Source: a virus
Length of the DNA stretch: 48,756 nt
Strand: one strand, 5' to 3'
IMG/VR virus record: IMGVR_UViG_3300030104_007599
Coordinates: 1 to 48,756 of that record
Both the position numbers and the translations under genes were made by a program. The first letter of the stretch is position 1, and every line of letters starts with the position of its first letter. The notes beneath the pieces are model-generated. The model saw nothing but the letters and a program-made list of their open reading frames with translations, had not been told where the DNA came from and ran no database searches. Shown in pieces: positions 1 through 48,756 of the stretch.

Positions 1-228
1 AAAGATTATTATGATAGATTTACAGTTACTAATCCTAATCTTGAAGAAGCATCAGATACTGATGTAGGTGGAAGTGCTAAACCACCAATTGGACTTGATA
101 TTGATGATGCGCATTCTGGAGATGCTGCACTTGATGATGAAGTAAACAAAATGGGATATAACGAATCCAAAGGTTTTGATTTTAAAAAAATGGTTAAGGA
201 AGCCTTAACCCCTAAAAACCTAAGATAA
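1..228 (+). CDS. Partial CDS (3' end), unknown acidic phage protein
   Basis: The frame is open from the first base of the window to TAA at 226-228, giving 75 residues; the start lies upstream. The visible part is rich in Asp and Gly and ends with a basic amphipathic stretch (KKMVKEALTPKNLR). I do not recognise the family. The stop overlaps the next start as TAATG, so the two are probably translated from one mRNA. It could be the tail of a virion or scaffold protein, but nothing here proves that. Confidence 0.7.
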   Translation, partial: KDYYDRFTVTNPNLEEASDTDVGGSAKPPIGLDIDDAHSGDAALDDEVNKMGYNESKGFDFKKMVKEALTPKNLR

Positions 229-296
229 TGAAACCTTGTACATGCCCAAAATGCCCATGTGGTACATCTTGCGACTGTGATTGTTGCGGATGTTAA
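228..296 (+). CDS. 22-residue cysteine-rich mini-protein (metallothionein-like pattern)
   Basis: ATG at 228 overlaps the upstream stop (TAATG). The peptide has 22 residues, of which 9 are Cys at positions 4, 6, 9, 11, 15, 17, 19, 20 and 22, giving four C-x-C pairs and one CC. Such spacing is typical of metal-thiolate clusters in metallothioneins. There is no signal peptide or membrane segment. Function is inferred from composition only: metal binding or a redox or structural knot. The coupled start and the extreme Cys density argue against a chance frame, but its size makes it uncertain. Confidence 0.5.
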   Translation: MKPCTCPKCPCGTSCDCDCCGC

Positions 297-314
297 TTTT
301 CTAGATTTTTCCAA

Positions 315-322
315 TATTTATA
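315..322 (+). promoter_or_regulatory. TATTTATA motif, candidate late promoter element
   Basis: TATTTATA lies 14 nt before the ATG at 337. It is one of ten copies found just upstream of genes in this window. Confidence 0.4.
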
Positions 323-336
323 ATAAACAAATCAAT

Positions 337-495
337 ATGAAATTGATTAAGTCAATATACAACCGTTTTCTTAAATTGTTCATGGGTGAATCTAAAACTG
401 AGGACAAAACTAAGAAAACAATTACTCCTCAAGAGATCACTCCTGAAGTTGCACCTGCAAAAAAGCGCAGGGGCAGGCCCAAAAAGACAACCTAA
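337..495 (+). CDS. Small AT-hook protein
   Basis: 52 residues from ATG 337. A longer reading from an in-frame start at 259 is possible, but it would run through the TATTTATA element and lacks an initiation context. The N-terminal half is an amphipathic basic helix (KLIKSIYNRFLKLF). The C-terminus is KKRRGRPKKTT, a canonical AT-hook (RGRP core) that binds the minor groove of AT-rich DNA. A role in DNA binding or genome compaction is inferred. RGRP-like motifs recur in two other proteins of this window (genes at 4586 and 10506). Confidence 0.75.
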   Translation: MKLIKSIYNRFLKLFMGESKTEDKTKKTITPQEITPEVAPAKKRRGRPKKTT

Positions 496-519
496 AAACC
501 CATTTTATCTATTAAAGAT

Positions 520-603
520 AGGGGTTGCTATGGAATAAATACCATTATAGGAACTTTGGAAAGCCTTAGGAGATTAAAGCTCTCAACTAATACCCCTGTT
601 TTT
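520..603 (+). other. Possible structured RNA or terminator between genes
   Basis: In the 121-nt gap between 495 and 617, AGGGGT (520-525) can pair with ACCCCT (592-597), which is followed by GTTTTT. Inside, ATGG/CCAT and GAG/CTC can form short stems. This looks like a branched hairpin with a closing stem and a U-run. It is not a tRNA: there is no T-loop and no CCA-type end. The folding was done by eye only. Confidence 0.25.
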
Positions 604-616
604 AATAGAATAACAA

Positions 617-994
617 ATGGAACTGTTAAAATTAACATGGTGGATGGAGGATCCAATTGACTTTGAGTATAAGCAATATATTCTTTTAGATTACCTACAA
701 AAAATAGAGAGACATTTTTATAATAAGGATTTTTCTCCATATTTACTTCATACTGAAAAACTGTATGAGGAAATGGCTATAAGCTTAGAATATATAGAGG
801 CTTTTGAAAAATCTATTACAAAATCTGAATTAGCTTTTACAAAACATGGGTTAGGATGGGTAGAAGAAAAACCCCCAAGTATAAACGAAGTAGAAGAAAT
901 GAAATTGGTACTAAGATTCTCAGTCCCCAAAATCAAAGAAAAAGTTAAATTGGGAAAAGAACTTTGGAAAAACAGCCCTACAATTTTATGGTAA
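617..994 (+). CDS. Hypothetical protein, 125 aa
   Basis: ATG at 617 begins an open frame of 125 residues, rich in aromatic residues and Glu/Lys, predicted mostly helical (EKLYEEMAISLEYIEAFEKS). There is no signal peptide, membrane span or recognisable catalytic motif. It ends 4 nt before the -33 box of the next promoter and is probably the last gene of its unit. I do not recognise the family. Confidence 0.75.
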   Translation: MELLKLTWWMEDPIDFEYKQYILLDYLQKIERHFYNKDFSPYLLHTEKLYEEMAISLEYIEAFEKSITKSELAFTKHGLGWVEEKPPSINEVEEMKLVLRFSVPKIKEKVKLGKELWKNSPTILW

Positions 995-997
995 AAA

Positions 998-1029
998 TTT
1001 GTATTCCTAATATTCCTTTCGTATATTTA
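998..1029 (+). promoter_or_regulatory. Bacteroidota-type promoter for gene 1049
   Basis: TTTG at 998-1001, a spacer of 20, then TATATTTA at 1022-1029 preceded by TCG. This matches the Bacteroidota TTTG / TAnnTTTG architecture and 12 other copies in the window. Confidence 0.75.
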
Positions 1030-1048
1030 CACCAAAATTAAGGTAGTT

Positions 1049-1264
1049 ATGGACAATTGGAATGAAAATTTATCATTAGAAACAGAAAAATATCTATGTA
1101 AATTACATAGATTAAATGCTTATGATTTGCTTAAATTAGAAAAGCAAAAAGAAGTAGAGTTAGGTTTAGCTGATGCTAATGAAAATTATGATTTATCATT
1201 TGACATTGAAAGTGATTTAAGTTGGATTCGTATTGTTTTATTTACAAGAGGGAAGTTGAATTAA
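1049..1264 (+). CDS. Hypothetical acidic protein, 71 aa
   Basis: First gene behind the promoter at 998-1029, with its ATG 19 nt after the TATATTTA box. It is acidic and helical, with no known domain (core LNAYDLLKLEKQKEVELGLA). The stop overlaps the next start as TAATG. Position behind an early-type promoter suggests a small host-takeover protein, which is inference only. Confidence 0.75.
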   Translation: MDNWNENLSLETEKYLCKLHRLNAYDLLKLEKQKEVELGLADANENYDLSFDIESDLSWIRIVLFTRGKLN

Positions 1265-1587
1265 TGGAAGAAAAACTAAAAAAAGATTACTTGGATAATT
1301 TTATAAAAGAAGATTTTGATTTTGATATGAATACCCCTGAGGGAAATGATAAAGTAAAAGAAATAATTCTAGAAGCTTTAGATAAAATGTTTTATGATAA
1401 AGACATAACAAGAAAAAAATTAGTAAACTTAATTCAACATAGATTAGATACAGCTTATAGTGATAAAAGTAAAACATACAAGGATATAAAAGATACTGAA
1501 CCAAAAACCCACATAGTAAACCAAATAAATAAAGCCTCAGACCAATTAAAAGTAGGGGGGAAAATAAGTAGATTTGATTTAAAATAA
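1264..1587 (+). CDS. Hypothetical charged helical protein, 107 aa
   Basis: ATG 1264 is chosen over an in-frame start at 1222, which would overlap the upstream gene by 43 nt; ATG 1264 gives the TAATG coupling common in this genome. The protein is highly charged (Lys, Asp, Glu), probably all helical, with a basic C-terminus (GGKISRFDLK). No domain is recognised. It is the second gene of the unit starting at 1049. Confidence 0.75.
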   Translation: MEEKLKKDYLDNFIKEDFDFDMNTPEGNDKVKEIILEALDKMFYDKDITRKKLVNLIQHRLDTAYSDKSKTYKDIKDTEPKTHIVNQINKASDQLKVGGKISRFDLK

Positions 1588-1592
1588 AAGTT

Positions 1593-1760
1593 ATGAAAAA
1601 ATATAAATTAGAATTAGTTAATTACGATTTAAATGATAGACCTGTAAGTGGGGTTTCTAGAATAGTAGAAAAAATGTCATTTAAAAAACTTAGAAAATTT
1701 CAAAATGACTACCCAGGTAGGGTAGATTTAATTAGAAAGTTAAACATCAAAGAAATATAG
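1593..1760 (+). CDS. Hypothetical small basic protein, 55 aa
   Basis: ATG 1593 sits in the context AAAAGTTATG and the frame ends with TAG at 1758-1760, two bases before the next ATG. It has 55 residues, is basic, begins MKKYKLELVNYDLNDR and contains a Lys/Arg-rich helix (FKKLRKF). It exactly fills the gap between its neighbours, which supports it as real. Function unknown. Confidence 0.7.
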   Translation: MKKYKLELVNYDLNDRPVSGVSRIVEKMSFKKLRKFQNDYPGRVDLIRKLNIKEI

Positions 1761-1762
1761 TT

Positions 1763-2344
1763 ATGGCAAATAATTTAAAAAGTTGGATCAAAGTTAAAGC
1801 TAATGAGGATACTTTAAAATATGTTGATTCTTTAGTTACTAAAGCTGAGGAAAGAAATGAAAACGATCCTTATGGTATAACAGCATTTGCAAAAACATTT
1901 TATAAAGATGTTGATTGTGGAGATGGTGGGGGTGTAATGTATGATTGGGCACTTGATAGTATAGGTGCTAAATGGACTTATTTAGAAGAAGTTGAAGATG
2001 AAGGAGAATTTTCCACTACATCAGCTTGGTATCCTCCAAAACAATTTTTTATTCATTTATATAAGCTATGTGCTGAATTAGATGAAAATGTAGAAATTGA
2101 AGTAAAATATGAAGATGAATCATATGATCCAATAGGTGCTATGGTTGTGAAAAAAGATAAAGATGGTATTCCTTGTATATGGGAAGAAGAGGATGATGTA
2201 GAAAATCCAACTGATGATATGGATTGGGATGATGAAGGTTATGATGAAGCACAACAAGAGTTTTATGATGAAGTTTATGAAACTAAACAAGAACTTTTAA
2301 AAGAATGTCACTCATTAGTACTTACTGATGGTGAACCAATTTAA
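1763..2344 (+). CDS. Api92-like / YubB ferredoxin-fold phage protein
   Basis: 193 residues. The layout resembles Api92-like proteins of phages and plasmids: an N-terminal strand (NLKSWIKVKANEDTLKYVDSL), a central GAKW motif (residues about 69-72), an aromatic S-A-W-x-P-P segment, then an alternating beta/alpha region (ENVEIEVKYEDESYDPIG). The C-terminal third is very acidic (DDMDWDDEGYDE). In the family the fold is ferredoxin-like and the role is unknown; acidic DNA mimicry is possible but speculative. The assignment rests on remembered family patterns. Confidence 0.55.
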   Translation: MANNLKSWIKVKANEDTLKYVDSLVTKAEERNENDPYGITAFAKTFYKDVDCGDGGGVMYDWALDSIGAKWTYLEEVEDEGEFSTTSAWYPPKQFFIHLYKLCAELDENVEIEVKYEDESYDPIGAMVVKKDKDGIPCIWEEEDDVENPTDDMDWDDEGYDEAQQEFYDEVYETKQELLKECHSLVLTDGEPI

Positions 2345-2358
2345 TAATAAATAAAGCT

Positions 2359-2559
2359 ATGGCAAAATTAAGAAAAATGGTTACTTACACTGATTACAGA
2401 TGGGAGATAACCGAGGATTTAACCCCAGAACAAATTAAAAAATGGAAATCTGAAGATGAAGATCTTCAAGAAGAGGTATTAGATGAAGTTGAATTTGAAT
2501 TATCACATGACAAAGTTTTAGAAGATCATGATTGGCCTGAGTTAATAGAAGATGAATAA
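2359..2559 (+). CDS. Hypothetical very acidic protein, 66 aa
   Basis: ATG 2359 in the context ATAAAGCTATGG. It has 66 residues with about a third Asp/Glu and clusters such as SEDEDLQEEVLDEVEFE, little hydrophobic core and no known domain. It follows the Api92-like gene in what looks like the same transcript. Small acidic phage proteins of this kind often bind host nucleic-acid enzymes, but there is no direct evidence here. Confidence 0.7.
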   Translation: MAKLRKMVTYTDYRWEITEDLTPEQIKKWKSEDEDLQEEVLDEVEFELSHDKVLEDHDWPELIEDE

Positions 2560-2594
2560 TCTAATATTTATTCTAGTATTAAACTATAACCAAA

Positions 2595-2921
2595 ATGTTA
2601 AGAAAAAAATATAAAAAATGTGGAGATGAAGTAGCAAAATCAGTACTAAATGCTGGTGCTAAAACTTGTTGTTTAAAGATAGAATTAAAAGCTACTTCTA
2701 AAATTGAAGGGTATTTCATTTATGAAGTATGTTACTTAGATGAAGGAGACTTAAAACAAGTTACTATAATAGCTCGAAATATCATGGATATAGTAGACAA
2801 AATAGAACCTTATATCAACAAAGGAATCCCAGAACAAACAGTTGGTTTTGATCTAGGTTTGAATGAAGATGTAGTACTTTCAAGAATGCAATCAAAAACA
2901 TATAAACCCTCCCAAAATTAA
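2595..2921 (+). CDS. Hypothetical protein, 108 aa
   Basis: 108 residues. Basic start (MLRKKYKKCGDEVAKS), then alternating strands and helices (KIEGYFIYEVCYLDEGDLKQ), suggesting a small alpha/beta fold. There are Cys at 9, 25, 26 and 46 but no obvious metal-site spacing. A TATTTATT word, one mismatch from the recurrent TATTTATA motif, lies at 2566-2573. Not recognised. Confidence 0.7.
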   Translation: MLRKKYKKCGDEVAKSVLNAGAKTCCLKIELKATSKIEGYFIYEVCYLDEGDLKQVTIIARNIMDIVDKIEPYINKGIPEQTVGFDLGLNEDVVLSRMQSKTYKPSQN

Positions 2922-2924
2922 AAA

Positions 2925-2932
2925 TATTTATA
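2925..2932 (+). promoter_or_regulatory. TATTTATA motif, candidate late promoter element
   Basis: TATTTATA lies 14 nt before the ATG at 2947, upstream of the membrane protein and T9SS metalloprotease genes. Confidence 0.4.
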
Positions 2933-2946
2933 ATAAATAATTAATT

Positions 2947-3306
2947 ATGACACCTGAAGTAGAAGAAAGACTATTAAAAGTTTACCCCCCTAGGGCTAAA
3001 AAAATTAGAAGAAAATTAGTTAATTTATATAGACCCATTTTACATGATAAATCCACATCAATATTTAATCAAGATTTAATGGCATATATCATGTTTAGTT
3101 TATTTTTTATAAGCTTAATTTTAGAATTAAAAGATGTAAACCATTCTTTTTTTCCTTTTATAGGAGGGTGGATCGTCATCCCATTAACTTGGATTTATTT
3201 TAAATTCAACCCCCAAACCTGGGATGAAATGTATGAATATGAAAAAATAGCATTTAGAAAAATTTGGAGACTTCCCACAAAGTGGAACCCAAAGAAAACT
3301 AAATGA
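2947..3306 (+). CDS. Two-helix membrane protein, 119 aa
   Basis: A basic cytoplasmic N-terminus (PPRAKKIRRKLVNLYR) is followed by two hydrophobic segments at about residues 40-58 and 67-83, then a basic aromatic tail (FRKIWRLPTKWNPKKTK). The stop overlaps the start of the M43 protease gene as ATGA, so the two are translationally coupled. It may be a membrane helper of the exported protease, or unrelated. No family recognised. Confidence 0.75.
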   Translation: MTPEVEERLLKVYPPRAKKIRRKLVNLYRPILHDKSTSIFNQDLMAYIMFSLFFISLILELKDVNHSFFPFIGGWIVIPLTWIYFKFNPQTWDEMYEYEKIAFRKIWRLPTKWNPKKTK

Positions 3307-4517
3307 GAAATTTATTAATATTAATACTTTTTATATCTAATTTCCTCTTAGGTCAAAACCCTTGTGGAACTGATGGGTATAACAAATTTTATATTGATTC
3401 CAACCCTAAATCTTATAAGAATATAGAGAATCAACTCCAAGATTATTTAAAAATCACCCCAAAATCCACTACCAACATTACTATCCCAGTGGTATTCCAT
3501 GTGGTTTGGATAAATAACATCCAAAACCTTCATGATAGTGTAATCTACCATCAATTGGAAGTATTAAATTCTATTTTTAATTCTCAAAACCCTGATACAG
3601 TTAATTTAACGGATACATTAAAAAGGTGGGTAGGGGATTTTAATATTAACTTTGAAATAGCACATAGGGACCCAAATGGTTTCCCTACTAGGGGCATAAC
3701 TAGAAAAAAAACTTTCCACCCCCATTTTTCTTACTGGAATAACCCCGTTAAAAAACTTCCCTATGGGGTTTTACCTTGGCCTACGGATAGGTATTTGAAC
3801 ATTTGGATTTGTGATTTAAATGATGGACTTAATGGGTATGCCCAATTTCCAGGTGGACCTGAAGAAACTGATGGGATTGTTGTGGATTGGCAAACTGTTG
3901 GGAATCAAATTTATCCTTGGGTATCGTTTGAAAATTATGAATGGGCAAAAGGTAAAGTATTGGTACATGAAATAGGCCATTGGTTAAACCTTTATCATCC
4001 TTGGGGAAATGATGGTTCATGTACTGAAGATTATATTCCAGAAACATCATTTCAAAATAGTCCAATTTTTCCCCATAATAACTGTCCTGATACTATGTTT
4101 AGTTCTTGTTCTGATAGTGGTAGAATTTTTATTAAACATTATATGGATTATTCAGGGAGTTCTTGTATGTGTACCTTTACTAAAAACCAAGTATTGAGGG
4201 GATTAGCATCATTAAATACCTATAGAATTAAGATGGTGGAAAACTATTTACCAAAACCTATCATTAATGGGTTTGAAAATACTAAAATTTACCCCACATA
4301 TGTTCAAGATATAATATATATTGAATTTCCCATCTATGAGGGGATTATAGAAATTTTAATATATAACCTCCAAGGGAGATTGATGAAGCAATTAATTACC
4401 CAAAATAACCATTTTGAAACCCTCAACCTTTCAGATTTAGTTAATGGTATTTATGTTGTGAATTTACTCCATAATGGAAAATCTGTGGTAAACAAAAAAA
4501 TCATAATCAATAATTAA
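3303..4517 (+). CDS. Secreted M43 (pappalysin/cytophagalysin-like) metalloprotease with T9SS sorting domain
   Basis: 404 residues in three parts. (1) A signal peptide, residues 1-17, with a Bacteroidota-style cleavage before Gln (LLG|QNPCG). (2) A metzincin catalytic domain with the zinc motif HEIGHWLNLYH (H222, E223, H226, H232) and a downstream Met-turn region HYMDYSGSSCM around M281, as in MEROPS family M43. (3) A C-terminal domain, residues about 323-404, with the IYNLQGR...LSDLVNGIYVV pattern of T9SS type A sorting domains. All catalytic residues are present. In such proteins the sorting domain directs export across the outer membrane by the host type IX system. The ATGA overlap couples it to the membrane gene upstream. 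Probably acquired from a host; substrate unknown. Confidence 0.92.
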   Translation: MRNLLILILFISNFLLGQNPCGTDGYNKFYIDSNPKSYKNIENQLQDYLKITPKSTTNITIPVVFHVVWINNIQNLHDSVIYHQLEVLNSIFNSQNPDTVNLTDTLKRWVGDFNINFEIAHRDPNGFPTRGITRKKTFHPHFSYWNNPVKKLPYGVLPWPTDRYLNIWICDLNDGLNGYAQFPGGPEETDGIVVDWQTVGNQIYPWVSFENYEWAKGKVLVHEIGHWLNLYHPWGNDGSCTEDYIPETSFQNSPIFPHNNCPDTMFSSCSDSGRIFIKHYMDYSGSSCMCTFTKNQVLRGLASLNTYRIKMVENYLPKPIINGFENTKIYPTYVQDIIYIEFPIYEGIIEILIYNLQGRLMKQLITQNNHFETLNLSDLVNGIYVVNLLHNGKSVVNKKIIINN

Positions 4518-4541
4518 TCTAACAAACCCATTAAAAATTAA

Positions 4542-4573
4542 TTTGACTCCCTCATTTTTTTATCGTATATTAC
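4542..4573 (+). promoter_or_regulatory. Bacteroidota-type promoter for gene 4586
   Basis: TTTGACTCCC from 4542, a spacer of 20 and a TATATTAC box at 4566-4573 preceded by TCG. The box is 12 nt before the ATG. Confidence 0.65.
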
Positions 4574-4585
4574 CAACAAAAACAT

Positions 4586-4909
4586 ATGTCAAAAAGAAAA
4601 GGAAGACCAAGTGGGAGTACAAGCAGATACTGCTTAATAAAGGATGAATTAATATTACCTTATGAGATTCATGTAGATGAATCAACCCACACTTATTTAA
4701 AAGTAGTAGCAGAAACACAAAAAACCGTTGGATATTTTGCTTCAATGCCCCATTTATTAAGAAGTATACTTAGAGAAAAGCATGTACCACAGGGTAAAAA
4801 TGGTGAAATATATAATTTAAAAGAATACGTTGAAGCCATGAATAAATTAACCAATGCAATGGCTAAAATTTTAGTCCCCCCACATCATAGAATTGAAGCA
4901 GTTAGGTAA
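4586..4909 (+). CDS. Hypothetical protein with N-terminal AT-hook-like motif, 107 aa
   Basis: 107 residues, beginning SKRKGRPSGS, which resembles an AT-hook (GRP core with flanking Lys/Arg). The rest is an unrecognised alpha/beta domain (ILPYEIHVDESTHTYLKVVA) ending in a basic tail. It is the first gene behind the promoter at 4542-4573. DNA binding is inferred from the hook alone. Confidence 0.7.
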   Translation: MSKRKGRPSGSTSRYCLIKDELILPYEIHVDESTHTYLKVVAETQKTVGYFASMPHLLRSILREKHVPQGKNGEIYNLKEYVEAMNKLTNAMAKILVPPHHRIEAVR

Positions 4910-5081
4910 ATTTACATTAATCTGGATCTCTCAGAATTTAGCTATTCCTTTTTGGATGGTAGGCCATATTCATTTATCTACTAATGTTTATGAAGATATA
5001 CATGAGATAATTGCTTCTGTAGGAATGAATCTGATTGTACTAATTGGATTCATTCTAGATTATAAAGAAAGTAAAAAGTAA
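4893..5081 (+). CDS. Small membrane protein, TTG start, 62 aa
   Basis: The frame opens with TTG at 4893, overlapping the previous gene by 17 nt; no ATG is available until residue 22. Two hydrophobic segments (about residues 8-25 and 38-56) and a charged tail (DYKESKK) suggest a two-span membrane protein. The start is uncertain: a shorter product from ATG at residue 22 is possible. Confidence 0.5.
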   Translation: MKQLGKFTLIWISQNLAIPFWMVGHIHLSTNVYEDIHEIIASVGMNLIVLIGFILDYKESKK

Positions 5082-5102
5082 TTGTCTTTCCTGCGCAGGA
5101 TA

Positions 5103-5134
5103 TTTGGCTCCCCAGGAGAGGGTTCGTATATTTA
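5103..5134 (+). promoter_or_regulatory. Bacteroidota-type promoter for the DUF932 gene
   Basis: TTTGGCTCCC from 5103, then GGGTTCG, then TATATTTA at 5127-5134 (spacer 20). It is the type example of the repeated promoter and is followed by an AT-only-rich leader ending AAAAGTTATG. Confidence 0.85.
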
Positions 5135-5172
5135 TGTCATAAATAAATAAGTTAAATTAATAAATAAAAGTT

Positions 5173-5979
5173 ATGTTAGATTTCGAAAAAAGTGAATTTT
5201 TAAGTAAAAAAGAGTTAAAAGAGGTATGTCCTGTAATCTTTGCGGGTAAGGCTTCAGATGAAGTATCAAAACACTATACACATATTCCTACTAGTAAAGT
5301 TATAGATGATATGGAATTATTAGGTTGGAAAGTTGTTGATGCTAAAGCTGTTAAAGCTAGAAAAAAAACAACTCAAGGTTATCAAAAGCATTTAGTAGTA
5401 TTTAGAAATCCTGATGTTGTTATTAATGGTAAAAATGATGATACAGTTTTTCCACAAGTATTACTTACAAATAGCCATGATGGTAAAAATGCATTTACAT
5501 TTACTGCGGGATTATTTAGAATGATTTGTGAAAATGGATTAGTTGTTTCAACTTCAACATTTGAAGACGTTAAAATGAGACATATGGGTTATTCATTTGA
5601 GGAATTACAAGTTAAAATTAAAGATATGGTTGAAAAATTACCATTAACGGTTGAATCAATGAATAAAATGCAAGCAACTGAGCTTGGTCAAAAGCAAGCA
5701 GTTAATTTTGCTAAAAAAGCACTTACAACTCGATTCCCAGAGGATGAATTAAAAAGAATTAAAATTGATATTAAAGATATTTTAACTCCAGTTCGTAAAG
5801 AAGATGCGGGTAATGATCTTTGGAGTATATTTAATGTAGTTCAAGAAAAAATCATTGAAGGTGATTTTGAGTATATGGCTGGCGGTAAATTAAGAAAAGC
5901 TAGACAAATTAAAAACTTCAAACAAGATCAAAAGATTAATAAAGATTTATTTGATTTAGCTTTAGAGTTTGCAAATTAA
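5173..5979 (+). CDS. DUF932 family phage/plasmid protein
   Basis: 268 residues. The central signature is typical of DUF932 (TIGR03299-like): VLLTNSHDGKNAFTF, then GLFRMICENGLVV, then VKMRHMGYSFEEL (residues about 96-150). The N-terminal part carries the family-like GWKVVDAKAVKAR and KHLVVFRN elements. The biochemical role of the family is not settled; it is common in phages and plasmids and close to DNA-processing genes. Here it stands alone between a strong promoter and a clear intrinsic terminator, so it is a monocistronic, probably highly expressed gene. Confidence 0.85.
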   Translation: MLDFEKSEFLSKKELKEVCPVIFAGKASDEVSKHYTHIPTSKVIDDMELLGWKVVDAKAVKARKKTTQGYQKHLVVFRNPDVVINGKNDDTVFPQVLLTNSHDGKNAFTFTAGLFRMICENGLVVSTSTFEDVKMRHMGYSFEELQVKIKDMVEKLPLTVESMNKMQATELGQKQAVNFAKKALTTRFPEDELKRIKIDIKDILTPVRKEDAGNDLWSIFNVVQEKIIEGDFEYMAGGKLRKARQIKNFKQDQKINKDLFDLALEFAN

Positions 5980-5999
5980 TAAAAAATTTAATTAACAAT

Positions 6000-6024
6000 G
6001 CCCCCTTTTCTAGGGGGCTTTTTT
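6000..6024 (+). terminator. Intrinsic terminator after the DUF932 gene
   Basis: A perfect 7-bp GC-rich stem GCCCCCT / AGGGGGC (6000-6006 with 6012-6018), loop of 5, followed directly by six T (6019-6024). It lies 21 nt after the stop of the DUF932 gene. Confidence 0.93.
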
Positions 6025-6027
6025 ATT

Positions 6028-6237
6028 ATGACTAAAAAAGAAAAAAGACAGTTTTTATTAGAAAATAATTGGGGAGAACACTATCGTTATAATTGTTGGT
6101 TTGATCATTCAAAAGATAATCTACATGTTGATGAAAATAATCGAATTGCAGGATTCCAACCAGAGGAAGATGGGATTAAATTAGAACAAGCTTTTAAAAT
6201 ATGTATAATAAATTTATCTAAAGAAACAAAATTATGA
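6028..6237 (+). CDS. Hypothetical protein, 69 aa
   Basis: ATG 6028 is chosen. An in-frame ATG at 5998 would place the first ten codons inside the terminator hairpin and is almost certainly not used. 69 residues, aromatic-rich (NNWGEHYRYNCWFDHSKDN), no membrane span, no recognised domain. It overlaps the next gene as ATGA. Transcription may come from read-through of the terminator, since no promoter box is visible between them. Confidence 0.7.
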   Translation: MTKKEKRQFLLENNWGEHYRYNCWFDHSKDNLHVDENNRIAGFQPEEDGIKLEQAFKICIINLSKETKL

Positions 6238-6425
6238 ATCAAGAAATGAATAATGAACCTGTAACATTAGACCCTACACATTTAGCAGCATTGTTAGATG
6301 TAGCTTATAAGGCTGGATTTAATGATGGAATTAAACAAATAGGAGAAACTTTATTAAAACTTGAACCCAAAGTTGAGGATTTCCAACAACAAATGGTGAA
6401 CGCTGGTGAAACCTCAAATGATTAA
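6234..6425 (+). CDS. Hypothetical acidic protein, 63 aa
   Basis: Coupled to the gene before it by an ATGA overlap. 63 residues with a central helix (HLAALLDVAYKAGFNDGIKQ) and an acidic, Gln-rich C-terminus. It may form a small helical bundle. Not recognised. Confidence 0.7.
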   Translation: MNQEMNNEPVTLDPTHLAALLDVAYKAGFNDGIKQIGETLLKLEPKVEDFQQQMVNAGETSND

Positions 6426-6434
6426 TCCATTTTT

Positions 6435-6953
6435 ATGTCTTATAAGAAATGGATACATAAGTATCAATTCCTTAAAGAGGATTTATCTGATGTTGAAAAA
6501 TCACTAGAAGAATATACTTTGAATTTTTCAGAGAGCTTTGTTTTTAATGATAAGGAAGAAAATAACCTACCCCTAGAAGTAGATCACCTTCCTGAGCGTG
6601 TACCTGATAATAAATGTAAACCCATCTTTAAAAGACTCTCAAAAACCCTACACCCTGATAAGGGAGGGAATGGGGAGGATTTCACCCAATTATCAGAAAA
6701 CTATAGAAATCAAGATATTGTGGGTTTATACCTCATGGCGGAAAAATATAAAATTGATATAGAAGATTTAATAACTAAGGAAATCATTCCATTATTTGAA
6801 TCTTCTTGTAAACAATTTGAAGATATAATTGAAAAGAAAAAAAGTACAGTAGCCTGGGGGTGGGGGAATATTTCTTCCCCAGAAGAAAGGGAAATGGCAA
6901 TAAAGTATATCGAAAAAGAACATAATTTAGTTTATAAAAAAGATAAAAAGTAA
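6435..6953 (+). CDS. J-domain-like (DnaJ) phage protein
   Basis: 172 residues. After an acidic N-terminal coiled segment, residues about 60-100 read FKRLSKTLHPDKGG with the hallmark HPD tripeptide at H73-P74-D75, as in the J-domains of DnaJ co-chaperones and viral T antigens, followed by a helix (NYRNQDIVGLYLMAEKY). The C-terminal part is a charged coiled coil. The inferred role is recruiting or hijacking host DnaK for assembly or replication. The J-domain is short, so the assignment rests mainly on HPDKGG and its position between two helices. Confidence 0.7.
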   Translation: MSYKKWIHKYQFLKEDLSDVEKSLEEYTLNFSESFVFNDKEENNLPLEVDHLPERVPDNKCKPIFKRLSKTLHPDKGGNGEDFTQLSENYRNQDIVGLYLMAEKYKIDIEDLITKEIIPLFESSCKQFEDIIEKKKSTVAWGWGNISSPEEREMAIKYIEKEHNLVYKKDKK

Positions 6954-6964
6954 TTGGGCAAATG

Positions 6965-6996
6965 CTTGGATACCCGAGGAAGGGTTCGTATATTTA
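6965..6996 (+). promoter_or_regulatory. Bacteroidota-type promoter for gene 7024
   Basis: CTTGGATACCC from 6965, then GGGTTCG and TATATTTA at 6989-6996; spacer 20. Confidence 0.8.
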
Positions 6997-7023
6997 CGGC
7001 GTAAATAAAAAATAATAAAGGTT

Positions 7024-7404
7024 ATGAAAAGTAGAAATGAATTATTAGAACAAGTAGGTAGAGAAATTATTGAAGAAGGTATTAATCTTGAGCGTGAGTG
7101 GAATTTTGGTGATGTAAATGGTAAAAGATGTGTTATTGAAGAAAATTTTGCTAAAGCAAGATCAGGTAGATATGATGGTGTAGATGGATATTATTTCAGG
7201 AGAGCGGATAGCGATGAATTTGATGGTGATGAAATTCAAACTATTGTAGATATATTAAATGCACATGGTTTTGAGGTTATTCATTTTGAGCCATATGAAA
7301 TAGAGTGGGATGGAGATAGAGCTTGGAGTGCAAGTGTTTCATTTGTTAAAAAATCTGAAGATTTAGCTGTTGGTAGTTTAAAAAGGCTAATAGGGTGGGA
7401 TTAA
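7024..7404 (+). CDS. Hypothetical protein, 126 aa
   Basis: First gene of a long run (7024 to 9600) of short genes in the same direction. 126 residues, acidic and aromatic, with repeated Asp/Gly turns (GRYDGVDGYYFRRADSDEFD) and a probable alpha/beta fold. Start chosen from the AAAGGTTATG context. Not recognised; likely early gene by promoter type. Confidence 0.75.
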   Translation: MKSRNELLEQVGREIIEEGINLEREWNFGDVNGKRCVIEENFAKARSGRYDGVDGYYFRRADSDEFDGDEIQTIVDILNAHGFEVIHFEPYEIEWDGDRAWSASVSFVKKSEDLAVGSLKRLIGWD

Positions 7405-7417
7405 AAAAATAAAGGTT

Positions 7418-7564
7418 ATGAATTGGATACTAGAAAAATTAGAAAAAGATATCAACCAAAATGTTTATAATTTAAAAAAACAAGGTTTAGGTAAATTAGC
7501 TTTAATTAAAAAATTAAATGAAGTTAAAGAAGATGTTAAAGCATTACAAAGGTTAAAAAAATAA
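7418..7564 (+). CDS. Hypothetical coiled-coil mini-protein, 48 aa
   Basis: ATG 7418 in the context AATAAAGGTTATG. 48 residues, almost entirely Lys/Leu/Glu helix (LEKLEKDINQNVYNLKKQ), basic, suited to a coiled coil or nucleic-acid binding. Directly followed by the next gene with the same initiation context. Unknown function. Confidence 0.65.
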   Translation: MNWILEKLEKDINQNVYNLKKQGLGKLALIKKLNEVKEDVKALQRLKK

Positions 7565-7569
7565 AAGTT

Positions 7570-7734
7570 ATGTATAAAGTTAGATTAAGAAAACCATACG
7601 GAAAAATTTATAATGAAATAGCAACATTTGAACAAAAATGGTTTGCTGAAGAGTTTGTTGATGCAATTAAAAATAAATTGTATGATGTGGTTGAGATTCA
7701 TAAGAATGAAAAAGTAATTTATAAATCAAAATAA
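7570..7734 (+). CDS. Hypothetical small basic protein, 54 aa
   Basis: ATG 7570 in the context AAAAGTTATG, ending two bases before the next start. 54 residues; pattern strand-helix-strand (MYKVRLRKPYGKIYNEIATF, then a Phe-rich helix, then EKVIYKSK). It has a similar size and pattern to the gene at 10244. Unknown function. Confidence 0.65.
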   Translation: MYKVRLRKPYGKIYNEIATFEQKWFAEEFVDAIKNKLYDVVEIHKNEKVIYKSK

Positions 7735-7736
7735 AA

Positions 7737-8294
7737 ATGGGTTATATAGTATTAAGTAAAAGACAAGTTGAAGGTAGTTTAAATATTAACCTATGTAAAG
7801 ATAAAACAAGTGCTGATTCATGTAGGAAACAATTATTTAAACAAAATTATGATGTGGTTATCTTGGATGAAGATGATTATAATAAATTAGGAGAGAAAGT
7901 ATTTAGACATAGGATTTCTAATATTAATAGAAACAATGGGGGAGATAATACAAATTCAGATAAACATAACGAGGAACATACGGGTGAAGATTTAGCACCT
8001 CAATGTTACCATGAAGATGAAGACGGTGATGAATATTATTTGAGTTCAAATGGTAATCGTTATTACTTGTTTAAAAAAATGGTTACACTTAAGGGTGATA
8101 GAGAGCAAACGATTTATACGTTTGGTAAAAAAGAATGGAGCAAAACAAATGATTTAACGTTATTAAGTTTTTTAGATATACCTTATGATAAGTGTGTTAT
8201 TGAAAATAGTAGTGGTTATCCATTTTTAAAAACTGATGTTCATAATGACCATGATAAGCATTTAAGAGATAAAGACAAAAATGAAATAATATAA
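7737..8294 (+). CDS. Hypothetical protein, 185 aa
   Basis: 185 residues. The N-terminal 60 residues form a probable alpha/beta unit (YIVLSKRQVEGSLN ... YDVVILDEDDYNKL), then an Asn/Asp/His-rich linker (NRNNGGDNTNSDKHNEEHTG), then a second domain with aromatic strands (EYYLSSNGNRYYLFKKMV). Two-domain layout with a flexible hinge. No family recognised. Confidence 0.75.
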   Translation: MGYIVLSKRQVEGSLNINLCKDKTSADSCRKQLFKQNYDVVILDEDDYNKLGEKVFRHRISNINRNNGGDNTNSDKHNEEHTGEDLAPQCYHEDEDGDEYYLSSNGNRYYLFKKMVTLKGDREQTIYTFGKKEWSKTNDLTLLSFLDIPYDKCVIENSSGYPFLKTDVHNDHDKHLRDKDKNEII

Positions 8295-8306
8295 AAAATA
8301 AAGGTT

Positions 8307-8561
8307 ATGAGTAAAGAAAACATTTATAGAGTATGGGAGGGTGATGATTATGGAAGACCAAATTATACGTTAGGTTACATAAAAGCAACTAGTACAGAAG
8401 AGGCTAGAGAGAAAATGTCAATGAAATTATATGGTACTAAAGATACCTCACTTGTAAATACAGGTTATTATGGTGCCTATCCAATACCAGTTGAGGAATA
8501 TAAAGCTCTTTATGAAAAGGCTAAAAAAGAATTATTAAAATTTGGTCAAATAACATTATGA
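8307..8561 (+). CDS. Hypothetical protein, 84 aa
   Basis: ATG 8307 in the strong AAATAAAGGTTATG context. 84 residues with a strand (IYRVWEGDDYGRPNYTLGYI) and two helices (TEEAREKMSMKLYG, VEEYKALYEKAKKELLKF). The stop overlaps the following start as ATGA. Resembles other small phage accessory proteins but no family is recognised. Confidence 0.75.
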   Translation: MSKENIYRVWEGDDYGRPNYTLGYIKATSTEEAREKMSMKLYGTKDTSLVNTGYYGAYPIPVEEYKALYEKAKKELLKFGQITL

Positions 8562-8725
8562 AAGATAAAATATTACACTTTGGAACATTTATAATGTGTG
8601 TTGTTTTAGGAGGGGCAATACTAGAAGTACAAAAAACATTTCTTCAAGAATTAATAGGCTATGCCTTATTTCTTTTTAGTGGAATACACTTTGGAGAATT
8701 TATTAAATTAATGACAAGAAGATGA
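8558..8725 (+). CDS. Two-span small membrane protein, 55 aa
   Basis: ATG 8558 overlaps the upstream stop (ATGA) and its own stop overlaps the next start (ATGAG at 8722). 55 residues with two hydrophobic helices separated by Gln-Lys (FGTFIMCVVLGGAILEVQK; FLQELIGYALFLFSGIHFG). Could be a small inner-membrane protein altering host membrane function. Coupling on both sides supports it. Confidence 0.7.
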   Translation: MKDKILHFGTFIMCVVLGGAILEVQKTFLQELIGYALFLFSGIHFGEFIKLMTRR

Positions 8726-8973
8726 GCGGGTTAAAAAATAAAAAAAGATACGCAGTAGTAATAGACACATATGTTTATGCTCATGGAGATGAAGAAGCTA
8801 GAAAAATAGCTCATGATATTAAAAGAAATATTACTGGTGGTGATCATGTTAGAATAGTTGAAATGGCTGAATGTCCATTTGCTAGCACTCAATGTAGAAA
8901 TTTGGAAGATATAAGTGAACCTAACATAAACGGGGACACAGTTTGGACTGAAAAAGATGAATTACCTTTCTAA
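8722..8973 (+). CDS. Hypothetical protein, 83 aa
   Basis: 83 residues. Begins basic, then a strand-helix pair (YAVVIDTYVYAHGDEEARKIAHDI) and a C-terminal acidic region with two Cys (ECPFASTQC). Ends with the acidic ELPF. Coupled to both neighbours by overlapping start and stop codons. Unknown function. Confidence 0.75.
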   Translation: MSGLKNKKRYAVVIDTYVYAHGDEEARKIAHDIKRNITGGDHVRIVEMAECPFASTQCRNLEDISEPNINGDTVWTEKDELPF

Positions 8974-9116
8974 TGATAGTAATGAAAACAACAATTGATT
9001 ATCTACTATCTATTCAAGATATAGAATCAGTAGAAAGAATATTAGTTTCTCCCCAATTTTGGGAAATGAAATCAACAAAAGATAAAATTTTATATTATAA
9101 ATTAAAAGATGAATAA
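8973..9116 (+). CDS. Hypothetical small protein, 47 aa
   Basis: ATG 8973 overlaps the upstream stop (TAATG); a second in-frame ATG three codons on is an alternative start. 47 residues, helical, ending KILYYKLKDE. It overlaps the lysin gene start by 8 nt (ATGAATAA), so it is translationally linked to the lysin-like gene. Possibly a regulator or immunity partner of the lysin, which is only a guess from position. Confidence 0.6.
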   Translation: MIVMKTTIDYLLSIQDIESVERILVSPQFWEMKSTKDKILYYKLKDE

Positions 9117-9600
9117 AACATTATTAATATCAGGGTTTATATCCTTACTTGGGGTAAGTTATGTAACGGAAGAAAACAATGAATTATGCTTACCTGATGA
9201 AATTGAAGAAATTCAAGTAAAAACTATTGATAAAGAAATCCACTCAAATAGACTAATAGAGGCATTAATTCAAGTTGAAAGTAATGGTAAAGAAGATTGT
9301 ATAGGTGATAAACATTTAATTATACCTTCAGTAGGGGTTTTACAAATTAGACCCATAATGGTTAGAGAAGTTAACCGTATATTAAAAAGATTAGGCGAAG
9401 ATAAACGCTATAAAAATAAAGATAGATACAGCCGCATTAAATCAATTGAAATGTTTATTATATGGAGAGATTATCATCACAAAGATGATAGTGATGAAGT
9501 AATATCTAGATGTTGGAATGGGGGTCCTAAAGGGTGGAAACGAAAAGCAACGCTTCATTATTGGGAAAAAGTGCAAAAAGCATTAAAGAAAATTGCGTAA
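9109..9600 (+). CDS. Lysozyme-like transglycosylase (SLT fold), putative endolysin
   Basis: 163 residues. A short hydrophobic N-terminus (TLLISGFISLLGVSYV) may be a signal-anchor. The catalytic-type motif is EALIQVESNG, with E57 in the place of the catalytic Glu of lytic transglycosylases, followed by GVLQIRP (residues 76-82, the SxGxxQ-like element) and CWNGG near the C-terminus, where SLT proteins have a Y/W-N-GG motif. It would cleave peptidoglycan, for lysis or entry. It ends a cluster of overlapping small genes and is followed by a new promoter. Confidence 0.75.
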   Translation: MNKTLLISGFISLLGVSYVTEENNELCLPDEIEEIQVKTIDKEIHSNRLIEALIQVESNGKEDCIGDKHLIIPSVGVLQIRPIMVREVNRILKRLGEDKRYKNKDRYSRIKSIEMFIIWRDYHHKDDSDEVISRCWNGGPKGWKRKATLHYWEKVQKALKKIA

Positions 9601-9603
9601 ATA

Positions 9604-9635
9604 TTTGGATACCTGGGGAAGGGTTCGTATATTTA
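9604..9635 (+). promoter_or_regulatory. Bacteroidota-type promoter for gene 9663
   Basis: TTTGGATACC from 9604, GGGTTCG, then TATATTTA at 9628-9635; spacer 20. Confidence 0.85.
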
Positions 9636-9662
9636 TGGCATAAATAAAAAATAATAAAGGTT

Positions 9663-9794
9663 ATGAAAAAAGTTATAAAATATATCAATCAAAATATTAT
9701 TGAGTTTAGATCAATTAGAGATGTTATAATACTTACAGCTGCGTTTTATGTAGCTTGGTTATGTGTTAAATTTGCTATTTTATATTTAGCTTAA
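9663..9794 (+). CDS. Single-span membrane peptide, 43 aa
   Basis: ATG 9663 in the AATAAAGGTTATG context. 43 residues: a basic N-terminal segment (MKKVIKYINQNIIEFRSIRD) and one C-terminal transmembrane helix (VIILTAAFYVAWLCVKFAILYLA). It sits directly behind a strong promoter. Function unknown; small membrane peptides in this position are often involved in host takeover or superinfection control. Confidence 0.65.
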   Translation: MKKVIKYINQNIIEFRSIRDVIILTAAFYVAWLCVKFAILYLA

Positions 9795-9805
9795 TATTTA
9801 TTCAC

Positions 9806-10183
9806 ATGAATAAAGAAGAAATTTTAAATATAGCAAGTGAAGTCTACCCTAAGATAGCAAAACATTTTGGTGTAAAGAGAGGTTCAATTCCAAAAATAGA
9901 AGTATATAGAAATGTTTTTGTTGCTTTAACTGGGGATGAAGAGGCAGAAGGTGAAGATACACCAACTGGTAGGTATGATAGAGAAAATAATGAAATACAA
10001 TTATACTCAGATTACATCCCTAATAAAGAGGAGGTAATTAGAAATATAATTCATGAATATACTCATTATTTACAACCAGATGGCTTAGATAAAAAGTATT
10101 ATGATCAGGGTTACACTTATCAAAATAATCCTGCTGAATTAGAAGCACTAAGAGCGGAAGAAAAGTGGCATCTCTTTGCGTAA
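9806..10183 (+). CDS. Small zincin-type metallopeptidase
   Basis: 125 residues. Zinc motif HEYTHYLQ at residues 83-90 (H83, E84, H87), followed by NPAELEAL (E111 or E113 as a possible third ligand), as in small phage and plasmid zincins related to the SprT/ImmA-like group. The N-terminal part shows strands preceding the active helix (GRYDRENNEIQLYSDY). No signal peptide, so it acts in the cytoplasm: processing of a host or phage protein is plausible, substrate unknown. Second gene behind the promoter at 9604. Confidence 0.75.
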   Translation: MNKEEILNIASEVYPKIAKHFGVKRGSIPKIEVYRNVFVALTGDEEAEGEDTPTGRYDRENNEIQLYSDYIPNKEEVIRNIIHEYTHYLQPDGLDKKYYDQGYTYQNNPAELEALRAEEKWHLFA

Positions 10184-10186
10184 ATA

Positions 10187-10218
10187 TTTGGTTACCTGAA
10201 AAAAGGTTCGTATATTTA
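10187..10218 (+). promoter_or_regulatory. Bacteroidota-type promoter for gene 10244
   Basis: TTTGGTTACC from 10187, AGGTTCG, TATATTTA at 10211-10218; spacer 20. Confidence 0.85.
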
Positions 10219-10243
10219 GGGAAATAAATAAATAATAAAGGTT

Positions 10244-10411
10244 ATGAGATACACAGTTAGATATATTAATGCAGCAAATGAAGTAATAAATTACTTATAC
10301 ACAGATGATTTTTCAAAAGCAGTTTATACAGAATCTGAATTAAGAGATAAAGGTTATGATCATCAAAGTGTTTGGATTGCAGATGCAGTACAAGAAATGT
10401 TAGTAGGTTAA
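10244..10411 (+). CDS. Hypothetical small protein, 55 aa
   Basis: ATG 10244 in AATAAAGGTTATG context; 55 residues with a strand-turn-strand start (MRYTVRYINAANEVINYLY) then a helix (SKAVYTESELRDKG) and a final helix. It is monocistronic, between two strong promoters, which suggests high dosage. Similar in size and start pattern to the protein at 7570. Unknown function. Confidence 0.7.
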   Translation: MRYTVRYINAANEVINYLYTDDFSKAVYTESELRDKGYDHQSVWIADAVQEMLVG

Positions 10412-10429
10412 AAAATAATTGCCAAAATA

Positions 10430-10461
10430 TTTGGCTCCCCCAGATATGGTTCGTATATTTA
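10430..10461 (+). promoter_or_regulatory. Bacteroidota-type promoter for the RadA-like gene
   Basis: TTTGGCTCCC from 10430, TGGTTCG, TATATTTA at 10454-10461; spacer 20. A leader of 44 nt ends in AAATAAAGGTTATG. Confidence 0.85.
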
Positions 10462-10505
10462 CCATGTAGTTAAGTTAAAAAAATATAAATTAAAAAATAA
10501 AGGTT

Positions 10506-11315
10506 ATGTTAAAAGTAGAAAAAAAAGTTAAAAGAGGTCGTCCAAGTAAGAAGCAAATTGTAGATGGTACTACAATTACTAAATGGAAGCCTGAGTTAGT
10601 AAAAATGGATAATTTATCATTCGATAAAGATTTATTCATTCCAATGCCAACTGGTAAAAAAGTAGATGCTTTGCTTTCAAGCGAAGGTGGATTAATGAAA
10701 GGTACAAATTTTGCCTTTGTTGGAGATCCAGGAGTTGGTAAATCAACAGTAATGTTAGATATTTTAGCTGATTTACAAGCTAAAGGTCAAAAATGTTTAT
10801 TCATTTCAGGTGAAATGACAAGTATTGATATGTTTGGTTATGTTAAAAGATACCCAAAGTTTGGTCAATTAGATATTTTATTCATGGGTGATTATATTGA
10901 AAAAGATCCTATGATAGTATTAAAAAGCGTATTAGCTCAGGGTTTTGATGTTGTACTAATAGATAGTATGGCTGAGGTTTGCACTAATATTGTAGATTTT
11001 CATGGTGGTACTTTTAAAAATGCTGAGAGCCAAGTATTAAATTTACTTGAAAAGCATAATAAAGCTGAGAATATAGCTAAAAAGAATACAACGTTTTTAA
11101 TAATACAACAAGTTACCAAAGGTGGTGAATTTGCTGGTTCAAATAGATTTAAGCATATGCTTACTGGAATGGGTCATTTAAAATTCACTGAAGGTAGTAG
11201 AGTATTATTCTTCAGTAAGAATAGAAGAGGTGGTAAAATGGATAAATTACATTTTAGCCTTGATCAAAGCAATCATGTTGGATGGTTATTTACAGAGCCA
11301 ATGAATGCTGAATAA
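10506..11315 (+). CDS. RadA/Sms-like RecA-superfamily ATPase with N-terminal AT-hook
   Basis: 269 residues. Walker A GDPGVGKST at 73-81; LFISGEM strand; Walker B VVLIDS with D153; then KGGEFAGSNRFKHM at 205-218, the counterpart of the RadA KxGxxAGPxxxEHM segment, and KNRRGG near 238, similar to the RadA KNRFG motif. Bacterial RadA drives branch migration in recombination. The usual N-terminal C4 zinc finger and the C-terminal Lon-like domain are missing; instead residues 8-15 read VKRGRPSK, an AT-hook. It probably serves phage recombination or replication. A KaiC- or DnaB-like assignment is less likely given the KNR motif. Confidence 0.8.
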   Translation: MLKVEKKVKRGRPSKKQIVDGTTITKWKPELVKMDNLSFDKDLFIPMPTGKKVDALLSSEGGLMKGTNFAFVGDPGVGKSTVMLDILADLQAKGQKCLFISGEMTSIDMFGYVKRYPKFGQLDILFMGDYIEKDPMIVLKSVLAQGFDVVLIDSMAEVCTNIVDFHGGTFKNAESQVLNLLEKHNKAENIAKKNTTFLIIQQVTKGGEFAGSNRFKHMLTGMGHLKFTEGSRVLFFSKNRRGGKMDKLHFSLDQSNHVGWLFTEPMNAE

Positions 11316-11337
11316 AAAGTTTAACTACACATAACCT

Positions 11338-11371
11338 CAGAGGAATTCCTAGCGCGCGAGCGCTTCCTCTG
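11338..11371 (+). other. Strong hairpin after the RadA-like gene
   Basis: CAGAGGAA (11338-11345) pairs perfectly with TTCCTCTG (11364-11371). Inside, GCGC / GCGC closes a GCGA (GNRA-type) tetraloop; six bases on the 5' side are bulged. It starts 22 nt after the stop at 11315. There is no U-tract after it, so it may be a factor-dependent terminator, an mRNA 3' end or a protein-binding RNA. Confidence 0.55.
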
Positions 11372-11419
11372 TCCTTCATCATGAAAACATGCACCCTTAT
11401 CCATTATCCAAAAAAACTT

Positions 11420-11450
11420 TTTGAAATCCCCCCTTTAGTTGGTATATTTC
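11420..11450 (+). promoter_or_regulatory. Bacteroidota-type promoter for the T9SS adhesin gene
   Basis: TTTG at 11420-11423, a spacer of 19, then TATATTTC at 11443-11450. It lacks the TTTGG(A/C)T(A/C)CC and TCG elements of the common phage promoters. Confidence 0.5.
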
Positions 11451-11507
11451 CCCATATTTATTAGCACACGTTGTTCTTTATTTACCGTTATATTAAAATT
11501 AAATATT

Positions 11508-14500
11508 ATGAAAATATACAAAATCTTATATGCATTTGTAACAATATTAGTTACTTTTCTATTTACTTCTACCCTTAACGCCCAATGTACTCATACTTTT
11601 ACAGGATATGATTCATATGGAGATGGGTGGAATGGCGCATCTTGTACCATTACTGTTAATGGGAACCCTGTTGGGGTTGTAGATCTACTCTCAGGCTCTT
11701 CTCAATCCTTACAGTTTCAAGCTAGTAATGGGGATTTAATCAAATTAGATTGGATTTCTGGATCTTGGGATAGTGAAATTTCTTGGGATTGTACAGATGG
11801 GGGTGGTAATACTATTGCTATGGGAGTGTATGGAACAACCACGGTTGGTAATGGTGCATGCCCAGCACCAACTCCTTGTGCAAGTTTAAATTATAATCAA
11901 GATTTTGAAATGGGAACAACTCTATTAAGTGCTACAACTGGGGCTGGGTCAATTGTTGCTGTAGATGGCACATCTGCTAATTCTAGTACTTATGGATTAC
12001 ATCTACAAGGTAATACATCTTCAGGGTGGAGTTCAGCTTACTCAACAGGCCCAGATGCTTTTAATAATTCACCCTCTCATATTGCTTCTGTTAGTAGAGA
12101 AATATGTGCCCCTTCATTACCTACAGTTACTTTAACATTTAACAAAAAACAAACTTACACATATAATGTAAATTATTCATGGTTTAGGGTTACGGTTAAT
12201 GGCACCCCTATTGCAGATATAAATGGAAATACTTATTTTAATGGTTCTAATAATGTTTGGGAACAGATGGAATATAATTTATCAGCATATACAGGAACAG
12301 CCTTTACTATCGCCTTTGAGACATGTAATAAGTATTATACTGGGTATACAACTACTGGTATGGGTGGTGATGCATCTTTTATAGATGATATTATTATAAC
12401 CCAAACTGCAGGCTTATCCCCACCTACAACCCCAGGAGTTATTTCAGGAAATAGTTACCCAAATTCAGGTGAAACAGTTACATATACTATATCTTCAGTG
12501 GTGGGTGCAGATTCATATACTTGGTCAGCTCCTACTGGTTGGTTAATAGTTTCAGGTCAAGGAACAACTTCAGTAACAGTAATAGCAAATGATAATGCAG
12601 GTTCTATTTCAGTAACCGCAACTAATACTGCTGGTACTTCTGCTGCTCAAACTTTAACAGTTACATCAGCTGTTTTAGTAACATCGTACCCATATGAAAC
12701 AGCATTTGAAAATGAATCACAACATTCAACTACTGCTTCTGCCTCAGGATTTTCATTTGCTGTAAATGGTTGGAGAAATGTAACAGGAGATGATGGAGAT
12801 TGGAGATCAGATGCAGGTGGAACAGGTTCTACGGGAACAGGGCCAGGAACTTCATCTTCAGGACAATCAGATCATAATCCAGGAACTTCATCAGGAAAAT
12901 ATTTATACATAGAAGCTTCTACACCTAATTATCCTTCTAAAGTATTTTATTTATGGTCCCCACCTTATAATTTAACTTCTTTAAATTCTCCAACTTTAAC
13001 GTTTTGGTTTAGTTTACAAAGTGCTTCTGGTGCTAGTTTAGCATTACAATCAAGTACTGATAATGGAACAACTTGGTCTAATAATATTCCATTTATGTGT
13101 ACTTCAGTTTGTTCTAATTCTGCTATTAATTCAAATATGGGATCAGAATGGAGACAAGGATTTATTGACTTATCTTCTTATTCAAGTCAATCTAGTATAA
13201 TGTTTAGATTTGTTGGTACTACTGGAACAAATTGGGATAGTGATGTTTGTTTAGATGACATCAAATTAGTAGATGCCCAAACAACATCTGTAGATGTAGG
13301 TGAAAATATTACATTAGGATCTAATGCATATGATAATGCTTACAGTTTAAATTTAAATGGAAGTGCAGCACAAACCATATCCCCTGCAGGTTATGATTTA
13401 TCAAACATAATAATTAACAATGCTAATGGAGTTACTATTAGTGGTGGTGATTTAAAAATTGATGATAATTTAACTTTAACCAACGGTATATTAAACACAG
13501 GGGGAAATAAAGTAATTATATCTAATACTAATGCTAATAGTATATCAGGTGGTAGTACAACCTCATACATTAATGGTAATTTAAGAAGATATATTTCTAC
13601 TAATACGGACACCTATGAATTTCCTATTGGTAATGGAACAGGTACAAGTAATTATCATAAAGTAGATTTGATTAATGGATCATTAGTAGGAGTTAGTTAT
13701 ATAGATGTTTCGGTAGGAGATATGCCTGTTGGTAGTTATGTTGATTTAAATGCTTATCAAATGACAAGTCCTTTAGTTGAAGTATTTGACAAACAATGGC
13801 AATTAACTCCCAATTCTCAACCCACTGGAGGAACATATGGGGTTAATTTATACTTAAATGGTGTTTCAGGTGGATTTATGCAAGATGATAATTTTACAAT
13901 TATTAAAAGAGATGATAATTCTACAACTTGGGCTGATTGGGATACTCATGAATCTACAACTTCTATTCCTAACGCAGGGCAACCTGGAAGAACTTTGACT
14001 GATGGATATGGTCAAAAATCAGGATTTACTTCGTTTAGTTTATTTGGTTTTGGTGGAACTGGGGGAAGTGCATTACCAATAGACTTAGTATCATTTACAG
14101 GAGAGATGATTGGAAATACTGTTGAATTAGAATGGGTAGTTGCTTCACAAATTAATAATGAATATTTTAAAATTGAAAAAAGTTTAAATTGTGAGCAATG
14201 GGAAGAAGTAGCCAGAATACCAGGAGCAGGAAATAGTAATACACAAATGGATTATAAAATTTATGATGAAAAACCTTATGATGGAGTTTCATATTATAGA
14301 TTATCACAAACAGATTATGATGGTAAAAGTGAAACATTCAACCCTATTAGTATAATTTATGATAAACCAATTATATTAAGTATCAATCCTAATCCCGTAA
14401 AAGAAGTACTACATTTATATTTAGATGAAAAATTAAGAGGTACTACCCATTTAACTATTTTTAATACAAAGGGACAAAGAGTATATAAAAAATCTTTCAT

Positions 14501-14612
14501 AGGAGATTATGAAATAATTAATTTAAATGTTGAAGGATTTAAAAAGGGATATTACCTATTAGAAATAGATCATTACCAAAGAAAAGGTAATCTAAAATTT
14601 TTAAAGGAATAA
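11508..14612 (+). CDS. Large secreted multidomain adhesin-like protein with T9SS sorting domain
   Basis: 1034 residues from ATG 11508. An in-frame TTG at 11439 would bury the signal peptide and overlap the promoter, so it is rejected. Order: signal peptide 1-25 (TFLFTSTLNA|QC); a DSYGDGWNG domain with Cys (about 27-95) common in Bacteroidota exported proteins; a beta-rich segment; an Ig/PKD-like repeat (about 300-390); a MAM-like domain (about 395-590); beta repeats; a fibronectin-like segment (LEWVVASQINNEYFKIEKS); and a T9SS type A sorting domain at the end (SINPNPVKEVLHLYL, IFNTKGQRVY). Domain choice and order are those of flavobacterial surface adhesins, suggesting transfer from a host. 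It would be exported by the host T9SS and displayed on the cell or released. Confidence 0.88.
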   Translation: MKIYKILYAFVTILVTFLFTSTLNAQCTHTFTGYDSYGDGWNGASCTITVNGNPVGVVDLLSGSSQSLQFQASNGDLIKLDWISGSWDSEISWDCTDGGGNTIAMGVYGTTTVGNGACPAPTPCASLNYNQDFEMGTTLLSATTGAGSIVAVDGTSANSSTYGLHLQGNTSSGWSSAYSTGPDAFNNSPSHIASVSREICAPSLPTVTLTFNKKQTYTYNVNYSWFRVTVNGTPIADINGNTYFNGSNNVWEQMEYNLSAYTGTAFTIAFETCNKYYTGYTTTGMGGDASFIDDIIITQTAGLSPPTTPGVISGNSYPNSGETVTYTISSVVGADSYTWSAPTGWLIVSGQGTTSVTVIANDNAGSISVTATNTAGTSAAQTLTVTSAVLVTSYPYETAFENESQHSTTASASGFSFAVNGWRNVTGDDGDWRSDAGGTGSTGTGPGTSSSGQSDHNPGTSSGKYLYIEASTPNYPSKVFYLWSPPYNLTSLNSPTLTFWFSLQSASGASLALQSSTDNGTTWSNNIPFMCTSVCSNSAINSNMGSEWRQGFIDLSSYSSQSSIMFRFVGTTGTNWDSDVCLDDIKLVDAQTTSVDVGENITLGSNAYDNAYSLNLNGSAAQTISPAGYDLSNIIINNANGVTISGGDLKIDDNLTLTNGILNTGGNKVIISNTNANSISGGSTTSYINGNLRRYISTNTDTYEFPIGNGTGTSNYHKVDLINGSLVGVSYIDVSVGDMPVGSYVDLNAYQMTSPLVEVFDKQWQLTPNSQPTGGTYGVNLYLNGVSGGFMQDDNFTIIKRDDNSTTWADWDTHESTTSIPNAGQPGRTLTDGYGQKSGFTSFSLFGFGGTGGSALPIDLVSFTGEMIGNTVELEWVVASQINNEYFKIEKSLNCEQWEEVARIPGAGNSNTQMDYKIYDEKPYDGVSYYRLSQTDYDGKSETFNPISIIYDKPIILSINPNPVKEVLHLYLDEKLRGTTHLTIFNTKGQRVYKKSFIGDYEIINLNVEGFKKGYYLLEIDHYQRKGNLKFLKE

Positions 14613-14624
14613 ATAGGAATTAAA

Positions 14625-14861
14625 TTATTTCTTATTGAATTCTTTCATAAATTCAACAATTATTTTCAAATCTGATTTAATTTCGGCTAATGAAACTTTT
14701 ACTTCTTCCATTTTCTTAGCATTTATTTCATGTCTTTTGGTAAATGTGTCTTTTACTTCTCTAACACTAAAGAAGAAAAATTTATAAAGAGCATATAAAG
14801 CTCCTATAGCTATTACTAAGGATAATCCAAATTCCTTTACAAGGTCGAATACTTCTGTCAT
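14625..14861 (-). CDS. Holin-like small membrane protein (only minus-strand gene)
   Basis: 78 residues: a short N-terminus, one hydrophobic helix (LSLVIAIGALYALYKFFFF, about residues 13-31), then a long charged coiled coil (KRHEINAKKMEEVKVSLAE). This topology matches BhlA/UviB-type holin-like proteins. Its end lies 12 nt from the convergent adhesin gene. A TATTTATA motif precedes it on its own strand. A holin role is inferred from topology; an inner-membrane spanin or other anchor is possible. Confidence 0.65.
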   Translation of the reverse strand: MTEVFDLVKEFGLSLVIAIGALYALYKFFFFSVREVKDTFTKRHEINAKKMEEVKVSLAEIKSDLKIIVEFMKEFNKK

Positions 14862-14914
14862 TTGTTTTAATTTTTAAAGTGAAAAGGAAACTTATTGGGA
14901 TAACTATTATTGGT

Positions 14915-14922
14915 TATAAATA
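14915..14922 (-). promoter_or_regulatory. TATTTATA motif on the minus strand
   Basis: TATTTATA read on the minus strand (TATAAATA on the plus strand), 53 nt before the start of the minus-strand holin-like gene. Its orientation follows the gene, which supports a promoter role for this motif. Confidence 0.45.
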
Positions 14923-14943
14923 TTGAAAATTTCCATTAAAATA

Positions 14944-14975
14944 TTTGGCTCCCCAAAATCCTTTTCGTATATTTA
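14944..14975 (+). promoter_or_regulatory. Bacteroidota-type promoter for the phosphoesterase gene
   Basis: TTTGGCTCCCC from 14944, TTTTCG, TATATTTA at 14968-14975; spacer 20. Diverges from the minus-strand gene. Confidence 0.8.
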
Positions 14976-14995
14976 TGACATAAATAAAAAAGGTT

Positions 14996-15391
14996 ATGAA
15001 GAAATTAATGGTTATACAAGAACACGATGCAGTTAAAGCAGGTTTACATTGGGATTTAAGATTTGAAAAAACCCATACTGATAAAAATTCCCCACTATAT
15101 GGAGAAAAAGTGTTGAAATCATTTGCAATTCCTAAACATAAATTACCCAAAGATAAAGAAAGAATATTAGCAATTCAAGTAGGTGATCATGCTTGGAGTT
15201 ATAGAAATTTTGAAGGTAATTTAGGACCAGGATATGGAAGAGGGAGTGTTAAAATGGTTTTTAATGGTAAGGTAGAAGTAGAAAGATTTGATGAAGATAA
15301 AATCATATTTGAATATAAAAACAATAAATATCAATTATATAAAGCGCCTTGGTTAGAAAATGAAAAAGCGTTTTTTATAATTAAAAAATAA
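14996..15391 (+). CDS. Stand-alone LigD-type DNA 3'-phosphoesterase
   Basis: 131 residues covering just the phosphoesterase domain of bacterial ligase LigD. Seen: IQEHDA with H10; LHWDLRFE with H18, D20 and R22 in the family H-x-D-x-R order; LKSFAIPK; VGDHAWSYRNFEG with H65 and Y69; GYGRGSV. In LigD this domain trims 3'-phosphates and 3'-ribonucleotides at DNA ends before ligation, using a divalent metal. Here it is free of polymerase and ligase domains. It heads a unit with two small genes. It probably heals 3' ends left by host nucleases or by phage DNA repair. Cellular location is the cytoplasm. Confidence 0.88.
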   Translation: MKKLMVIQEHDAVKAGLHWDLRFEKTHTDKNSPLYGEKVLKSFAIPKHKLPKDKERILAIQVGDHAWSYRNFEGNLGPGYGRGSVKMVFNGKVEVERFDEDKIIFEYKNNKYQLYKAPWLENEKAFFIIKK

Positions 15392-15395
15392 GGTT

Positions 15396-15620
15396 ATGAT
15401 AAGAAAAAAACAAAAAAATACAGGTCCTATAGTAATAGATTTAACAGGTCCAGATGGTAATGCTTATGCATTAATGGCTTATGCAAAACGATTTGCAACA
15501 CAATTAGGTTGGAAAGATAAAGGTAAAGCTCTTATAAATGAAATGATGGAAGATGATTATGAGCATTTATTAGAAGTGTTTGATAATGCATTTGGTGAAT
15601 TTGTAATATTAGAAAGATGA
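15396..15620 (+). CDS. Conserved phage hypothetical protein, 74 aa
   Basis: 74 residues. IDLTGPDGNAYALMAYAKRF, then a helix and EMMEDDYEHLLEVFDNAFGEFVIL. I recall this pattern (IDLTGPDGNA... DYEHLIEVF) from small hypothetical proteins of many unrelated phages; the function is unknown. It is in one unit with the phosphoesterase and overlaps the next gene by 4 nt (ATGA). Confidence 0.75.
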   Translation: MIRKKQKNTGPIVIDLTGPDGNAYALMAYAKRFATQLGWKDKGKALINEMMEDDYEHLLEVFDNAFGEFVILER

Positions 15621-15838
15621 GAAAGTTTGATACTATAAAAGATTGTGATGGGAATACTATTCAAAGTGGAGATAAGATTTATTATAAGTGTAAGCATGAT
15701 AATCTAATTAGAGAAGGTACTATTCATCACATGATAGGAGGTTCATTTGGGGTCGAAGGTCCTAGATATAGAATGATTTATTCATATAATGAAGTAAAAC
15801 CCTATAGCATTAGAAAAATAAATCCAATAAAAACTTGA
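15617..15838 (+). CDS. Hypothetical beta-rich protein, 73 aa
   Basis: Coupled to the gene before by ATGA overlap. 73 residues, strand-rich and basic (TIQSGDKIYYKCKHDNLIREGTIHHMIGG), resembling a small SH3-like barrel (G-D-x-V/I-Y pattern), which often binds nucleic acid. No firm family. Its stop lies just downstream of the start of the next promoter's -33 box. Confidence 0.7.
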   Translation: MRKFDTIKDCDGNTIQSGDKIYYKCKHDNLIREGTIHHMIGGSFGVEGPRYRMIYSYNEVKPYSIRKINPIKT

Positions 15839-15865
15839 AGAATGTTAAAAAAATTCGTATATTAT
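15834..15865 (+). promoter_or_regulatory. Bacteroidota-type promoter for gene 15883
   Basis: CTTG at 15834-15837, a spacer of 20 ending TTCG, TATATTAT at 15858-15865. A weaker member of the set; the -33 box overlaps the end of the previous gene. Confidence 0.65.
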
Positions 15866-15882
15866 AAATAAAAATAAAGATT

Positions 15883-16035
15883 ATGAGTAAAAATTCAATT
15901 AGACAAACTGTCGAAACCGTAAGTGCTTGGAGAGAAACCTTAAGCCATATAAAAGAAAAAAAAGCCAAAGCAGATGCTAGGCGAAGAAAAAATCAACAAA
16001 AAGTAAAAATTAAAAACACTTCTAATTATGCATGA
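15883..16035 (+). CDS. Small basic helical protein, 50 aa
   Basis: ATG 15883 in the context AATAAAGATTATG. 50 residues; the second half is extremely basic (KEKKAKADARRRKNQQKVKI), suggesting RNA or DNA binding. It overlaps the next gene by 8 nt (ATGCATGA). Not recognised. Confidence 0.65.
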   Translation: MSKNSIRQTVETVSAWRETLSHIKEKKAKADARRRKNQQKVKIKNTSNYA

Positions 16036-16264
16036 TCAATGGGACCCATATTTACAGAAATTAAGATACTATAAAGAATTATATTTAATAGATGAAGAAT
16101 CCTATGGTGATTGGCCTCCTAAAAAAATGGAGGAAATGAGAGCTACATTAGATGATTTTGTTAAATATGTTGAATTGACTTCTAATGTAACTAAGCCAAT
16201 TCAAAGTGAAGAAAATAAAGATATTAACCTTAAAAATTTTAAACGTTTTGGATTTGAATTATAG
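16028..16264 (+). CDS. Hypothetical protein, 78 aa
   Basis: ATG 16028 overlaps the previous gene end. 78 residues, aromatic and acidic (WDPYLQKLRYYKELYLIDEES), probably two helices. A Pro-rich turn (GDWPPKKMEE). Function unknown. Part of the long chain of small overlapping genes that runs to 18584. Confidence 0.7.
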   Translation: MHDQWDPYLQKLRYYKELYLIDEESYGDWPPKKMEEMRATLDDFVKYVELTSNVTKPIQSEENKDINLKNFKRFGFEL

Positions 16265-16286
16265 AAAAATAGTAGGTGAGTATTTA

Positions 16287-16652
16287 ATGTGCAACATTAA
16301 AACCGATATAAATGATTTTGATACTTGTGAGATGCATTGCTATTCAGAGTCAACAGCTGATGGGTATGATGTTTGGGTTTTTAAGTATACTCAAGATGAG
16401 ATTAGTATAACAGAAAATATTTATTATTATGAACATGACATTGCAGAACAAATTATGCATAGTATAGATGAGAATAAGATTGATTCAATTTATATTGATG
16501 AGGATTTGTATGGTGAACTTTATTTGGATGATACATTTGAAGAATACTTCCAAAATAATGTTGATGAGATCGTTAATGATAATCCAGAGTTATTTACTAA
16601 AAAAGAATTAAAGTATGTCAAGGAAGAATATGACGTTGAAGTTGAAGTGTGA
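16287..16652 (+). CDS. Hypothetical acidic protein, 121 aa
   Basis: Start placed at ATG 16287, 22 nt after the previous stop; an in-frame GTG at 16206 would overlap the upstream gene by 59 nt and give an unrelated basic leader. 121 residues, very acidic (IDSIYIDEDLYGELYLDDTFEEYF), Tyr-rich, ending VKEEYDVEVEV. Such acidic proteins can mimic DNA, which is only a possibility. Not recognised. Confidence 0.7.
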   Translation: MCNIKTDINDFDTCEMHCYSESTADGYDVWVFKYTQDEISITENIYYYEHDIAEQIMHSIDENKIDSIYIDEDLYGELYLDDTFEEYFQNNVDEIVNDNPELFTKKELKYVKEEYDVEVEV

Positions 16653-16653
16653 G

Positions 16654-16743
16654 ATGGAGGATTATTGGGATCGAATTAATTGGAGACTTTTAAGTAAAAT
16701 AAAACGCTTGAAACAAAAACCCACAGTATGGGAGGAAAAATAA
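16654..16743 (+). CDS. Mini-protein, 29 aa
   Basis: ATG 16654 follows the previous stop by one base. 29 residues, tryptophan-rich and basic (MEDYWDRINWRLLSKIKRLK). It overlaps the next mini-gene by 16 nt. It is short and could be leader-like; the tight packing supports translation. Confidence 0.4.
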   Translation: MEDYWDRINWRLLSKIKRLKQKPTVWEEK

Positions 16744-16832
16744 GAGACATATTATTAGCATTAGTAGGAATAGTTGTTGTGCCTATTGTTTTAATCATTG
16801 AGTTAATTAGGTGGTGGAGAACAAAAAAGTAG
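16728..16832 (+). CDS. Single-span membrane peptide, 34 aa
   Basis: ATG 16728 preceded by CCACAGT; 34 residues with one transmembrane helix (ILLALVGIVVVPIVLIIELI) followed by a basic aromatic tail (RWWRTKK). The shape is that of a small holin- or toxin-like membrane peptide. It overlaps both neighbours. No homologue recognised. Confidence 0.5.
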   Translation: MGGKIRDILLALVGIVVVPIVLIIELIRWWRTKK

Positions 16833-16945
16833 GCATACTTGAATGGATTAAAAACAAGCGTCACTCTAGGCGATATAGAAGGGCCTTAAAAAAATATTGG
16901 AAAAAAATTAAAAACGAAATAATAAAAAACCAAAAACATAAATGA
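16811..16945 (+). CDS. Very basic mini-protein, GTG start, 44 aa
   Basis: No ATG is available; GTG at 16811 (or the adjacent GTG at 16814) opens 44 residues that are strongly basic (EWIKNKRHSRRYRRALKKYW). The stop overlaps the next start as ATGA. Likely nucleic-acid binding if expressed. The coupling at the 3' end supports it; the start is uncertain. Confidence 0.45.
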   Translation: MVENKKVGILEWIKNKRHSRRYRRALKKYWKKIKNEIIKNQKHK

Positions 16946-17124
16946 GTAGAGTAGGAAGGTACTTACGAATGAAAAAACATAGGTCATATTTAGAAAAATC
17001 TGTCATTGAAATGAGAAGCAAAATATGTAGGCAAGCATGTTTAACAGGGAATGTTGATTTAATAGATAGACATTTATTTTTAAAATACAATAATAGGCTA
17101 AAAAAATTTGATAGGGGAGAATAA
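16942..17124 (+). CDS. Small basic protein, 60 aa
   Basis: ATG 16942 overlaps the upstream stop (ATGA). 60 residues, basic (MSRVGRYLRMKKHRSYLEKS), two Cys, helical. Function unknown. After it comes an 81-nt gap with a pyrimidine-rich stretch and a CCGTATATAC box at 17183-17192 that looks like half a promoter without a TTTG at the right distance. Confidence 0.65.
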   Translation: MSRVGRYLRMKKHRSYLEKSVIEMRSKICRQACLTGNVDLIDRHLFLKYNNRLKKFDRGE

Positions 17125-17205
17125 CAATATAATCCAGCAAAAAAATCCGAAAGGTTTCTTTTACACACCCACCTCCTACCCTCCGTATATACAAAAACAC
17201 ATTAA

Positions 17206-17478
17206 ATGATGAAGATAAAAGTAATAATGATATTAATAATAACAAACATAATATGTTGTGTTTGGCTATTAGGAGAAAACCGTACCACAAATAGAGAAAA
17301 CAATGAATTGGTTAAAGAAATAAACCACTTAAAACATGAGAGAGATACTTTAGCGGATCAATATGTTGAGTTATTAGAGGATTATGGTAGGTGCTTTGAT
17401 GAGGCACTTAGATTAGAGGAAGAAAATCAAATATTAGGTAGCTTAGTGGCTAGTGAGAATAATTTAACAATGCAATAA
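17206..17478 (+). CDS. Membrane-anchored coiled-coil protein, spanin-like topology, 90 aa
   Basis: 90 residues: N-terminal hydrophobic segment (IKVIMILIITNIICCVWLL, residues about 3-22), then a periplasmic-type coiled coil (ENNELVKEINHLKHERDTL). This is the topology of Rz-like inner-membrane spanins, which bridge to an outer-membrane lipoprotein during lysis of Gram-negative hosts. There is no sequence proof. The next genes are also small membrane or exported proteins. An ordinary membrane-anchored regulator is the alternative. Confidence 0.65.
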   Translation: MMKIKVIMILIITNIICCVWLLGENRTTNRENNELVKEINHLKHERDTLADQYVELLEDYGRCFDEALRLEEENQILGSLVASENNLTMQ

Positions 17479-17622
17479 ATGAAATATTTGATAGCCATAT
17501 TGATAACATTGTTTATATTTAGATGGTTTTGTTTTGGGTTTTGGAGAGGATTTTGGGATGCTATTAATGGGAGACCTTATGATGACAGTTTATTTGATGA
17601 TGATGATGATATAAGTGCTTAA
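17479..17622 (+). CDS. Small membrane protein with acidic tail, 47 aa
   Basis: ATG 17479 follows the previous stop directly. 47 residues: a hydrophobic, aromatic N-terminal half (LIAILITLFIFRWFCFGFW) and an acidic C-terminus with five consecutive Asp. One transmembrane span. Probably part of the same membrane-protein set. Unknown function. Confidence 0.6.
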   Translation: MKYLIAILITLFIFRWFCFGFWRGFWDAINGRPYDDSLFDDDDDISA

Positions 17623-17633
17623 TATTTAAAAAA

Positions 17634-17864
17634 ATGAAAATGGAAAAGGTACATGATTTATTATTTAGGTTTGATGAGATGACAGGTAAATGGCATTGTT
17701 TCTCTAGAGATGATTATAGGGATTATTGGAATAGACGTTCCTTAATTTATGTAGGGAGAGGAGATACACCTAAGCAAGCCCTTAAGGTGTATAGAAATAT
17801 GAAAGCCAATGGAATTGAACCTTGGGTTCAAGGAACAGATCCAAATGAAAAACGATCGTACTAA
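17634..17864 (+). CDS. Hypothetical protein, 76 aa
   Basis: 76 residues, aromatic and charged (LLFRFDEMTGKWHCFSRDDY), followed by a helix (TPKQALKVYRNMKANGIEPW). The pattern of a small strand-helix unit is similar to phage accessory proteins. It ends in a TAATG overlap with the next gene. A TATTTAAA word, close to the TATTTATA motif, lies just before its ATG. Confidence 0.7.
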   Translation: MKMEKVHDLLFRFDEMTGKWHCFSRDDYRDYWNRRSLIYVGRGDTPKQALKVYRNMKANGIEPWVQGTDPNEKRSY

Positions 17865-18181
17865 TGAGATGGTTACTGATAATATTACTTGGAGTGTGTT
17901 TGAGTGGGAAAGCTCAAAATAAACGTAATGGAGGAAATTCAGCTATAGATATTATGTCGACGAAGGGAGTTAGTATGACGGTGGGAGGACTTATATTTAC
18001 TGGTTTTGTGGCGACGCCTGAGATTTATAGACATGGTAAGCTACTTGGAAATACACCTGGGATAATATCACCAACTGAAATGGGTTTGGCGTTTGGAATG
18101 GGTGTTACTGTAACTGGAATTTTTAATTTAATGGGGGAGGGATTTAAAGGAAAAAAACAAAAAAAACGATATGAGCATTGA
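17864..18181 (+). CDS. Exported or membrane protein with signal peptide, 105 aa
   Basis: 105 residues. A signal peptide of Bacteroidota type (LLIILLGVCLSGKAQN, cleavage before Gln), then two weakly hydrophobic, Gly-rich segments (GVSMTVGGLIFTGFVATPEIY; MGLAFGMGVTVTGIFNLMG) and a basic tail. The Gly-rich helices resemble a pore or envelope protein. Possibly part of a lysis or envelope-modifying set. No Cys follows the signal peptide, so it is not a lipoprotein. Confidence 0.65.
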   Translation: MRWLLIILLGVCLSGKAQNKRNGGNSAIDIMSTKGVSMTVGGLIFTGFVATPEIYRHGKLLGNTPGIISPTEMGLAFGMGVTVTGIFNLMGEGFKGKKQKKRYEH

Positions 18182-18584
18182 TGAAATAAGGTATAAGTGG
18201 TTTATGCGTTTAGTTAAAATAATAACTATACTTTGGGTGGCGTTATTGGTTCACTGGATTAGTAAATGTAGTGCTGATAATCAACTTGAAATAACTGATA
18301 CAACGGTAAATGGGATGACTGATCACTATTTATGTATTAATTGTTTAGTGGATGAGGATTCAACTTGGGCCGAGACAATTCATTGGCATAATGATACTAC
18401 TTGTTTGTATAGTTTAGGTATGTTTGTATCGAGTAAGGATACAATTAAGTGTGATACGGTTAGGGTAAAGAAATTAAGCAAAAAATTAAGCGAATTAAGC
18501 GATCGTATAGGGCCAACAGTGATAAGTGTGGTAAATAACGTGGGAATTAAGCGAGTATGTGAAAAAATTAAGCGGGTAATGTGA
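18171..18584 (+). CDS. Membrane-anchored Cys-containing protein, 137 aa
   Basis: Overlaps the previous gene by 11 nt. 137 residues with one N-terminal transmembrane helix (IITILWVALLVHWISKC) and an outside domain with six or so Cys (LCINCLVDEDSTW; TTCLYSLGMF) that could form disulphides. The C-terminal third is Lys/Leu/Ser-rich and its codons carry the repeated ATTAAGC word, so the coding constraint here may be secondary to a DNA-level repeat. Confidence 0.65.
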   Translation: MSIDEIRYKWFMRLVKIITILWVALLVHWISKCSADNQLEITDTTVNGMTDHYLCINCLVDEDSTWAETIHWHNDTTCLYSLGMFVSSKDTIKCDTVRVKKLSKKLSELSDRIGPTVISVVNNVGIKRVCEKIKRVM

Positions 18585-18597
18585 GCTAGGATTAAGC
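18473..18597 (+). repeat. ATTAAGC short direct repeats (iteron-like), six copies
   Basis: ATTAAGC occurs at 18473, 18485, 18494, 18546, 18567 and 18591, with a one-mismatch copy (ATTAAGT) at 18444. The first three are read as Lys/Glu-Leu-Ser, the next two in a different frame as Ile-Lys-Arg, and the last is beyond the stop. The word is therefore kept regardless of frame. Confidence 0.6.
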
Positions 18598-18703
18598 CAC
18601 CATTAACCCTTATTCGCCGCCCCCCAACCCCTTCCAACCTACCTAACGAATATATACGAACACGTTATGAACCGCGCATTGTTCACACCTAAGTGCGAGA
18701 TAA

Positions 18704-18735
18704 TTTGGATACCGTAATAAGGGTTCGTATATTTA
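18704..18735 (+). promoter_or_regulatory. Bacteroidota-type promoter for gene 18762
   Basis: TTTGGATACC from 18704, GGGTTCG, TATATTTA at 18728-18735; spacer 20. Confidence 0.85.
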
Positions 18736-18761
18736 TGGCATAAGAAATTAAAATAAAGGTT

Positions 18762-19172
18762 ATGAATAAAGTAGAAATAAAAAAAGCAGTAGGGGTTATT
18801 CAAAATGAATTAACTAAGTATGGTTTAATGACACCAGGTAATGGTATTGATTTTAAAGTTTCCATTATGGTGGAGCAAATCGAGAACGATAGAGGTAGAA
18901 TGGTTCCACATATGGTAGCTAAGTGGGATGAAACAACCTTAGATACATTCAGTCAAAATACAACCGGTGAGGTAAGTTACATGATTGAAGAACAAATTAA
19001 ATGTGAAGAATTAAATAGATATTTCAACGCTGAATTATTCGTTAACGGTATTACCCAAAGAGCAAGGTGGATACAAGCAAAACATGAAGATTGTGTTGCA
19101 TATTTAGAGGAAAATCCATTTGGACATCCAGCATTATATCCTGTGTGGGCGGAATCGCGCAATGTAGCATAA
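18762..19172 (+). CDS. Hypothetical protein, 136 aa
   Basis: ATG 18762 in AAATAAAGGTTATG context. 136 residues, alpha/beta (IDFKVSIMVEQIENDRGRMV), with a helical, Trp- and Cys-containing C-terminal half (RARWIQAKHEDCVAYLEENP). Single gene behind a strong promoter, followed by 659 bases without a clear gene. Not recognised; lies between the repeat cluster and the palindrome-rich region, so a role in replication control is conceivable. Confidence 0.75.
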   Translation: MNKVEIKKAVGVIQNELTKYGLMTPGNGIDFKVSIMVEQIENDRGRMVPHMVAKWDETTLDTFSQNTTGEVSYMIEEQIKCEELNRYFNAELFVNGITQRARWIQAKHEDCVAYLEENPFGHPALYPVWAESRNVA

Positions 19173-19831
19173 CCCACCACATGATCACCACAGTGTGATA
19201 ACAGCATTAGTACATTAGCAGTACTTACATTGTATTGCTTACGTACCTCATATATAGGTAGAATGGGGATCTACCGTACATCATAACCTATAATCCTATG
19301 CTGCATAAAGCGGTATGGGATATCCCCTACGTACCTTATAATATATAAGACATAATATGTTAAGTATGCTAGCATGCCTATGTTATACAACATTATATAC
19401 TGCATAAGCGTGTTGTGCGGCGTACGTACGGCGTATGTATGCATAGTATACCCATGTATGCTGATGTCCATCGACGCGTGTATACCGCGCAAAAGAAAGT
19501 AGATGTATGTTCAGCAGAAGTACACCTTTTCACCATCGATGTTGTATATACAAATATCCAATGTTTCCCATTTACCCCAACTTATGGAAAATCCAAAGAT
19601 ATCAAACCTCTTTTTTTAACAAATCTTTTTGTATCGATAAAGGTATATACTAACCCTTCAATAATTCCTCAAATAATTTTACTATTTCTTGTTGTACTCT
19701 ACTCATCTATTTCGTCATCATAAATGTACAAAGGAGAAATATTTTCTCCAATCCATTTTTAAAATATTTTTGCATCGAGAAAAGTATATATTATATTTAT
19801 GGGTATAAATTAAATCTATAAAAAAAAAACA
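19173..19831 (+). other. Gene-free 659-base region, palindrome-dense
   Basis: No convincing gene on either strand. Between 19182 and 19553 there is a dense series of perfect palindromes: TGATCA 19182, AGTACT 19220, TACGTA 19240 and 19328, GGGATATCCC 19317, GCTAGC 19368, GCATGC 19372, CGTACGTACG 19421, TATGCATA 19438, GTATAC 19446 and 19480, ACGCGT 19474, CATCGATG 19534, TTGTATATACAA 19542. Base composition is more balanced than in the flanks and alternating purine-pyrimidine steps abound. From 19560 on it becomes AT-rich again, with a 24-nt repeat (19626 and 19767), a 7-bp hairpin GGAGAAA/TTTCTCC (19733-19749) and a promoter at its end. Confidence 0.7.
19769..19799 (+). promoter_or_regulatory. 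Bacteroidota-type promoter for gene 19832
   Basis: TTTG at 19769-19772, a spacer of 19, TATATTTA at 19792-19799. It lacks the TCG and TACCC elements. It partly coincides with the second copy of a 24-nt repeat. Confidence 0.55.
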
Positions 19832-20641
19832 ATGTTATTAACTTGGCAAGCCTTCGTATTACAAGATCACGTTAAAAATCTTCCCATCACAGAACAAAAA
19901 AGACAATTTTTAGCTCATCAATTAGAATATGACAATATGATGAGACAGAAATTAATATTGGAAAATGCTAATGCAAATTCAAACTCAAACGCTTCAGGAG
20001 CAGGTGGTGGAGGTGGTGGACCATTGGTAGGTGATCTTTTAATAATGTTTTTTCTAGTTGATTCAAATGGAGATGGGTGGCAAGGACTTACAGGTAGTAC
20101 AGGAAAATGTAATTTAATTCACCCAACCAAAGGTATTATTGATATTGGGTTTGATGCATTAAATACAGGAGATATTCCACCATGGATGATTATGGATTAT
20201 TTTCCAGGGGCGCCCGAAAAAAATAATACAGTCCCTCCAGGATTTGAACCTTTTGGTGGAAAAACAGGACCAGGTCGAGCTTGGGAGGTAATTCCTATTG
20301 CAATTATTGAAAGAAATATCCCTTATCCAACTCAACAATATGGGATTAATGTAATTACCGCAAACTCTTATGCAACAGAGACAAGATGGACGGTATCCGC
20401 AGGATGGTCTCCTTACCCTAACTATCAAAAATACCCAAACAGTACACCAGTAACAGGAAGAGGACTTACTGTTCAACCATCAATAAGTCAAGGTGGTACA
20501 GTTGCTAATAGTACTACATATAATGATATGTTTACTATTCCTAAATCTAATGGTGGGTCAAATAGCACAAGTAATTATAATAGAAATACAGGTACAGGTA
20601 CAAATCTAAACGCTTACGTACAAAATATTGTTTATATATAA
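19832..20641 (+). CDS. Glycine/asparagine-rich protein, possibly virion component, 269 aa
   Basis: 269 residues. Residues 1-45 form a helical head (LTWQAFVLQDHVKNLPITEQ), reminiscent of short 'W-x-x-F' N-termini of phage structural proteins; 46-63 is a low-complexity Asn/Ser/Gly linker; 64-110 carries DSNGDGWQG (77-85), the same motif as in the exported adhesin of this phage; the C-terminal 70 residues are Ser/Thr/Asn-rich. No signal peptide. It could be a head or tail decoration protein. Function unknown. Confidence 0.65.
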   Translation: MLLTWQAFVLQDHVKNLPITEQKRQFLAHQLEYDNMMRQKLILENANANSNSNASGAGGGGGGPLVGDLLIMFFLVDSNGDGWQGLTGSTGKCNLIHPTKGIIDIGFDALNTGDIPPWMIMDYFPGAPEKNNTVPPGFEPFGGKTGPGRAWEVIPIAIIERNIPYPTQQYGINVITANSYATETRWTVSAGWSPYPNYQKYPNSTPVTGRGLTVQPSISQGGTVANSTTYNDMFTIPKSNGGSNSTSNYNRNTGTGTNLNAYVQNIVYI

Positions 20642-20665
20642 TTCCTAGAAAATTTGGAAATCTAT

Positions 20666-20743
20666 ATGATAATAGAAATACAAATAGCGGCATTAACTTG
20701 TGGGCTATGGTTATTGTATAAGGATCTCAAAAACAGAACATAG
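20666..20743 (+). CDS. Possible 25-residue hydrophobic peptide
   Basis: ATG 20666 to TAG 20741-20743. The sequence reads MIIEIQIAALTCGLWLLYKD followed by basic residues: one short hydrophobic helix. It lies in the 213-base gap after gene 19832. No initiation context stands out, so it is tentative. Confidence 0.25.
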   Translation: MIIEIQIAALTCGLWLLYKDLKNRT

Positions 20744-20792
20744 CTTCATTATATATTCAGTATAAACAAAAGTAGGTGATATATGTATAAAC

Positions 20793-20861
20793 ATGAGAAC
20801 ACATATTCCACATACAAAACGTAAATTAAGACCTGTCACCAGATGTAAGAGCGGATGTTAG
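20793..20861 (+). CDS. Possible 22-residue basic peptide
   Basis: ATG 20793 to TAG 20859-20861, overlapping the start of the next gene by 7 nt. It is very basic (HTKRKLRPVTRCKSGC). The overlap with the next start hints at coupling; evidence is otherwise weak. Confidence 0.3.
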   Translation: MRTHIPHTKRKLRPVTRCKSGC

Positions 20862-21106
20862 CTTTTCTTGAGGTTGTACTATCATCAATAGGGCTTACTT
20901 TTATAGTAACCCAATCAAGGTTATTTCGATTCATACAACGGTGGTATCTATTCCAATGTCCTATGTGTTTCGGTTTTTGGGCAGGTCTATTTACATATGT
21001 TCTCCACACTTATAACTGGAATATTATTAATTATGGTTTTATCTCCTCTCTATTTTCTTATATTTTATATTTGGTTATAAAACCTCTTATGGATAAGTAT
21101 GATTAA
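20855..21106 (+). CDS. Membrane protein with CPxCFGFW motif, 83 aa
   Basis: 83 residues with about three hydrophobic spans (FLEVVLSSIGLTFIVTQS; GFWAGLFTYVLH; FISSLFSYILYLVIK) and the motif CPMCFGFWAG near residue 35. I recall a C-P-x-C-x-G-F-W motif from small membrane proteins of several phages and from DUF1360-like proteins; role unknown. No promoter is visible before it. Confidence 0.7.
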   Translation: MLAFLEVVLSSIGLTFIVTQSRLFRFIQRWYLFQCPMCFGFWAGLFTYVLHTYNWNIINYGFISSLFSYILYLVIKPLMDKYD

Positions 21107-21185
21107 TGTAGTGAATATATACGGATATTGGTATAAACATATGAGGAAAGAAGAAAGTTTTAGCGAGAAGATTTGGAGTTTGTAA
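21099..21185 (+). CDS. Possible 28-residue peptide
   Basis: ATG 21099 overlaps the end of the previous gene by 8 nt (ATGATTAA) and runs to TAA at 21183-21185. Aromatic N-terminal half (MINVVNIYGYWYKHMRK) and a charged tail. It covers the -33 box of the next promoter. The overlap style is typical of this genome, but size leaves doubt. Confidence 0.35.
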   Translation: MINVVNIYGYWYKHMRKEESFSEKIWSL

Positions 21186-21203
21186 AAATTGTTCGTATAT
21201 TTA
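21172..21203 (+). promoter_or_regulatory. Bacteroidota-type promoter for gene 21220
   Basis: TTTG at 21172-21175, a spacer of 20 ending GTTCG, TATATTTA at 21196-21203, then a short leader ending AATTAAGGTTATG. Confidence 0.75.
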
Positions 21204-21219
21204 TGTCAAAATTAAGGTT

Positions 21220-21417
21220 ATGATATATTATATAAGTATTGGAATTGTTTTTATGTTTTTATTAGAACATTCCACAGAAAGATCCAAAGAATTAATGGAA
21301 TATTATGGGGAGGAAGTTCCCAAATTTAATTGGTTTGATAGAATTTTTAATATTCTTCTATGGCCAATAACACTTGGAGTATTCCTAAAACACATTTTTG
21401 AAATGTTTAAAAAATAA
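21220..21417 (+). CDS. Small membrane protein, 65 aa
   Basis: 65 residues with two hydrophobic segments (IYYISIGIVFMFLLEH; IFNILLWPITLGVFLKHIF) around a charged middle (STERSKELMEYYGEEVPK). It is the first gene of a unit that includes the lipoprotein gene. Function unknown, possibly envelope-related like its neighbour. Confidence 0.7.
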   Translation: MIYYISIGIVFMFLLEHSTERSKELMEYYGEEVPKFNWFDRIFNILLWPITLGVFLKHIFEMFKK

Positions 21418-21422
21418 AAGTT

Positions 21423-22121
21423 ATGAAAAATTCAACTAGAACATTCTTATATATTGCATTAGCATATTTTATATTTTTATTATTACTCACCTCCTGTACC
21501 AAGCATGAAACAATTCATCAAGATCTTTGTAATGGTAATTGTGATGCAAATTATGAAGTTATATATAAGGGTTTACCAATCCAACCTAATTCTAATGGTT
21601 TTTATGAAATTCAATGGGATGGGTTAAATTATTTTCAAATAGAAGGTCAATTATCCGAACTTAATGACCAATATGTTATAAATGGTATACCATTAATACA
21701 AGCCAACTTTGATTCTGATTATTGGATTGTGGTAGATAGTATAAGATTCCAAACTCCTATGTTTTCTTATTTAGGTTGGTTTAATGATAATAGTCTAAAC
21801 ACACCTATTCCATTTGGTAATTATACTTACACTATGATTGATTTAATTGATTTACATCCACCTCTTAATATTGTAGGGTATCAAATCCCTAAACATTTTT
21901 GTTGGGATTGTCCATATGCTCCTACAGTGTTGGGAACACATTCAAAATATAATTATAATCCTAAACAAAATATCGTATTAGATAATGAAATGGTTGGGGA
22001 TACCTTAAATATTTTTATAGAAACTATATTTAATACTGAGGGAGGAATCACATATCATGGGCAGACTAGTCCAGTTCCAAAAGAAATAATAGAAGACCAA
22101 ATAAAAATAATTGTTATATGA
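21423..22121 (+). CDS. Phage-encoded lipoprotein, 232 aa
   Basis: 232 residues. Signal peptide with lipobox LTSC (C25) after a hydrophobic stretch (FIFLLLL), so the mature protein should be lipid-anchored in the envelope. The mature part is beta-rich (NGFYEIQWDGLNYFQIEGQ) with Cys pairs (CNGNC; CWDC) that may form disulphides. No known domain. In other phages, lipoproteins act as superinfection exclusion factors or outer-membrane spanins; either role is possible. It overlaps the nuclease-like gene by ATGA. Confidence 0.8.
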   Translation: MKNSTRTFLYIALAYFIFLLLLTSCTKHETIHQDLCNGNCDANYEVIYKGLPIQPNSNGFYEIQWDGLNYFQIEGQLSELNDQYVINGIPLIQANFDSDYWIVVDSIRFQTPMFSYLGWFNDNSLNTPIPFGNYTYTMIDLIDLHPPLNIVGYQIPKHFCWDCPYAPTVLGTHSKYNYNPKQNIVLDNEMVGDTLNIFIETIFNTEGGITYHGQTSPVPKEIIEDQIKIIVI

Positions 22122-22570
22122 AAAGAATCACTTTAGAAGAGTCAAAAAAACATTTTAGTATTGATGAAGATTTTACAGATGCCCCTATTAGATTTTATTC
22201 TGTAGTTCCAGGTGAGGATGGTTGGGATGATGTGACATATTATACTAGTAGGAGAAAAGATATATTTAAGAATAGAGGTAATGCTGATCAATGGGTTTAT
22301 GTTTTATCTAACCCCTCACACAATCATTATAAAATAGGGTATACAAAAAATGAACCTGAAGTTAGGGCTAAGCAAATTTCTACATCTACAGGAGTAGCTC
22401 TTCCTTATAAAGTTGAATTTGCTTTTCAATGTTTCAATGGTGAAGCCCTAGAACATGAAGTTCACCGTAAATTAGAATATTGTAGAGTAAATCAAAATAG
22501 GGAATTCTTTGACATAGCACTAGATGAAGCTAAAGAAGTGATAACTAACTTAGGGAAAAATTACATATAA
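22118..22570 (+). CDS. T5orf172 / MUG113 (GIY-YIG-related) protein
   Basis: 150 residues. Residues 59-145 match the T5orf172/MUG113 pattern: WVYVLSNPSHNHYKIGYTK, R83, STGVALPYKVEFAFQC, HEVHRKL with H115, and NREFF at 127-131. These are divergent GIY-YIG folds found in phages, often next to regulators; some may be nucleases. The GIY/YIG positions are YVL and KIG here. Residues 1-58 are a charged leader. Coupled to the lipoprotein gene by ATGA and to the next small gene by TAATG. Confidence 0.88.
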   Translation: MKRITLEESKKHFSIDEDFTDAPIRFYSVVPGEDGWDDVTYYTSRRKDIFKNRGNADQWVYVLSNPSHNHYKIGYTKNEPEVRAKQISTSTGVALPYKVEFAFQCFNGEALEHEVHRKLEYCRVNQNREFFDIALDEAKEVITNLGKNYI

Positions 22571-22710
22571 TGGGAAGAGATATAAAAAAAGAATTATTAA
22601 AAATAAAAGGTGGAGAATTTATTAAATGGTATTCTTCATTAACAAAATTAGAAAAGGCTGAGTATAGGTTAATGCTTGAACAACTTTCAGAAGAATTTTC
22701 GAAAAAATAG
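22570..22710 (+). CDS. Small helical protein, 46 aa
   Basis: ATG 22570 overlaps the upstream stop (TAATG); ends TAG 22708-22710. 46 residues, all helical, basic and acidic in alternation (KKELLKIKGGEFIKWYSSLT). It may be a partner of the T5orf172 protein. Function unknown. Confidence 0.65.
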   Translation: MGRDIKKELLKIKGGEFIKWYSSLTKLEKAEYRLMLEQLSEEFSKK

Positions 22711-22711
22711 A

Positions 22712-22719
22712 TATTTATA
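22712..22719 (+). promoter_or_regulatory. TATTTATA motif, candidate late promoter element
   Basis: TATTTATA lies 39 nt before the ATG at 22759. Confidence 0.4.
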
Positions 22720-22758
22720 ATAGAACCCCAATTTTATTTAAAAATAGTTTCGATAAGT

Positions 22759-23148
22759 ATGGTTGAATTATTGGTTTTAATTATTGCTACCACTCTACTT
22801 TATTTACTATTACCTATTATCATATGCTTTATGGTGTTAAAGTATATTTTTACAGGTAATAAGAAAATGCTAGCTGTCTGGTTTTATAGAACTGCCCGTG
22901 AAATTGATTTATTTGCCAATGTAGTAGGAGCTGAATTTTGGAATGCGGTTTTTATAATAGATGGGGGTTATAAATTTGGTAATCCTAAAGAAACTATATC
23001 ATCAGTATTAGGTAAAAATCAACGAGATAAAACGCTAACTCTGCTAGGAGATGCGCTTCGATGGGTGTTAGATAGAATTGATAAAGATCATTGTTTAAAT
23101 TCAATAAATGATGAAGCTACTAATACTAAAAAAGACATATCTAAGTAA
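22759..23148 (+). CDS. Conserved phage membrane protein, 129 aa
   Basis: 129 residues. An N-terminal transmembrane segment (LLVLIIATTLLYLLLPIII), a second hydrophobic region, then a cytoplasmic part with FGNPKETISSVLGKNQRD and a C-terminal DKDHCLNSI. I recall similar 'GNPxETISSxLGK ... DxxHC' proteins in unrelated phages, all unassigned. It may be membrane-linked in host takeover. Preceded by a TATTTATA motif. Confidence 0.75.
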   Translation: MVELLVLIIATTLLYLLLPIIICFMVLKYIFTGNKKMLAVWFYRTAREIDLFANVVGAEFWNAVFIIDGGYKFGNPKETISSVLGKNQRDKTLTLLGDALRWVLDRIDKDHCLNSINDEATNTKKDISK

Positions 23149-23157
23149 TTAATTTAA

Positions 23158-23165
23158 TATTTATA
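23158..23165 (+). promoter_or_regulatory. TATTTATA motif, candidate late promoter element
   Basis: TATTTATA lies 11 nt before the ATG at 23177. Confidence 0.4.
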
Positions 23166-23176
23166 GTCAAATAACC

Positions 23177-23386
23177 ATGTTAGAAGGCTATATAGATATA
23201 TTGGAACAAGCCATTATTGAAAATGTAAAGGAACTTGAAAAACCTTCAAGAGAATATACTATGAGTGAAACTAAATGGATGGAAGGGTATACACAAGCTC
23301 TTAGAGATGTTTTGGCTGATTTAATTGAGCAAAAACGTACAAATAACATGCAGTATTCCACATTATACAAATTTAATTTAAATTAA
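23177..23386 (+). CDS. Hypothetical helical protein, 69 aa
   Basis: 69 residues, two predicted helices (YIDILEQAIIENVKELEKPS; WMEGYTQALRDVLADLIEQK) separated by a turn, amphipathic, probably a helical hairpin. No recognised family. Confidence 0.7.
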   Translation: MLEGYIDILEQAIIENVKELEKPSREYTMSETKWMEGYTQALRDVLADLIEQKRTNNMQYSTLYKFNLN

Positions 23387-23412
23387 TGTGATTTCCTATT
23401 TTTTCTTTTATA

Positions 23413-23420
23413 TATTTATA
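23413..23420 (+). promoter_or_regulatory. TATTTATA motif
   Basis: TATTTATA lies only 4 nt before the ATG at 23425. This is too close for an ordinary -10 box of this gene unless translation starts further in or the motif acts otherwise. Confidence 0.25.
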
Positions 23421-23424
23421 CTAA

Positions 23425-23883
23425 ATGGACTTTGATAAAATATTTAACCTATTTGGGAAAAATGACCCCGATAGAAATTACCCAGAACCTAGTGAGGATG
23501 AGGTAAAGGACTGGGTGGGATTTGAAGAGTTTAGAACTACCCCTACCTATCAATTAAAAATGTTCCAAAAAATCATAATAAACCATCTAAATTTCCAAAA
23601 AAGGTTAGTTAAAATGTTTAAAAATTCTGATCCTGAATTAGGAGATTTTACAGATTTAGAAGAAGCTGGTGAGCACATGGCTTTTTATAGAGGATGGGAT
23701 TATATTAATGAAGTTGTATTAGAGGAAGAGATTTGGCAGGATAGTATTAAACTTCAAGATAGAGAAATGTTTGAGGAATCCATAGATATGTCAATAAGAT
23801 TCTTCGAATCCATAGAAGAATATGAAAAGTGTGCTTTTCTAACAAAAATTCAAAAGTTTTTTAAAGATAATTTGGAAGCATAA
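23425..23883 (+). CDS. Hypothetical acidic protein, 152 aa
   Basis: 152 residues, mainly helical and acidic (PEPSEDEVKDWVGFEEFRTT; EEYEKCAFLTKIQKFFKDN). No membrane segment or catalytic motif. It ends the accessory block before a 138-base purine-rich gap and the start of the sigma/structural block. Confidence 0.75.
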   Translation: MDFDKIFNLFGKNDPDRNYPEPSEDEVKDWVGFEEFRTTPTYQLKMFQKIIINHLNFQKRLVKMFKNSDPELGDFTDLEEAGEHMAFYRGWDYINEVVLEEEIWQDSIKLQDREMFEESIDMSIRFFESIEEYEKCAFLTKIQKFFKDNLEA

Positions 23884-24021
23884 TCTTCATTCATTACATT
23901 ATAATCACGGGTTTAGAGAGAAAGATAAGAGGAGAAAAGAAAAACCGAGAATAAAGAAAAAAGATAAGTTAGTAATAAAGGGGTTAAGGATAATCCAATA
24001 TAGTTTTATAAAAACAATCAT

Positions 24022-24195
24022 ATGAGAAACAAGCAATTAGTATTAAGACGTATTTCGGCATTAGAGGGACAATTCAAGAAATTAGATTTCAACATTCATA
24101 GAGGGGGGAGCAGAGAAGATGTTAATGCTACTCAAAGAGACATAATAGAAACCATCCAGGATTTAAAGGATATCGTAGAAAGAGAAAACGACTAA
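24022..24195 (+). CDS. Small coiled-coil protein, 57 aa
   Basis: ATG 24022 to TAA 24193-24195. 57 residues, helical (LVLRRISALEGQFKKLDFNI; RDIIETIQDLKDIVEREN) with heptad-like hydrophobics. The upstream 138-base gap holds a strongly purine-rich tract (49 of 54 bases, 23915-23968) including GAGGAG, which may act in the leader. It ends one base before the HD gene. Unknown role. Confidence 0.7.
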   Translation: MRNKQLVLRRISALEGQFKKLDFNIHRGGSREDVNATQRDIIETIQDLKDIVEREND

Positions 24196-24196
24196 T

Positions 24197-24949
24197 ATGA
24201 ATTTATCAGCAGAACAAATCCAATCAAATTGGAACAAGTTATTAGCTTATATTAATACTTACATCTCAGATCCTCGTAGAGAAAAATTAATTGGGTTTTA
24301 TAAAAAATTTGAAGATAGACTCGTTATGATGCCTGCTTCACATAAAAAAGAATACCATAATGCTTTTCCAGGAGGATATGTAGATCATGTTAACCGAGTT
24401 ATAGAAGCAGCTTTAGAAATCAATAAAGTTTGGTTAATGTTTGGAGCCAAAGAAAATTACACAATTGAAGAACTTGTATTTTCTGCTTTAAACCATGATT
24501 TAGGGAAAATGGGAGATAATGAACATGAATCTTATATACCTCAGACTGATCAATGGAGGAAAGATAAATTAGGAGAAGATTATATGCATAATAAACAAAT
24601 TGCATTTGCCTCAGTACCAGATAGAGGTTTATTCTTACTTCAAGAACATGATATTAAATATACATTTAATGAAATGGTTGCTATTCAAACACATGATGGT
24701 TTATATGACCCAGCAAATGAAAAATATTTAAAATCATGGATGCCAGAAACTAAACCCAGAACCTCCCTTCCATTTATTCTACATCAAGCAGACATGATGG
24801 CCGCAAGGGTTGAATTTGAAAAAGAATGGTTACCAAAATTTGAACAACCTCAAAAATCCTCACCCAAAAAAACTAATGTTAATATGAAAACAAAAACATT
24901 AGGATCAATTAAAAGTGAAGGGTTAAAAAATATGTTAAACAGTTTATGA
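24197..24949 (+). CDS. HD-domain metal-dependent phosphohydrolase
   Basis: 250 residues. HD motifs: PGGYVDHVNRV (H64) and ALNHDLGKMG (H100-D101), then a possible later His/Asp pair (QTHDGLYDP; LHQADMMAAR). HD proteins hydrolyse phosphomono- or diesters of nucleotides or nucleic acids with divalent metals. The substrate is unknown: nucleotide scavenging or signal-nucleotide removal is possible. It heads the block containing the late sigma gene, and the next gene starts in its stop (ATGA). C-terminal 40 residues are basic and disordered-looking. Confidence 0.85.
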   Translation: MNLSAEQIQSNWNKLLAYINTYISDPRREKLIGFYKKFEDRLVMMPASHKKEYHNAFPGGYVDHVNRVIEAALEINKVWLMFGAKENYTIEELVFSALNHDLGKMGDNEHESYIPQTDQWRKDKLGEDYMHNKQIAFASVPDRGLFLLQEHDIKYTFNEMVAIQTHDGLYDPANEKYLKSWMPETKPRTSLPFILHQADMMAARVEFEKEWLPKFEQPQKSSPKKTNVNMKTKTLGSIKSEGLKNMLNSL

Positions 24950-25230
24950 TAGAAATAATTTCCATATCAATATTATCAGTATTGGTAGTAATCTTTGGTT
25001 TTACTACTTTCAACTTACTTAAAAAGAATGAAAAACAAGAAGATGTCCTTGTTGAATACCTTACATATTTAGATAAACTTTCTAAAACAATAGAAGCTTC
25101 TGATAAAAAATTAAAGGAAATAGATAGGGCAGGAACATTTAAATCCGATGATGAAGTTGGACATTTTTTCAAATCAATTCAACAAATTCAAGATATCTTA
25201 AACGATTTCAAAGTAAAAGAACTTAAATAA
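24946..25230 (+). CDS. Membrane-anchored coiled-coil protein, 94 aa
   Basis: 94 residues: one N-terminal transmembrane helix (IISISILSVLVVIFGFTTF) and a cytoplasmic coiled coil (YLDKLSKTIEASDKKLKEID), then FKSDDEVGHFFKSIQQIQDI. It sits between the HD and sigma genes, with overlapping or near-abutting codons, so it is co-expressed. No known family; I have the impression similar proteins lie beside gp55 in marine T4-like phages. Confidence 0.75.
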   Translation: MIEIISISILSVLVVIFGFTTFNLLKKNEKQEDVLVEYLTYLDKLSKTIEASDKKLKEIDRAGTFKSDDEVGHFFKSIQQIQDILNDFKVKELK

Positions 25231-25231
25231 A

Positions 25232-25957
25232 ATGCCTAGACGTAGGAAAAAAAACTCGAGGAATTACTTTACTCAAGAGACTGAGGATGCTATTGTATTA
25301 TATAACAATACCACTTGTACTGAAGAAAAGAGTAGAATATATGGTAATGATATTCATTATGCCTTTTTTAAATTAACAGAAAATATTATTCATACTTTTA
25401 AATTTTATTATACAGAAGTAGATAAAATAGAACATCTCCAACAAGAAATAATTACATTTTTACTTTCTAAAATACATTTATTTGACCCAAGTAAAGGAGC
25501 TAAAGCATATTCATATTTTGGTACTATAGTAAAACGTTGGCTTATTATTTATAATACTAAAAACTATAAAAAACGCATTAAAAAAGCCCCAGTAGAAGAT
25601 TTATATAAAGATGAAACATATTCTTATAATCTAGAAGATGATAGAGTAGCAGATAAGCTCTCTTTTTTTATCGATGAATATATTTTTTATGTTGAAGAAA
25701 ATTTTGATAAATTTTTCCCAAAGGGTAATGATGCTCAAGTAGCAGATGCCATATTAGAATTATTTAGAAAAAGAGAAAATATAGAAATATTCAATAAAAA
25801 GGCTCTTTATATATACATTAGAGAAATAATGGCTACTAATGGATTAGAAGTAAAAACTCCAAAAATCACAAAAATAGCCAATAGGTTATATGATCTTTTC
25901 AAAAACAATTATATTTCTTTCCTAGAACGTGGTTATGTAGAGTTTGAAAAGGTATAG
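25232..25957 (+). CDS. 55: T4 gp55-like late-transcription sigma factor
   Basis: 241 residues, compared with about 185 in T4 gp55. A sigma-70 region-2-like core: EHLQQEIITFLLSKIHLFDP, followed by SKGAKAYSYFGTIVKRWLI, the typical F-D-P-x-x-G-x-x-x-x-Y-x-x-x-x-V/I-x-R-W segment. N-terminus basic (PRRRKKNSRN). In T4, gp55 directs host RNA polymerase to TATAAATA late promoters with the clamp and gp33. Here it lies just upstream of the baseplate block it would control; TATTTATA motifs in this window may be its target. Confidence 0.85.
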   Translation: MPRRRKKNSRNYFTQETEDAIVLYNNTTCTEEKSRIYGNDIHYAFFKLTENIIHTFKFYYTEVDKIEHLQQEIITFLLSKIHLFDPSKGAKAYSYFGTIVKRWLIIYNTKNYKKRIKKAPVEDLYKDETYSYNLEDDRVADKLSFFIDEYIFYVEENFDKFFPKGNDAQVADAILELFRKRENIEIFNKKALYIYIREIMATNGLEVKTPKITKIANRLYDLFKNNYISFLERGYVEFEKV

Positions 25958-25964
25958 TTTCTTA

Positions 25965-25972
25965 TATTTATA
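25965..25972 (+). promoter_or_regulatory. TATTTATA motif before the baseplate block
   Basis: TATTTATA lies 18 nt before the ATG at 25991, at the head of the structural genes. A TATAAATA word also abuts the start codon (25983-25990). Confidence 0.45.
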
Positions 25973-25990
25973 TACATAAAACTTATAAAT

Positions 25991-26350
25991 ATGAGTCACT
26001 TAGATAAAAAAATATTCGGTAAAAAATCATACTCGGATTTACTCAAGGAAATATACGACAACCAAAAGAAGAAAGAAGACCAAATTTCGGCATTAATCAA
26101 CGAGTTAAAACCACTAATCAGTGATATAGGTGATGCTACAATGATTGTGCCACTCATAAAAGAGTACATGGAGTTAGGCATTAAAAATGATGAAGCGCTT
26201 ATCAAAGTTGCTACAATTTTCCAACGTATATTTGCAAATGAAGGTAATGAAGATAATGGTTTTGGTATTTCTGAAGAAGAAAAAGAACAACTTCTTAAAG
26301 AAATAAATAATCTACAATTACCCCCTAAAAAAGAAGATAAAAATGATTAG
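25991..26350 (+). CDS. Conserved T4-like helical protein before the spike gene, 119 aa
   Basis: 119 residues, fully helical with an N-terminal signature (DKKIFGKKSYSDLLKEIYDN) that I recall from T4-like phages between the sigma and baseplate genes; function unknown. Acidic C-terminal tail. Overlaps the spike gene by 8 nt (ATGATTAG), so a baseplate-assembly role (chaperone or small hub part) is plausible. Confidence 0.7.
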   Translation: MSHLDKKIFGKKSYSDLLKEIYDNQKKKEDQISALINELKPLISDIGDATMIVPLIKEYMELGIKNDEALIKVATIFQRIFANEGNEDNGFGISEEEKEQLLKEINNLQLPPKKEDKND

Positions 26351-27632
26351 AGAATTTGGGTATAATAATGTAAATAATTCTTCTCTCAATAATCAATCCA
26401 TTCCTCCAAGTGGTATAATAATAGGTAGGGTTACTGAAATATATTTAGATAAAATTGATGATGAAAATTTAGGAATGATTGATATTGAGGATGTGGCCCA
26501 AGAGAACCAATTGACTCTAAAAGCATATCCATTTTTTCCAAATAATACTTCTTATCCTTTAATAGATGAAATAGTTTTGTGTTTTAACTTACCTTCACAA
26601 TATCTAGGATCACAACAAGCAAATGAAAGGTTATATTATATTAATAGTGTTAACATTTGGAATAACCCCCATGTTAATTTCTTCCCTTCTCCAAAAAGAT
26701 CAAATGGTAATATTCCTGCAACAGAAAATAGATCTTATGAAGATATTTTTTCTACAAGTTTTCCTAAAAATTTAGATTCACAAGATAATACTTCTCTTCC
26801 TTCTATACAAAAAACATTCAAAGAAAGAGATAATATTCACCCCCTACAACCCTACATGGGGGATGTAATTTCCCAAGGAAGATTTGGAAATAGTATAAGA
26901 TTTGGGAGTACTAATCAAAACCCAAAAGATGAAAAACCATCCAATGATTGGTCAAATTATAAAGGTGAAAGTAAAATATTTAATACTACGGTAAAAGCAC
27001 AAACAGGTGATCCTATTTTAATTTTAAGAAATGGTCAACCTGTGGTAAAAAGAAAACTCCCAAAAAACGGTAAATTTCCTTGGATGCCAATAGATGAACA
27101 AATAAATTGGGATTTATCTTCTATTTATATGACATCCAATCAACAGATAGAAATTGAAACTAGTGGGAAATGGGAAAATCTTATTAACTCTTACAAAGGC
27201 ACCGCAGCTCCTACCAACCCCAAAAATTATGCTGGGGGTCCTCAAGTCATAATAAGATCAGATAGATTAGTTTTTAATGCTAGACAGGATAGCATAATAT
27301 TAAATGCTGAAAATTCAGTCCATCTATCATCTAATGAATCTCTAAATTTTGATACTAAAAAATTCTCCATAGATTGTTCTAATATAAGATTAGGAACAGC
27401 TACTGCCTCTGAACCACTAATATTAGGAAATAAATTTCTTTTTGATTTAAATCAATTATTAATAGGTTTATCATCCTTATGTACTGTTCTACAAACACAG
27501 CAAATATGGCCAGCAGGAGCCCCAGTTAATGATGTTCCAGTTAATACTGCTGCAACTGCCCTTTATGGATTAATAACCACCATGCAGGGAAGAATTGAAA
27601 CTTACAAATCAAGAAATACTTTTACTAAATAA
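26343..27632 (+). CDS. 5: gp5-like baseplate central spike (OB-fold, beta-helix)
   Basis: 429 residues. N-terminal OB-fold-type region (SGIIIGRVTEIYLDKIDDEN... SYPLIDEIVLCFNLP) and the hallmark GDVISQGRFGNSIRFGS at about residues 178-194, as in gp5/VgrG-type spikes. Residues about 315-360 read as short repeating strands (VHLSSNESLNFDTKKFSI), the beginning of a triangular beta-helix. There is no lysozyme insert as in T4 gp5. It would form the tail tip that pierces the outer membrane; peptidoglycan cleavage must come from another protein. Confidence 0.8.
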   Translation: MIREFGYNNVNNSSLNNQSIPPSGIIIGRVTEIYLDKIDDENLGMIDIEDVAQENQLTLKAYPFFPNNTSYPLIDEIVLCFNLPSQYLGSQQANERLYYINSVNIWNNPHVNFFPSPKRSNGNIPATENRSYEDIFSTSFPKNLDSQDNTSLPSIQKTFKERDNIHPLQPYMGDVISQGRFGNSIRFGSTNQNPKDEKPSNDWSNYKGESKIFNTTVKAQTGDPILILRNGQPVVKRKLPKNGKFPWMPIDEQINWDLSSIYMTSNQQIEIETSGKWENLINSYKGTAAPTNPKNYAGGPQVIIRSDRLVFNARQDSIILNAENSVHLSSNESLNFDTKKFSIDCSNIRLGTATASEPLILGNKFLFDLNQLLIGLSSLCTVLQTQQIWPAGAPVNDVPVNTAATALYGLITTMQGRIETYKSRNTFTK

Positions 27633-27637
27633 TAATT

Positions 27638-29794
27638 ATGAAAACAGCAATCATAGGTAAAATTGTTGATTTTAAATCAAAATTCGCACTACCAAATGTA
27701 AATGTTTTGGTAAAAAATAGTAGTGGAGAATTCTTCAATGGATTTACATCGGATGTTGAGGGATTATTTAATGTATCAGCTGGTAAGCAAGCATATATCA
27801 ACATGCCCTCTGACACCTACACATTTGAATTTAAGTATATTGGTTATGGAACTCAAAAAATTGAAAAAAATATCCCAAGTACTAATCAGGGCGTAGATGG
27901 TTTATTTTTATTAGATGAAAATGGTCTTAACCCTACACCAATATCACCATCAGAAGCTGCAGATATATCAGATTCATCTAAAGTATTTCAAGTAATAAGA
28001 TTTGGAAATATAGAATTAAAAGAAGAATTTGAAGAACTTGAGGAGTTCGAAGTAGCTTCAGAAGAAGTTGATAGTGTAAAGGGTATAGTTCTAGATAAAA
28101 CGACAAACCAACCTTTACCTGGGGTTTCTATAGTATCATCCCTTTCCCCAACATTGGAGGGAGCCGAAAAAGTTAACCCAACAATATCAGACTCATCTCC
28201 CAATGATGGTGAATTCAGACTCCAATATTTTTATTTAGATCAGGTACTTATTCCTAAAGAACCAAGAAAAGAACCTGTTGAAACTACCCACACAGTCGTA
28301 GTGGGGGGGATGTCATATGCTACTGATAAATGGATGAGAGAACAATGGGAATTAGCAGGACTTTCAACAAAAGGTGTTGAGTTTATTAATTATACTGATA
28401 AAACAAAATTTAAAAACTTAATTAAAGATCCCACCATAGTCAATATTATGGGATTTTCAGCCGGAGGTGTATTAATATGGGAAGAAATAAATAGTACAAA
28501 AGAATACCAATTTATAGGCTTAATAGACCCAACTACATATAATGTCCCAGAGTCTATTCCTTCTAATGTTAAGGTTGTAAGTAATTCTAGTAATTGGAAG
28601 TCTTTCAAAAGGTTATATCCTAATATGTTAAAGTTAGAAAGAAAAGGTCTATCTATTAAATCATCACTTAAACATAAACTAATCCCATTAAACTTTTTTA
28701 AAACATACTCAAAAGAATTTCCACCTCCAGAAGCTATTGTAGAGGAGGATGATAAACAAAATAGATATGAACCTTTTGATTTAATTTTCTCTTTAGAAGA
28801 TTATGAACAATTAACTATCCCAGCAGTTAAAGGTAATAAAACATTAAAGTCAAATTTAGGAAAAGTCAGATTAACTCCTATTGAGATAGAACAACCCATT
28901 ATTGAAAATAAAAATTTAACAGAAGAACAAAATGAAGAATTAGATTCTAATACCAAAAAGGATTTTATTTCAGGGGTACTAAAAAATATATTTAGAAATA
29001 TCCAAGATCGATTAATCCCTAGCATTTTAAAACAAATTGCTACTTTTGGTATTTCTAATTTTAACAATGAGATTTTAGAAAATATTTCAAGTATACCTAA
29101 GACGTGCCCCAAAAATGTTGATGAGTTAAATAAGTTAATTTCAAAAAAGAATAAACTTACTAAACAATTAAATAACATATATAAAAGTATTAACTTAATA
29201 AATAAATTTTTAGGCATACCCCCTATTACTATAAAGGCTGCAGAAATCTCAGTATTAGCAGCTAAAATTCAAGTAAATGTTCAAGCTTTTATCCCCTCAA
29301 CAGTTGCCACCCCCATCCCAGTAGGCCCCATTTTAATAGTTAAAGATTTAATTGAAAAGTTTGAGGATTTAATTGATCTTTTAAAGGGGAAATTAGGAGC
29401 AGGAAGTCTCCAATTAAAATTAATTTTAGAAGAATTTAAAAAAGTATTAGTTTTATTAAATATATTAGATGCTCTCCTCCAAACTTGTGCAGAGTCACTC
29501 CCTCAATCTACACCTACATCAACCCAAACAGCAGTCTCTAATCAATTATTAGCATCAACACAACAACAATCACAACAATTATCTCCTGTTGTTACTAATG
29601 TAAATGGATTTGATATGGCCGTTGTGGAAGTAGAAGGTAAAACAGAACTTGATCTTAAAAGAAGAAGAGCAGTAGCCAGAAATAAAGCAGGAATAATTAT
29701 GCTTAAAGGAGAACCCTCATTTTCATCAGATGATCAAATTTTAATTGATGAATTGGTATTTTATATCCAACAAAACGATTTAAAAGCAGAATAA
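27638..29794 (+). CDS. Baseplate hub-like protein with carboxypeptidase-regulatory-like domains and GFSAGG insert
   Basis: 718 residues. Residues 1-75 and about 147-200 look like CarboxypepD_reg-like beta-sandwich domains (IIGKIVDFKSKFALPNVNVL; VKGIVLDKTTNQPLPGVSIV). Residues about 217-335 form an alpha/beta segment with VVVGGMSY, GFSAGG (S274, a G-x-S-x-G nucleophile elbow) and FIGLIDPT, as in alpha/beta hydrolases. The C-terminal half is helical, hydrophobic and Pro-rich (PIPVGPILIVKDLIEKFEDL), possibly tail or membrane-associated. It lies between the spike and gp25 genes, so it is probably virion-bound. Hydrolase activity is inferred; the His of a triad is not fixed. Confidence 0.65.
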   Translation: MKTAIIGKIVDFKSKFALPNVNVLVKNSSGEFFNGFTSDVEGLFNVSAGKQAYINMPSDTYTFEFKYIGYGTQKIEKNIPSTNQGVDGLFLLDENGLNPTPISPSEAADISDSSKVFQVIRFGNIELKEEFEELEEFEVASEEVDSVKGIVLDKTTNQPLPGVSIVSSLSPTLEGAEKVNPTISDSSPNDGEFRLQYFYLDQVLIPKEPRKEPVETTHTVVVGGMSYATDKWMREQWELAGLSTKGVEFINYTDKTKFKNLIKDPTIVNIMGFSAGGVLIWEEINSTKEYQFIGLIDPTTYNVPESIPSNVKVVSNSSNWKSFKRLYPNMLKLERKGLSIKSSLKHKLIPLNFFKTYSKEFPPPEAIVEEDDKQNRYEPFDLIFSLEDYEQLTIPAVKGNKTLKSNLGKVRLTPIEIEQPIIENKNLTEEQNEELDSNTKKDFISGVLKNIFRNIQDRLIPSILKQIATFGISNFNNEILENISSIPKTCPKNVDELNKLISKKNKLTKQLNNIYKSINLINKFLGIPPITIKAAEISVLAAKIQVNVQAFIPSTVATPIPVGPILIVKDLIEKFEDLIDLLKGKLGAGSLQLKLILEEFKKVLVLLNILDALLQTCAESLPQSTPTSTQTAVSNQLLASTQQQSQQLSPVVTNVNGFDMAVVEVEGKTELDLKRRRAVARNKAGIIMLKGEPSFSSDDQILIDELVFYIQQNDLKAE

Positions 29795-29799
29795 CATAA

Positions 29800-29807
29800 T
29801 ATTTATA
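29800..29807 (+). promoter_or_regulatory. TATTTATA motif inside the baseplate block
   Basis: TATTTATA lies 11 nt before the ATG at 29819, in one of the few gaps of the structural block. Confidence 0.4.
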
Positions 29808-29818
29808 AAAAATAGTAC

Positions 29819-30166
29819 ATGAAAACCGAAGCACTTAAAAAGTTAATAAAAGAAGCAGTTAGAGAAGCAATACAAGAAGAATTAAAAGAGGTTTTATTAG
29901 AAGCAGTTAAAGCACCTAAAGTTCAAACCCCACAACCAATTCAAGAAAGTAAAACTATTACTTCAACAACTCCACCACCTGTATCACAAGCAGATAGAAG
30001 ACAATCTTATTTAGATATTATTGGTGAAACAAAATTAAATTTAACAAGTAAAGACGCACAAACCTTTAATCCAAAAGGTACAATAGATACCACTTCCCCA
30101 AATGGTCAACTACCATCAGGAGAAGTTAATATGGATCAAATAATGGGATTAATGAAAACTAAATAA
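29819..30166 (+). CDS. Conserved T4-like small virion-associated protein, 115 aa
   Basis: 115 residues: an amphipathic N-terminal helix (TEALKKLIKEAVREAIQEEL), a Pro/Thr-rich linker (TITSTTPPPVSQADRRQ) and a short C-terminal domain. The N-terminal helix pattern is familiar from T4-like marine phages in the same place. The stop overlaps the gp25 start as TAATG. Role unknown, probably assembly. Confidence 0.7.
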   Translation: MKTEALKKLIKEAVREAIQEELKEVLLEAVKAPKVQTPQPIQESKTITSTTPPPVSQADRRQSYLDIIGETKLNLTSKDAQTFNPKGTIDTTSPNGQLPSGEVNMDQIMGLMKTK

Positions 30167-30573
30167 TGGCATTTGGAGCACAAAAAATATACCCAATTGA
30201 CTTTAACAAAAGTGCAGCAGTAGGAGTAGATATTCCTTTTAATGCTCCTGGTGTGTTTAGACTTAACTATACAACAGCAGCAGCTACTAAGAATAATTTA
30301 ATTAATTATTTTTTAACCAATCCAGGAGAAAGACCCTTAAACCCATCTTTTGGGGGAGGGTTAAGAGCTTTTATCTTTGAACAAATAACTAGGGGGAATT
30401 TAGATTTCCTTAAAGAAAAAATATCCGAAGATTTAGTTAATTTCTTTCCTAATGTTGATGTTGGGGAATTAGAAATTTTCCAAAAAGAAGATAATAATGA
30501 AATAACAGTATCTCTAACTTATAGTGTTTTAAACACAAATATTAATGATACTTTACAAATAGACTTTACATAA
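30166..30573 (+). CDS. 25: gp25-like baseplate wedge protein
   Basis: 135 residues, full length for the GPW/gp25 family. Seen: NNLINYFLTNPGERPLNPSFG, the family N-x-x-x-x-x-L-x-T-x-x-G-E-R-x-x-x-P-x-x-G motif, and a C-terminal strand pair (NNEITVSLTYSVLNTN). gp25 joins the wedge to the sheath initiator region of contractile baseplates. TAATG overlaps on both sides couple it to its neighbours, as in the 25-6 gene pair of T4. Confidence 0.95.
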   Translation: MAFGAQKIYPIDFNKSAAVGVDIPFNAPGVFRLNYTTAAATKNNLINYFLTNPGERPLNPSFGGGLRAFIFEQITRGNLDFLKEKISEDLVNFFPNVDVGELEIFQKEDNNEITVSLTYSVLNTNINDTLQIDFT

Positions 30574-32432
30574 TGGCAACACCCGTAAATAGAGATATAA
30601 AATATTTAAATAGGGACTTTTCAAATATAAGGGAAAGTTTAATTGAGTTTTCCAAAACATATTTCCCTAACACTTACAATGACTTCACTCCTTCCTCTCC
30701 GGGTATGATGTTTATGGAACAAGCTGCTTATGTAGGGGATGTTATGTCATTTTATTTAGATAACCAATTAGAAGAAACTTTTACTCAATTTGCTCAACAA
30801 ACTAATAATCTATATGAATTAGCTTATATGTTTGGTTATAAACCAAAAGCAACAGGTGCATCACAAGTAATGGTAGATTTATACCAACAGTTACCCTCTA
30901 AATTAGTAGGAGCTAGTTATGTTCCTGATTATGATTATGCATTAACAATAGGAGAGAATAGTACTATACCATCCTCTTTATCAATTGGAGTTGATTTTAT
31001 AATGGAAGATAAATGTGATTTTTCATTTTCAAGTTCCCTAGACCCAACAGAAGTTTCTATTTATAGTTCTGCAGGAGGTATTCCTCAATTTTATTTAATA
31101 AAAAAACAAAGAAAAGCTATTTCAGCTACTATTAATACCAAAGACATAACTTTTTCTTCATTTAAACCTTTCCCAACAATTGATGTAGTAGGAAATGATA
31201 TAATAGGAATATTAGATATAATTGATAGTGAGGGTAATACATGGTATGAAGTAGATTATTTAGGTCAAGAAATGATATTTGATAATATTAGAAATACTAA
31301 CATTCATGATCCTAATGTAACCGAAGAAAATGAAATACCATTTTTACTTAAATTAAAAAAAGTACAAAGACGTTTTGCTACTCGTTTATTATCCCAAAAT
31401 ATTTTACAAATTCAATTTGGGGCTGGTAACCCAAATGATGTAGATGAGACAGTTACACCCAATCCAAACAATGTAGGTATAGGTTTACCATTTGAAAAAA
31501 ACAAACTAACAACTGCATATTCTCCAACAAATTTTCTATTTACCAATACTTACGGCATTGCACCTTCAGATATAACATTGAGGGTAAGATATCTAACAGG
31601 GGGAGGAGTTAATTCAAATGTTCCTGCTGGGGATTTAACAGATTTAAATAAGGCTAGTACTAAATTTAATGTTTCTACTCTTAATGCTACCACAGCAGAT
31701 TATATATATAATTCTCTATCTTGTAATAATGAAAAAGCAGCTGATGGGGGTAAAGCAGGAGATACAATAAATGAAATTAGACAAAATACTCTAATGCAAA
31801 TTGCTACTCAACAGAGAACAGTCACATTAGATGATTATATGGTTAGAGCCTTAAGCATGCCCGGAGAATATGGTATAGTAACTAAAGCTTATATCGAAAA
31901 ACCCAAACTAACAGATGAACAAGTTTCTACAATAGAATCTTTAAATATGTATGTTTTATCCCAAAATTTATTTGGTCAACTATCACAAGCATCTACAACA
32001 TTAAAGAAAAATTTAAGAACCTATTTAAATCAATATAGGATGATAGGTGATAATATTGAAATAAAAGATGCTTATGTTATTAATATAGGTATAGATTTTG
32101 AAATAATAGTATTACCCAATTTCATTAATAGTCAAGTAATATTAGCTTGTATAGATTCATTACAAGAATATTTTGATGTTAAAAACTGGCAAATGAATCA
32201 ACCTATTTTAATAAGAGATTTATATGTTAGATTAGATAGAATAGAAGGGGTTCAAACCGTTAAAAATATTATGTTTTCAAATAAAGCAGGCACTATGTCA
32301 GGATACTCAGAATATTCCTATGATATAGATGGAGCAACACAAAATCAAGTAATATATCCATCATTAGATCCAAGCATTTTTGAAATCAAATACCCACAAC
32401 AAGATATTAAAGGTAGAGTAGTACCATTATAA
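30573..32432 (+). CDS. 6: gp6-like baseplate wedge protein (baseplate J family)
   Basis: 619 residues. N-terminus RDIKYLNRDFSNIRESLIEF and TPSSPGMMFMEQAAYVGDVM, the typical baseplate J-like opening; the middle has RTVTLDDYMVRALSMPGEYG and the C-terminal part ILIRDLYVRLDRIEGVQTV, both conserved in gp6/J proteins. gp6 forms the inner iris of the baseplate that opens on contraction. It follows gp25 directly by a TAATG overlap. Confidence 0.92.
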   Translation: MATPVNRDIKYLNRDFSNIRESLIEFSKTYFPNTYNDFTPSSPGMMFMEQAAYVGDVMSFYLDNQLEETFTQFAQQTNNLYELAYMFGYKPKATGASQVMVDLYQQLPSKLVGASYVPDYDYALTIGENSTIPSSLSIGVDFIMEDKCDFSFSSSLDPTEVSIYSSAGGIPQFYLIKKQRKAISATINTKDITFSSFKPFPTIDVVGNDIIGILDIIDSEGNTWYEVDYLGQEMIFDNIRNTNIHDPNVTEENEIPFLLKLKKVQRRFATRLLSQNILQIQFGAGNPNDVDETVTPNPNNVGIGLPFEKNKLTTAYSPTNFLFTNTYGIAPSDITLRVRYLTGGGVNSNVPAGDLTDLNKASTKFNVSTLNATTADYIYNSLSCNNEKAADGGKAGDTINEIRQNTLMQIATQQRTVTLDDYMVRALSMPGEYGIVTKAYIEKPKLTDEQVSTIESLNMYVLSQNLFGQLSQASTTLKKNLRTYLNQYRMIGDNIEIKDAYVINIGIDFEIIVLPNFINSQVILACIDSLQEYFDVKNWQMNQPILIRDLYVRLDRIEGVQTVKNIMFSNKAGTMSGYSEYSYDIDGATQNQVIYPSLDPSIFEIKYPQQDIKGRVVPL

Positions 32433-32441
32433 AATTAAGAC

Positions 32442-33584
32442 ATGGCAGTTTATAAATTATTTCCATATAAAGACACAACATTATATTCATTATATCCTGA
32501 TATGAATACAGGGATAGACCCTATTACATCTATTACAAATCTAAATTTTGCAATAGACTCTCTTCCTCAAGTATCTAGATTTCTAACAGCATTTTCTCAA
32601 GATGAAATTGAAAGTGTTATAAATGAAAAGATAAATGGAGCCCAATGGGATGTAGATTTAAAATCTTATATAGCAACAGCTCAAGGTATAGTTGAATCTA
32701 CAGATTTAGAAGTATTTCCTGTAGCCCAATATTGGTATAATGGAACAGGAATGTTTTTAGATGTGCCCCAAACTACCGATGGGGCTTCATGGTATTCACC
32801 CAATTTTAAAGGCTCCTCAGCATGGTCTACAAGTGGAACGGATGCATATGGTAACGCAATCTCTTCATCATATGCTTCAGGTTCAGTAGGAGCCGGAGGT
32901 GGTTCTTGGTTATATGAATCAGGTAGTACCAGTTTTAAAGTAACCCAATCATTTGATACAAGATCTACAAAAGATTTAAGTGTTAATGCCAAAGAGGTAG
33001 TATCACGTTGGTATAGTGGTTCTATGGATAATCATGGATTTTTAGTTAAATGGGAAGACTCAGTTGAATTTACCCAAAATGTACAAATCCAACCTATAAT
33101 GCAGTTTTATAGTGTTGATACTAATACAATTTATCCACCCGAATTAGAATTCAAATGGGATGATTATTCAAGTGTATTAACAGGATCAGCTACTTCAAGT
33201 ATACTTTCTACAACAAACATAGTTTCTTCATTAGCAGAAAATCCAGGTGAATTCTTACCAGAATCAGTTCATAGATTTAGGTTCAATGTGGCAGATAAAT
33301 ATCCTATTAGAACTTGGACAACAGCTTCCCAATTCACGGGAGTAAATTATTTACCTACTTCTTCATATTATGCTGTAAAAGATTTGGATACTAATGAATA
33401 TGTTATTAACTTCGACACTACTTATACTAAATTAAGCTCAGACTCAGAAGGAAATTATCTAGATTTGTATATGAATGGACTGGAACCCGAAAGATATTAT
33501 AAGATTATGATAAAAACTACTATTAATAGTTCAACAATAGTCTTAGATGATAATTATTATTTTAAAGTTGTAAATGGATTTTAA
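32442..33584 (+). CDS. Virion structural protein after gp6, 380 aa
   Basis: 380 residues, beta-rich, beginning YKLFPYKDTTLYSLYPDMNT, a pattern similar to DNRLRE-like adhesive or carbohydrate-binding beta-sandwiches. A middle Gly/Ser-rich region (SYASGSVGAGGGSWLYESG) and a C-terminal second sandwich. By position (after gp6) it may replace a part of T4 gp7 or gp8. Overlaps the next gene by TAATG. Confidence 0.7.
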   Translation: MAVYKLFPYKDTTLYSLYPDMNTGIDPITSITNLNFAIDSLPQVSRFLTAFSQDEIESVINEKINGAQWDVDLKSYIATAQGIVESTDLEVFPVAQYWYNGTGMFLDVPQTTDGASWYSPNFKGSSAWSTSGTDAYGNAISSSYASGSVGAGGGSWLYESGSTSFKVTQSFDTRSTKDLSVNAKEVVSRWYSGSMDNHGFLVKWEDSVEFTQNVQIQPIMQFYSVDTNTIYPPELEFKWDDYSSVLTGSATSSILSTTNIVSSLAENPGEFLPESVHRFRFNVADKYPIRTWTTASQFTGVNYLPTSSYYAVKDLDTNEYVINFDTTYTKLSSDSEGNYLDLYMNGLEPERYYKIMIKTTINSSTIVLDDNYYFKVVNGF

Positions 33585-33919
33585 TGGCACGAGATATAAA
33601 TTTTAATAAAGAAGTTTTTAGTAAAGTTGATTATGAAAAAACTATAAACACTAAGTTTTCCCAAATAGGAGGTAAAACTACCCAGGAAGAAATTGAAGAG
33701 GAACCAACAGTTTTGGAATTTTTTAAAATGTATAATGAATTATTTTATGAAATCCCAGAAAAAGGTCCTTCTAATTCACATGAATACTTAATAAAAACAA
33801 GTAGTGAATATATAAAAACTGAAGTTAATAACGAATTAATAGAAGCTTTACAAAATGAAATAGCCTCGTTAAGAGAAGATCTTTTAAAAGCTCAACAATC
33901 ATCAGCCCCACAGATTTAA
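33584..33919 (+). CDS. Small structural-block protein, 111 aa
   Basis: 111 residues, helical, with a C-terminal coiled coil (ELIEALQNEIASLREDLLKA). TAATG coupling with the gene before. Perhaps a connector or trimerising part of the baseplate. No family recognised. Confidence 0.7.
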   Translation: MARDINFNKEVFSKVDYEKTINTKFSQIGGKTTQEEIEEEPTVLEFFKMYNELFYEIPEKGPSNSHEYLIKTSSEYIKTEVNNELIEALQNEIASLREDLLKAQQSSAPQI

Positions 33920-33938
33920 TATTTAATTAAAGAATATA

Positions 33939-36900
33939 ATGTCAGTAACAACAATAGATCCAAAAAATTTTGAATTGCAAGTTTATAATGATTCTGATAC
34001 TTCATTATTAAATCAATTTCAACTTGAAACCGCGTTGGGACCAGACTCTTATGTGGAATTTTATATATATGATTCCGGTAATAATATTGTAAATTTTGAA
34101 TCTCCTTACACAAAATATTCAATAAAACCAGATGGGTTTGAAGTAACTAACCCTGAAGAAATAAGACAAATATATGTTAATCCCGAATCAGATATAACTT
34201 CATCCGGGAGGGAAAATGAATTTGTACAGGGGGAATATGTAGCTTATTATAACTTTTTAAATAATATAATAGGTTCTTCCCCTACAGATTTATTTATAAA
34301 AGAAATTTCTTCAGATAGAACTGAAGTTAGATTGGATAGTAATACTTTGGGGACACTAGGTTTGATCCAAAATGTTAATGAATTTATAACATTTAGAGAA
34401 GACCAATCATATTTTGTTGATTTTTTCCTTCACTTTGGAGATAACCAATTAATTATAGCAAACAACATCAGGTTAGAAGATGAAACAACTAACAACCCAA
34501 CAATAGCTGTTAAGTTATATGAACCTTTACCCTCCCAATTTGATTTAAAATCAACATTATTTATTGTAACTGAATTAACTTCTCCAAAAGCCTATAGAGT
34601 TAGTTTAACCCCCCCTGTTATCACTATTGATGATTCCTTACCTCTTCAAGGCCCCAACTTTAATATTCCTTTAAAAGGTCAAGTTAATAATTCTTCCCAA
34701 AATCTCTCAGAAAATGACATTCTATCAGGAGCTACTACTAGCTCATTCAACCATATAGAAAGCATATTAAATGAAAAATCAATTAATATAAGTGTTGATT
34801 ACACAGATTTTACAGATTTTATCCATTTTAGTTCAGCCAAAACTAGATTAGAAAATTTTTATTATAAAGCAAGTTTAATTGAAGGATACTCAGCTTCTAT
34901 CTCAGTTTTATCTACAACAACATCATCAGCTACATCAACACTATTACTACAAAATAAAATTTCAGACATCATCAAAAACTTTGATGGTTATGATAGGTTT
35001 TTATATTACACAAGTGGTTCTGAACAAACCTGGCCCAAAACAACAACTGAACCTCCTTATTTGTTAGCCAAAACAGGAAGTGCAGCTGTTGTAAATTGGC
35101 TGGGGAGTGATGATAATGTTAGTGCCTATTATGGAGGTATGATATTATCTGCTTCTGATTATGATAATCAAAACAAAGACCAATTATTAAAATCAATCCC
35201 AGAATATCTAAGGGAAGATGCAGCTAATCACCAATATGAACTTTTTGTTGATATGGTTGCTCAATATTATGATAATGTTTGGTTATATACTAAAGACATT
35301 ACTCAAAAATATAATGCAGATAACAGGTTAGATTCTGGTATATCAAAAGATTTAGTAGCAGATGCTATAAAAGATTTTGGATTAAAATTATACCAAAACA
35401 ATTTCTCTAATACAGAATTATATACCGCGTTCTTGGGTATGACTCCTGAAGGTAGTTTGTTCCCCTTCCCAAACATTACAGGATCTACCCCTGTTCCTTC
35501 AGGTTATGAATTAGTAGATACACTAATTTCAGCATCTAATGATGTTATATCAATGGATGATACTAATAAGTCATTATATAAAAGAATTTATCACAACATA
35601 CCCTATTTACTTAATACAAAAGGTACAATTCCAGGCTTAAGAGCTTTAATTACTTCTTATGGTATTCCGGATACTATACTTAGAATTTCAGAATTTGGAG
35701 GTAAAGATAAGGTGAATGAGAATGATTGGGATTATTACTTCCACAAATTTAATTATGCATGGGATACCCAAGGAACAGATAACATGTCTACCCCTTGGGA
35801 AGTTAATTCTAACTTTAGAAATCACCCGTATGATGCTCCAGGTACTGTAGAATTTAGATTCCAAACCACAGGATTACCAGATTCAAGAGTATCACAATCA
35901 TTATGGTTTACTACTAGTAGTGCAGGTATAGATAAAGCAGTAGTATTAGAATATACAGGTTCATATTTAAATAGTGGTTCTTATTCAGGTTCAATTCCTG
36001 ACCCATACAATGAATATGGAACTCTAAAATATATCTCCCAACCTGGCACAGTAAATGAAGTATCTTGCAGTGTTTATTTACCTTTCTTCAATGGAGATTG
36101 GTGGTCTGTTATGGTTAGAAACAATGGATTTGATGCATTTGACCCTGAATATATCATAACAGAACCCGTAGATTATGATTTTATAATGAGTGAAGATGGT
36201 TTAACTTATATAGTTAGAGAATCATCTACCACAGAATCGTTATCAAGATTAGGGAATATTGGGTTATTTGCTGCTAACAAAATTTACAATGGAAATGATG
36301 GCACTCAGATAGGATTCACAGCATCATCATCCATTGATGATTCTAATGCTAGTGGGAGTTGGATAACAGGAAGCACCTCCTACTTTGCTAAAGATTTCAC
36401 AGCAGGTTCTACATACCAGAATTTTTCAGGTAGCATGCAAGAGGTTAGATACTATAATGTAGCTTTAGGTACTACTAGGTTCTATGATTATACTATGAAT
36501 CCTTTATCTATAGAAGGTAATGGTGTTAATTATTCTCCAAATGAATTAACATTTAGAGCAGCTTTAGGAAGTGAATTAGATATAACTACAACATCTTCTA
36601 TTCACCCTAAAGTAACAGGATCATGGACTCCAATAGCATCATTTAGTGGAAGTAATAGTCTTTTTAATTTTAATACTACCCCTCTTTATGATACAAACAC
36701 TGAATACTACTTTTTAGATCAATTCCCCGCAGGTATAAAAAATAGAATCACAGATAAAATTAGATATGAAGATTCTACTCTTCCATCAGGAAGTGTATTA
36801 TCACCTATTAGAAGTTTATCCCAAACAGTAGAAGCAAGTGCTTCATATACTGATAGCCTTAATTATTTAGAGGTAGCATTTTCTCCTCAAAATGAGATAA

Positions 36901-39900
36901 ATGATGATATTACATCACAAATTGGGTATTTTAATATAGGAGACTATATAGGTGATCCAAGACAAAGATCATCATCTGCTCAAATTTACCCAGAATTAAA
37001 TGCTTTAAGTGAAGATTACTTCAAAAAGTACACAAAACCTTATGATTTAACAGATTTTGTTAGATTAATAAAATTCTTTGATAACTCATTGTTTAAAATG
37101 GTTAAAGATTTTATTCCTGTAAGAACAAGTTTAGCATCAGGTTTAGTAATAAAACAACATTTATTAGAAAGAAATAAATACCCACAACCACAAGTATCTT
37201 ACGAAAATAAACTATATACAGGTTCTATTGATATGTATGACATTTCTGGTGGTCCTGGAGGAGTATTTAATGATTTAAATTCACCCCCACCTGAGATAGT
37301 AATGTCTTTCCAAAACACAGGACTATTTGCTTCATACCCCGTATCAGCCTCTTTGTACTCAACAATTAGAGGAAAGATGCAAGAATTTGATATCCCCCCA
37401 TATACAACTTTTGCAACTGATTTAATAGAAATGTATGATGGGGAGAAATTTTATCTTGAAACTAAATTAACAGCATCATCATTTTTCCCAACTCAGTTAT
37501 TTTGGTGTATTACTTCATCTTATGGTAACTTCGACAACTACTACTTAAGACTTACAGCTGATGGGTTAAATTATTCTTCATGGAAAAAACAACAATTCTC
37601 CCAAGATTTTACATTACCTCAAGGAAAAAATATTGTATTTGATAATGATAATAACTACGTATATTCCAATTATCTCCCAAAGGATGCTTTATATAAACAA
37701 GATGTTAATTTCCAAAGATGGGATGAATCATTCCCTTCATTAATAGGTGAAATTCCTAAATTACATGATAACCAAGATGAATTCTATGATGGTGAATTTT
37801 CAGGATCCGTTATATTGGTTACTAATGGAGAATTAAATGAGGACTGTGAAGCTAAAGAAATACAAGTATTCCCTAATATAAATTATCAGGTTAGAGTTTA
37901 TGGGTGTGATATTAAAGAAGTAGGTTGGTTTGAGGTTTCTAATGTATGGAAACAATTAAACAACCATCCCCTTCCAGGATATATATCATTACCAATACTT
38001 TCCTTACCAAAGCAATATGACCCTATTTCTGGGTTTATGATTGATCAAGGGTTTGGAACTAATTTTCTAAAGATATCAAGAGTAAATCTTAATGGAGATG
38101 ATATGTCACCTACTTTATCTCAACTATCTTCTATAAAAATAAAATTTGATGATATAGGTTGGGTTACTTATGATATTGACACTATAAACCAACAACCAGA
38201 CTATTATTATTACAATTTAGGAAAAAATTATCAAAAATATGGAGTTACAGGTTCTATTATTGGGAATTCAGGATCTTATCCAAATGGTTACACAGGATCT
38301 TTAGCTAAACCCCAATATGACCTAACAGGGTCATTAACAGATAGACAACTATTAAGTACTGGTTACGATACTAAAGGTATTGTTTTTGTTCCTTGCATCT
38401 CTGTAGAAGGATTTTCCCATGAGTTATATAACCCATCCGCAGAATTAATAGAGTTTAATACTTATGCACAAAAAGAAGTTCATATTAAAGCTACATTTAC
38501 AGCTTCTACATGGACAAATGTACCATTTGATAATTCAAAAGGGGGTACTATAGAATTATATCGTCAAAGACAAAACAAATTCCCAGAACGATTAACAACC
38601 ACAATAACCTATTTAGCAGGAACTAATCCACAATCCACATTAGAACATACATTCACTCAAAGCTATAATCAAGGAGATTTACTTCCTGGGGACATTTTAG
38701 GTTTAGGAATTGCTATGGGAAATGTTACTGATAATAATATAATAGCGGCATTTGAAGATACTGAATTTTTCATTTCCTCTTCAGAAGCCATAACCTCGAT
38801 TAACCAAATAATTACAAGTCCATATTTTACATCAAAATTTCAAAATACAGATTGTGATGTTTTATTAGGAGAGGTAGAAGGAGAAAGACCAAATCCATTC
38901 TTACAAGATTTAGATTATCAAACTTCACAAACAGTACCTGTAAATTACCAGGTAGTAGTAAGTCAAAGTGCCACAAGAGCAACAGTACCAGAATCATATT
39001 ACACAACACCATCACATATAAATGGTAGATATGTAGGTTCTAAAAACCAATCAAGTAATTTTAATATATATCAACCTTTAAAATCTCTAAATCAAATAAC
39101 AACAGATTTTGGAAATCCTATTAATATAGGTACTTATGGACAAACCCCATCAGTTAGTTCTAATGAAGCAGTTATATATGAATATTCTTGGGCAGGAGGA
39201 ACCACACCTGAGATATTAGGATGGGGTGCTTATAAAATGAGTAAAATACTCCAAGTAGATGCCCCAGATGCAGTTAGAACAATAAACCCAGGAGAAGGTC
39301 TAACCAACCAAATTATAAGTGCATCATTTCCTTCAAACATATCGAATCCTAGCACAATAGGTAGAAATGCAACCATAAGTCAAAGTGTTAGTGATTTTTA
39401 CTATATTTTAAATGGGAATAACCCAGTTAATAGTAATATCTCTTTCTTTTCATATGGTGAAGATACAGTAGGTTCTTCTTCTCCAATTAATGGAAAAATA
39501 TTAACCACTGAATTTGGGGTACCTACTATTAGTAACTTTATACTTACTTCATCTAATAGTAATCTTTATGGTGCAATAACATCCGGATCTCGAAATATTG
39601 AACTTGTTGCGGGTACTGATATAAGTAGAGTTAAAAAAGTAAATGGGGGTTATGCTATAGGAGAAAATTTTGCTCCAATTAATTTCTTAACCTCACCTTC
39701 AGAATCTTTAGCTGATTTAATAAATAATGGTGAAAGATGGTTTATAACTTTATTTAACCAATTAGAGGTTCCTATTAACAACGATGCCCTAGTTCCTTAT
39801 AATGTAGGTTTTACAGACACTGATGCTAACGGGAATTTAAAAACCCCTTTAGAATATAAAGGAGTTCATGAAATTTGTGGGGTTTCTAGTTTACCCCTTG

Positions 39901-40130
39901 TAACAGTACTAAGAACATACCAACCTTTCCACGAAACTAGAGACCTAGGAGATGGAAGTATGGGAGCTTTAATATGGAGGGCAAGAGCCGCAGGTGATAA
40001 TGAATTTGTAATGGTACAAAATGGAGTTACAGATAACGGACCAGGATGTTTTATAGGTGAATTTACTCCAGAATATATTTCACAAAACATTCAAGATATT
40101 ACAAAAACATACGGTTCAAATAAACAATAA
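33939..40130 (+). CDS. Giant baseplate wedge/peripheral protein, 2063 aa
   Basis: 2063 residues, the largest gene here. N-terminal beta-rich repeats; residues about 550-590 hold IPYLLNTKGTIPGLRALITS, a pattern found in large T4-like tail proteins; about 635-860 has a LamG/concanavalin-like domain (TVEFRFQTTGL; SGSMQEVRYYNVALG); about 1030-1080 helical PYDLTDFVRLIKFFDNSLFK; the C-terminal part is Ser/Thr/Asn-rich strands. By size and place after gp6 it may be the functional gp7-like wedge initiator with added receptor-binding domains. No frameshift seen. Confidence 0.75.
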   Translation: MSVTTIDPKNFELQVYNDSDTSLLNQFQLETALGPDSYVEFYIYDSGNNIVNFESPYTKYSIKPDGFEVTNPEEIRQIYVNPESDITSSGRENEFVQGEYVAYYNFLNNIIGSSPTDLFIKEISSDRTEVRLDSNTLGTLGLIQNVNEFITFREDQSYFVDFFLHFGDNQLIIANNIRLEDETTNNPTIAVKLYEPLPSQFDLKSTLFIVTELTSPKAYRVSLTPPVITIDDSLPLQGPNFNIPLKGQVNNSSQNLSENDILSGATTSSFNHIESILNEKSINISVDYTDFTDFIHFSSAKTRLENFYYKASLIEGYSASISVLSTTTSSATSTLLLQNKISDIIKNFDGYDRFLYYTSGSEQTWPKTTTEPPYLLAKTGSAAVVNWLGSDDNVSAYYGGMILSASDYDNQNKDQLLKSIPEYLREDAANHQYELFVDMVAQYYDNVWLYTKDITQKYNADNRLDSGISKDLVADAIKDFGLKLYQNNFSNTELYTAFLGMTPEGSLFPFPNITGSTPVPSGYELVDTLISASNDVISMDDTNKSLYKRIYHNIPYLLNTKGTIPGLRALITSYGIPDTILRISEFGGKDKVNENDWDYYFHKFNYAWDTQGTDNMSTPWEVNSNFRNHPYDAPGTVEFRFQTTGLPDSRVSQSLWFTTSSAGIDKAVVLEYTGSYLNSGSYSGSIPDPYNEYGTLKYISQPGTVNEVSCSVYLPFFNGDWWSVMVRNNGFDAFDPEYIITEPVDYDFIMSEDGLTYIVRESSTTESLSRLGNIGLFAANKIYNGNDGTQIGFTASSSIDDSNASGSWITGSTSYFAKDFTAGSTYQNFSGSMQEVRYYNVALGTTRFYDYTMNPLSIEGNGVNYSPNELTFRAALGSELDITTTSSIHPKVTGSWTPIASFSGSNSLFNFNTTPLYDTNTEYYFLDQFPAGIKNRITDKIRYEDSTLPSGSVLSPIRSLSQTVEASASYTDSLNYLEVAFSPQNEINDDITSQIGYFNIGDYIGDPRQRSSSAQIYPELNALSEDYFKKYTKPYDLTDFVRLIKFFDNSLFKMVKDFIPVRTSLASGLVIKQHLLERNKYPQPQVSYENKLYTGSIDMYDISGGPGGVFNDLNSPPPEIVMSFQNTGLFASYPVSASLYSTIRGKMQEFDIPPYTTFATDLIEMYDGEKFYLETKLTASSFFPTQLFWCITSSYGNFDNYYLRLTADGLNYSSWKKQQFSQDFTLPQGKNIVFDNDNNYVYSNYLPKDALYKQDVNFQRWDESFPSLIGEIPKLHDNQDEFYDGEFSGSVILVTNGELNEDCEAKEIQVFPNINYQVRVYGCDIKEVGWFEVSNVWKQLNNHPLPGYISLPILSLPKQYDPISGFMIDQGFGTNFLKISRVNLNGDDMSPTLSQLSSIKIKFDDIGWVTYDIDTINQQPDYYYYNLGKNYQKYGVTGSIIGNSGSYPNGYTGSLAKPQYDLTGSLTDRQLLSTGYDTKGIVFVPCISVEGFSHELYNPSAELIEFNTYAQKEVHIKATFTASTWTNVPFDNSKGGTIELYRQRQNKFPERLTTTITYLAGTNPQSTLEHTFTQSYNQGDLLPGDILGLGIAMGNVTDNNIIAAFEDTEFFISSSEAITSINQIITSPYFTSKFQNTDCDVLLGEVEGERPNPFLQDLDYQTSQTVPVNYQVVVSQSATRATVPESYYTTPSHINGRYVGSKNQSSNFNIYQPLKSLNQITTDFGNPINIGTYGQTPSVSSNEAVIYEYSWAGGTTPEILGWGAYKMSKILQVDAPDAVRTINPGEGLTNQIISASFPSNISNPSTIGRNATISQSVSDFYYILNGNNPVNSNISFFSYGEDTVGSSSPINGKILTTEFGVPTISNFILTSSNSNLYGAITSGSRNIELVAGTDISRVKKVNGGYAIGENFAPINFLTSPSESLADLINNGERWFITLFNQLEVPINNDALVPYNVGFTDTDANGNLKTPLEYKGVHEICGVSSLPLVTVLRTYQPFHETRDLGDGSMGALIWRARAAGDNEFVMVQNGVTDNGPGCFIGEFTPEYISQNIQDITKTYGSNKQ

Positions 40131-40164
40131 GAAAATAACGTGATAAAAAAATTAATAATACATA

Positions 40165-40172
40165 TATTTATA
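40165..40172 (+). promoter_or_regulatory. TATTTATA motif before the fibre genes
   Basis: TATTTATA lies 18 nt before the ATG at 40191, in a 60-base gap that opens the fibre-gene run. Confidence 0.45.
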
Positions 40173-40190
40173 ACATATAATTAAACAGAA

Positions 40191-40853
40191 ATGGGATATT
40201 TAAATAATCAAGTTGTAACAGTTGATGCTATCTTAACTAAAAAAGGTAGAGAGTTACTAGCAAAAAATGATGGTTCTTTTAGAATTACACAATTTGCATT
40301 AGCAGATGATGAAATAGATTATACTTTGTATAATCCAAACCATGCTTCTGGTTCTGCATTTTATGGGGAGGCAATAGAAAACATGCCTTTATTAGAAGCA
40401 TTTCCAGATGAATCTCAAATAATGAAGTATAAATTAGCTACTCTACCAAGAGGTACAGCTAAACTTCCAGTAATAAACATTGGAAATCCTACTATTTCAT
40501 TACCCCAAGGAGGTTCAACAACAATAAGACCTGAAACATTAAACTATTTAGGAAACACTTCATTAGTAGAAACTTCAGGGTATACAGCTACAATAGCAGA
40601 TGTTAGAACTATGGCTTCATTTGAAGGAACAGGAATCCAAAGCACAGCGGCTATAAACCAAAACCAAAGTTCTACAACAACATTAGGTACAAATGTATCA
40701 ACAACAGTAATAGGTACTCAAATTAATTTAAGAGCTACAACAGTAAATACTTTATTTGGAGCTAATGCTCAATTAAGTACTACTATAACATTAGTAGGTT
40801 TAGATAGTGGAGCTAGATTAACAATACCAGTTACAATTACCAAAACAAATTAA
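40191..40853 (+). CDS. Conserved tail/baseplate structural protein, 220 aa
   Basis: 220 residues. The N-terminus (VTVDAILTKKGRELLAKNDG; ITQFALADDEIDYTLYNP) is a recurrent opening of T4-like structural proteins that follow the wedge genes. The C-terminal 100 residues are Thr/Ser/Asn strands. Probably at the outer baseplate or fibre base. First gene behind a TATTTATA motif. Confidence 0.75.
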   Translation: MGYLNNQVVTVDAILTKKGRELLAKNDGSFRITQFALADDEIDYTLYNPNHASGSAFYGEAIENMPLLEAFPDESQIMKYKLATLPRGTAKLPVINIGNPTISLPQGGSTTIRPETLNYLGNTSLVETSGYTATIADVRTMASFEGTGIQSTAAINQNQSSTTTLGTNVSTTVIGTQINLRATTVNTLFGANAQLSTTITLVGLDSGARLTIPVTITKTN

Positions 40854-40863
40854 TACATAAAAC

Positions 40864-41916
40864 ATGAGTTTTAAAAGATTAGAAGAAGAAGATTTTGTAG
40901 TAAGTGCAGATGCTGTACAAGGAATATGTTGGTCAACAGGAGCCCCAACCTTAACTTCATTTCATACTTCATCAGTACAACAATTAGGATCTTCAGGAAA
41001 TTATTACCTAGCAGTATATCAAACTTCATCTGATTTATCAACAGCAGCTGTTCAATTTGATATAGCATATGGAAATAAACATGGGTCTGGAAGTTCATAT
41101 TTCAACCCTTTATACCCAAGCAGAACACCATCATCTGTAATTTATGGTCAATATAGATCAATGATATTAGAAGATGAAAATGCTGTTTTCTTAACAGGTA
41201 TTGGAACTACAGGTCAAGTTAATCAATGTGGAGTTCTCATAACTAGTAGCACAGCAGTTGAAATGGAAGATTTTTGGGTAATATCACCTGATAGAGCAAG
41301 ATATAAACAAAGTTTATTCCCAGGAACATTTAATTTAACCTTATCAGGTTCAGGAGGAGAAATAACTTTAACAGATAATTCAAATGATGTAACTATTCAA
41401 ACCTTTTTAGGTACATCTAGAGTTTATCAAATTGTTTCAGGTTCAAATGGTTCAGGAATATCAGGAGGTGGGTATACCCCAGATTCAGGTTCATATGGGT
41501 TATTTTTCCCAGATATTGCAACAATATTATTAAATCCAGAAGCTATAAATTTTGAAATTGGAGTAGCTTCAGATAAAACTGCCAATTTAGCCAATGGTGT
41601 TAATAACTCAACATTTTACGAGGCAATGGTAGATGGTTCCTCATTTCAATTAAATTTTGAAGAAACAATCACCTCAGATTATATATTTGTTAGAGCCAGA
41701 AATGCAGAATTTAATTATTCTGAAAACCCATCATTTATATCAGGATCTACAGGTGAAGTAATTTATAGTAATTTTATAAATAACCCTCAAACCTACCCTA
41801 CAACTATAGGGATGTACAATGATTCAAATGAATTAATGGCTGTAGCAAAACTTTCAAGACCATTACTTAAGGATTTTACAAAAGAAAGTTTAGTAAGGGT
41901 TAAATTAGATTTTTAG
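40864..41916 (+). CDS. Tail structural protein, paralogue A, 350 aa
   Basis: 350 residues, beta-rich, Ser/Gly-rich. Shares with the next protein the elements FPGTFNLTLSGSGG / KPGTFELTYSGS, the Y-S-x-N-P-S-x-I-S-G-S motif and the C-terminal TTIGMYNDSNELMAVAKLSR. They are tandem paralogues, probably two related adhesin-like or outer-baseplate parts. Mostly strands, no enzyme motif. Confidence 0.75.
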   Translation: MSFKRLEEEDFVVSADAVQGICWSTGAPTLTSFHTSSVQQLGSSGNYYLAVYQTSSDLSTAAVQFDIAYGNKHGSGSSYFNPLYPSRTPSSVIYGQYRSMILEDENAVFLTGIGTTGQVNQCGVLITSSTAVEMEDFWVISPDRARYKQSLFPGTFNLTLSGSGGEITLTDNSNDVTIQTFLGTSRVYQIVSGSNGSGISGGGYTPDSGSYGLFFPDIATILLNPEAINFEIGVASDKTANLANGVNNSTFYEAMVDGSSFQLNFEETITSDYIFVRARNAEFNYSENPSFISGSTGEVIYSNFINNPQTYPTTIGMYNDSNELMAVAKLSRPLLKDFTKESLVRVKLDF

Positions 41917-41921
41917 GATGA

Positions 41922-42923
41922 ATGAGCGTTTACAAGTCATTAACAACATCAGATGTAGTAGTAACTCCATTTAAAGTAAACAAAAGTTTTTCTTTTGAAG
42001 GAAGCAGTTCCCTCTCAGCCCCAGACGTAAGCATTGATAGGTATTTCGGTAGAAATATCACCTCATCCCTCTGGGTATCCGGTTCTTATCCTACAGGTCA
42101 AATTGATATTTTAAATCAAGAATTAGTTTATAACTCAATAAAGCAGTTATATTATACTAATTATCTAAAAAACCCAAATGGTTCCCCAGTTAATGTGCCT
42201 CAATTTAATACTGATGGAACCATAACAGTAGAAGGGGGAAGTGGTTCTTACCAACCTATGTATGATAATTATTTACCCGATACTTTATTAGCAAATAGAT
42301 TATTTCCGACAGCATCTAATGATAGGATAGGAGTCATTTCCATCCCATCAGATTTATTTGGAGAGTATATAAAACCAGGAACATTTGAACTAACTTATTC
42401 AGGTTCAATTACTTCAGGGGTTATAACTGACGATGAAAATGGAAATTTAATTTCAAATAATGCAAAAGTAGGGGATATAATATACCAACATGGTATGGTT
42501 ATATTAACTGCCTTTGGAACTTCTATTACAGGAAGTGTATATGGGTTAGGATTAAATTTAGGATATGGTTTTTCTCAATATGGTACTAGTGATGTTGAAG
42601 AATTAAACGAAATAATTACATCAAATGGTATACAAATAGAGTTTCAAAGTACAATGACTATATATGAGTCACAATATAAATGTACTTTCAACCCAAATGA
42701 ATTTGTTTATTCCCAAAACCCTTCCATCATATCAGGAAGTTGGTGTGGGAGTAAAGAAGGAAAGTTATATGATTTTGCAACAGGTTCATATTTTGAACCA
42801 TACATAACCACAGTAGGGTTATACGATAACTCAAATCAATTAGTAGCTGTAGGAAAACTATCTCAACCCCTACAAAGTTCAAATGTTACTGACACTACTG
42901 TATTGGTTAACTTAGACTTATAA
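41922..42923 (+). CDS. Tail structural protein, paralogue B, 333 aa
   Basis: 333 residues, the second copy of the pair with the protein at 40864. It keeps the core ISG-S motif (YSQNPSIISGS) and the end TTVGLYDNSNQLVAVGKLSQ, but its N-terminal half differs (KSFSFEGSSSLSAPDVSIDR). The divergence suggests duplication followed by specialisation, as expected for surface-exposed tail parts. Confidence 0.75.
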   Translation: MSVYKSLTTSDVVVTPFKVNKSFSFEGSSSLSAPDVSIDRYFGRNITSSLWVSGSYPTGQIDILNQELVYNSIKQLYYTNYLKNPNGSPVNVPQFNTDGTITVEGGSGSYQPMYDNYLPDTLLANRLFPTASNDRIGVISIPSDLFGEYIKPGTFELTYSGSITSGVITDDENGNLISNNAKVGDIIYQHGMVILTAFGTSITGSVYGLGLNLGYGFSQYGTSDVEELNEIITSNGIQIEFQSTMTIYESQYKCTFNPNEFVYSQNPSIISGSWCGSKEGKLYDFATGSYFEPYITTVGLYDNSNQLVAVGKLSQPLQSSNVTDTTVLVNLDL

Positions 42924-42931
42924 TATTTATA
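42924..42931 (+). promoter_or_regulatory. TATTTATA motif at the fibre gene start
   Basis: TATTTATA ends 3 nt before the ATG at 42935. It is too close for a -10 box of that start, so either the motif serves another purpose or an internal start is used. Confidence 0.25.
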
Positions 42932-42934
42932 AAC

Positions 42935-45900
42935 ATGGCAAAAACATTATCAAAAACAGGAATAGTAACAGGAGCTGATATTTTAGCAGGTCATGTAACA
43001 CAATCAGTAGATGCTTTAACAGGAATAGAAGCATACGATATAACAATATCTGGATCTACAACTATTAGTGGTTCATTAAGTATAACCCCAACCCAAGCCA
43101 GTAATGGAGTTAATGTATTAACTGTTGATGGTACTGGAAAAGTATTCAAAACAGGTTCTTATAATGCTGGAGGAGGAGGTACAACACCTACTTTACAAGA
43201 AGTAACAGATCAAGGTTCTATCACCACAGTAGCAATTACAGGATCTGATATAAGTGCTAGTAATAATATATTTAGTAAACAACATTATATAGAAGGTAAG
43301 TTAGCATTAGATTATAACAATGGAATTGCTTTAGGAAATGTAACTGATCCTATTAATCTTATAAATAATGTAACAGCTTCAAGTAACATCAGCGCAAGTG
43401 GTACTGGATCATTTGCAAATTTACAATTACCTAATAATGGTAGGTTAGATTTTGGAGCAAATTTTGACCAATATATAAGGGGATATGATAATACGATAAT
43501 TGTAGATGGTGATAATTCCATCTTTCTTTACGCAGATACTTGTGTAGTACTTACCTCGGATGTTGTTAAAAATAATGCTGGGGGTGATGGTGGGTTATTA
43601 GCATGGACTGGAAGTATTTCTATCACAGGAAGTGGTAATACTCAAGCCCCAAAAACACTTACAATTGAGGGGGATATAAGTGCAAGTGGAAATTTATTTA
43701 TCTCTGCTTCCGAAGATTCTAGTATTCCTAATATAGCCTTATATGATACTTCCTCAGGTCAAGTTTTTTATACTGCTTCTAGTGCAATAGGAGGAGGAGG
43801 AACAGATCCAAAATATCAAGTTTATGAAACAGGATCTGGAGGTAATTCTTATACTAGTTCTATAGTCCCTTCATCAGGTGTAAATTTTGTAGGACAACAA
43901 TACTCAGTTATCTCTGGTGGAAGTGGAAGTTCATCAACTATGAGTTTACTCTCAGTAATAGGTGGTGGGGCAAATAATAGAATTGATTGTGCTAACATTT
44001 ATAGTACTATAGGGGGAGGAAGTGAAAATTGTATTGGAGAATATTCTTGTAATAGTACTATAGGGGGAGGAGCTAAAAATACTATTGTTTCTGGAGATCT
44101 TTCTAGTATTTGTAATAATACTATAGCAGGAGGATGTAATAATGAGATAAGTTTAAATATAAATAATTCTGGAATTTTAGGAGGGATAGGAAATAAAGCT
44201 CAACATCAAAACACCTTTATATTAGGTTCAAATCTAACCTCATCTCAAGCTGACACAACTTATACACAAAATATTATAGCAACAGGATCATTAATAGTAA
44301 CGGATAATGCAGGAGGAGCTGGTTTTGAAGTAGGTGAATTTGCAGTAACTGTTCAAGGAGATAATGTATTTTCTATTGGACAATTAGGCACTCAAGATAT
44401 TTCGATGGGAGGTTTTGGAGGTAATATGGAAATTAATTCCCCAATTACAGCTTCAAGCGATATAAGTGCAAGTGGAAATTTATTTGCCTCTGCCTCAGAT
44501 GGTGCAGGTATTAATCATATAACTCTATATAATACTTCATCAGGTCAATTCTTTTATACTGCTTCTAGTGCAATAGGGACAAACCCAAAATATCTAGTTT
44601 ATGAAACTGGATCAGGTACAGATAGTATTAAACCTTCACATGGAAATGGAAATATATCTTCAGGTACTCGTAGTACGATAGCAGGAGGGATAAATAACCA
44701 ATCAACTCAAACTAATACATTTGTAGGAGGTGGAGAAGAAAACTGTGCATTACAAAACAAATCCGCGGTATTAGGAGGAGAAAAAAATAAAGCATGTCAA
44801 GGTTATACAGTTGCTGGAGGTGGATATTTAAATACCGCTAATGGTTGTCTTTCAGGAGTTTGGAGTGGATGTGTTAATACTGCTGGAGGAAATAGCAGTG
44901 CTATATTAGGAGGTAGAAATAATGAAGCTAGTGGGGATTGTAGTGTTGTAGTAGGAGGTCAATTAAACTGCGCCCAAAAAACACATGATTTTGTTGGGGG
45001 TGGATGTTGCAATAAAACAGCAGGTACTGGAGTATCAAAATTTAATTCTATCTTAGGTGGAGAACTTAATGAAATTTTAGATGCTTTAGCAAATTCTACA
45101 TCATATTCAACTATTGGAGGAGGTGAATGTAACCAACTAGACGCAGATCATGCTATAATAGGTGGAGGACGTAACAATACCCTAACTTCATCTTCAGCTT
45201 GTGGTGGTATTTTAGGTGGAGAATTTAACAAACTTCAACATGATAAATCATTTATTATAGGATCAAATCTTACTTCTAGTGCAGCTTGTACTACTTTTAT
45301 GAATAATTCAGTCGTGGAAGGAAACATAAGTTCAAGTGGGACAGGTTCTTTTACCCATGTTCAATTACCAAATCAAGGTACAATTCAATTTGATGGAACT
45401 CCTGGAAGTGATGATCAATATATCTATGGACAAGATAATTATATTAAAATTGAAGGGGATAACGAAGTTTATATATATGCTGATGATTTTATTAAATTAG
45501 ATACCGTAGTATTAAAAACCAGATCCAATGGTCTTACTTTTGCATATACAGGTTCATTATACATGACCTCAAGTATTGGTAATAAGGCTTTAATAGATGT
45601 TGAAGGTCCAGTTACAGCTTCCCATTTTGTAGGTGATGGCTCCCAATTATCTAATATTCAAAGACCTATCTCAAACTCAGTTTCAACTAATATAACAGCC
45701 AGTAATTCAAATGCAGGATATTATTTTAGAACTGGGGGAAATATAACATGCTCAATACAAGCCAATGCAACTGTACCTTGTGATATAGGATCTGAATTTG
45801 ATTTTTTCCAAACATCTTCTGCTGGAAATATGCTTTTCTTATCAGGGTCAGGTGTTACTTTAAACACTAAAGGTGGATTTACAAAATTAGATGGACAATT

Positions 45901-45967
45901 TGCGGGTGCTACTCTTAAAAAAGTAGGCACTGATGAATGGGATTTAGTAGGAGATTTAAACTCATAA
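42935..45967 (+). CDS. Tail fibre with repeated GGG-N (head-repeat-like) modules, 1010 aa
   Basis: 1010 residues. A phage-fibre N-terminus (GIVTGADILAGHVTQSVDAL; SGSTTISGSLSI), then two similar modules, each with SASGNLF-type linkers and a series of I-G-G-G-x-x-N repeats (residues about 342-430 and 575-775). These look like YadA/Hep_Hag-type left-handed rolls, with unusually many Cys in the repeats. The last 100 residues form a distal domain (FVGDGSQLSNIQRPI...). Likely trimeric receptor-binding fibre. No S74 chaperone peptidase seen. Confidence 0.8.
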   Translation: MAKTLSKTGIVTGADILAGHVTQSVDALTGIEAYDITISGSTTISGSLSITPTQASNGVNVLTVDGTGKVFKTGSYNAGGGGTTPTLQEVTDQGSITTVAITGSDISASNNIFSKQHYIEGKLALDYNNGIALGNVTDPINLINNVTASSNISASGTGSFANLQLPNNGRLDFGANFDQYIRGYDNTIIVDGDNSIFLYADTCVVLTSDVVKNNAGGDGGLLAWTGSISITGSGNTQAPKTLTIEGDISASGNLFISASEDSSIPNIALYDTSSGQVFYTASSAIGGGGTDPKYQVYETGSGGNSYTSSIVPSSGVNFVGQQYSVISGGSGSSSTMSLLSVIGGGANNRIDCANIYSTIGGGSENCIGEYSCNSTIGGGAKNTIVSGDLSSICNNTIAGGCNNEISLNINNSGILGGIGNKAQHQNTFILGSNLTSSQADTTYTQNIIATGSLIVTDNAGGAGFEVGEFAVTVQGDNVFSIGQLGTQDISMGGFGGNMEINSPITASSDISASGNLFASASDGAGINHITLYNTSSGQFFYTASSAIGTNPKYLVYETGSGTDSIKPSHGNGNISSGTRSTIAGGINNQSTQTNTFVGGGEENCALQNKSAVLGGEKNKACQGYTVAGGGYLNTANGCLSGVWSGCVNTAGGNSSAILGGRNNEASGDCSVVVGGQLNCAQKTHDFVGGGCCNKTAGTGVSKFNSILGGELNEILDALANSTSYSTIGGGECNQLDADHAIIGGGRNNTLTSSSACGGILGGEFNKLQHDKSFIIGSNLTSSAACTTFMNNSVVEGNISSSGTGSFTHVQLPNQGTIQFDGTPGSDDQYIYGQDNYIKIEGDNEVYIYADDFIKLDTVVLKTRSNGLTFAYTGSLYMTSSIGNKALIDVEGPVTASHFVGDGSQLSNIQRPISNSVSTNITASNSNAGYYFRTGGNITCSIQANATVPCDIGSEFDFFQTSSAGNMLFLSGSGVTLNTKGGFTKLDGQFAGATLKKVGTDEWDLVGDLNS

Positions 45968-45968
45968 T

Positions 45969-46604
45969 ATGGGAATTGCAGGAATAAGTTTTGGGGTATC
46001 TAGTAATACCATTAACACTCCTTCTCCTGTTTTAGGAGTAGAAGAACAATTTGGTACTGGACTTAGTACTAGTTATGATTATGGTCCTTACAGTTTTTGG
46101 TATGATTATAATGTATGGCATGGTTTATATCTAGTCTCAGAAATAGGAGCTAGCAGAAAACAAATCACTGGATTTGATGCCTATTTGGATAATAATGGTC
46201 AAACCCTAATGGATGGTGTTATATTAAAAATGTGCCATACAACAGAAACCACACTTCCCTCAACATTAAAATCAGATCTTTCAGTTTCATCAGGAACATT
46301 TGAATTTAGTGATAGAATTACTACTCTTCCCTTAACAGACATTACAATTACAGGTACAGATGATTGGAAAAGTTTTGATTTTACTACTAACTTTGAATAT
46401 AATGGGATAGATAATGTAATAATAACATTAGAAAACCAAGGTGGAGATTGGGAAACCTCAGGAGCTAAATTTAGGTATACTTCTGTAGGTTCGGATAAAA
46501 GTTGGTATTTAACCCAAGATAACCCAGGACCCTCAGACTACCCTAATACTCCTTCTTTGGGTACTGAAACAACCAATAGACCTAACATAAAATTAAAATA
46601 TTAA
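45969..46604 (+). CDS. Flavobacterial-surface-like beta-sandwich protein, 211 aa
   Basis: 211 residues, no signal peptide. The pattern (STSYDYGPYSFWYDYNVWHG; ASRKQITGFDAYLDNNGQ; DWKSFDFTTNFEYNGIDNVI) resembles beta-sandwich repeats of flavobacterial secreted adhesins, though here without the sorting domain. It follows the fibre gene, so it may be a tail tip or a fibre-associated adhesin captured from a host. Confidence 0.65.
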   Translation: MGIAGISFGVSSNTINTPSPVLGVEEQFGTGLSTSYDYGPYSFWYDYNVWHGLYLVSEIGASRKQITGFDAYLDNNGQTLMDGVILKMCHTTETTLPSTLKSDLSVSSGTFEFSDRITTLPLTDITITGTDDWKSFDFTTNFEYNGIDNVIITLENQGGDWETSGAKFRYTSVGSDKSWYLTQDNPGPSDYPNTPSLGTETTNRPNIKLKY

Positions 46605-46608
46605 AAAA

Positions 46609-46842
46609 ATGGATCTTAATTTAGTCATAACAGAAATTGAAAACACAGGAGCAACTGTATTAGAAGCAACAGATACCCCTACTCTACTTTCAATTGCAGC
46701 TACATCTACAGATTATAACAATTTTAAACAAATATTGTTAATAGTAGAAACAAATTGCCTTCCCGATTATCCTACTATGCATACCGTAACTTATGCAGCT
46801 AACTTATGTAAATTTTCTTTACAAGTACAAGCTTTAACTTAA
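46609..46842 (+). CDS. Hypothetical small protein, 77 aa
   Basis: 77 residues, helical with a Cys-Leu-Pro loop (IVETNCLPDYPTMHTVTYAA). It may be a fibre or head accessory part by position at the end of the structural block. No recognised family. Confidence 0.65.
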   Translation: MDLNLVITEIENTGATVLEATDTPTLLSIAATSTDYNNFKQILLIVETNCLPDYPTMHTVTYAANLCKFSLQVQALT

Positions 46843-46853
46843 ATAACCTACTT

Positions 46854-47306
46854 ATGAGTTGGACTTATAATGGAGAGGAAATAACAGAATATTCTCAATT
46901 TCCCAAAAACACATTTGGGTTTATTTATAGAATCACACACTTACCTACTGAAAAATCCTATATAGGTAAAAAAGTACTTATACATAATCGTAAAGTAAAA
47001 GTAACTAAAAAAGACTTACTAGTGTATGAAGGTGTGCAGGGTCGAAAACCCACCCACAAACGTGTTAGCAAAGAATCAGATTGGAAAACCTACTATGGTT
47101 CAAATAAACTTTTAAAAGAAGATCTTGAAAAACATTCTAAAGAAGAATTTGAAAGGCATATAATTAAACTAGCCCCAAGCAAAAAACTACTTACATATTA
47201 TGAAACTCAAATGCAATTTATGTATCAAGTTTTAGAAAAACCCGAATTATATTATAATGATAACATTTTAGGAAAGTTTTTCACAAAAGATTTTGAGTAT
47301 AGATAA
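46854..47306 (+). CDS. GIY-YIG endonuclease (SegE-like)
   Basis: 150 residues. GIY-YIG core: GFIYRI (22-27) and SYIGKK (35-40), followed by SDWKTYYGSNKLLKEDL, an R/K-rich segment (HIIKLAPSKK) and YETQMQF with the catalytic-type Glu. This is the layout of SegE-like phage GIY-YIG nucleases. It may be a free-standing homing endonuclease or a DNA-processing nuclease. It sits between structural and replication genes, a usual site for such genes. Confidence 0.85.
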   Translation: MSWTYNGEEITEYSQFPKNTFGFIYRITHLPTEKSYIGKKVLIHNRKVKVTKKDLLVYEGVQGRKPTHKRVSKESDWKTYYGSNKLLKEDLEKHSKEEFERHIIKLAPSKKLLTYYETQMQFMYQVLEKPELYYNDNILGKFFTKDFEYR

Positions 47307-47327
47307 AAGGTTATTATATTATACCGC

Positions 47328-48254
47328 ATGGTAAATGAACTATTAGTTAACCTAGTTAACAAGGTTTTAGGAACAAGTAAAAGGACAGCAAGAGGTAATC
47401 AATCTTATCACTGTCCCTTTTGCAATCACCATAAACCAAAACTAGAAATTAACTTTACAGAAAATAAAAAAGGACATAATCCTTGGCATTGTTGGGTTTG
47501 TGGTAAAAAAGGTAAAACTATAAAAGGTTTATTTAAATTACTAAAAACACCATCTGATAAATTTATAGAATTAAGTAAATTAGTTAAAACAGGTAGTCAA
47601 GTAGAAGAGGTTATAGTAGAGAATAAAGTTGTATTACCCAAAGAATTTAAACCAATATTAAGCACCCCAGGCTTTACAGCTAGAAGAGCATATAATTATC
47701 TTAAAAATAGAAATATTTCAGATGATGATATGATAAAATATAATTTAGGTTATTGTGATTTTGGAAGATATAAAAATATGGTTATTATACCATCCTATGA
47801 CCAAAATGGTGAATTAAATTATTTTACAGGCAGGTCATTTGAAAAAGACCCATTTATAAAATATAGAAACCCAGAATGTTCAAGAGACATAATACCATTT
47901 GAATTATTCGTAAACTGGGGTTCACCTTTAGTACTATGTGAAGGCCCATTTGATGCAATGGCAATAAAACGAAATGCTATACCTTTATTAGGTAAAAACA
48001 TGCAATCTAGCTTATTAAAAAGAATAGTTGAATCAACGGTTAAAAAGATTTATTTAGCATTAGATACTGATGCAATGAAACAAGCATTAAAACATTGTGA
48101 ATATTTATTAAACCAAGGTAAAGAAGTTTATCTTGTAGAATTAGACGGAAAAGATCCAAGTGAAATGGGATTCTCTCAATTTACTAAACTAATTCAAAAC
48201 ACTGAACCAATAGATGAATTTGGTCTAATGGAAAAGAAAATCTCATTAATATGA
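47328..48254 (+). CDS. 61: T4 gp61-like DNA primase (CHC2 zinc finger and TOPRIM)
   Basis: 308 residues. Zinc ribbon: HCPFC (C29, C32) and WHCWVC (C55, C58). TOPRIM: LVLCEGPFDAM with E205 and YLALDTDA with D246 and D248, the acidic metal-binding residues. Primes lagging-strand synthesis with the phage helicase; T4 gp61 is of similar size. The stop overlaps the next gene start as ATGA, so it is co-translated with the nuclease. Confidence 0.9.
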   Translation: MVNELLVNLVNKVLGTSKRTARGNQSYHCPFCNHHKPKLEINFTENKKGHNPWHCWVCGKKGKTIKGLFKLLKTPSDKFIELSKLVKTGSQVEEVIVENKVVLPKEFKPILSTPGFTARRAYNYLKNRNISDDDMIKYNLGYCDFGRYKNMVIIPSYDQNGELNYFTGRSFEKDPFIKYRNPECSRDIIPFELFVNWGSPLVLCEGPFDAMAIKRNAIPLLGKNMQSSLLKRIVESTVKKIYLALDTDAMKQALKHCEYLLNQGKEVYLVELDGKDPSEMGFSQFTKLIQNTEPIDEFGLMEKKISLI

Positions 48255-48756
48255 GTAAAAGAAATATAAAGAAAAAGTACAACCGCATACTTGAAATATC
48301 TGAAGATGCAAAACAAATAACCTTACCAGATTCGAGGTATTATAGACGAAATGGTAAATATTATCCTTCCATAACTTATGTTTTAAGTTATTATCCAAAA
48401 GGTAAATTTTTTCAAGACTGGCTTAAAAAAGTAGGATACTCAGCTGATTATATTGTTAAAAAAGCAGCAGAAGAAGGAACTCAAGTACATGAAATGTGCG
48501 AAGATTATTTAAATGGTAAAGAATTAAATTTTTTATCATCAAATGGTAACCCCCAATATAACCCAGATGTATGGCAAATGTTTTTAAGATTTGTTGATTT
48601 TTGGGAAGAATATAATCCAACATTACTAGAAGCTGAAGTCCATCTATTCTCAGATGAACTTAAAGTAGCAGGTACCTGCGATTTAGTATGTGAAATAGAT
48701 GATGAACTATGGATTATAGATTTTAAAACATCAAACCATTTACAAACGACTTACGA
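48251..48756 (+). CDS. Partial PD-(D/E)XK (Cas4/RecB-like) nuclease
   Basis: The first 168 residues are visible; the gene runs off the right edge. Seen: a HEMCEDYL segment where the superfamily has a His, then VAGTCDLV with D and WIIDFKTS with D and K, the core PD-(D/E)XK residues. Known in phages as recombination or end-processing exonucleases. Starts inside the primase stop (ATGA), so probably part of one replication unit. Confidence 0.85.
   Translation, partial: MSKRNIKKKYNRILEISEDAKQITLPDSRYYRRNGKYYPSITYVLSYYPKGKFFQDWLKKVGYSADYIVKKAAEEGTQVHEMCEDYLNGKELNFLSSNGNPQYNPDVWQMFLRFVDFWEEYNPTLLEAEVHLFSDELKVAGTCDLVCEIDDELWIIDFKTSNHLQTTY

Follow-up and report, generated by a model that had tools for sequence, protein, structure and literature searches.

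The protease gene and its parts

The stretch of viral DNA analyzed here, referred to as the window, comprises 48,756 nucleotides (positions 1 to 48,756 of IMG/VR record IMGVR_UViG_3300030104_007599, a linear fragment). On its forward strand, where the upstream gene, the second tagged gene, the baseplate gene, and the primase gene described below also lie, it carries at 3303..4517 an open reading frame of 404 amino acids, with an ATG start and without internal stops, predicted to encode an M43 metalloprotease ending in a type A sorting domain of the type IX secretion system (T9SS). The stop codon of a 119-amino-acid upstream phage gene (2947..3306) overlaps the protease ATG (ATGA), and a homologue of this upstream gene also precedes the protease in another viral locus (L123). 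A promoter scan returned sites no more numerous than those found in shuffled sequences.

The first 17 residues (3303..3353) probably form a signal peptide: the N-terminus, MRNLLILILFISNFLLGQ, was read by eye as a Sec signal peptide, with MRNLLILILFISNFLLG preceding QNPCG at the cleavage point, and a similar N-terminus is found in all 11 full-length viral enzymes. The following putative pro-segment (residues 18-56, 3354..3470) contains Cys21-Gly22, which aligns with the switch Cys23-Gly24 of mirolysin, the M43 protease of Tannerella forsythia for which the cysteine-switch mechanism has been described (PMC6949598); the aligned Cys is present in all of the viral and cellular homologues examined. 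The catalytic domain (residues 57-312, 3471..4238) was identified by profile, phmmer, and Foldseek comparisons. Pfam Peptidase_M43 (PF05572) matches residues 159-301 (E-value 4e-12; 46.7 bits against a curated cut-off of 23), and in a phmmer search of the PDB, where the solved M43 structures served as the reference set for the family, mirolysin (2.3e-49, residues 20-303) and ulilysin (1e-46) were matched over nearly the whole pro- and catalytic domain. The zinc ligands H222, H226, and H232 and the general base E223 of the motif HEIGHWLNLYH (3966..3998) align with those of mirolysin, in agreement with the M43-type active site proposed in a preliminary description of this locus. Likewise, Met281 and Tyr283 of the Met-turn YMDY (Y280-M281-D282-Y283, 4140..4151) correspond to mirolysin Met284 and its tyrosine switch, Tyr286. 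The cysteine pairs C240-C269 and C261-C288 align with the mirolysin disulfides C243-C271 and C262-C291 and are predicted to be bonded in the same way.

The sorting domain (CTD) occupies residues 329-404 (4287..4514). Por_Secre_tail (PF18962) matches residues 329-402 with 37 bits (cut-off of 27) and the NCBIfam model TIGR04183 scores 31.6 bits (cut-off of 23). An AlphaFold model built with six sequences was poor in the catalytic domain (mean pLDDT 54.5) and reached about 74-88 in the CTD; its use was limited to the CTD and the overall fold match. In Foldseek searches of the PDB, the top matches of the whole model were mirolysin and ulilysin, while the tail matched the mirolase CTD (8qb1) and the translocon-bound T9SS CTDs of NucA (8glk_D) and RemA (8gl6_D) with E-values of 1e-4 to 1e-3. 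Thus, both in sequence and in fold, the protease tail resembles true T9SS cargo tags. The combination of signal peptide, intact M43 domain, and T9SS type A sorting domain put forward in the preliminary description is therefore upheld, with Pfam, NCBIfam, and alignment in agreement and the signal peptide recognized by eye. Of the two results that would have contradicted it, a missing sorting-domain match and catalytic His/Glu residues out of register with M43 enzymes, neither was obtained, and the orthologues on 10 other viral contigs, together with the purifying selection described below, argue against a chance reading frame. As judged by sequence and fold comparison, the open reading frame is an intact M43 protease with a T9SS address, and this assignment is well supported.

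Phage context and a second tagged gene

The tailed-phage context is proven by a baseplate wedge protein (30573..32432; phrog_10646, 9.5e-16), and profile matches identify a phage DNA primase at 47328..48254 as well as further phage genes; with the baseplate and primase genes in the window, the protease sits in bona fide phage DNA. The baseplate protein, aligned over 99% of its length, has 45% identity with its counterpart in Flavobacterium phage immuto (Immutovirus), the best isolate match of the window, and relatives of the window protein are encoded on 429 viral stretches. Two short genes are common to the window and immuto besides the baseplate protein, and a megablast search with window positions 1-20000 gave no match. 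The window is derived from a tailed phage of Bacteroidota-type bacteria, the putative host group.

A second, co-linear contig, 3300037991_007400 (G001, 65.9 kb), carries the protease in the same slot between conserved genes. The two proteases are 68% identical overall, and the catalytic domain, with a dN/dS of about 0.14/0.77 (NG86; dS is saturated outside this domain), is under purifying selection. Conservation is lowest in the sorting domain (42% identity compared with 80% in the catalytic domain), and the CTDs of several viral orthologues score below the PF18962 cut-off. In G001, a 161-amino-acid signal-peptide protein (L104:1728-2213) overlaps the protease stop codon; no homologue was seen at that place in the window.

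The window contains a second T9SS-tagged gene, 11439..14612, with MAM and PKD_6 domains, a signal peptide starting from an ATG at about 11508, and a sorting domain at 14382-14579 (PF18962, 33.9 bits). In G001, the homologue of the ATPase gene 10506-11315 is followed immediately, in the same slot, by the gene for a MAM and P-domain protein in which a stretch preceding the C-terminus is homologous, and contigs G026/G028 carry a CUB protein whose C-terminal module is common to this locus. Across the locus (window 11439-14612; L108:1221-3935; L103:166-1731), the C-terminal regions are alike and the front domains differ (MAM/PKD, MAM/P-domain, and CUB). A conserved delivery end joined to a changing front suggests swappable cargo.

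PF18962 exceeded its cut-off in 12 of 46 related or similar records, including three huge phage genomes and gp15 of Flavobacterium phage immuto (L106:4692-5423; MW353176 12691-13422), which is annotated as a cohesin-domain protein and has a PF18962 E-value of 1e-10 and a signal-peptide-like N-terminus. The neighbors of gp15 include a lectin C-type protein.

Several other window genes deserve mention. A small protein with a zinc-protease-like HEYTH motif (9806-10183; weak DUF3920 match) has homologues in related phages, and 14996-15391 encodes a stand-alone LigD 3'-phosphoesterase domain (PF13298, 3e-12). A phage-conserved protein outside any Pfam family (21423-22121) has a lipobox-like N-terminus (LLTSC) and is possibly a surface lipoprotein, and a tail-region protein (45969-46604) is weakly similar (26% over 98 amino acids) to the CUB-type T9SS cargo of G028.

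A viral M43 clade and its S1' pocket

Scans of IMG/VR with growing alignments recovered 10 further full-length viral homologues and one partial homologue. The signal peptide, switch Cys, zinc motif, and CTD are kept in all 11 members of the full-length set, and five of the protease contigs also encode a T4-type major head protein (G039, 160.5 kb; G041, 158.4 kb; G440, 380 kb; G441, 137 kb; G443, 152 kb). The carriage of an intact, T9SS-addressed M43 protease by phages is thus broader than the single case initially noted. On G041, 0.96 kb containing a single open reading frame separates the protease gene from the major head protein gene upstream of it. In seven of the 11 proteases (L123, L124, L169, L170, L172, L173, and L174), the sorting domain is followed by a short extension (SPYG..., consensus SPYGxxL), which the window protease does not have; such an extension is unusual, as a T9SS tag normally stands at the very C-terminus.

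In a tree of the catalytic domain, the 11 viral enzymes form one clade with support of 100/100 and a stem of 0.84 changes per column. The cellular side of this tree consists of the best 30 hits from 395 Bacteroidia genomes, at about 35-44% identity, and a closer cellular sister is possible since the search covered this genome sample only. On this sequence comparison, the phage proteases branch deeply as a clade separate from the 30 best-matching cellular enzymes. Accordingly, the earlier expectation that a recent transfer from a host genome could be dated is not supported, the closest cellular homologues being only about 35-44% identical. Two scans of genome contigs, by a method that sees close relatives only, gave no match with the single query P0001 and only a 25% identical Tamlana protein with alignment A1. 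A phylum-wide search with L174 at E<=1e-64 was empty as well, a result that is given no weight here.

Further M43 genes on viral contigs (L125 and L176-L189) were weighed as candidate orthologues but excluded, since the ones included in the tree branch within the cellular enzymes and the majority differ in architecture. They appear to be separate acquisitions. Among them, L176, L177, and L183 encode proteins of ~850 amino acids without a signal peptide (M43 at about 8000-8800) that resemble virion or fiber proteins with a built-in protease. L178, L179, L182, L188, and L189 start almost directly at the Cys-Gly switch, also without a signal peptide; an alternative genetic code for L178/L179 was rejected, as a stop precedes the real ATG. 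L184-L187 combine a lipoprotein-like N-terminus with the lack of a sorting domain, and the L186/L187 contigs (465 and 246 kb) also match the major head protein model. An M43 match in MT837139, a 7.6-kb 'Bacteriophage sp.' entry, was set aside (33% identity over 34% of the query, unverified record).

The viral clade differs from its cellular counterparts in the S1' pocket. In mirolysin, Asp289 at the bottom of this pocket makes pappalysins specific for Arg/Lys in P1', and Arg21 of the pro-segment plugs the pocket via Asp289 (PMC6949598). At the aligned position, Asp occurs in 30 of 30 cellular Bacteroidota homologues; eight of the 11 viral clade members (the window enzyme and seven others) have Ser, Cys, or Ala there, and the three basal ones keep Asp. 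The window protease has Ser286 (4158..4160) and so lacks the conserved Asp of the Arg/Lys-specific pappalysins. Similarly, most of the cellular enzymes have a basic residue (R, H, or K) two positions ahead of the switch Cys, and the nine viral members that branch above the two basal ones (H in L174, I in L172) all lack it. The joint loss of the S1' Asp and of the pro-segment basic residue points to a changed cleavage preference, and the window enzyme and its seven relatives probably cut at sites other than the Arg/Lys sites of cellular pappalysins.

Proposed export, possible targets, and known systems

We propose, with a probability of roughly 0.6, that the phage encodes an M43 zymogen that leaves the cell via the host T9SS and most likely cuts host surface proteins, leading to receptor loss and progeny release. 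The gene would be translated during infection, and the signal peptide would take the protease through the inner membrane by the Sec route. By analogy with mirolysin, Cys21 would keep the zinc blocked until removal of the pro-segment. As the tag and its fold suggest, the CTD would then be recognized by the T9SS translocon, and the enzyme would either stay attached to the cell surface or be released from it. That a phage-only protease family occurs in large phages implies that a viral protease is probably exposed on the surface of infected cells or set free from them.

The most likely targets of such an exported enzyme would be host surface proteins, among them phage receptors and adhesins delivered by the T9SS. 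Phage exposure selects resistant Flavobacterium columnare mutants in gld/spr (T9SS) genes (PMC9233685), indicating that T9SS function matters for infection, and because Flavobacterium phages depend on a surface built by this system, we place receptor or adhesin cleavage first. Loss of receptors from the infected cell could result in superinfection exclusion, and progeny might avoid being trapped on debris and neighboring cells. Host-surface remodeling by the protease is therefore plausible, while its target is a guess, since extracellular matrix or competitor proteins fit equally well. In its fullest form, this reading describes a phage-specific exported pappalysin subfamily with a re-shaped S1' pocket that strips host surface adhesins or receptors via the T9SS, serves as a superinfection-exclusion or progeny-release device acting from outside, and belongs to a swappable set of tagged cargo; with all of these elements together, we put it forward only tentatively.

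The main rival to receptor or adhesin cleavage is matrix digestion, in which the exported protease would degrade extracellular material (capsule or biofilm proteins, or particulate protein in the water) and thereby free the phage or feed the infected cell, leaving receptors unaltered. Such a role is consistent with the cleavage of extracellular proteins such as fibronectin, fibrinogen, and complement by known pappalysins (PMC6949598), with the endoglucanase and GH39 hydrolase among the tagged cargo of Cryophage (PMC7468147), and with the MAM, PKD, CUB, and P domains found in the other tagged phage proteins. However, the missing S1' Asp suggests a specificity that has become narrower or different, not general digestion, and we consider this explanation rather unlikely. 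A location in or on the virion, where the protease would be packaged or would act on virion components while its sorting-like domain served only as an adhesion or Ig-like module, would be in keeping with the position of the G041 gene just behind the major head protein gene, the SPYG extension after the CTD in seven members, and the M43 domains in long viral proteins without a signal peptide (L176, L183). This is quite improbable. A virion part assembled in the cytoplasm would hardly need the signal peptide, pro-segment, and CTD that are conserved throughout the 11-member clade; the sequence and fold of the CTD match those of genuine T9SS cargo; and the window protease is surrounded by small genes, well away from the tail genes. 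Finally, M43 matches at 1e-25 abound in Bacteroidota genomes (321 of 395 sampled), but a recently picked-up bystander gene or an assembly artefact without a phage role is largely refuted, and hardly credible, given the shared slot in G001, the purifying selection, the deep phage-only clade, and the overlap with a phage gene.

If export by the host T9SS is correct, Bacteroidota phages make their hosts export viral enzymes, changing the surface or surroundings of the infected cell from outside. In F. columnare, phage resistance commonly arises through loss of T9SS/gliding genes, and if phages also need the T9SS for delivery of their own proteins, such resistance may have a second cause beside missing receptors. 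With a cultured relative carrying a tagged gene (immuto), the question of T9SS cargo is testable now.

Phage-encoded T9SS cargo as such has precedents, contrary to the initial impression that no well-described phage set of this kind existed. In Cryophage, the T9SS-tagged cargo consists of an endoglucanase, a GH39 protein, and a PA14 protein, and hijacking of the host system was proposed (Bellas et al. 2020, PMC7468147); in gut phages, sorting-domain proteins next to BACON open reading frames were reported in 2019 (PMC6949934). No report of a viral M43/pappalysin T9SS cargo was found among the open-access papers searched, an absence that is weak evidence. Taken together, the kind of cargo is known and the exported protease family appears to be a new form of it. 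As in Cryophage, the genes described here belong to Bacteroidetes phages and end in a T9SS type A sorting domain, and the cargo differs between close relatives, as it does at the second cargo locus of the window. Unlike the Cryophage cargo, that described here comprises a metalloprotease family found in large T4-type phages, together with MAM/PKD, MAM/P-domain, and CUB proteins. Flavobacterium phage immuto, related to the window through the baseplate protein, has the PF18962 tag on gp15, but there the cargo is cohesin-like and not a protease.

Among cellular enzymes, mirolysin is secreted, comes from a bacterium of the same phylum, and leaves the cell by the T9SS. It has in common with the window protease (structures 6r7u, 6r7v, and 6r7w) the Cys-Gly switch pro-segment, the HExxHxxxxxH motif, the Met-turn, the tyrosine switch, and the four disulfide cysteines. 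In contrast, the window gene is viral, its tag is of type A, its product is about 35-37% identical to mirolysin in the structure-based match, and Asp289 and pro-segment Arg21 are replaced by Ser286 and Asn19. The cellular T9SS-tagged M43 proteases of Bacteroidota have the same domain order, and several of those sampled are similarly compact (about 415-440 amino acids), but all of the sampled ones keep the S1' Asp and fall outside the viral clade.
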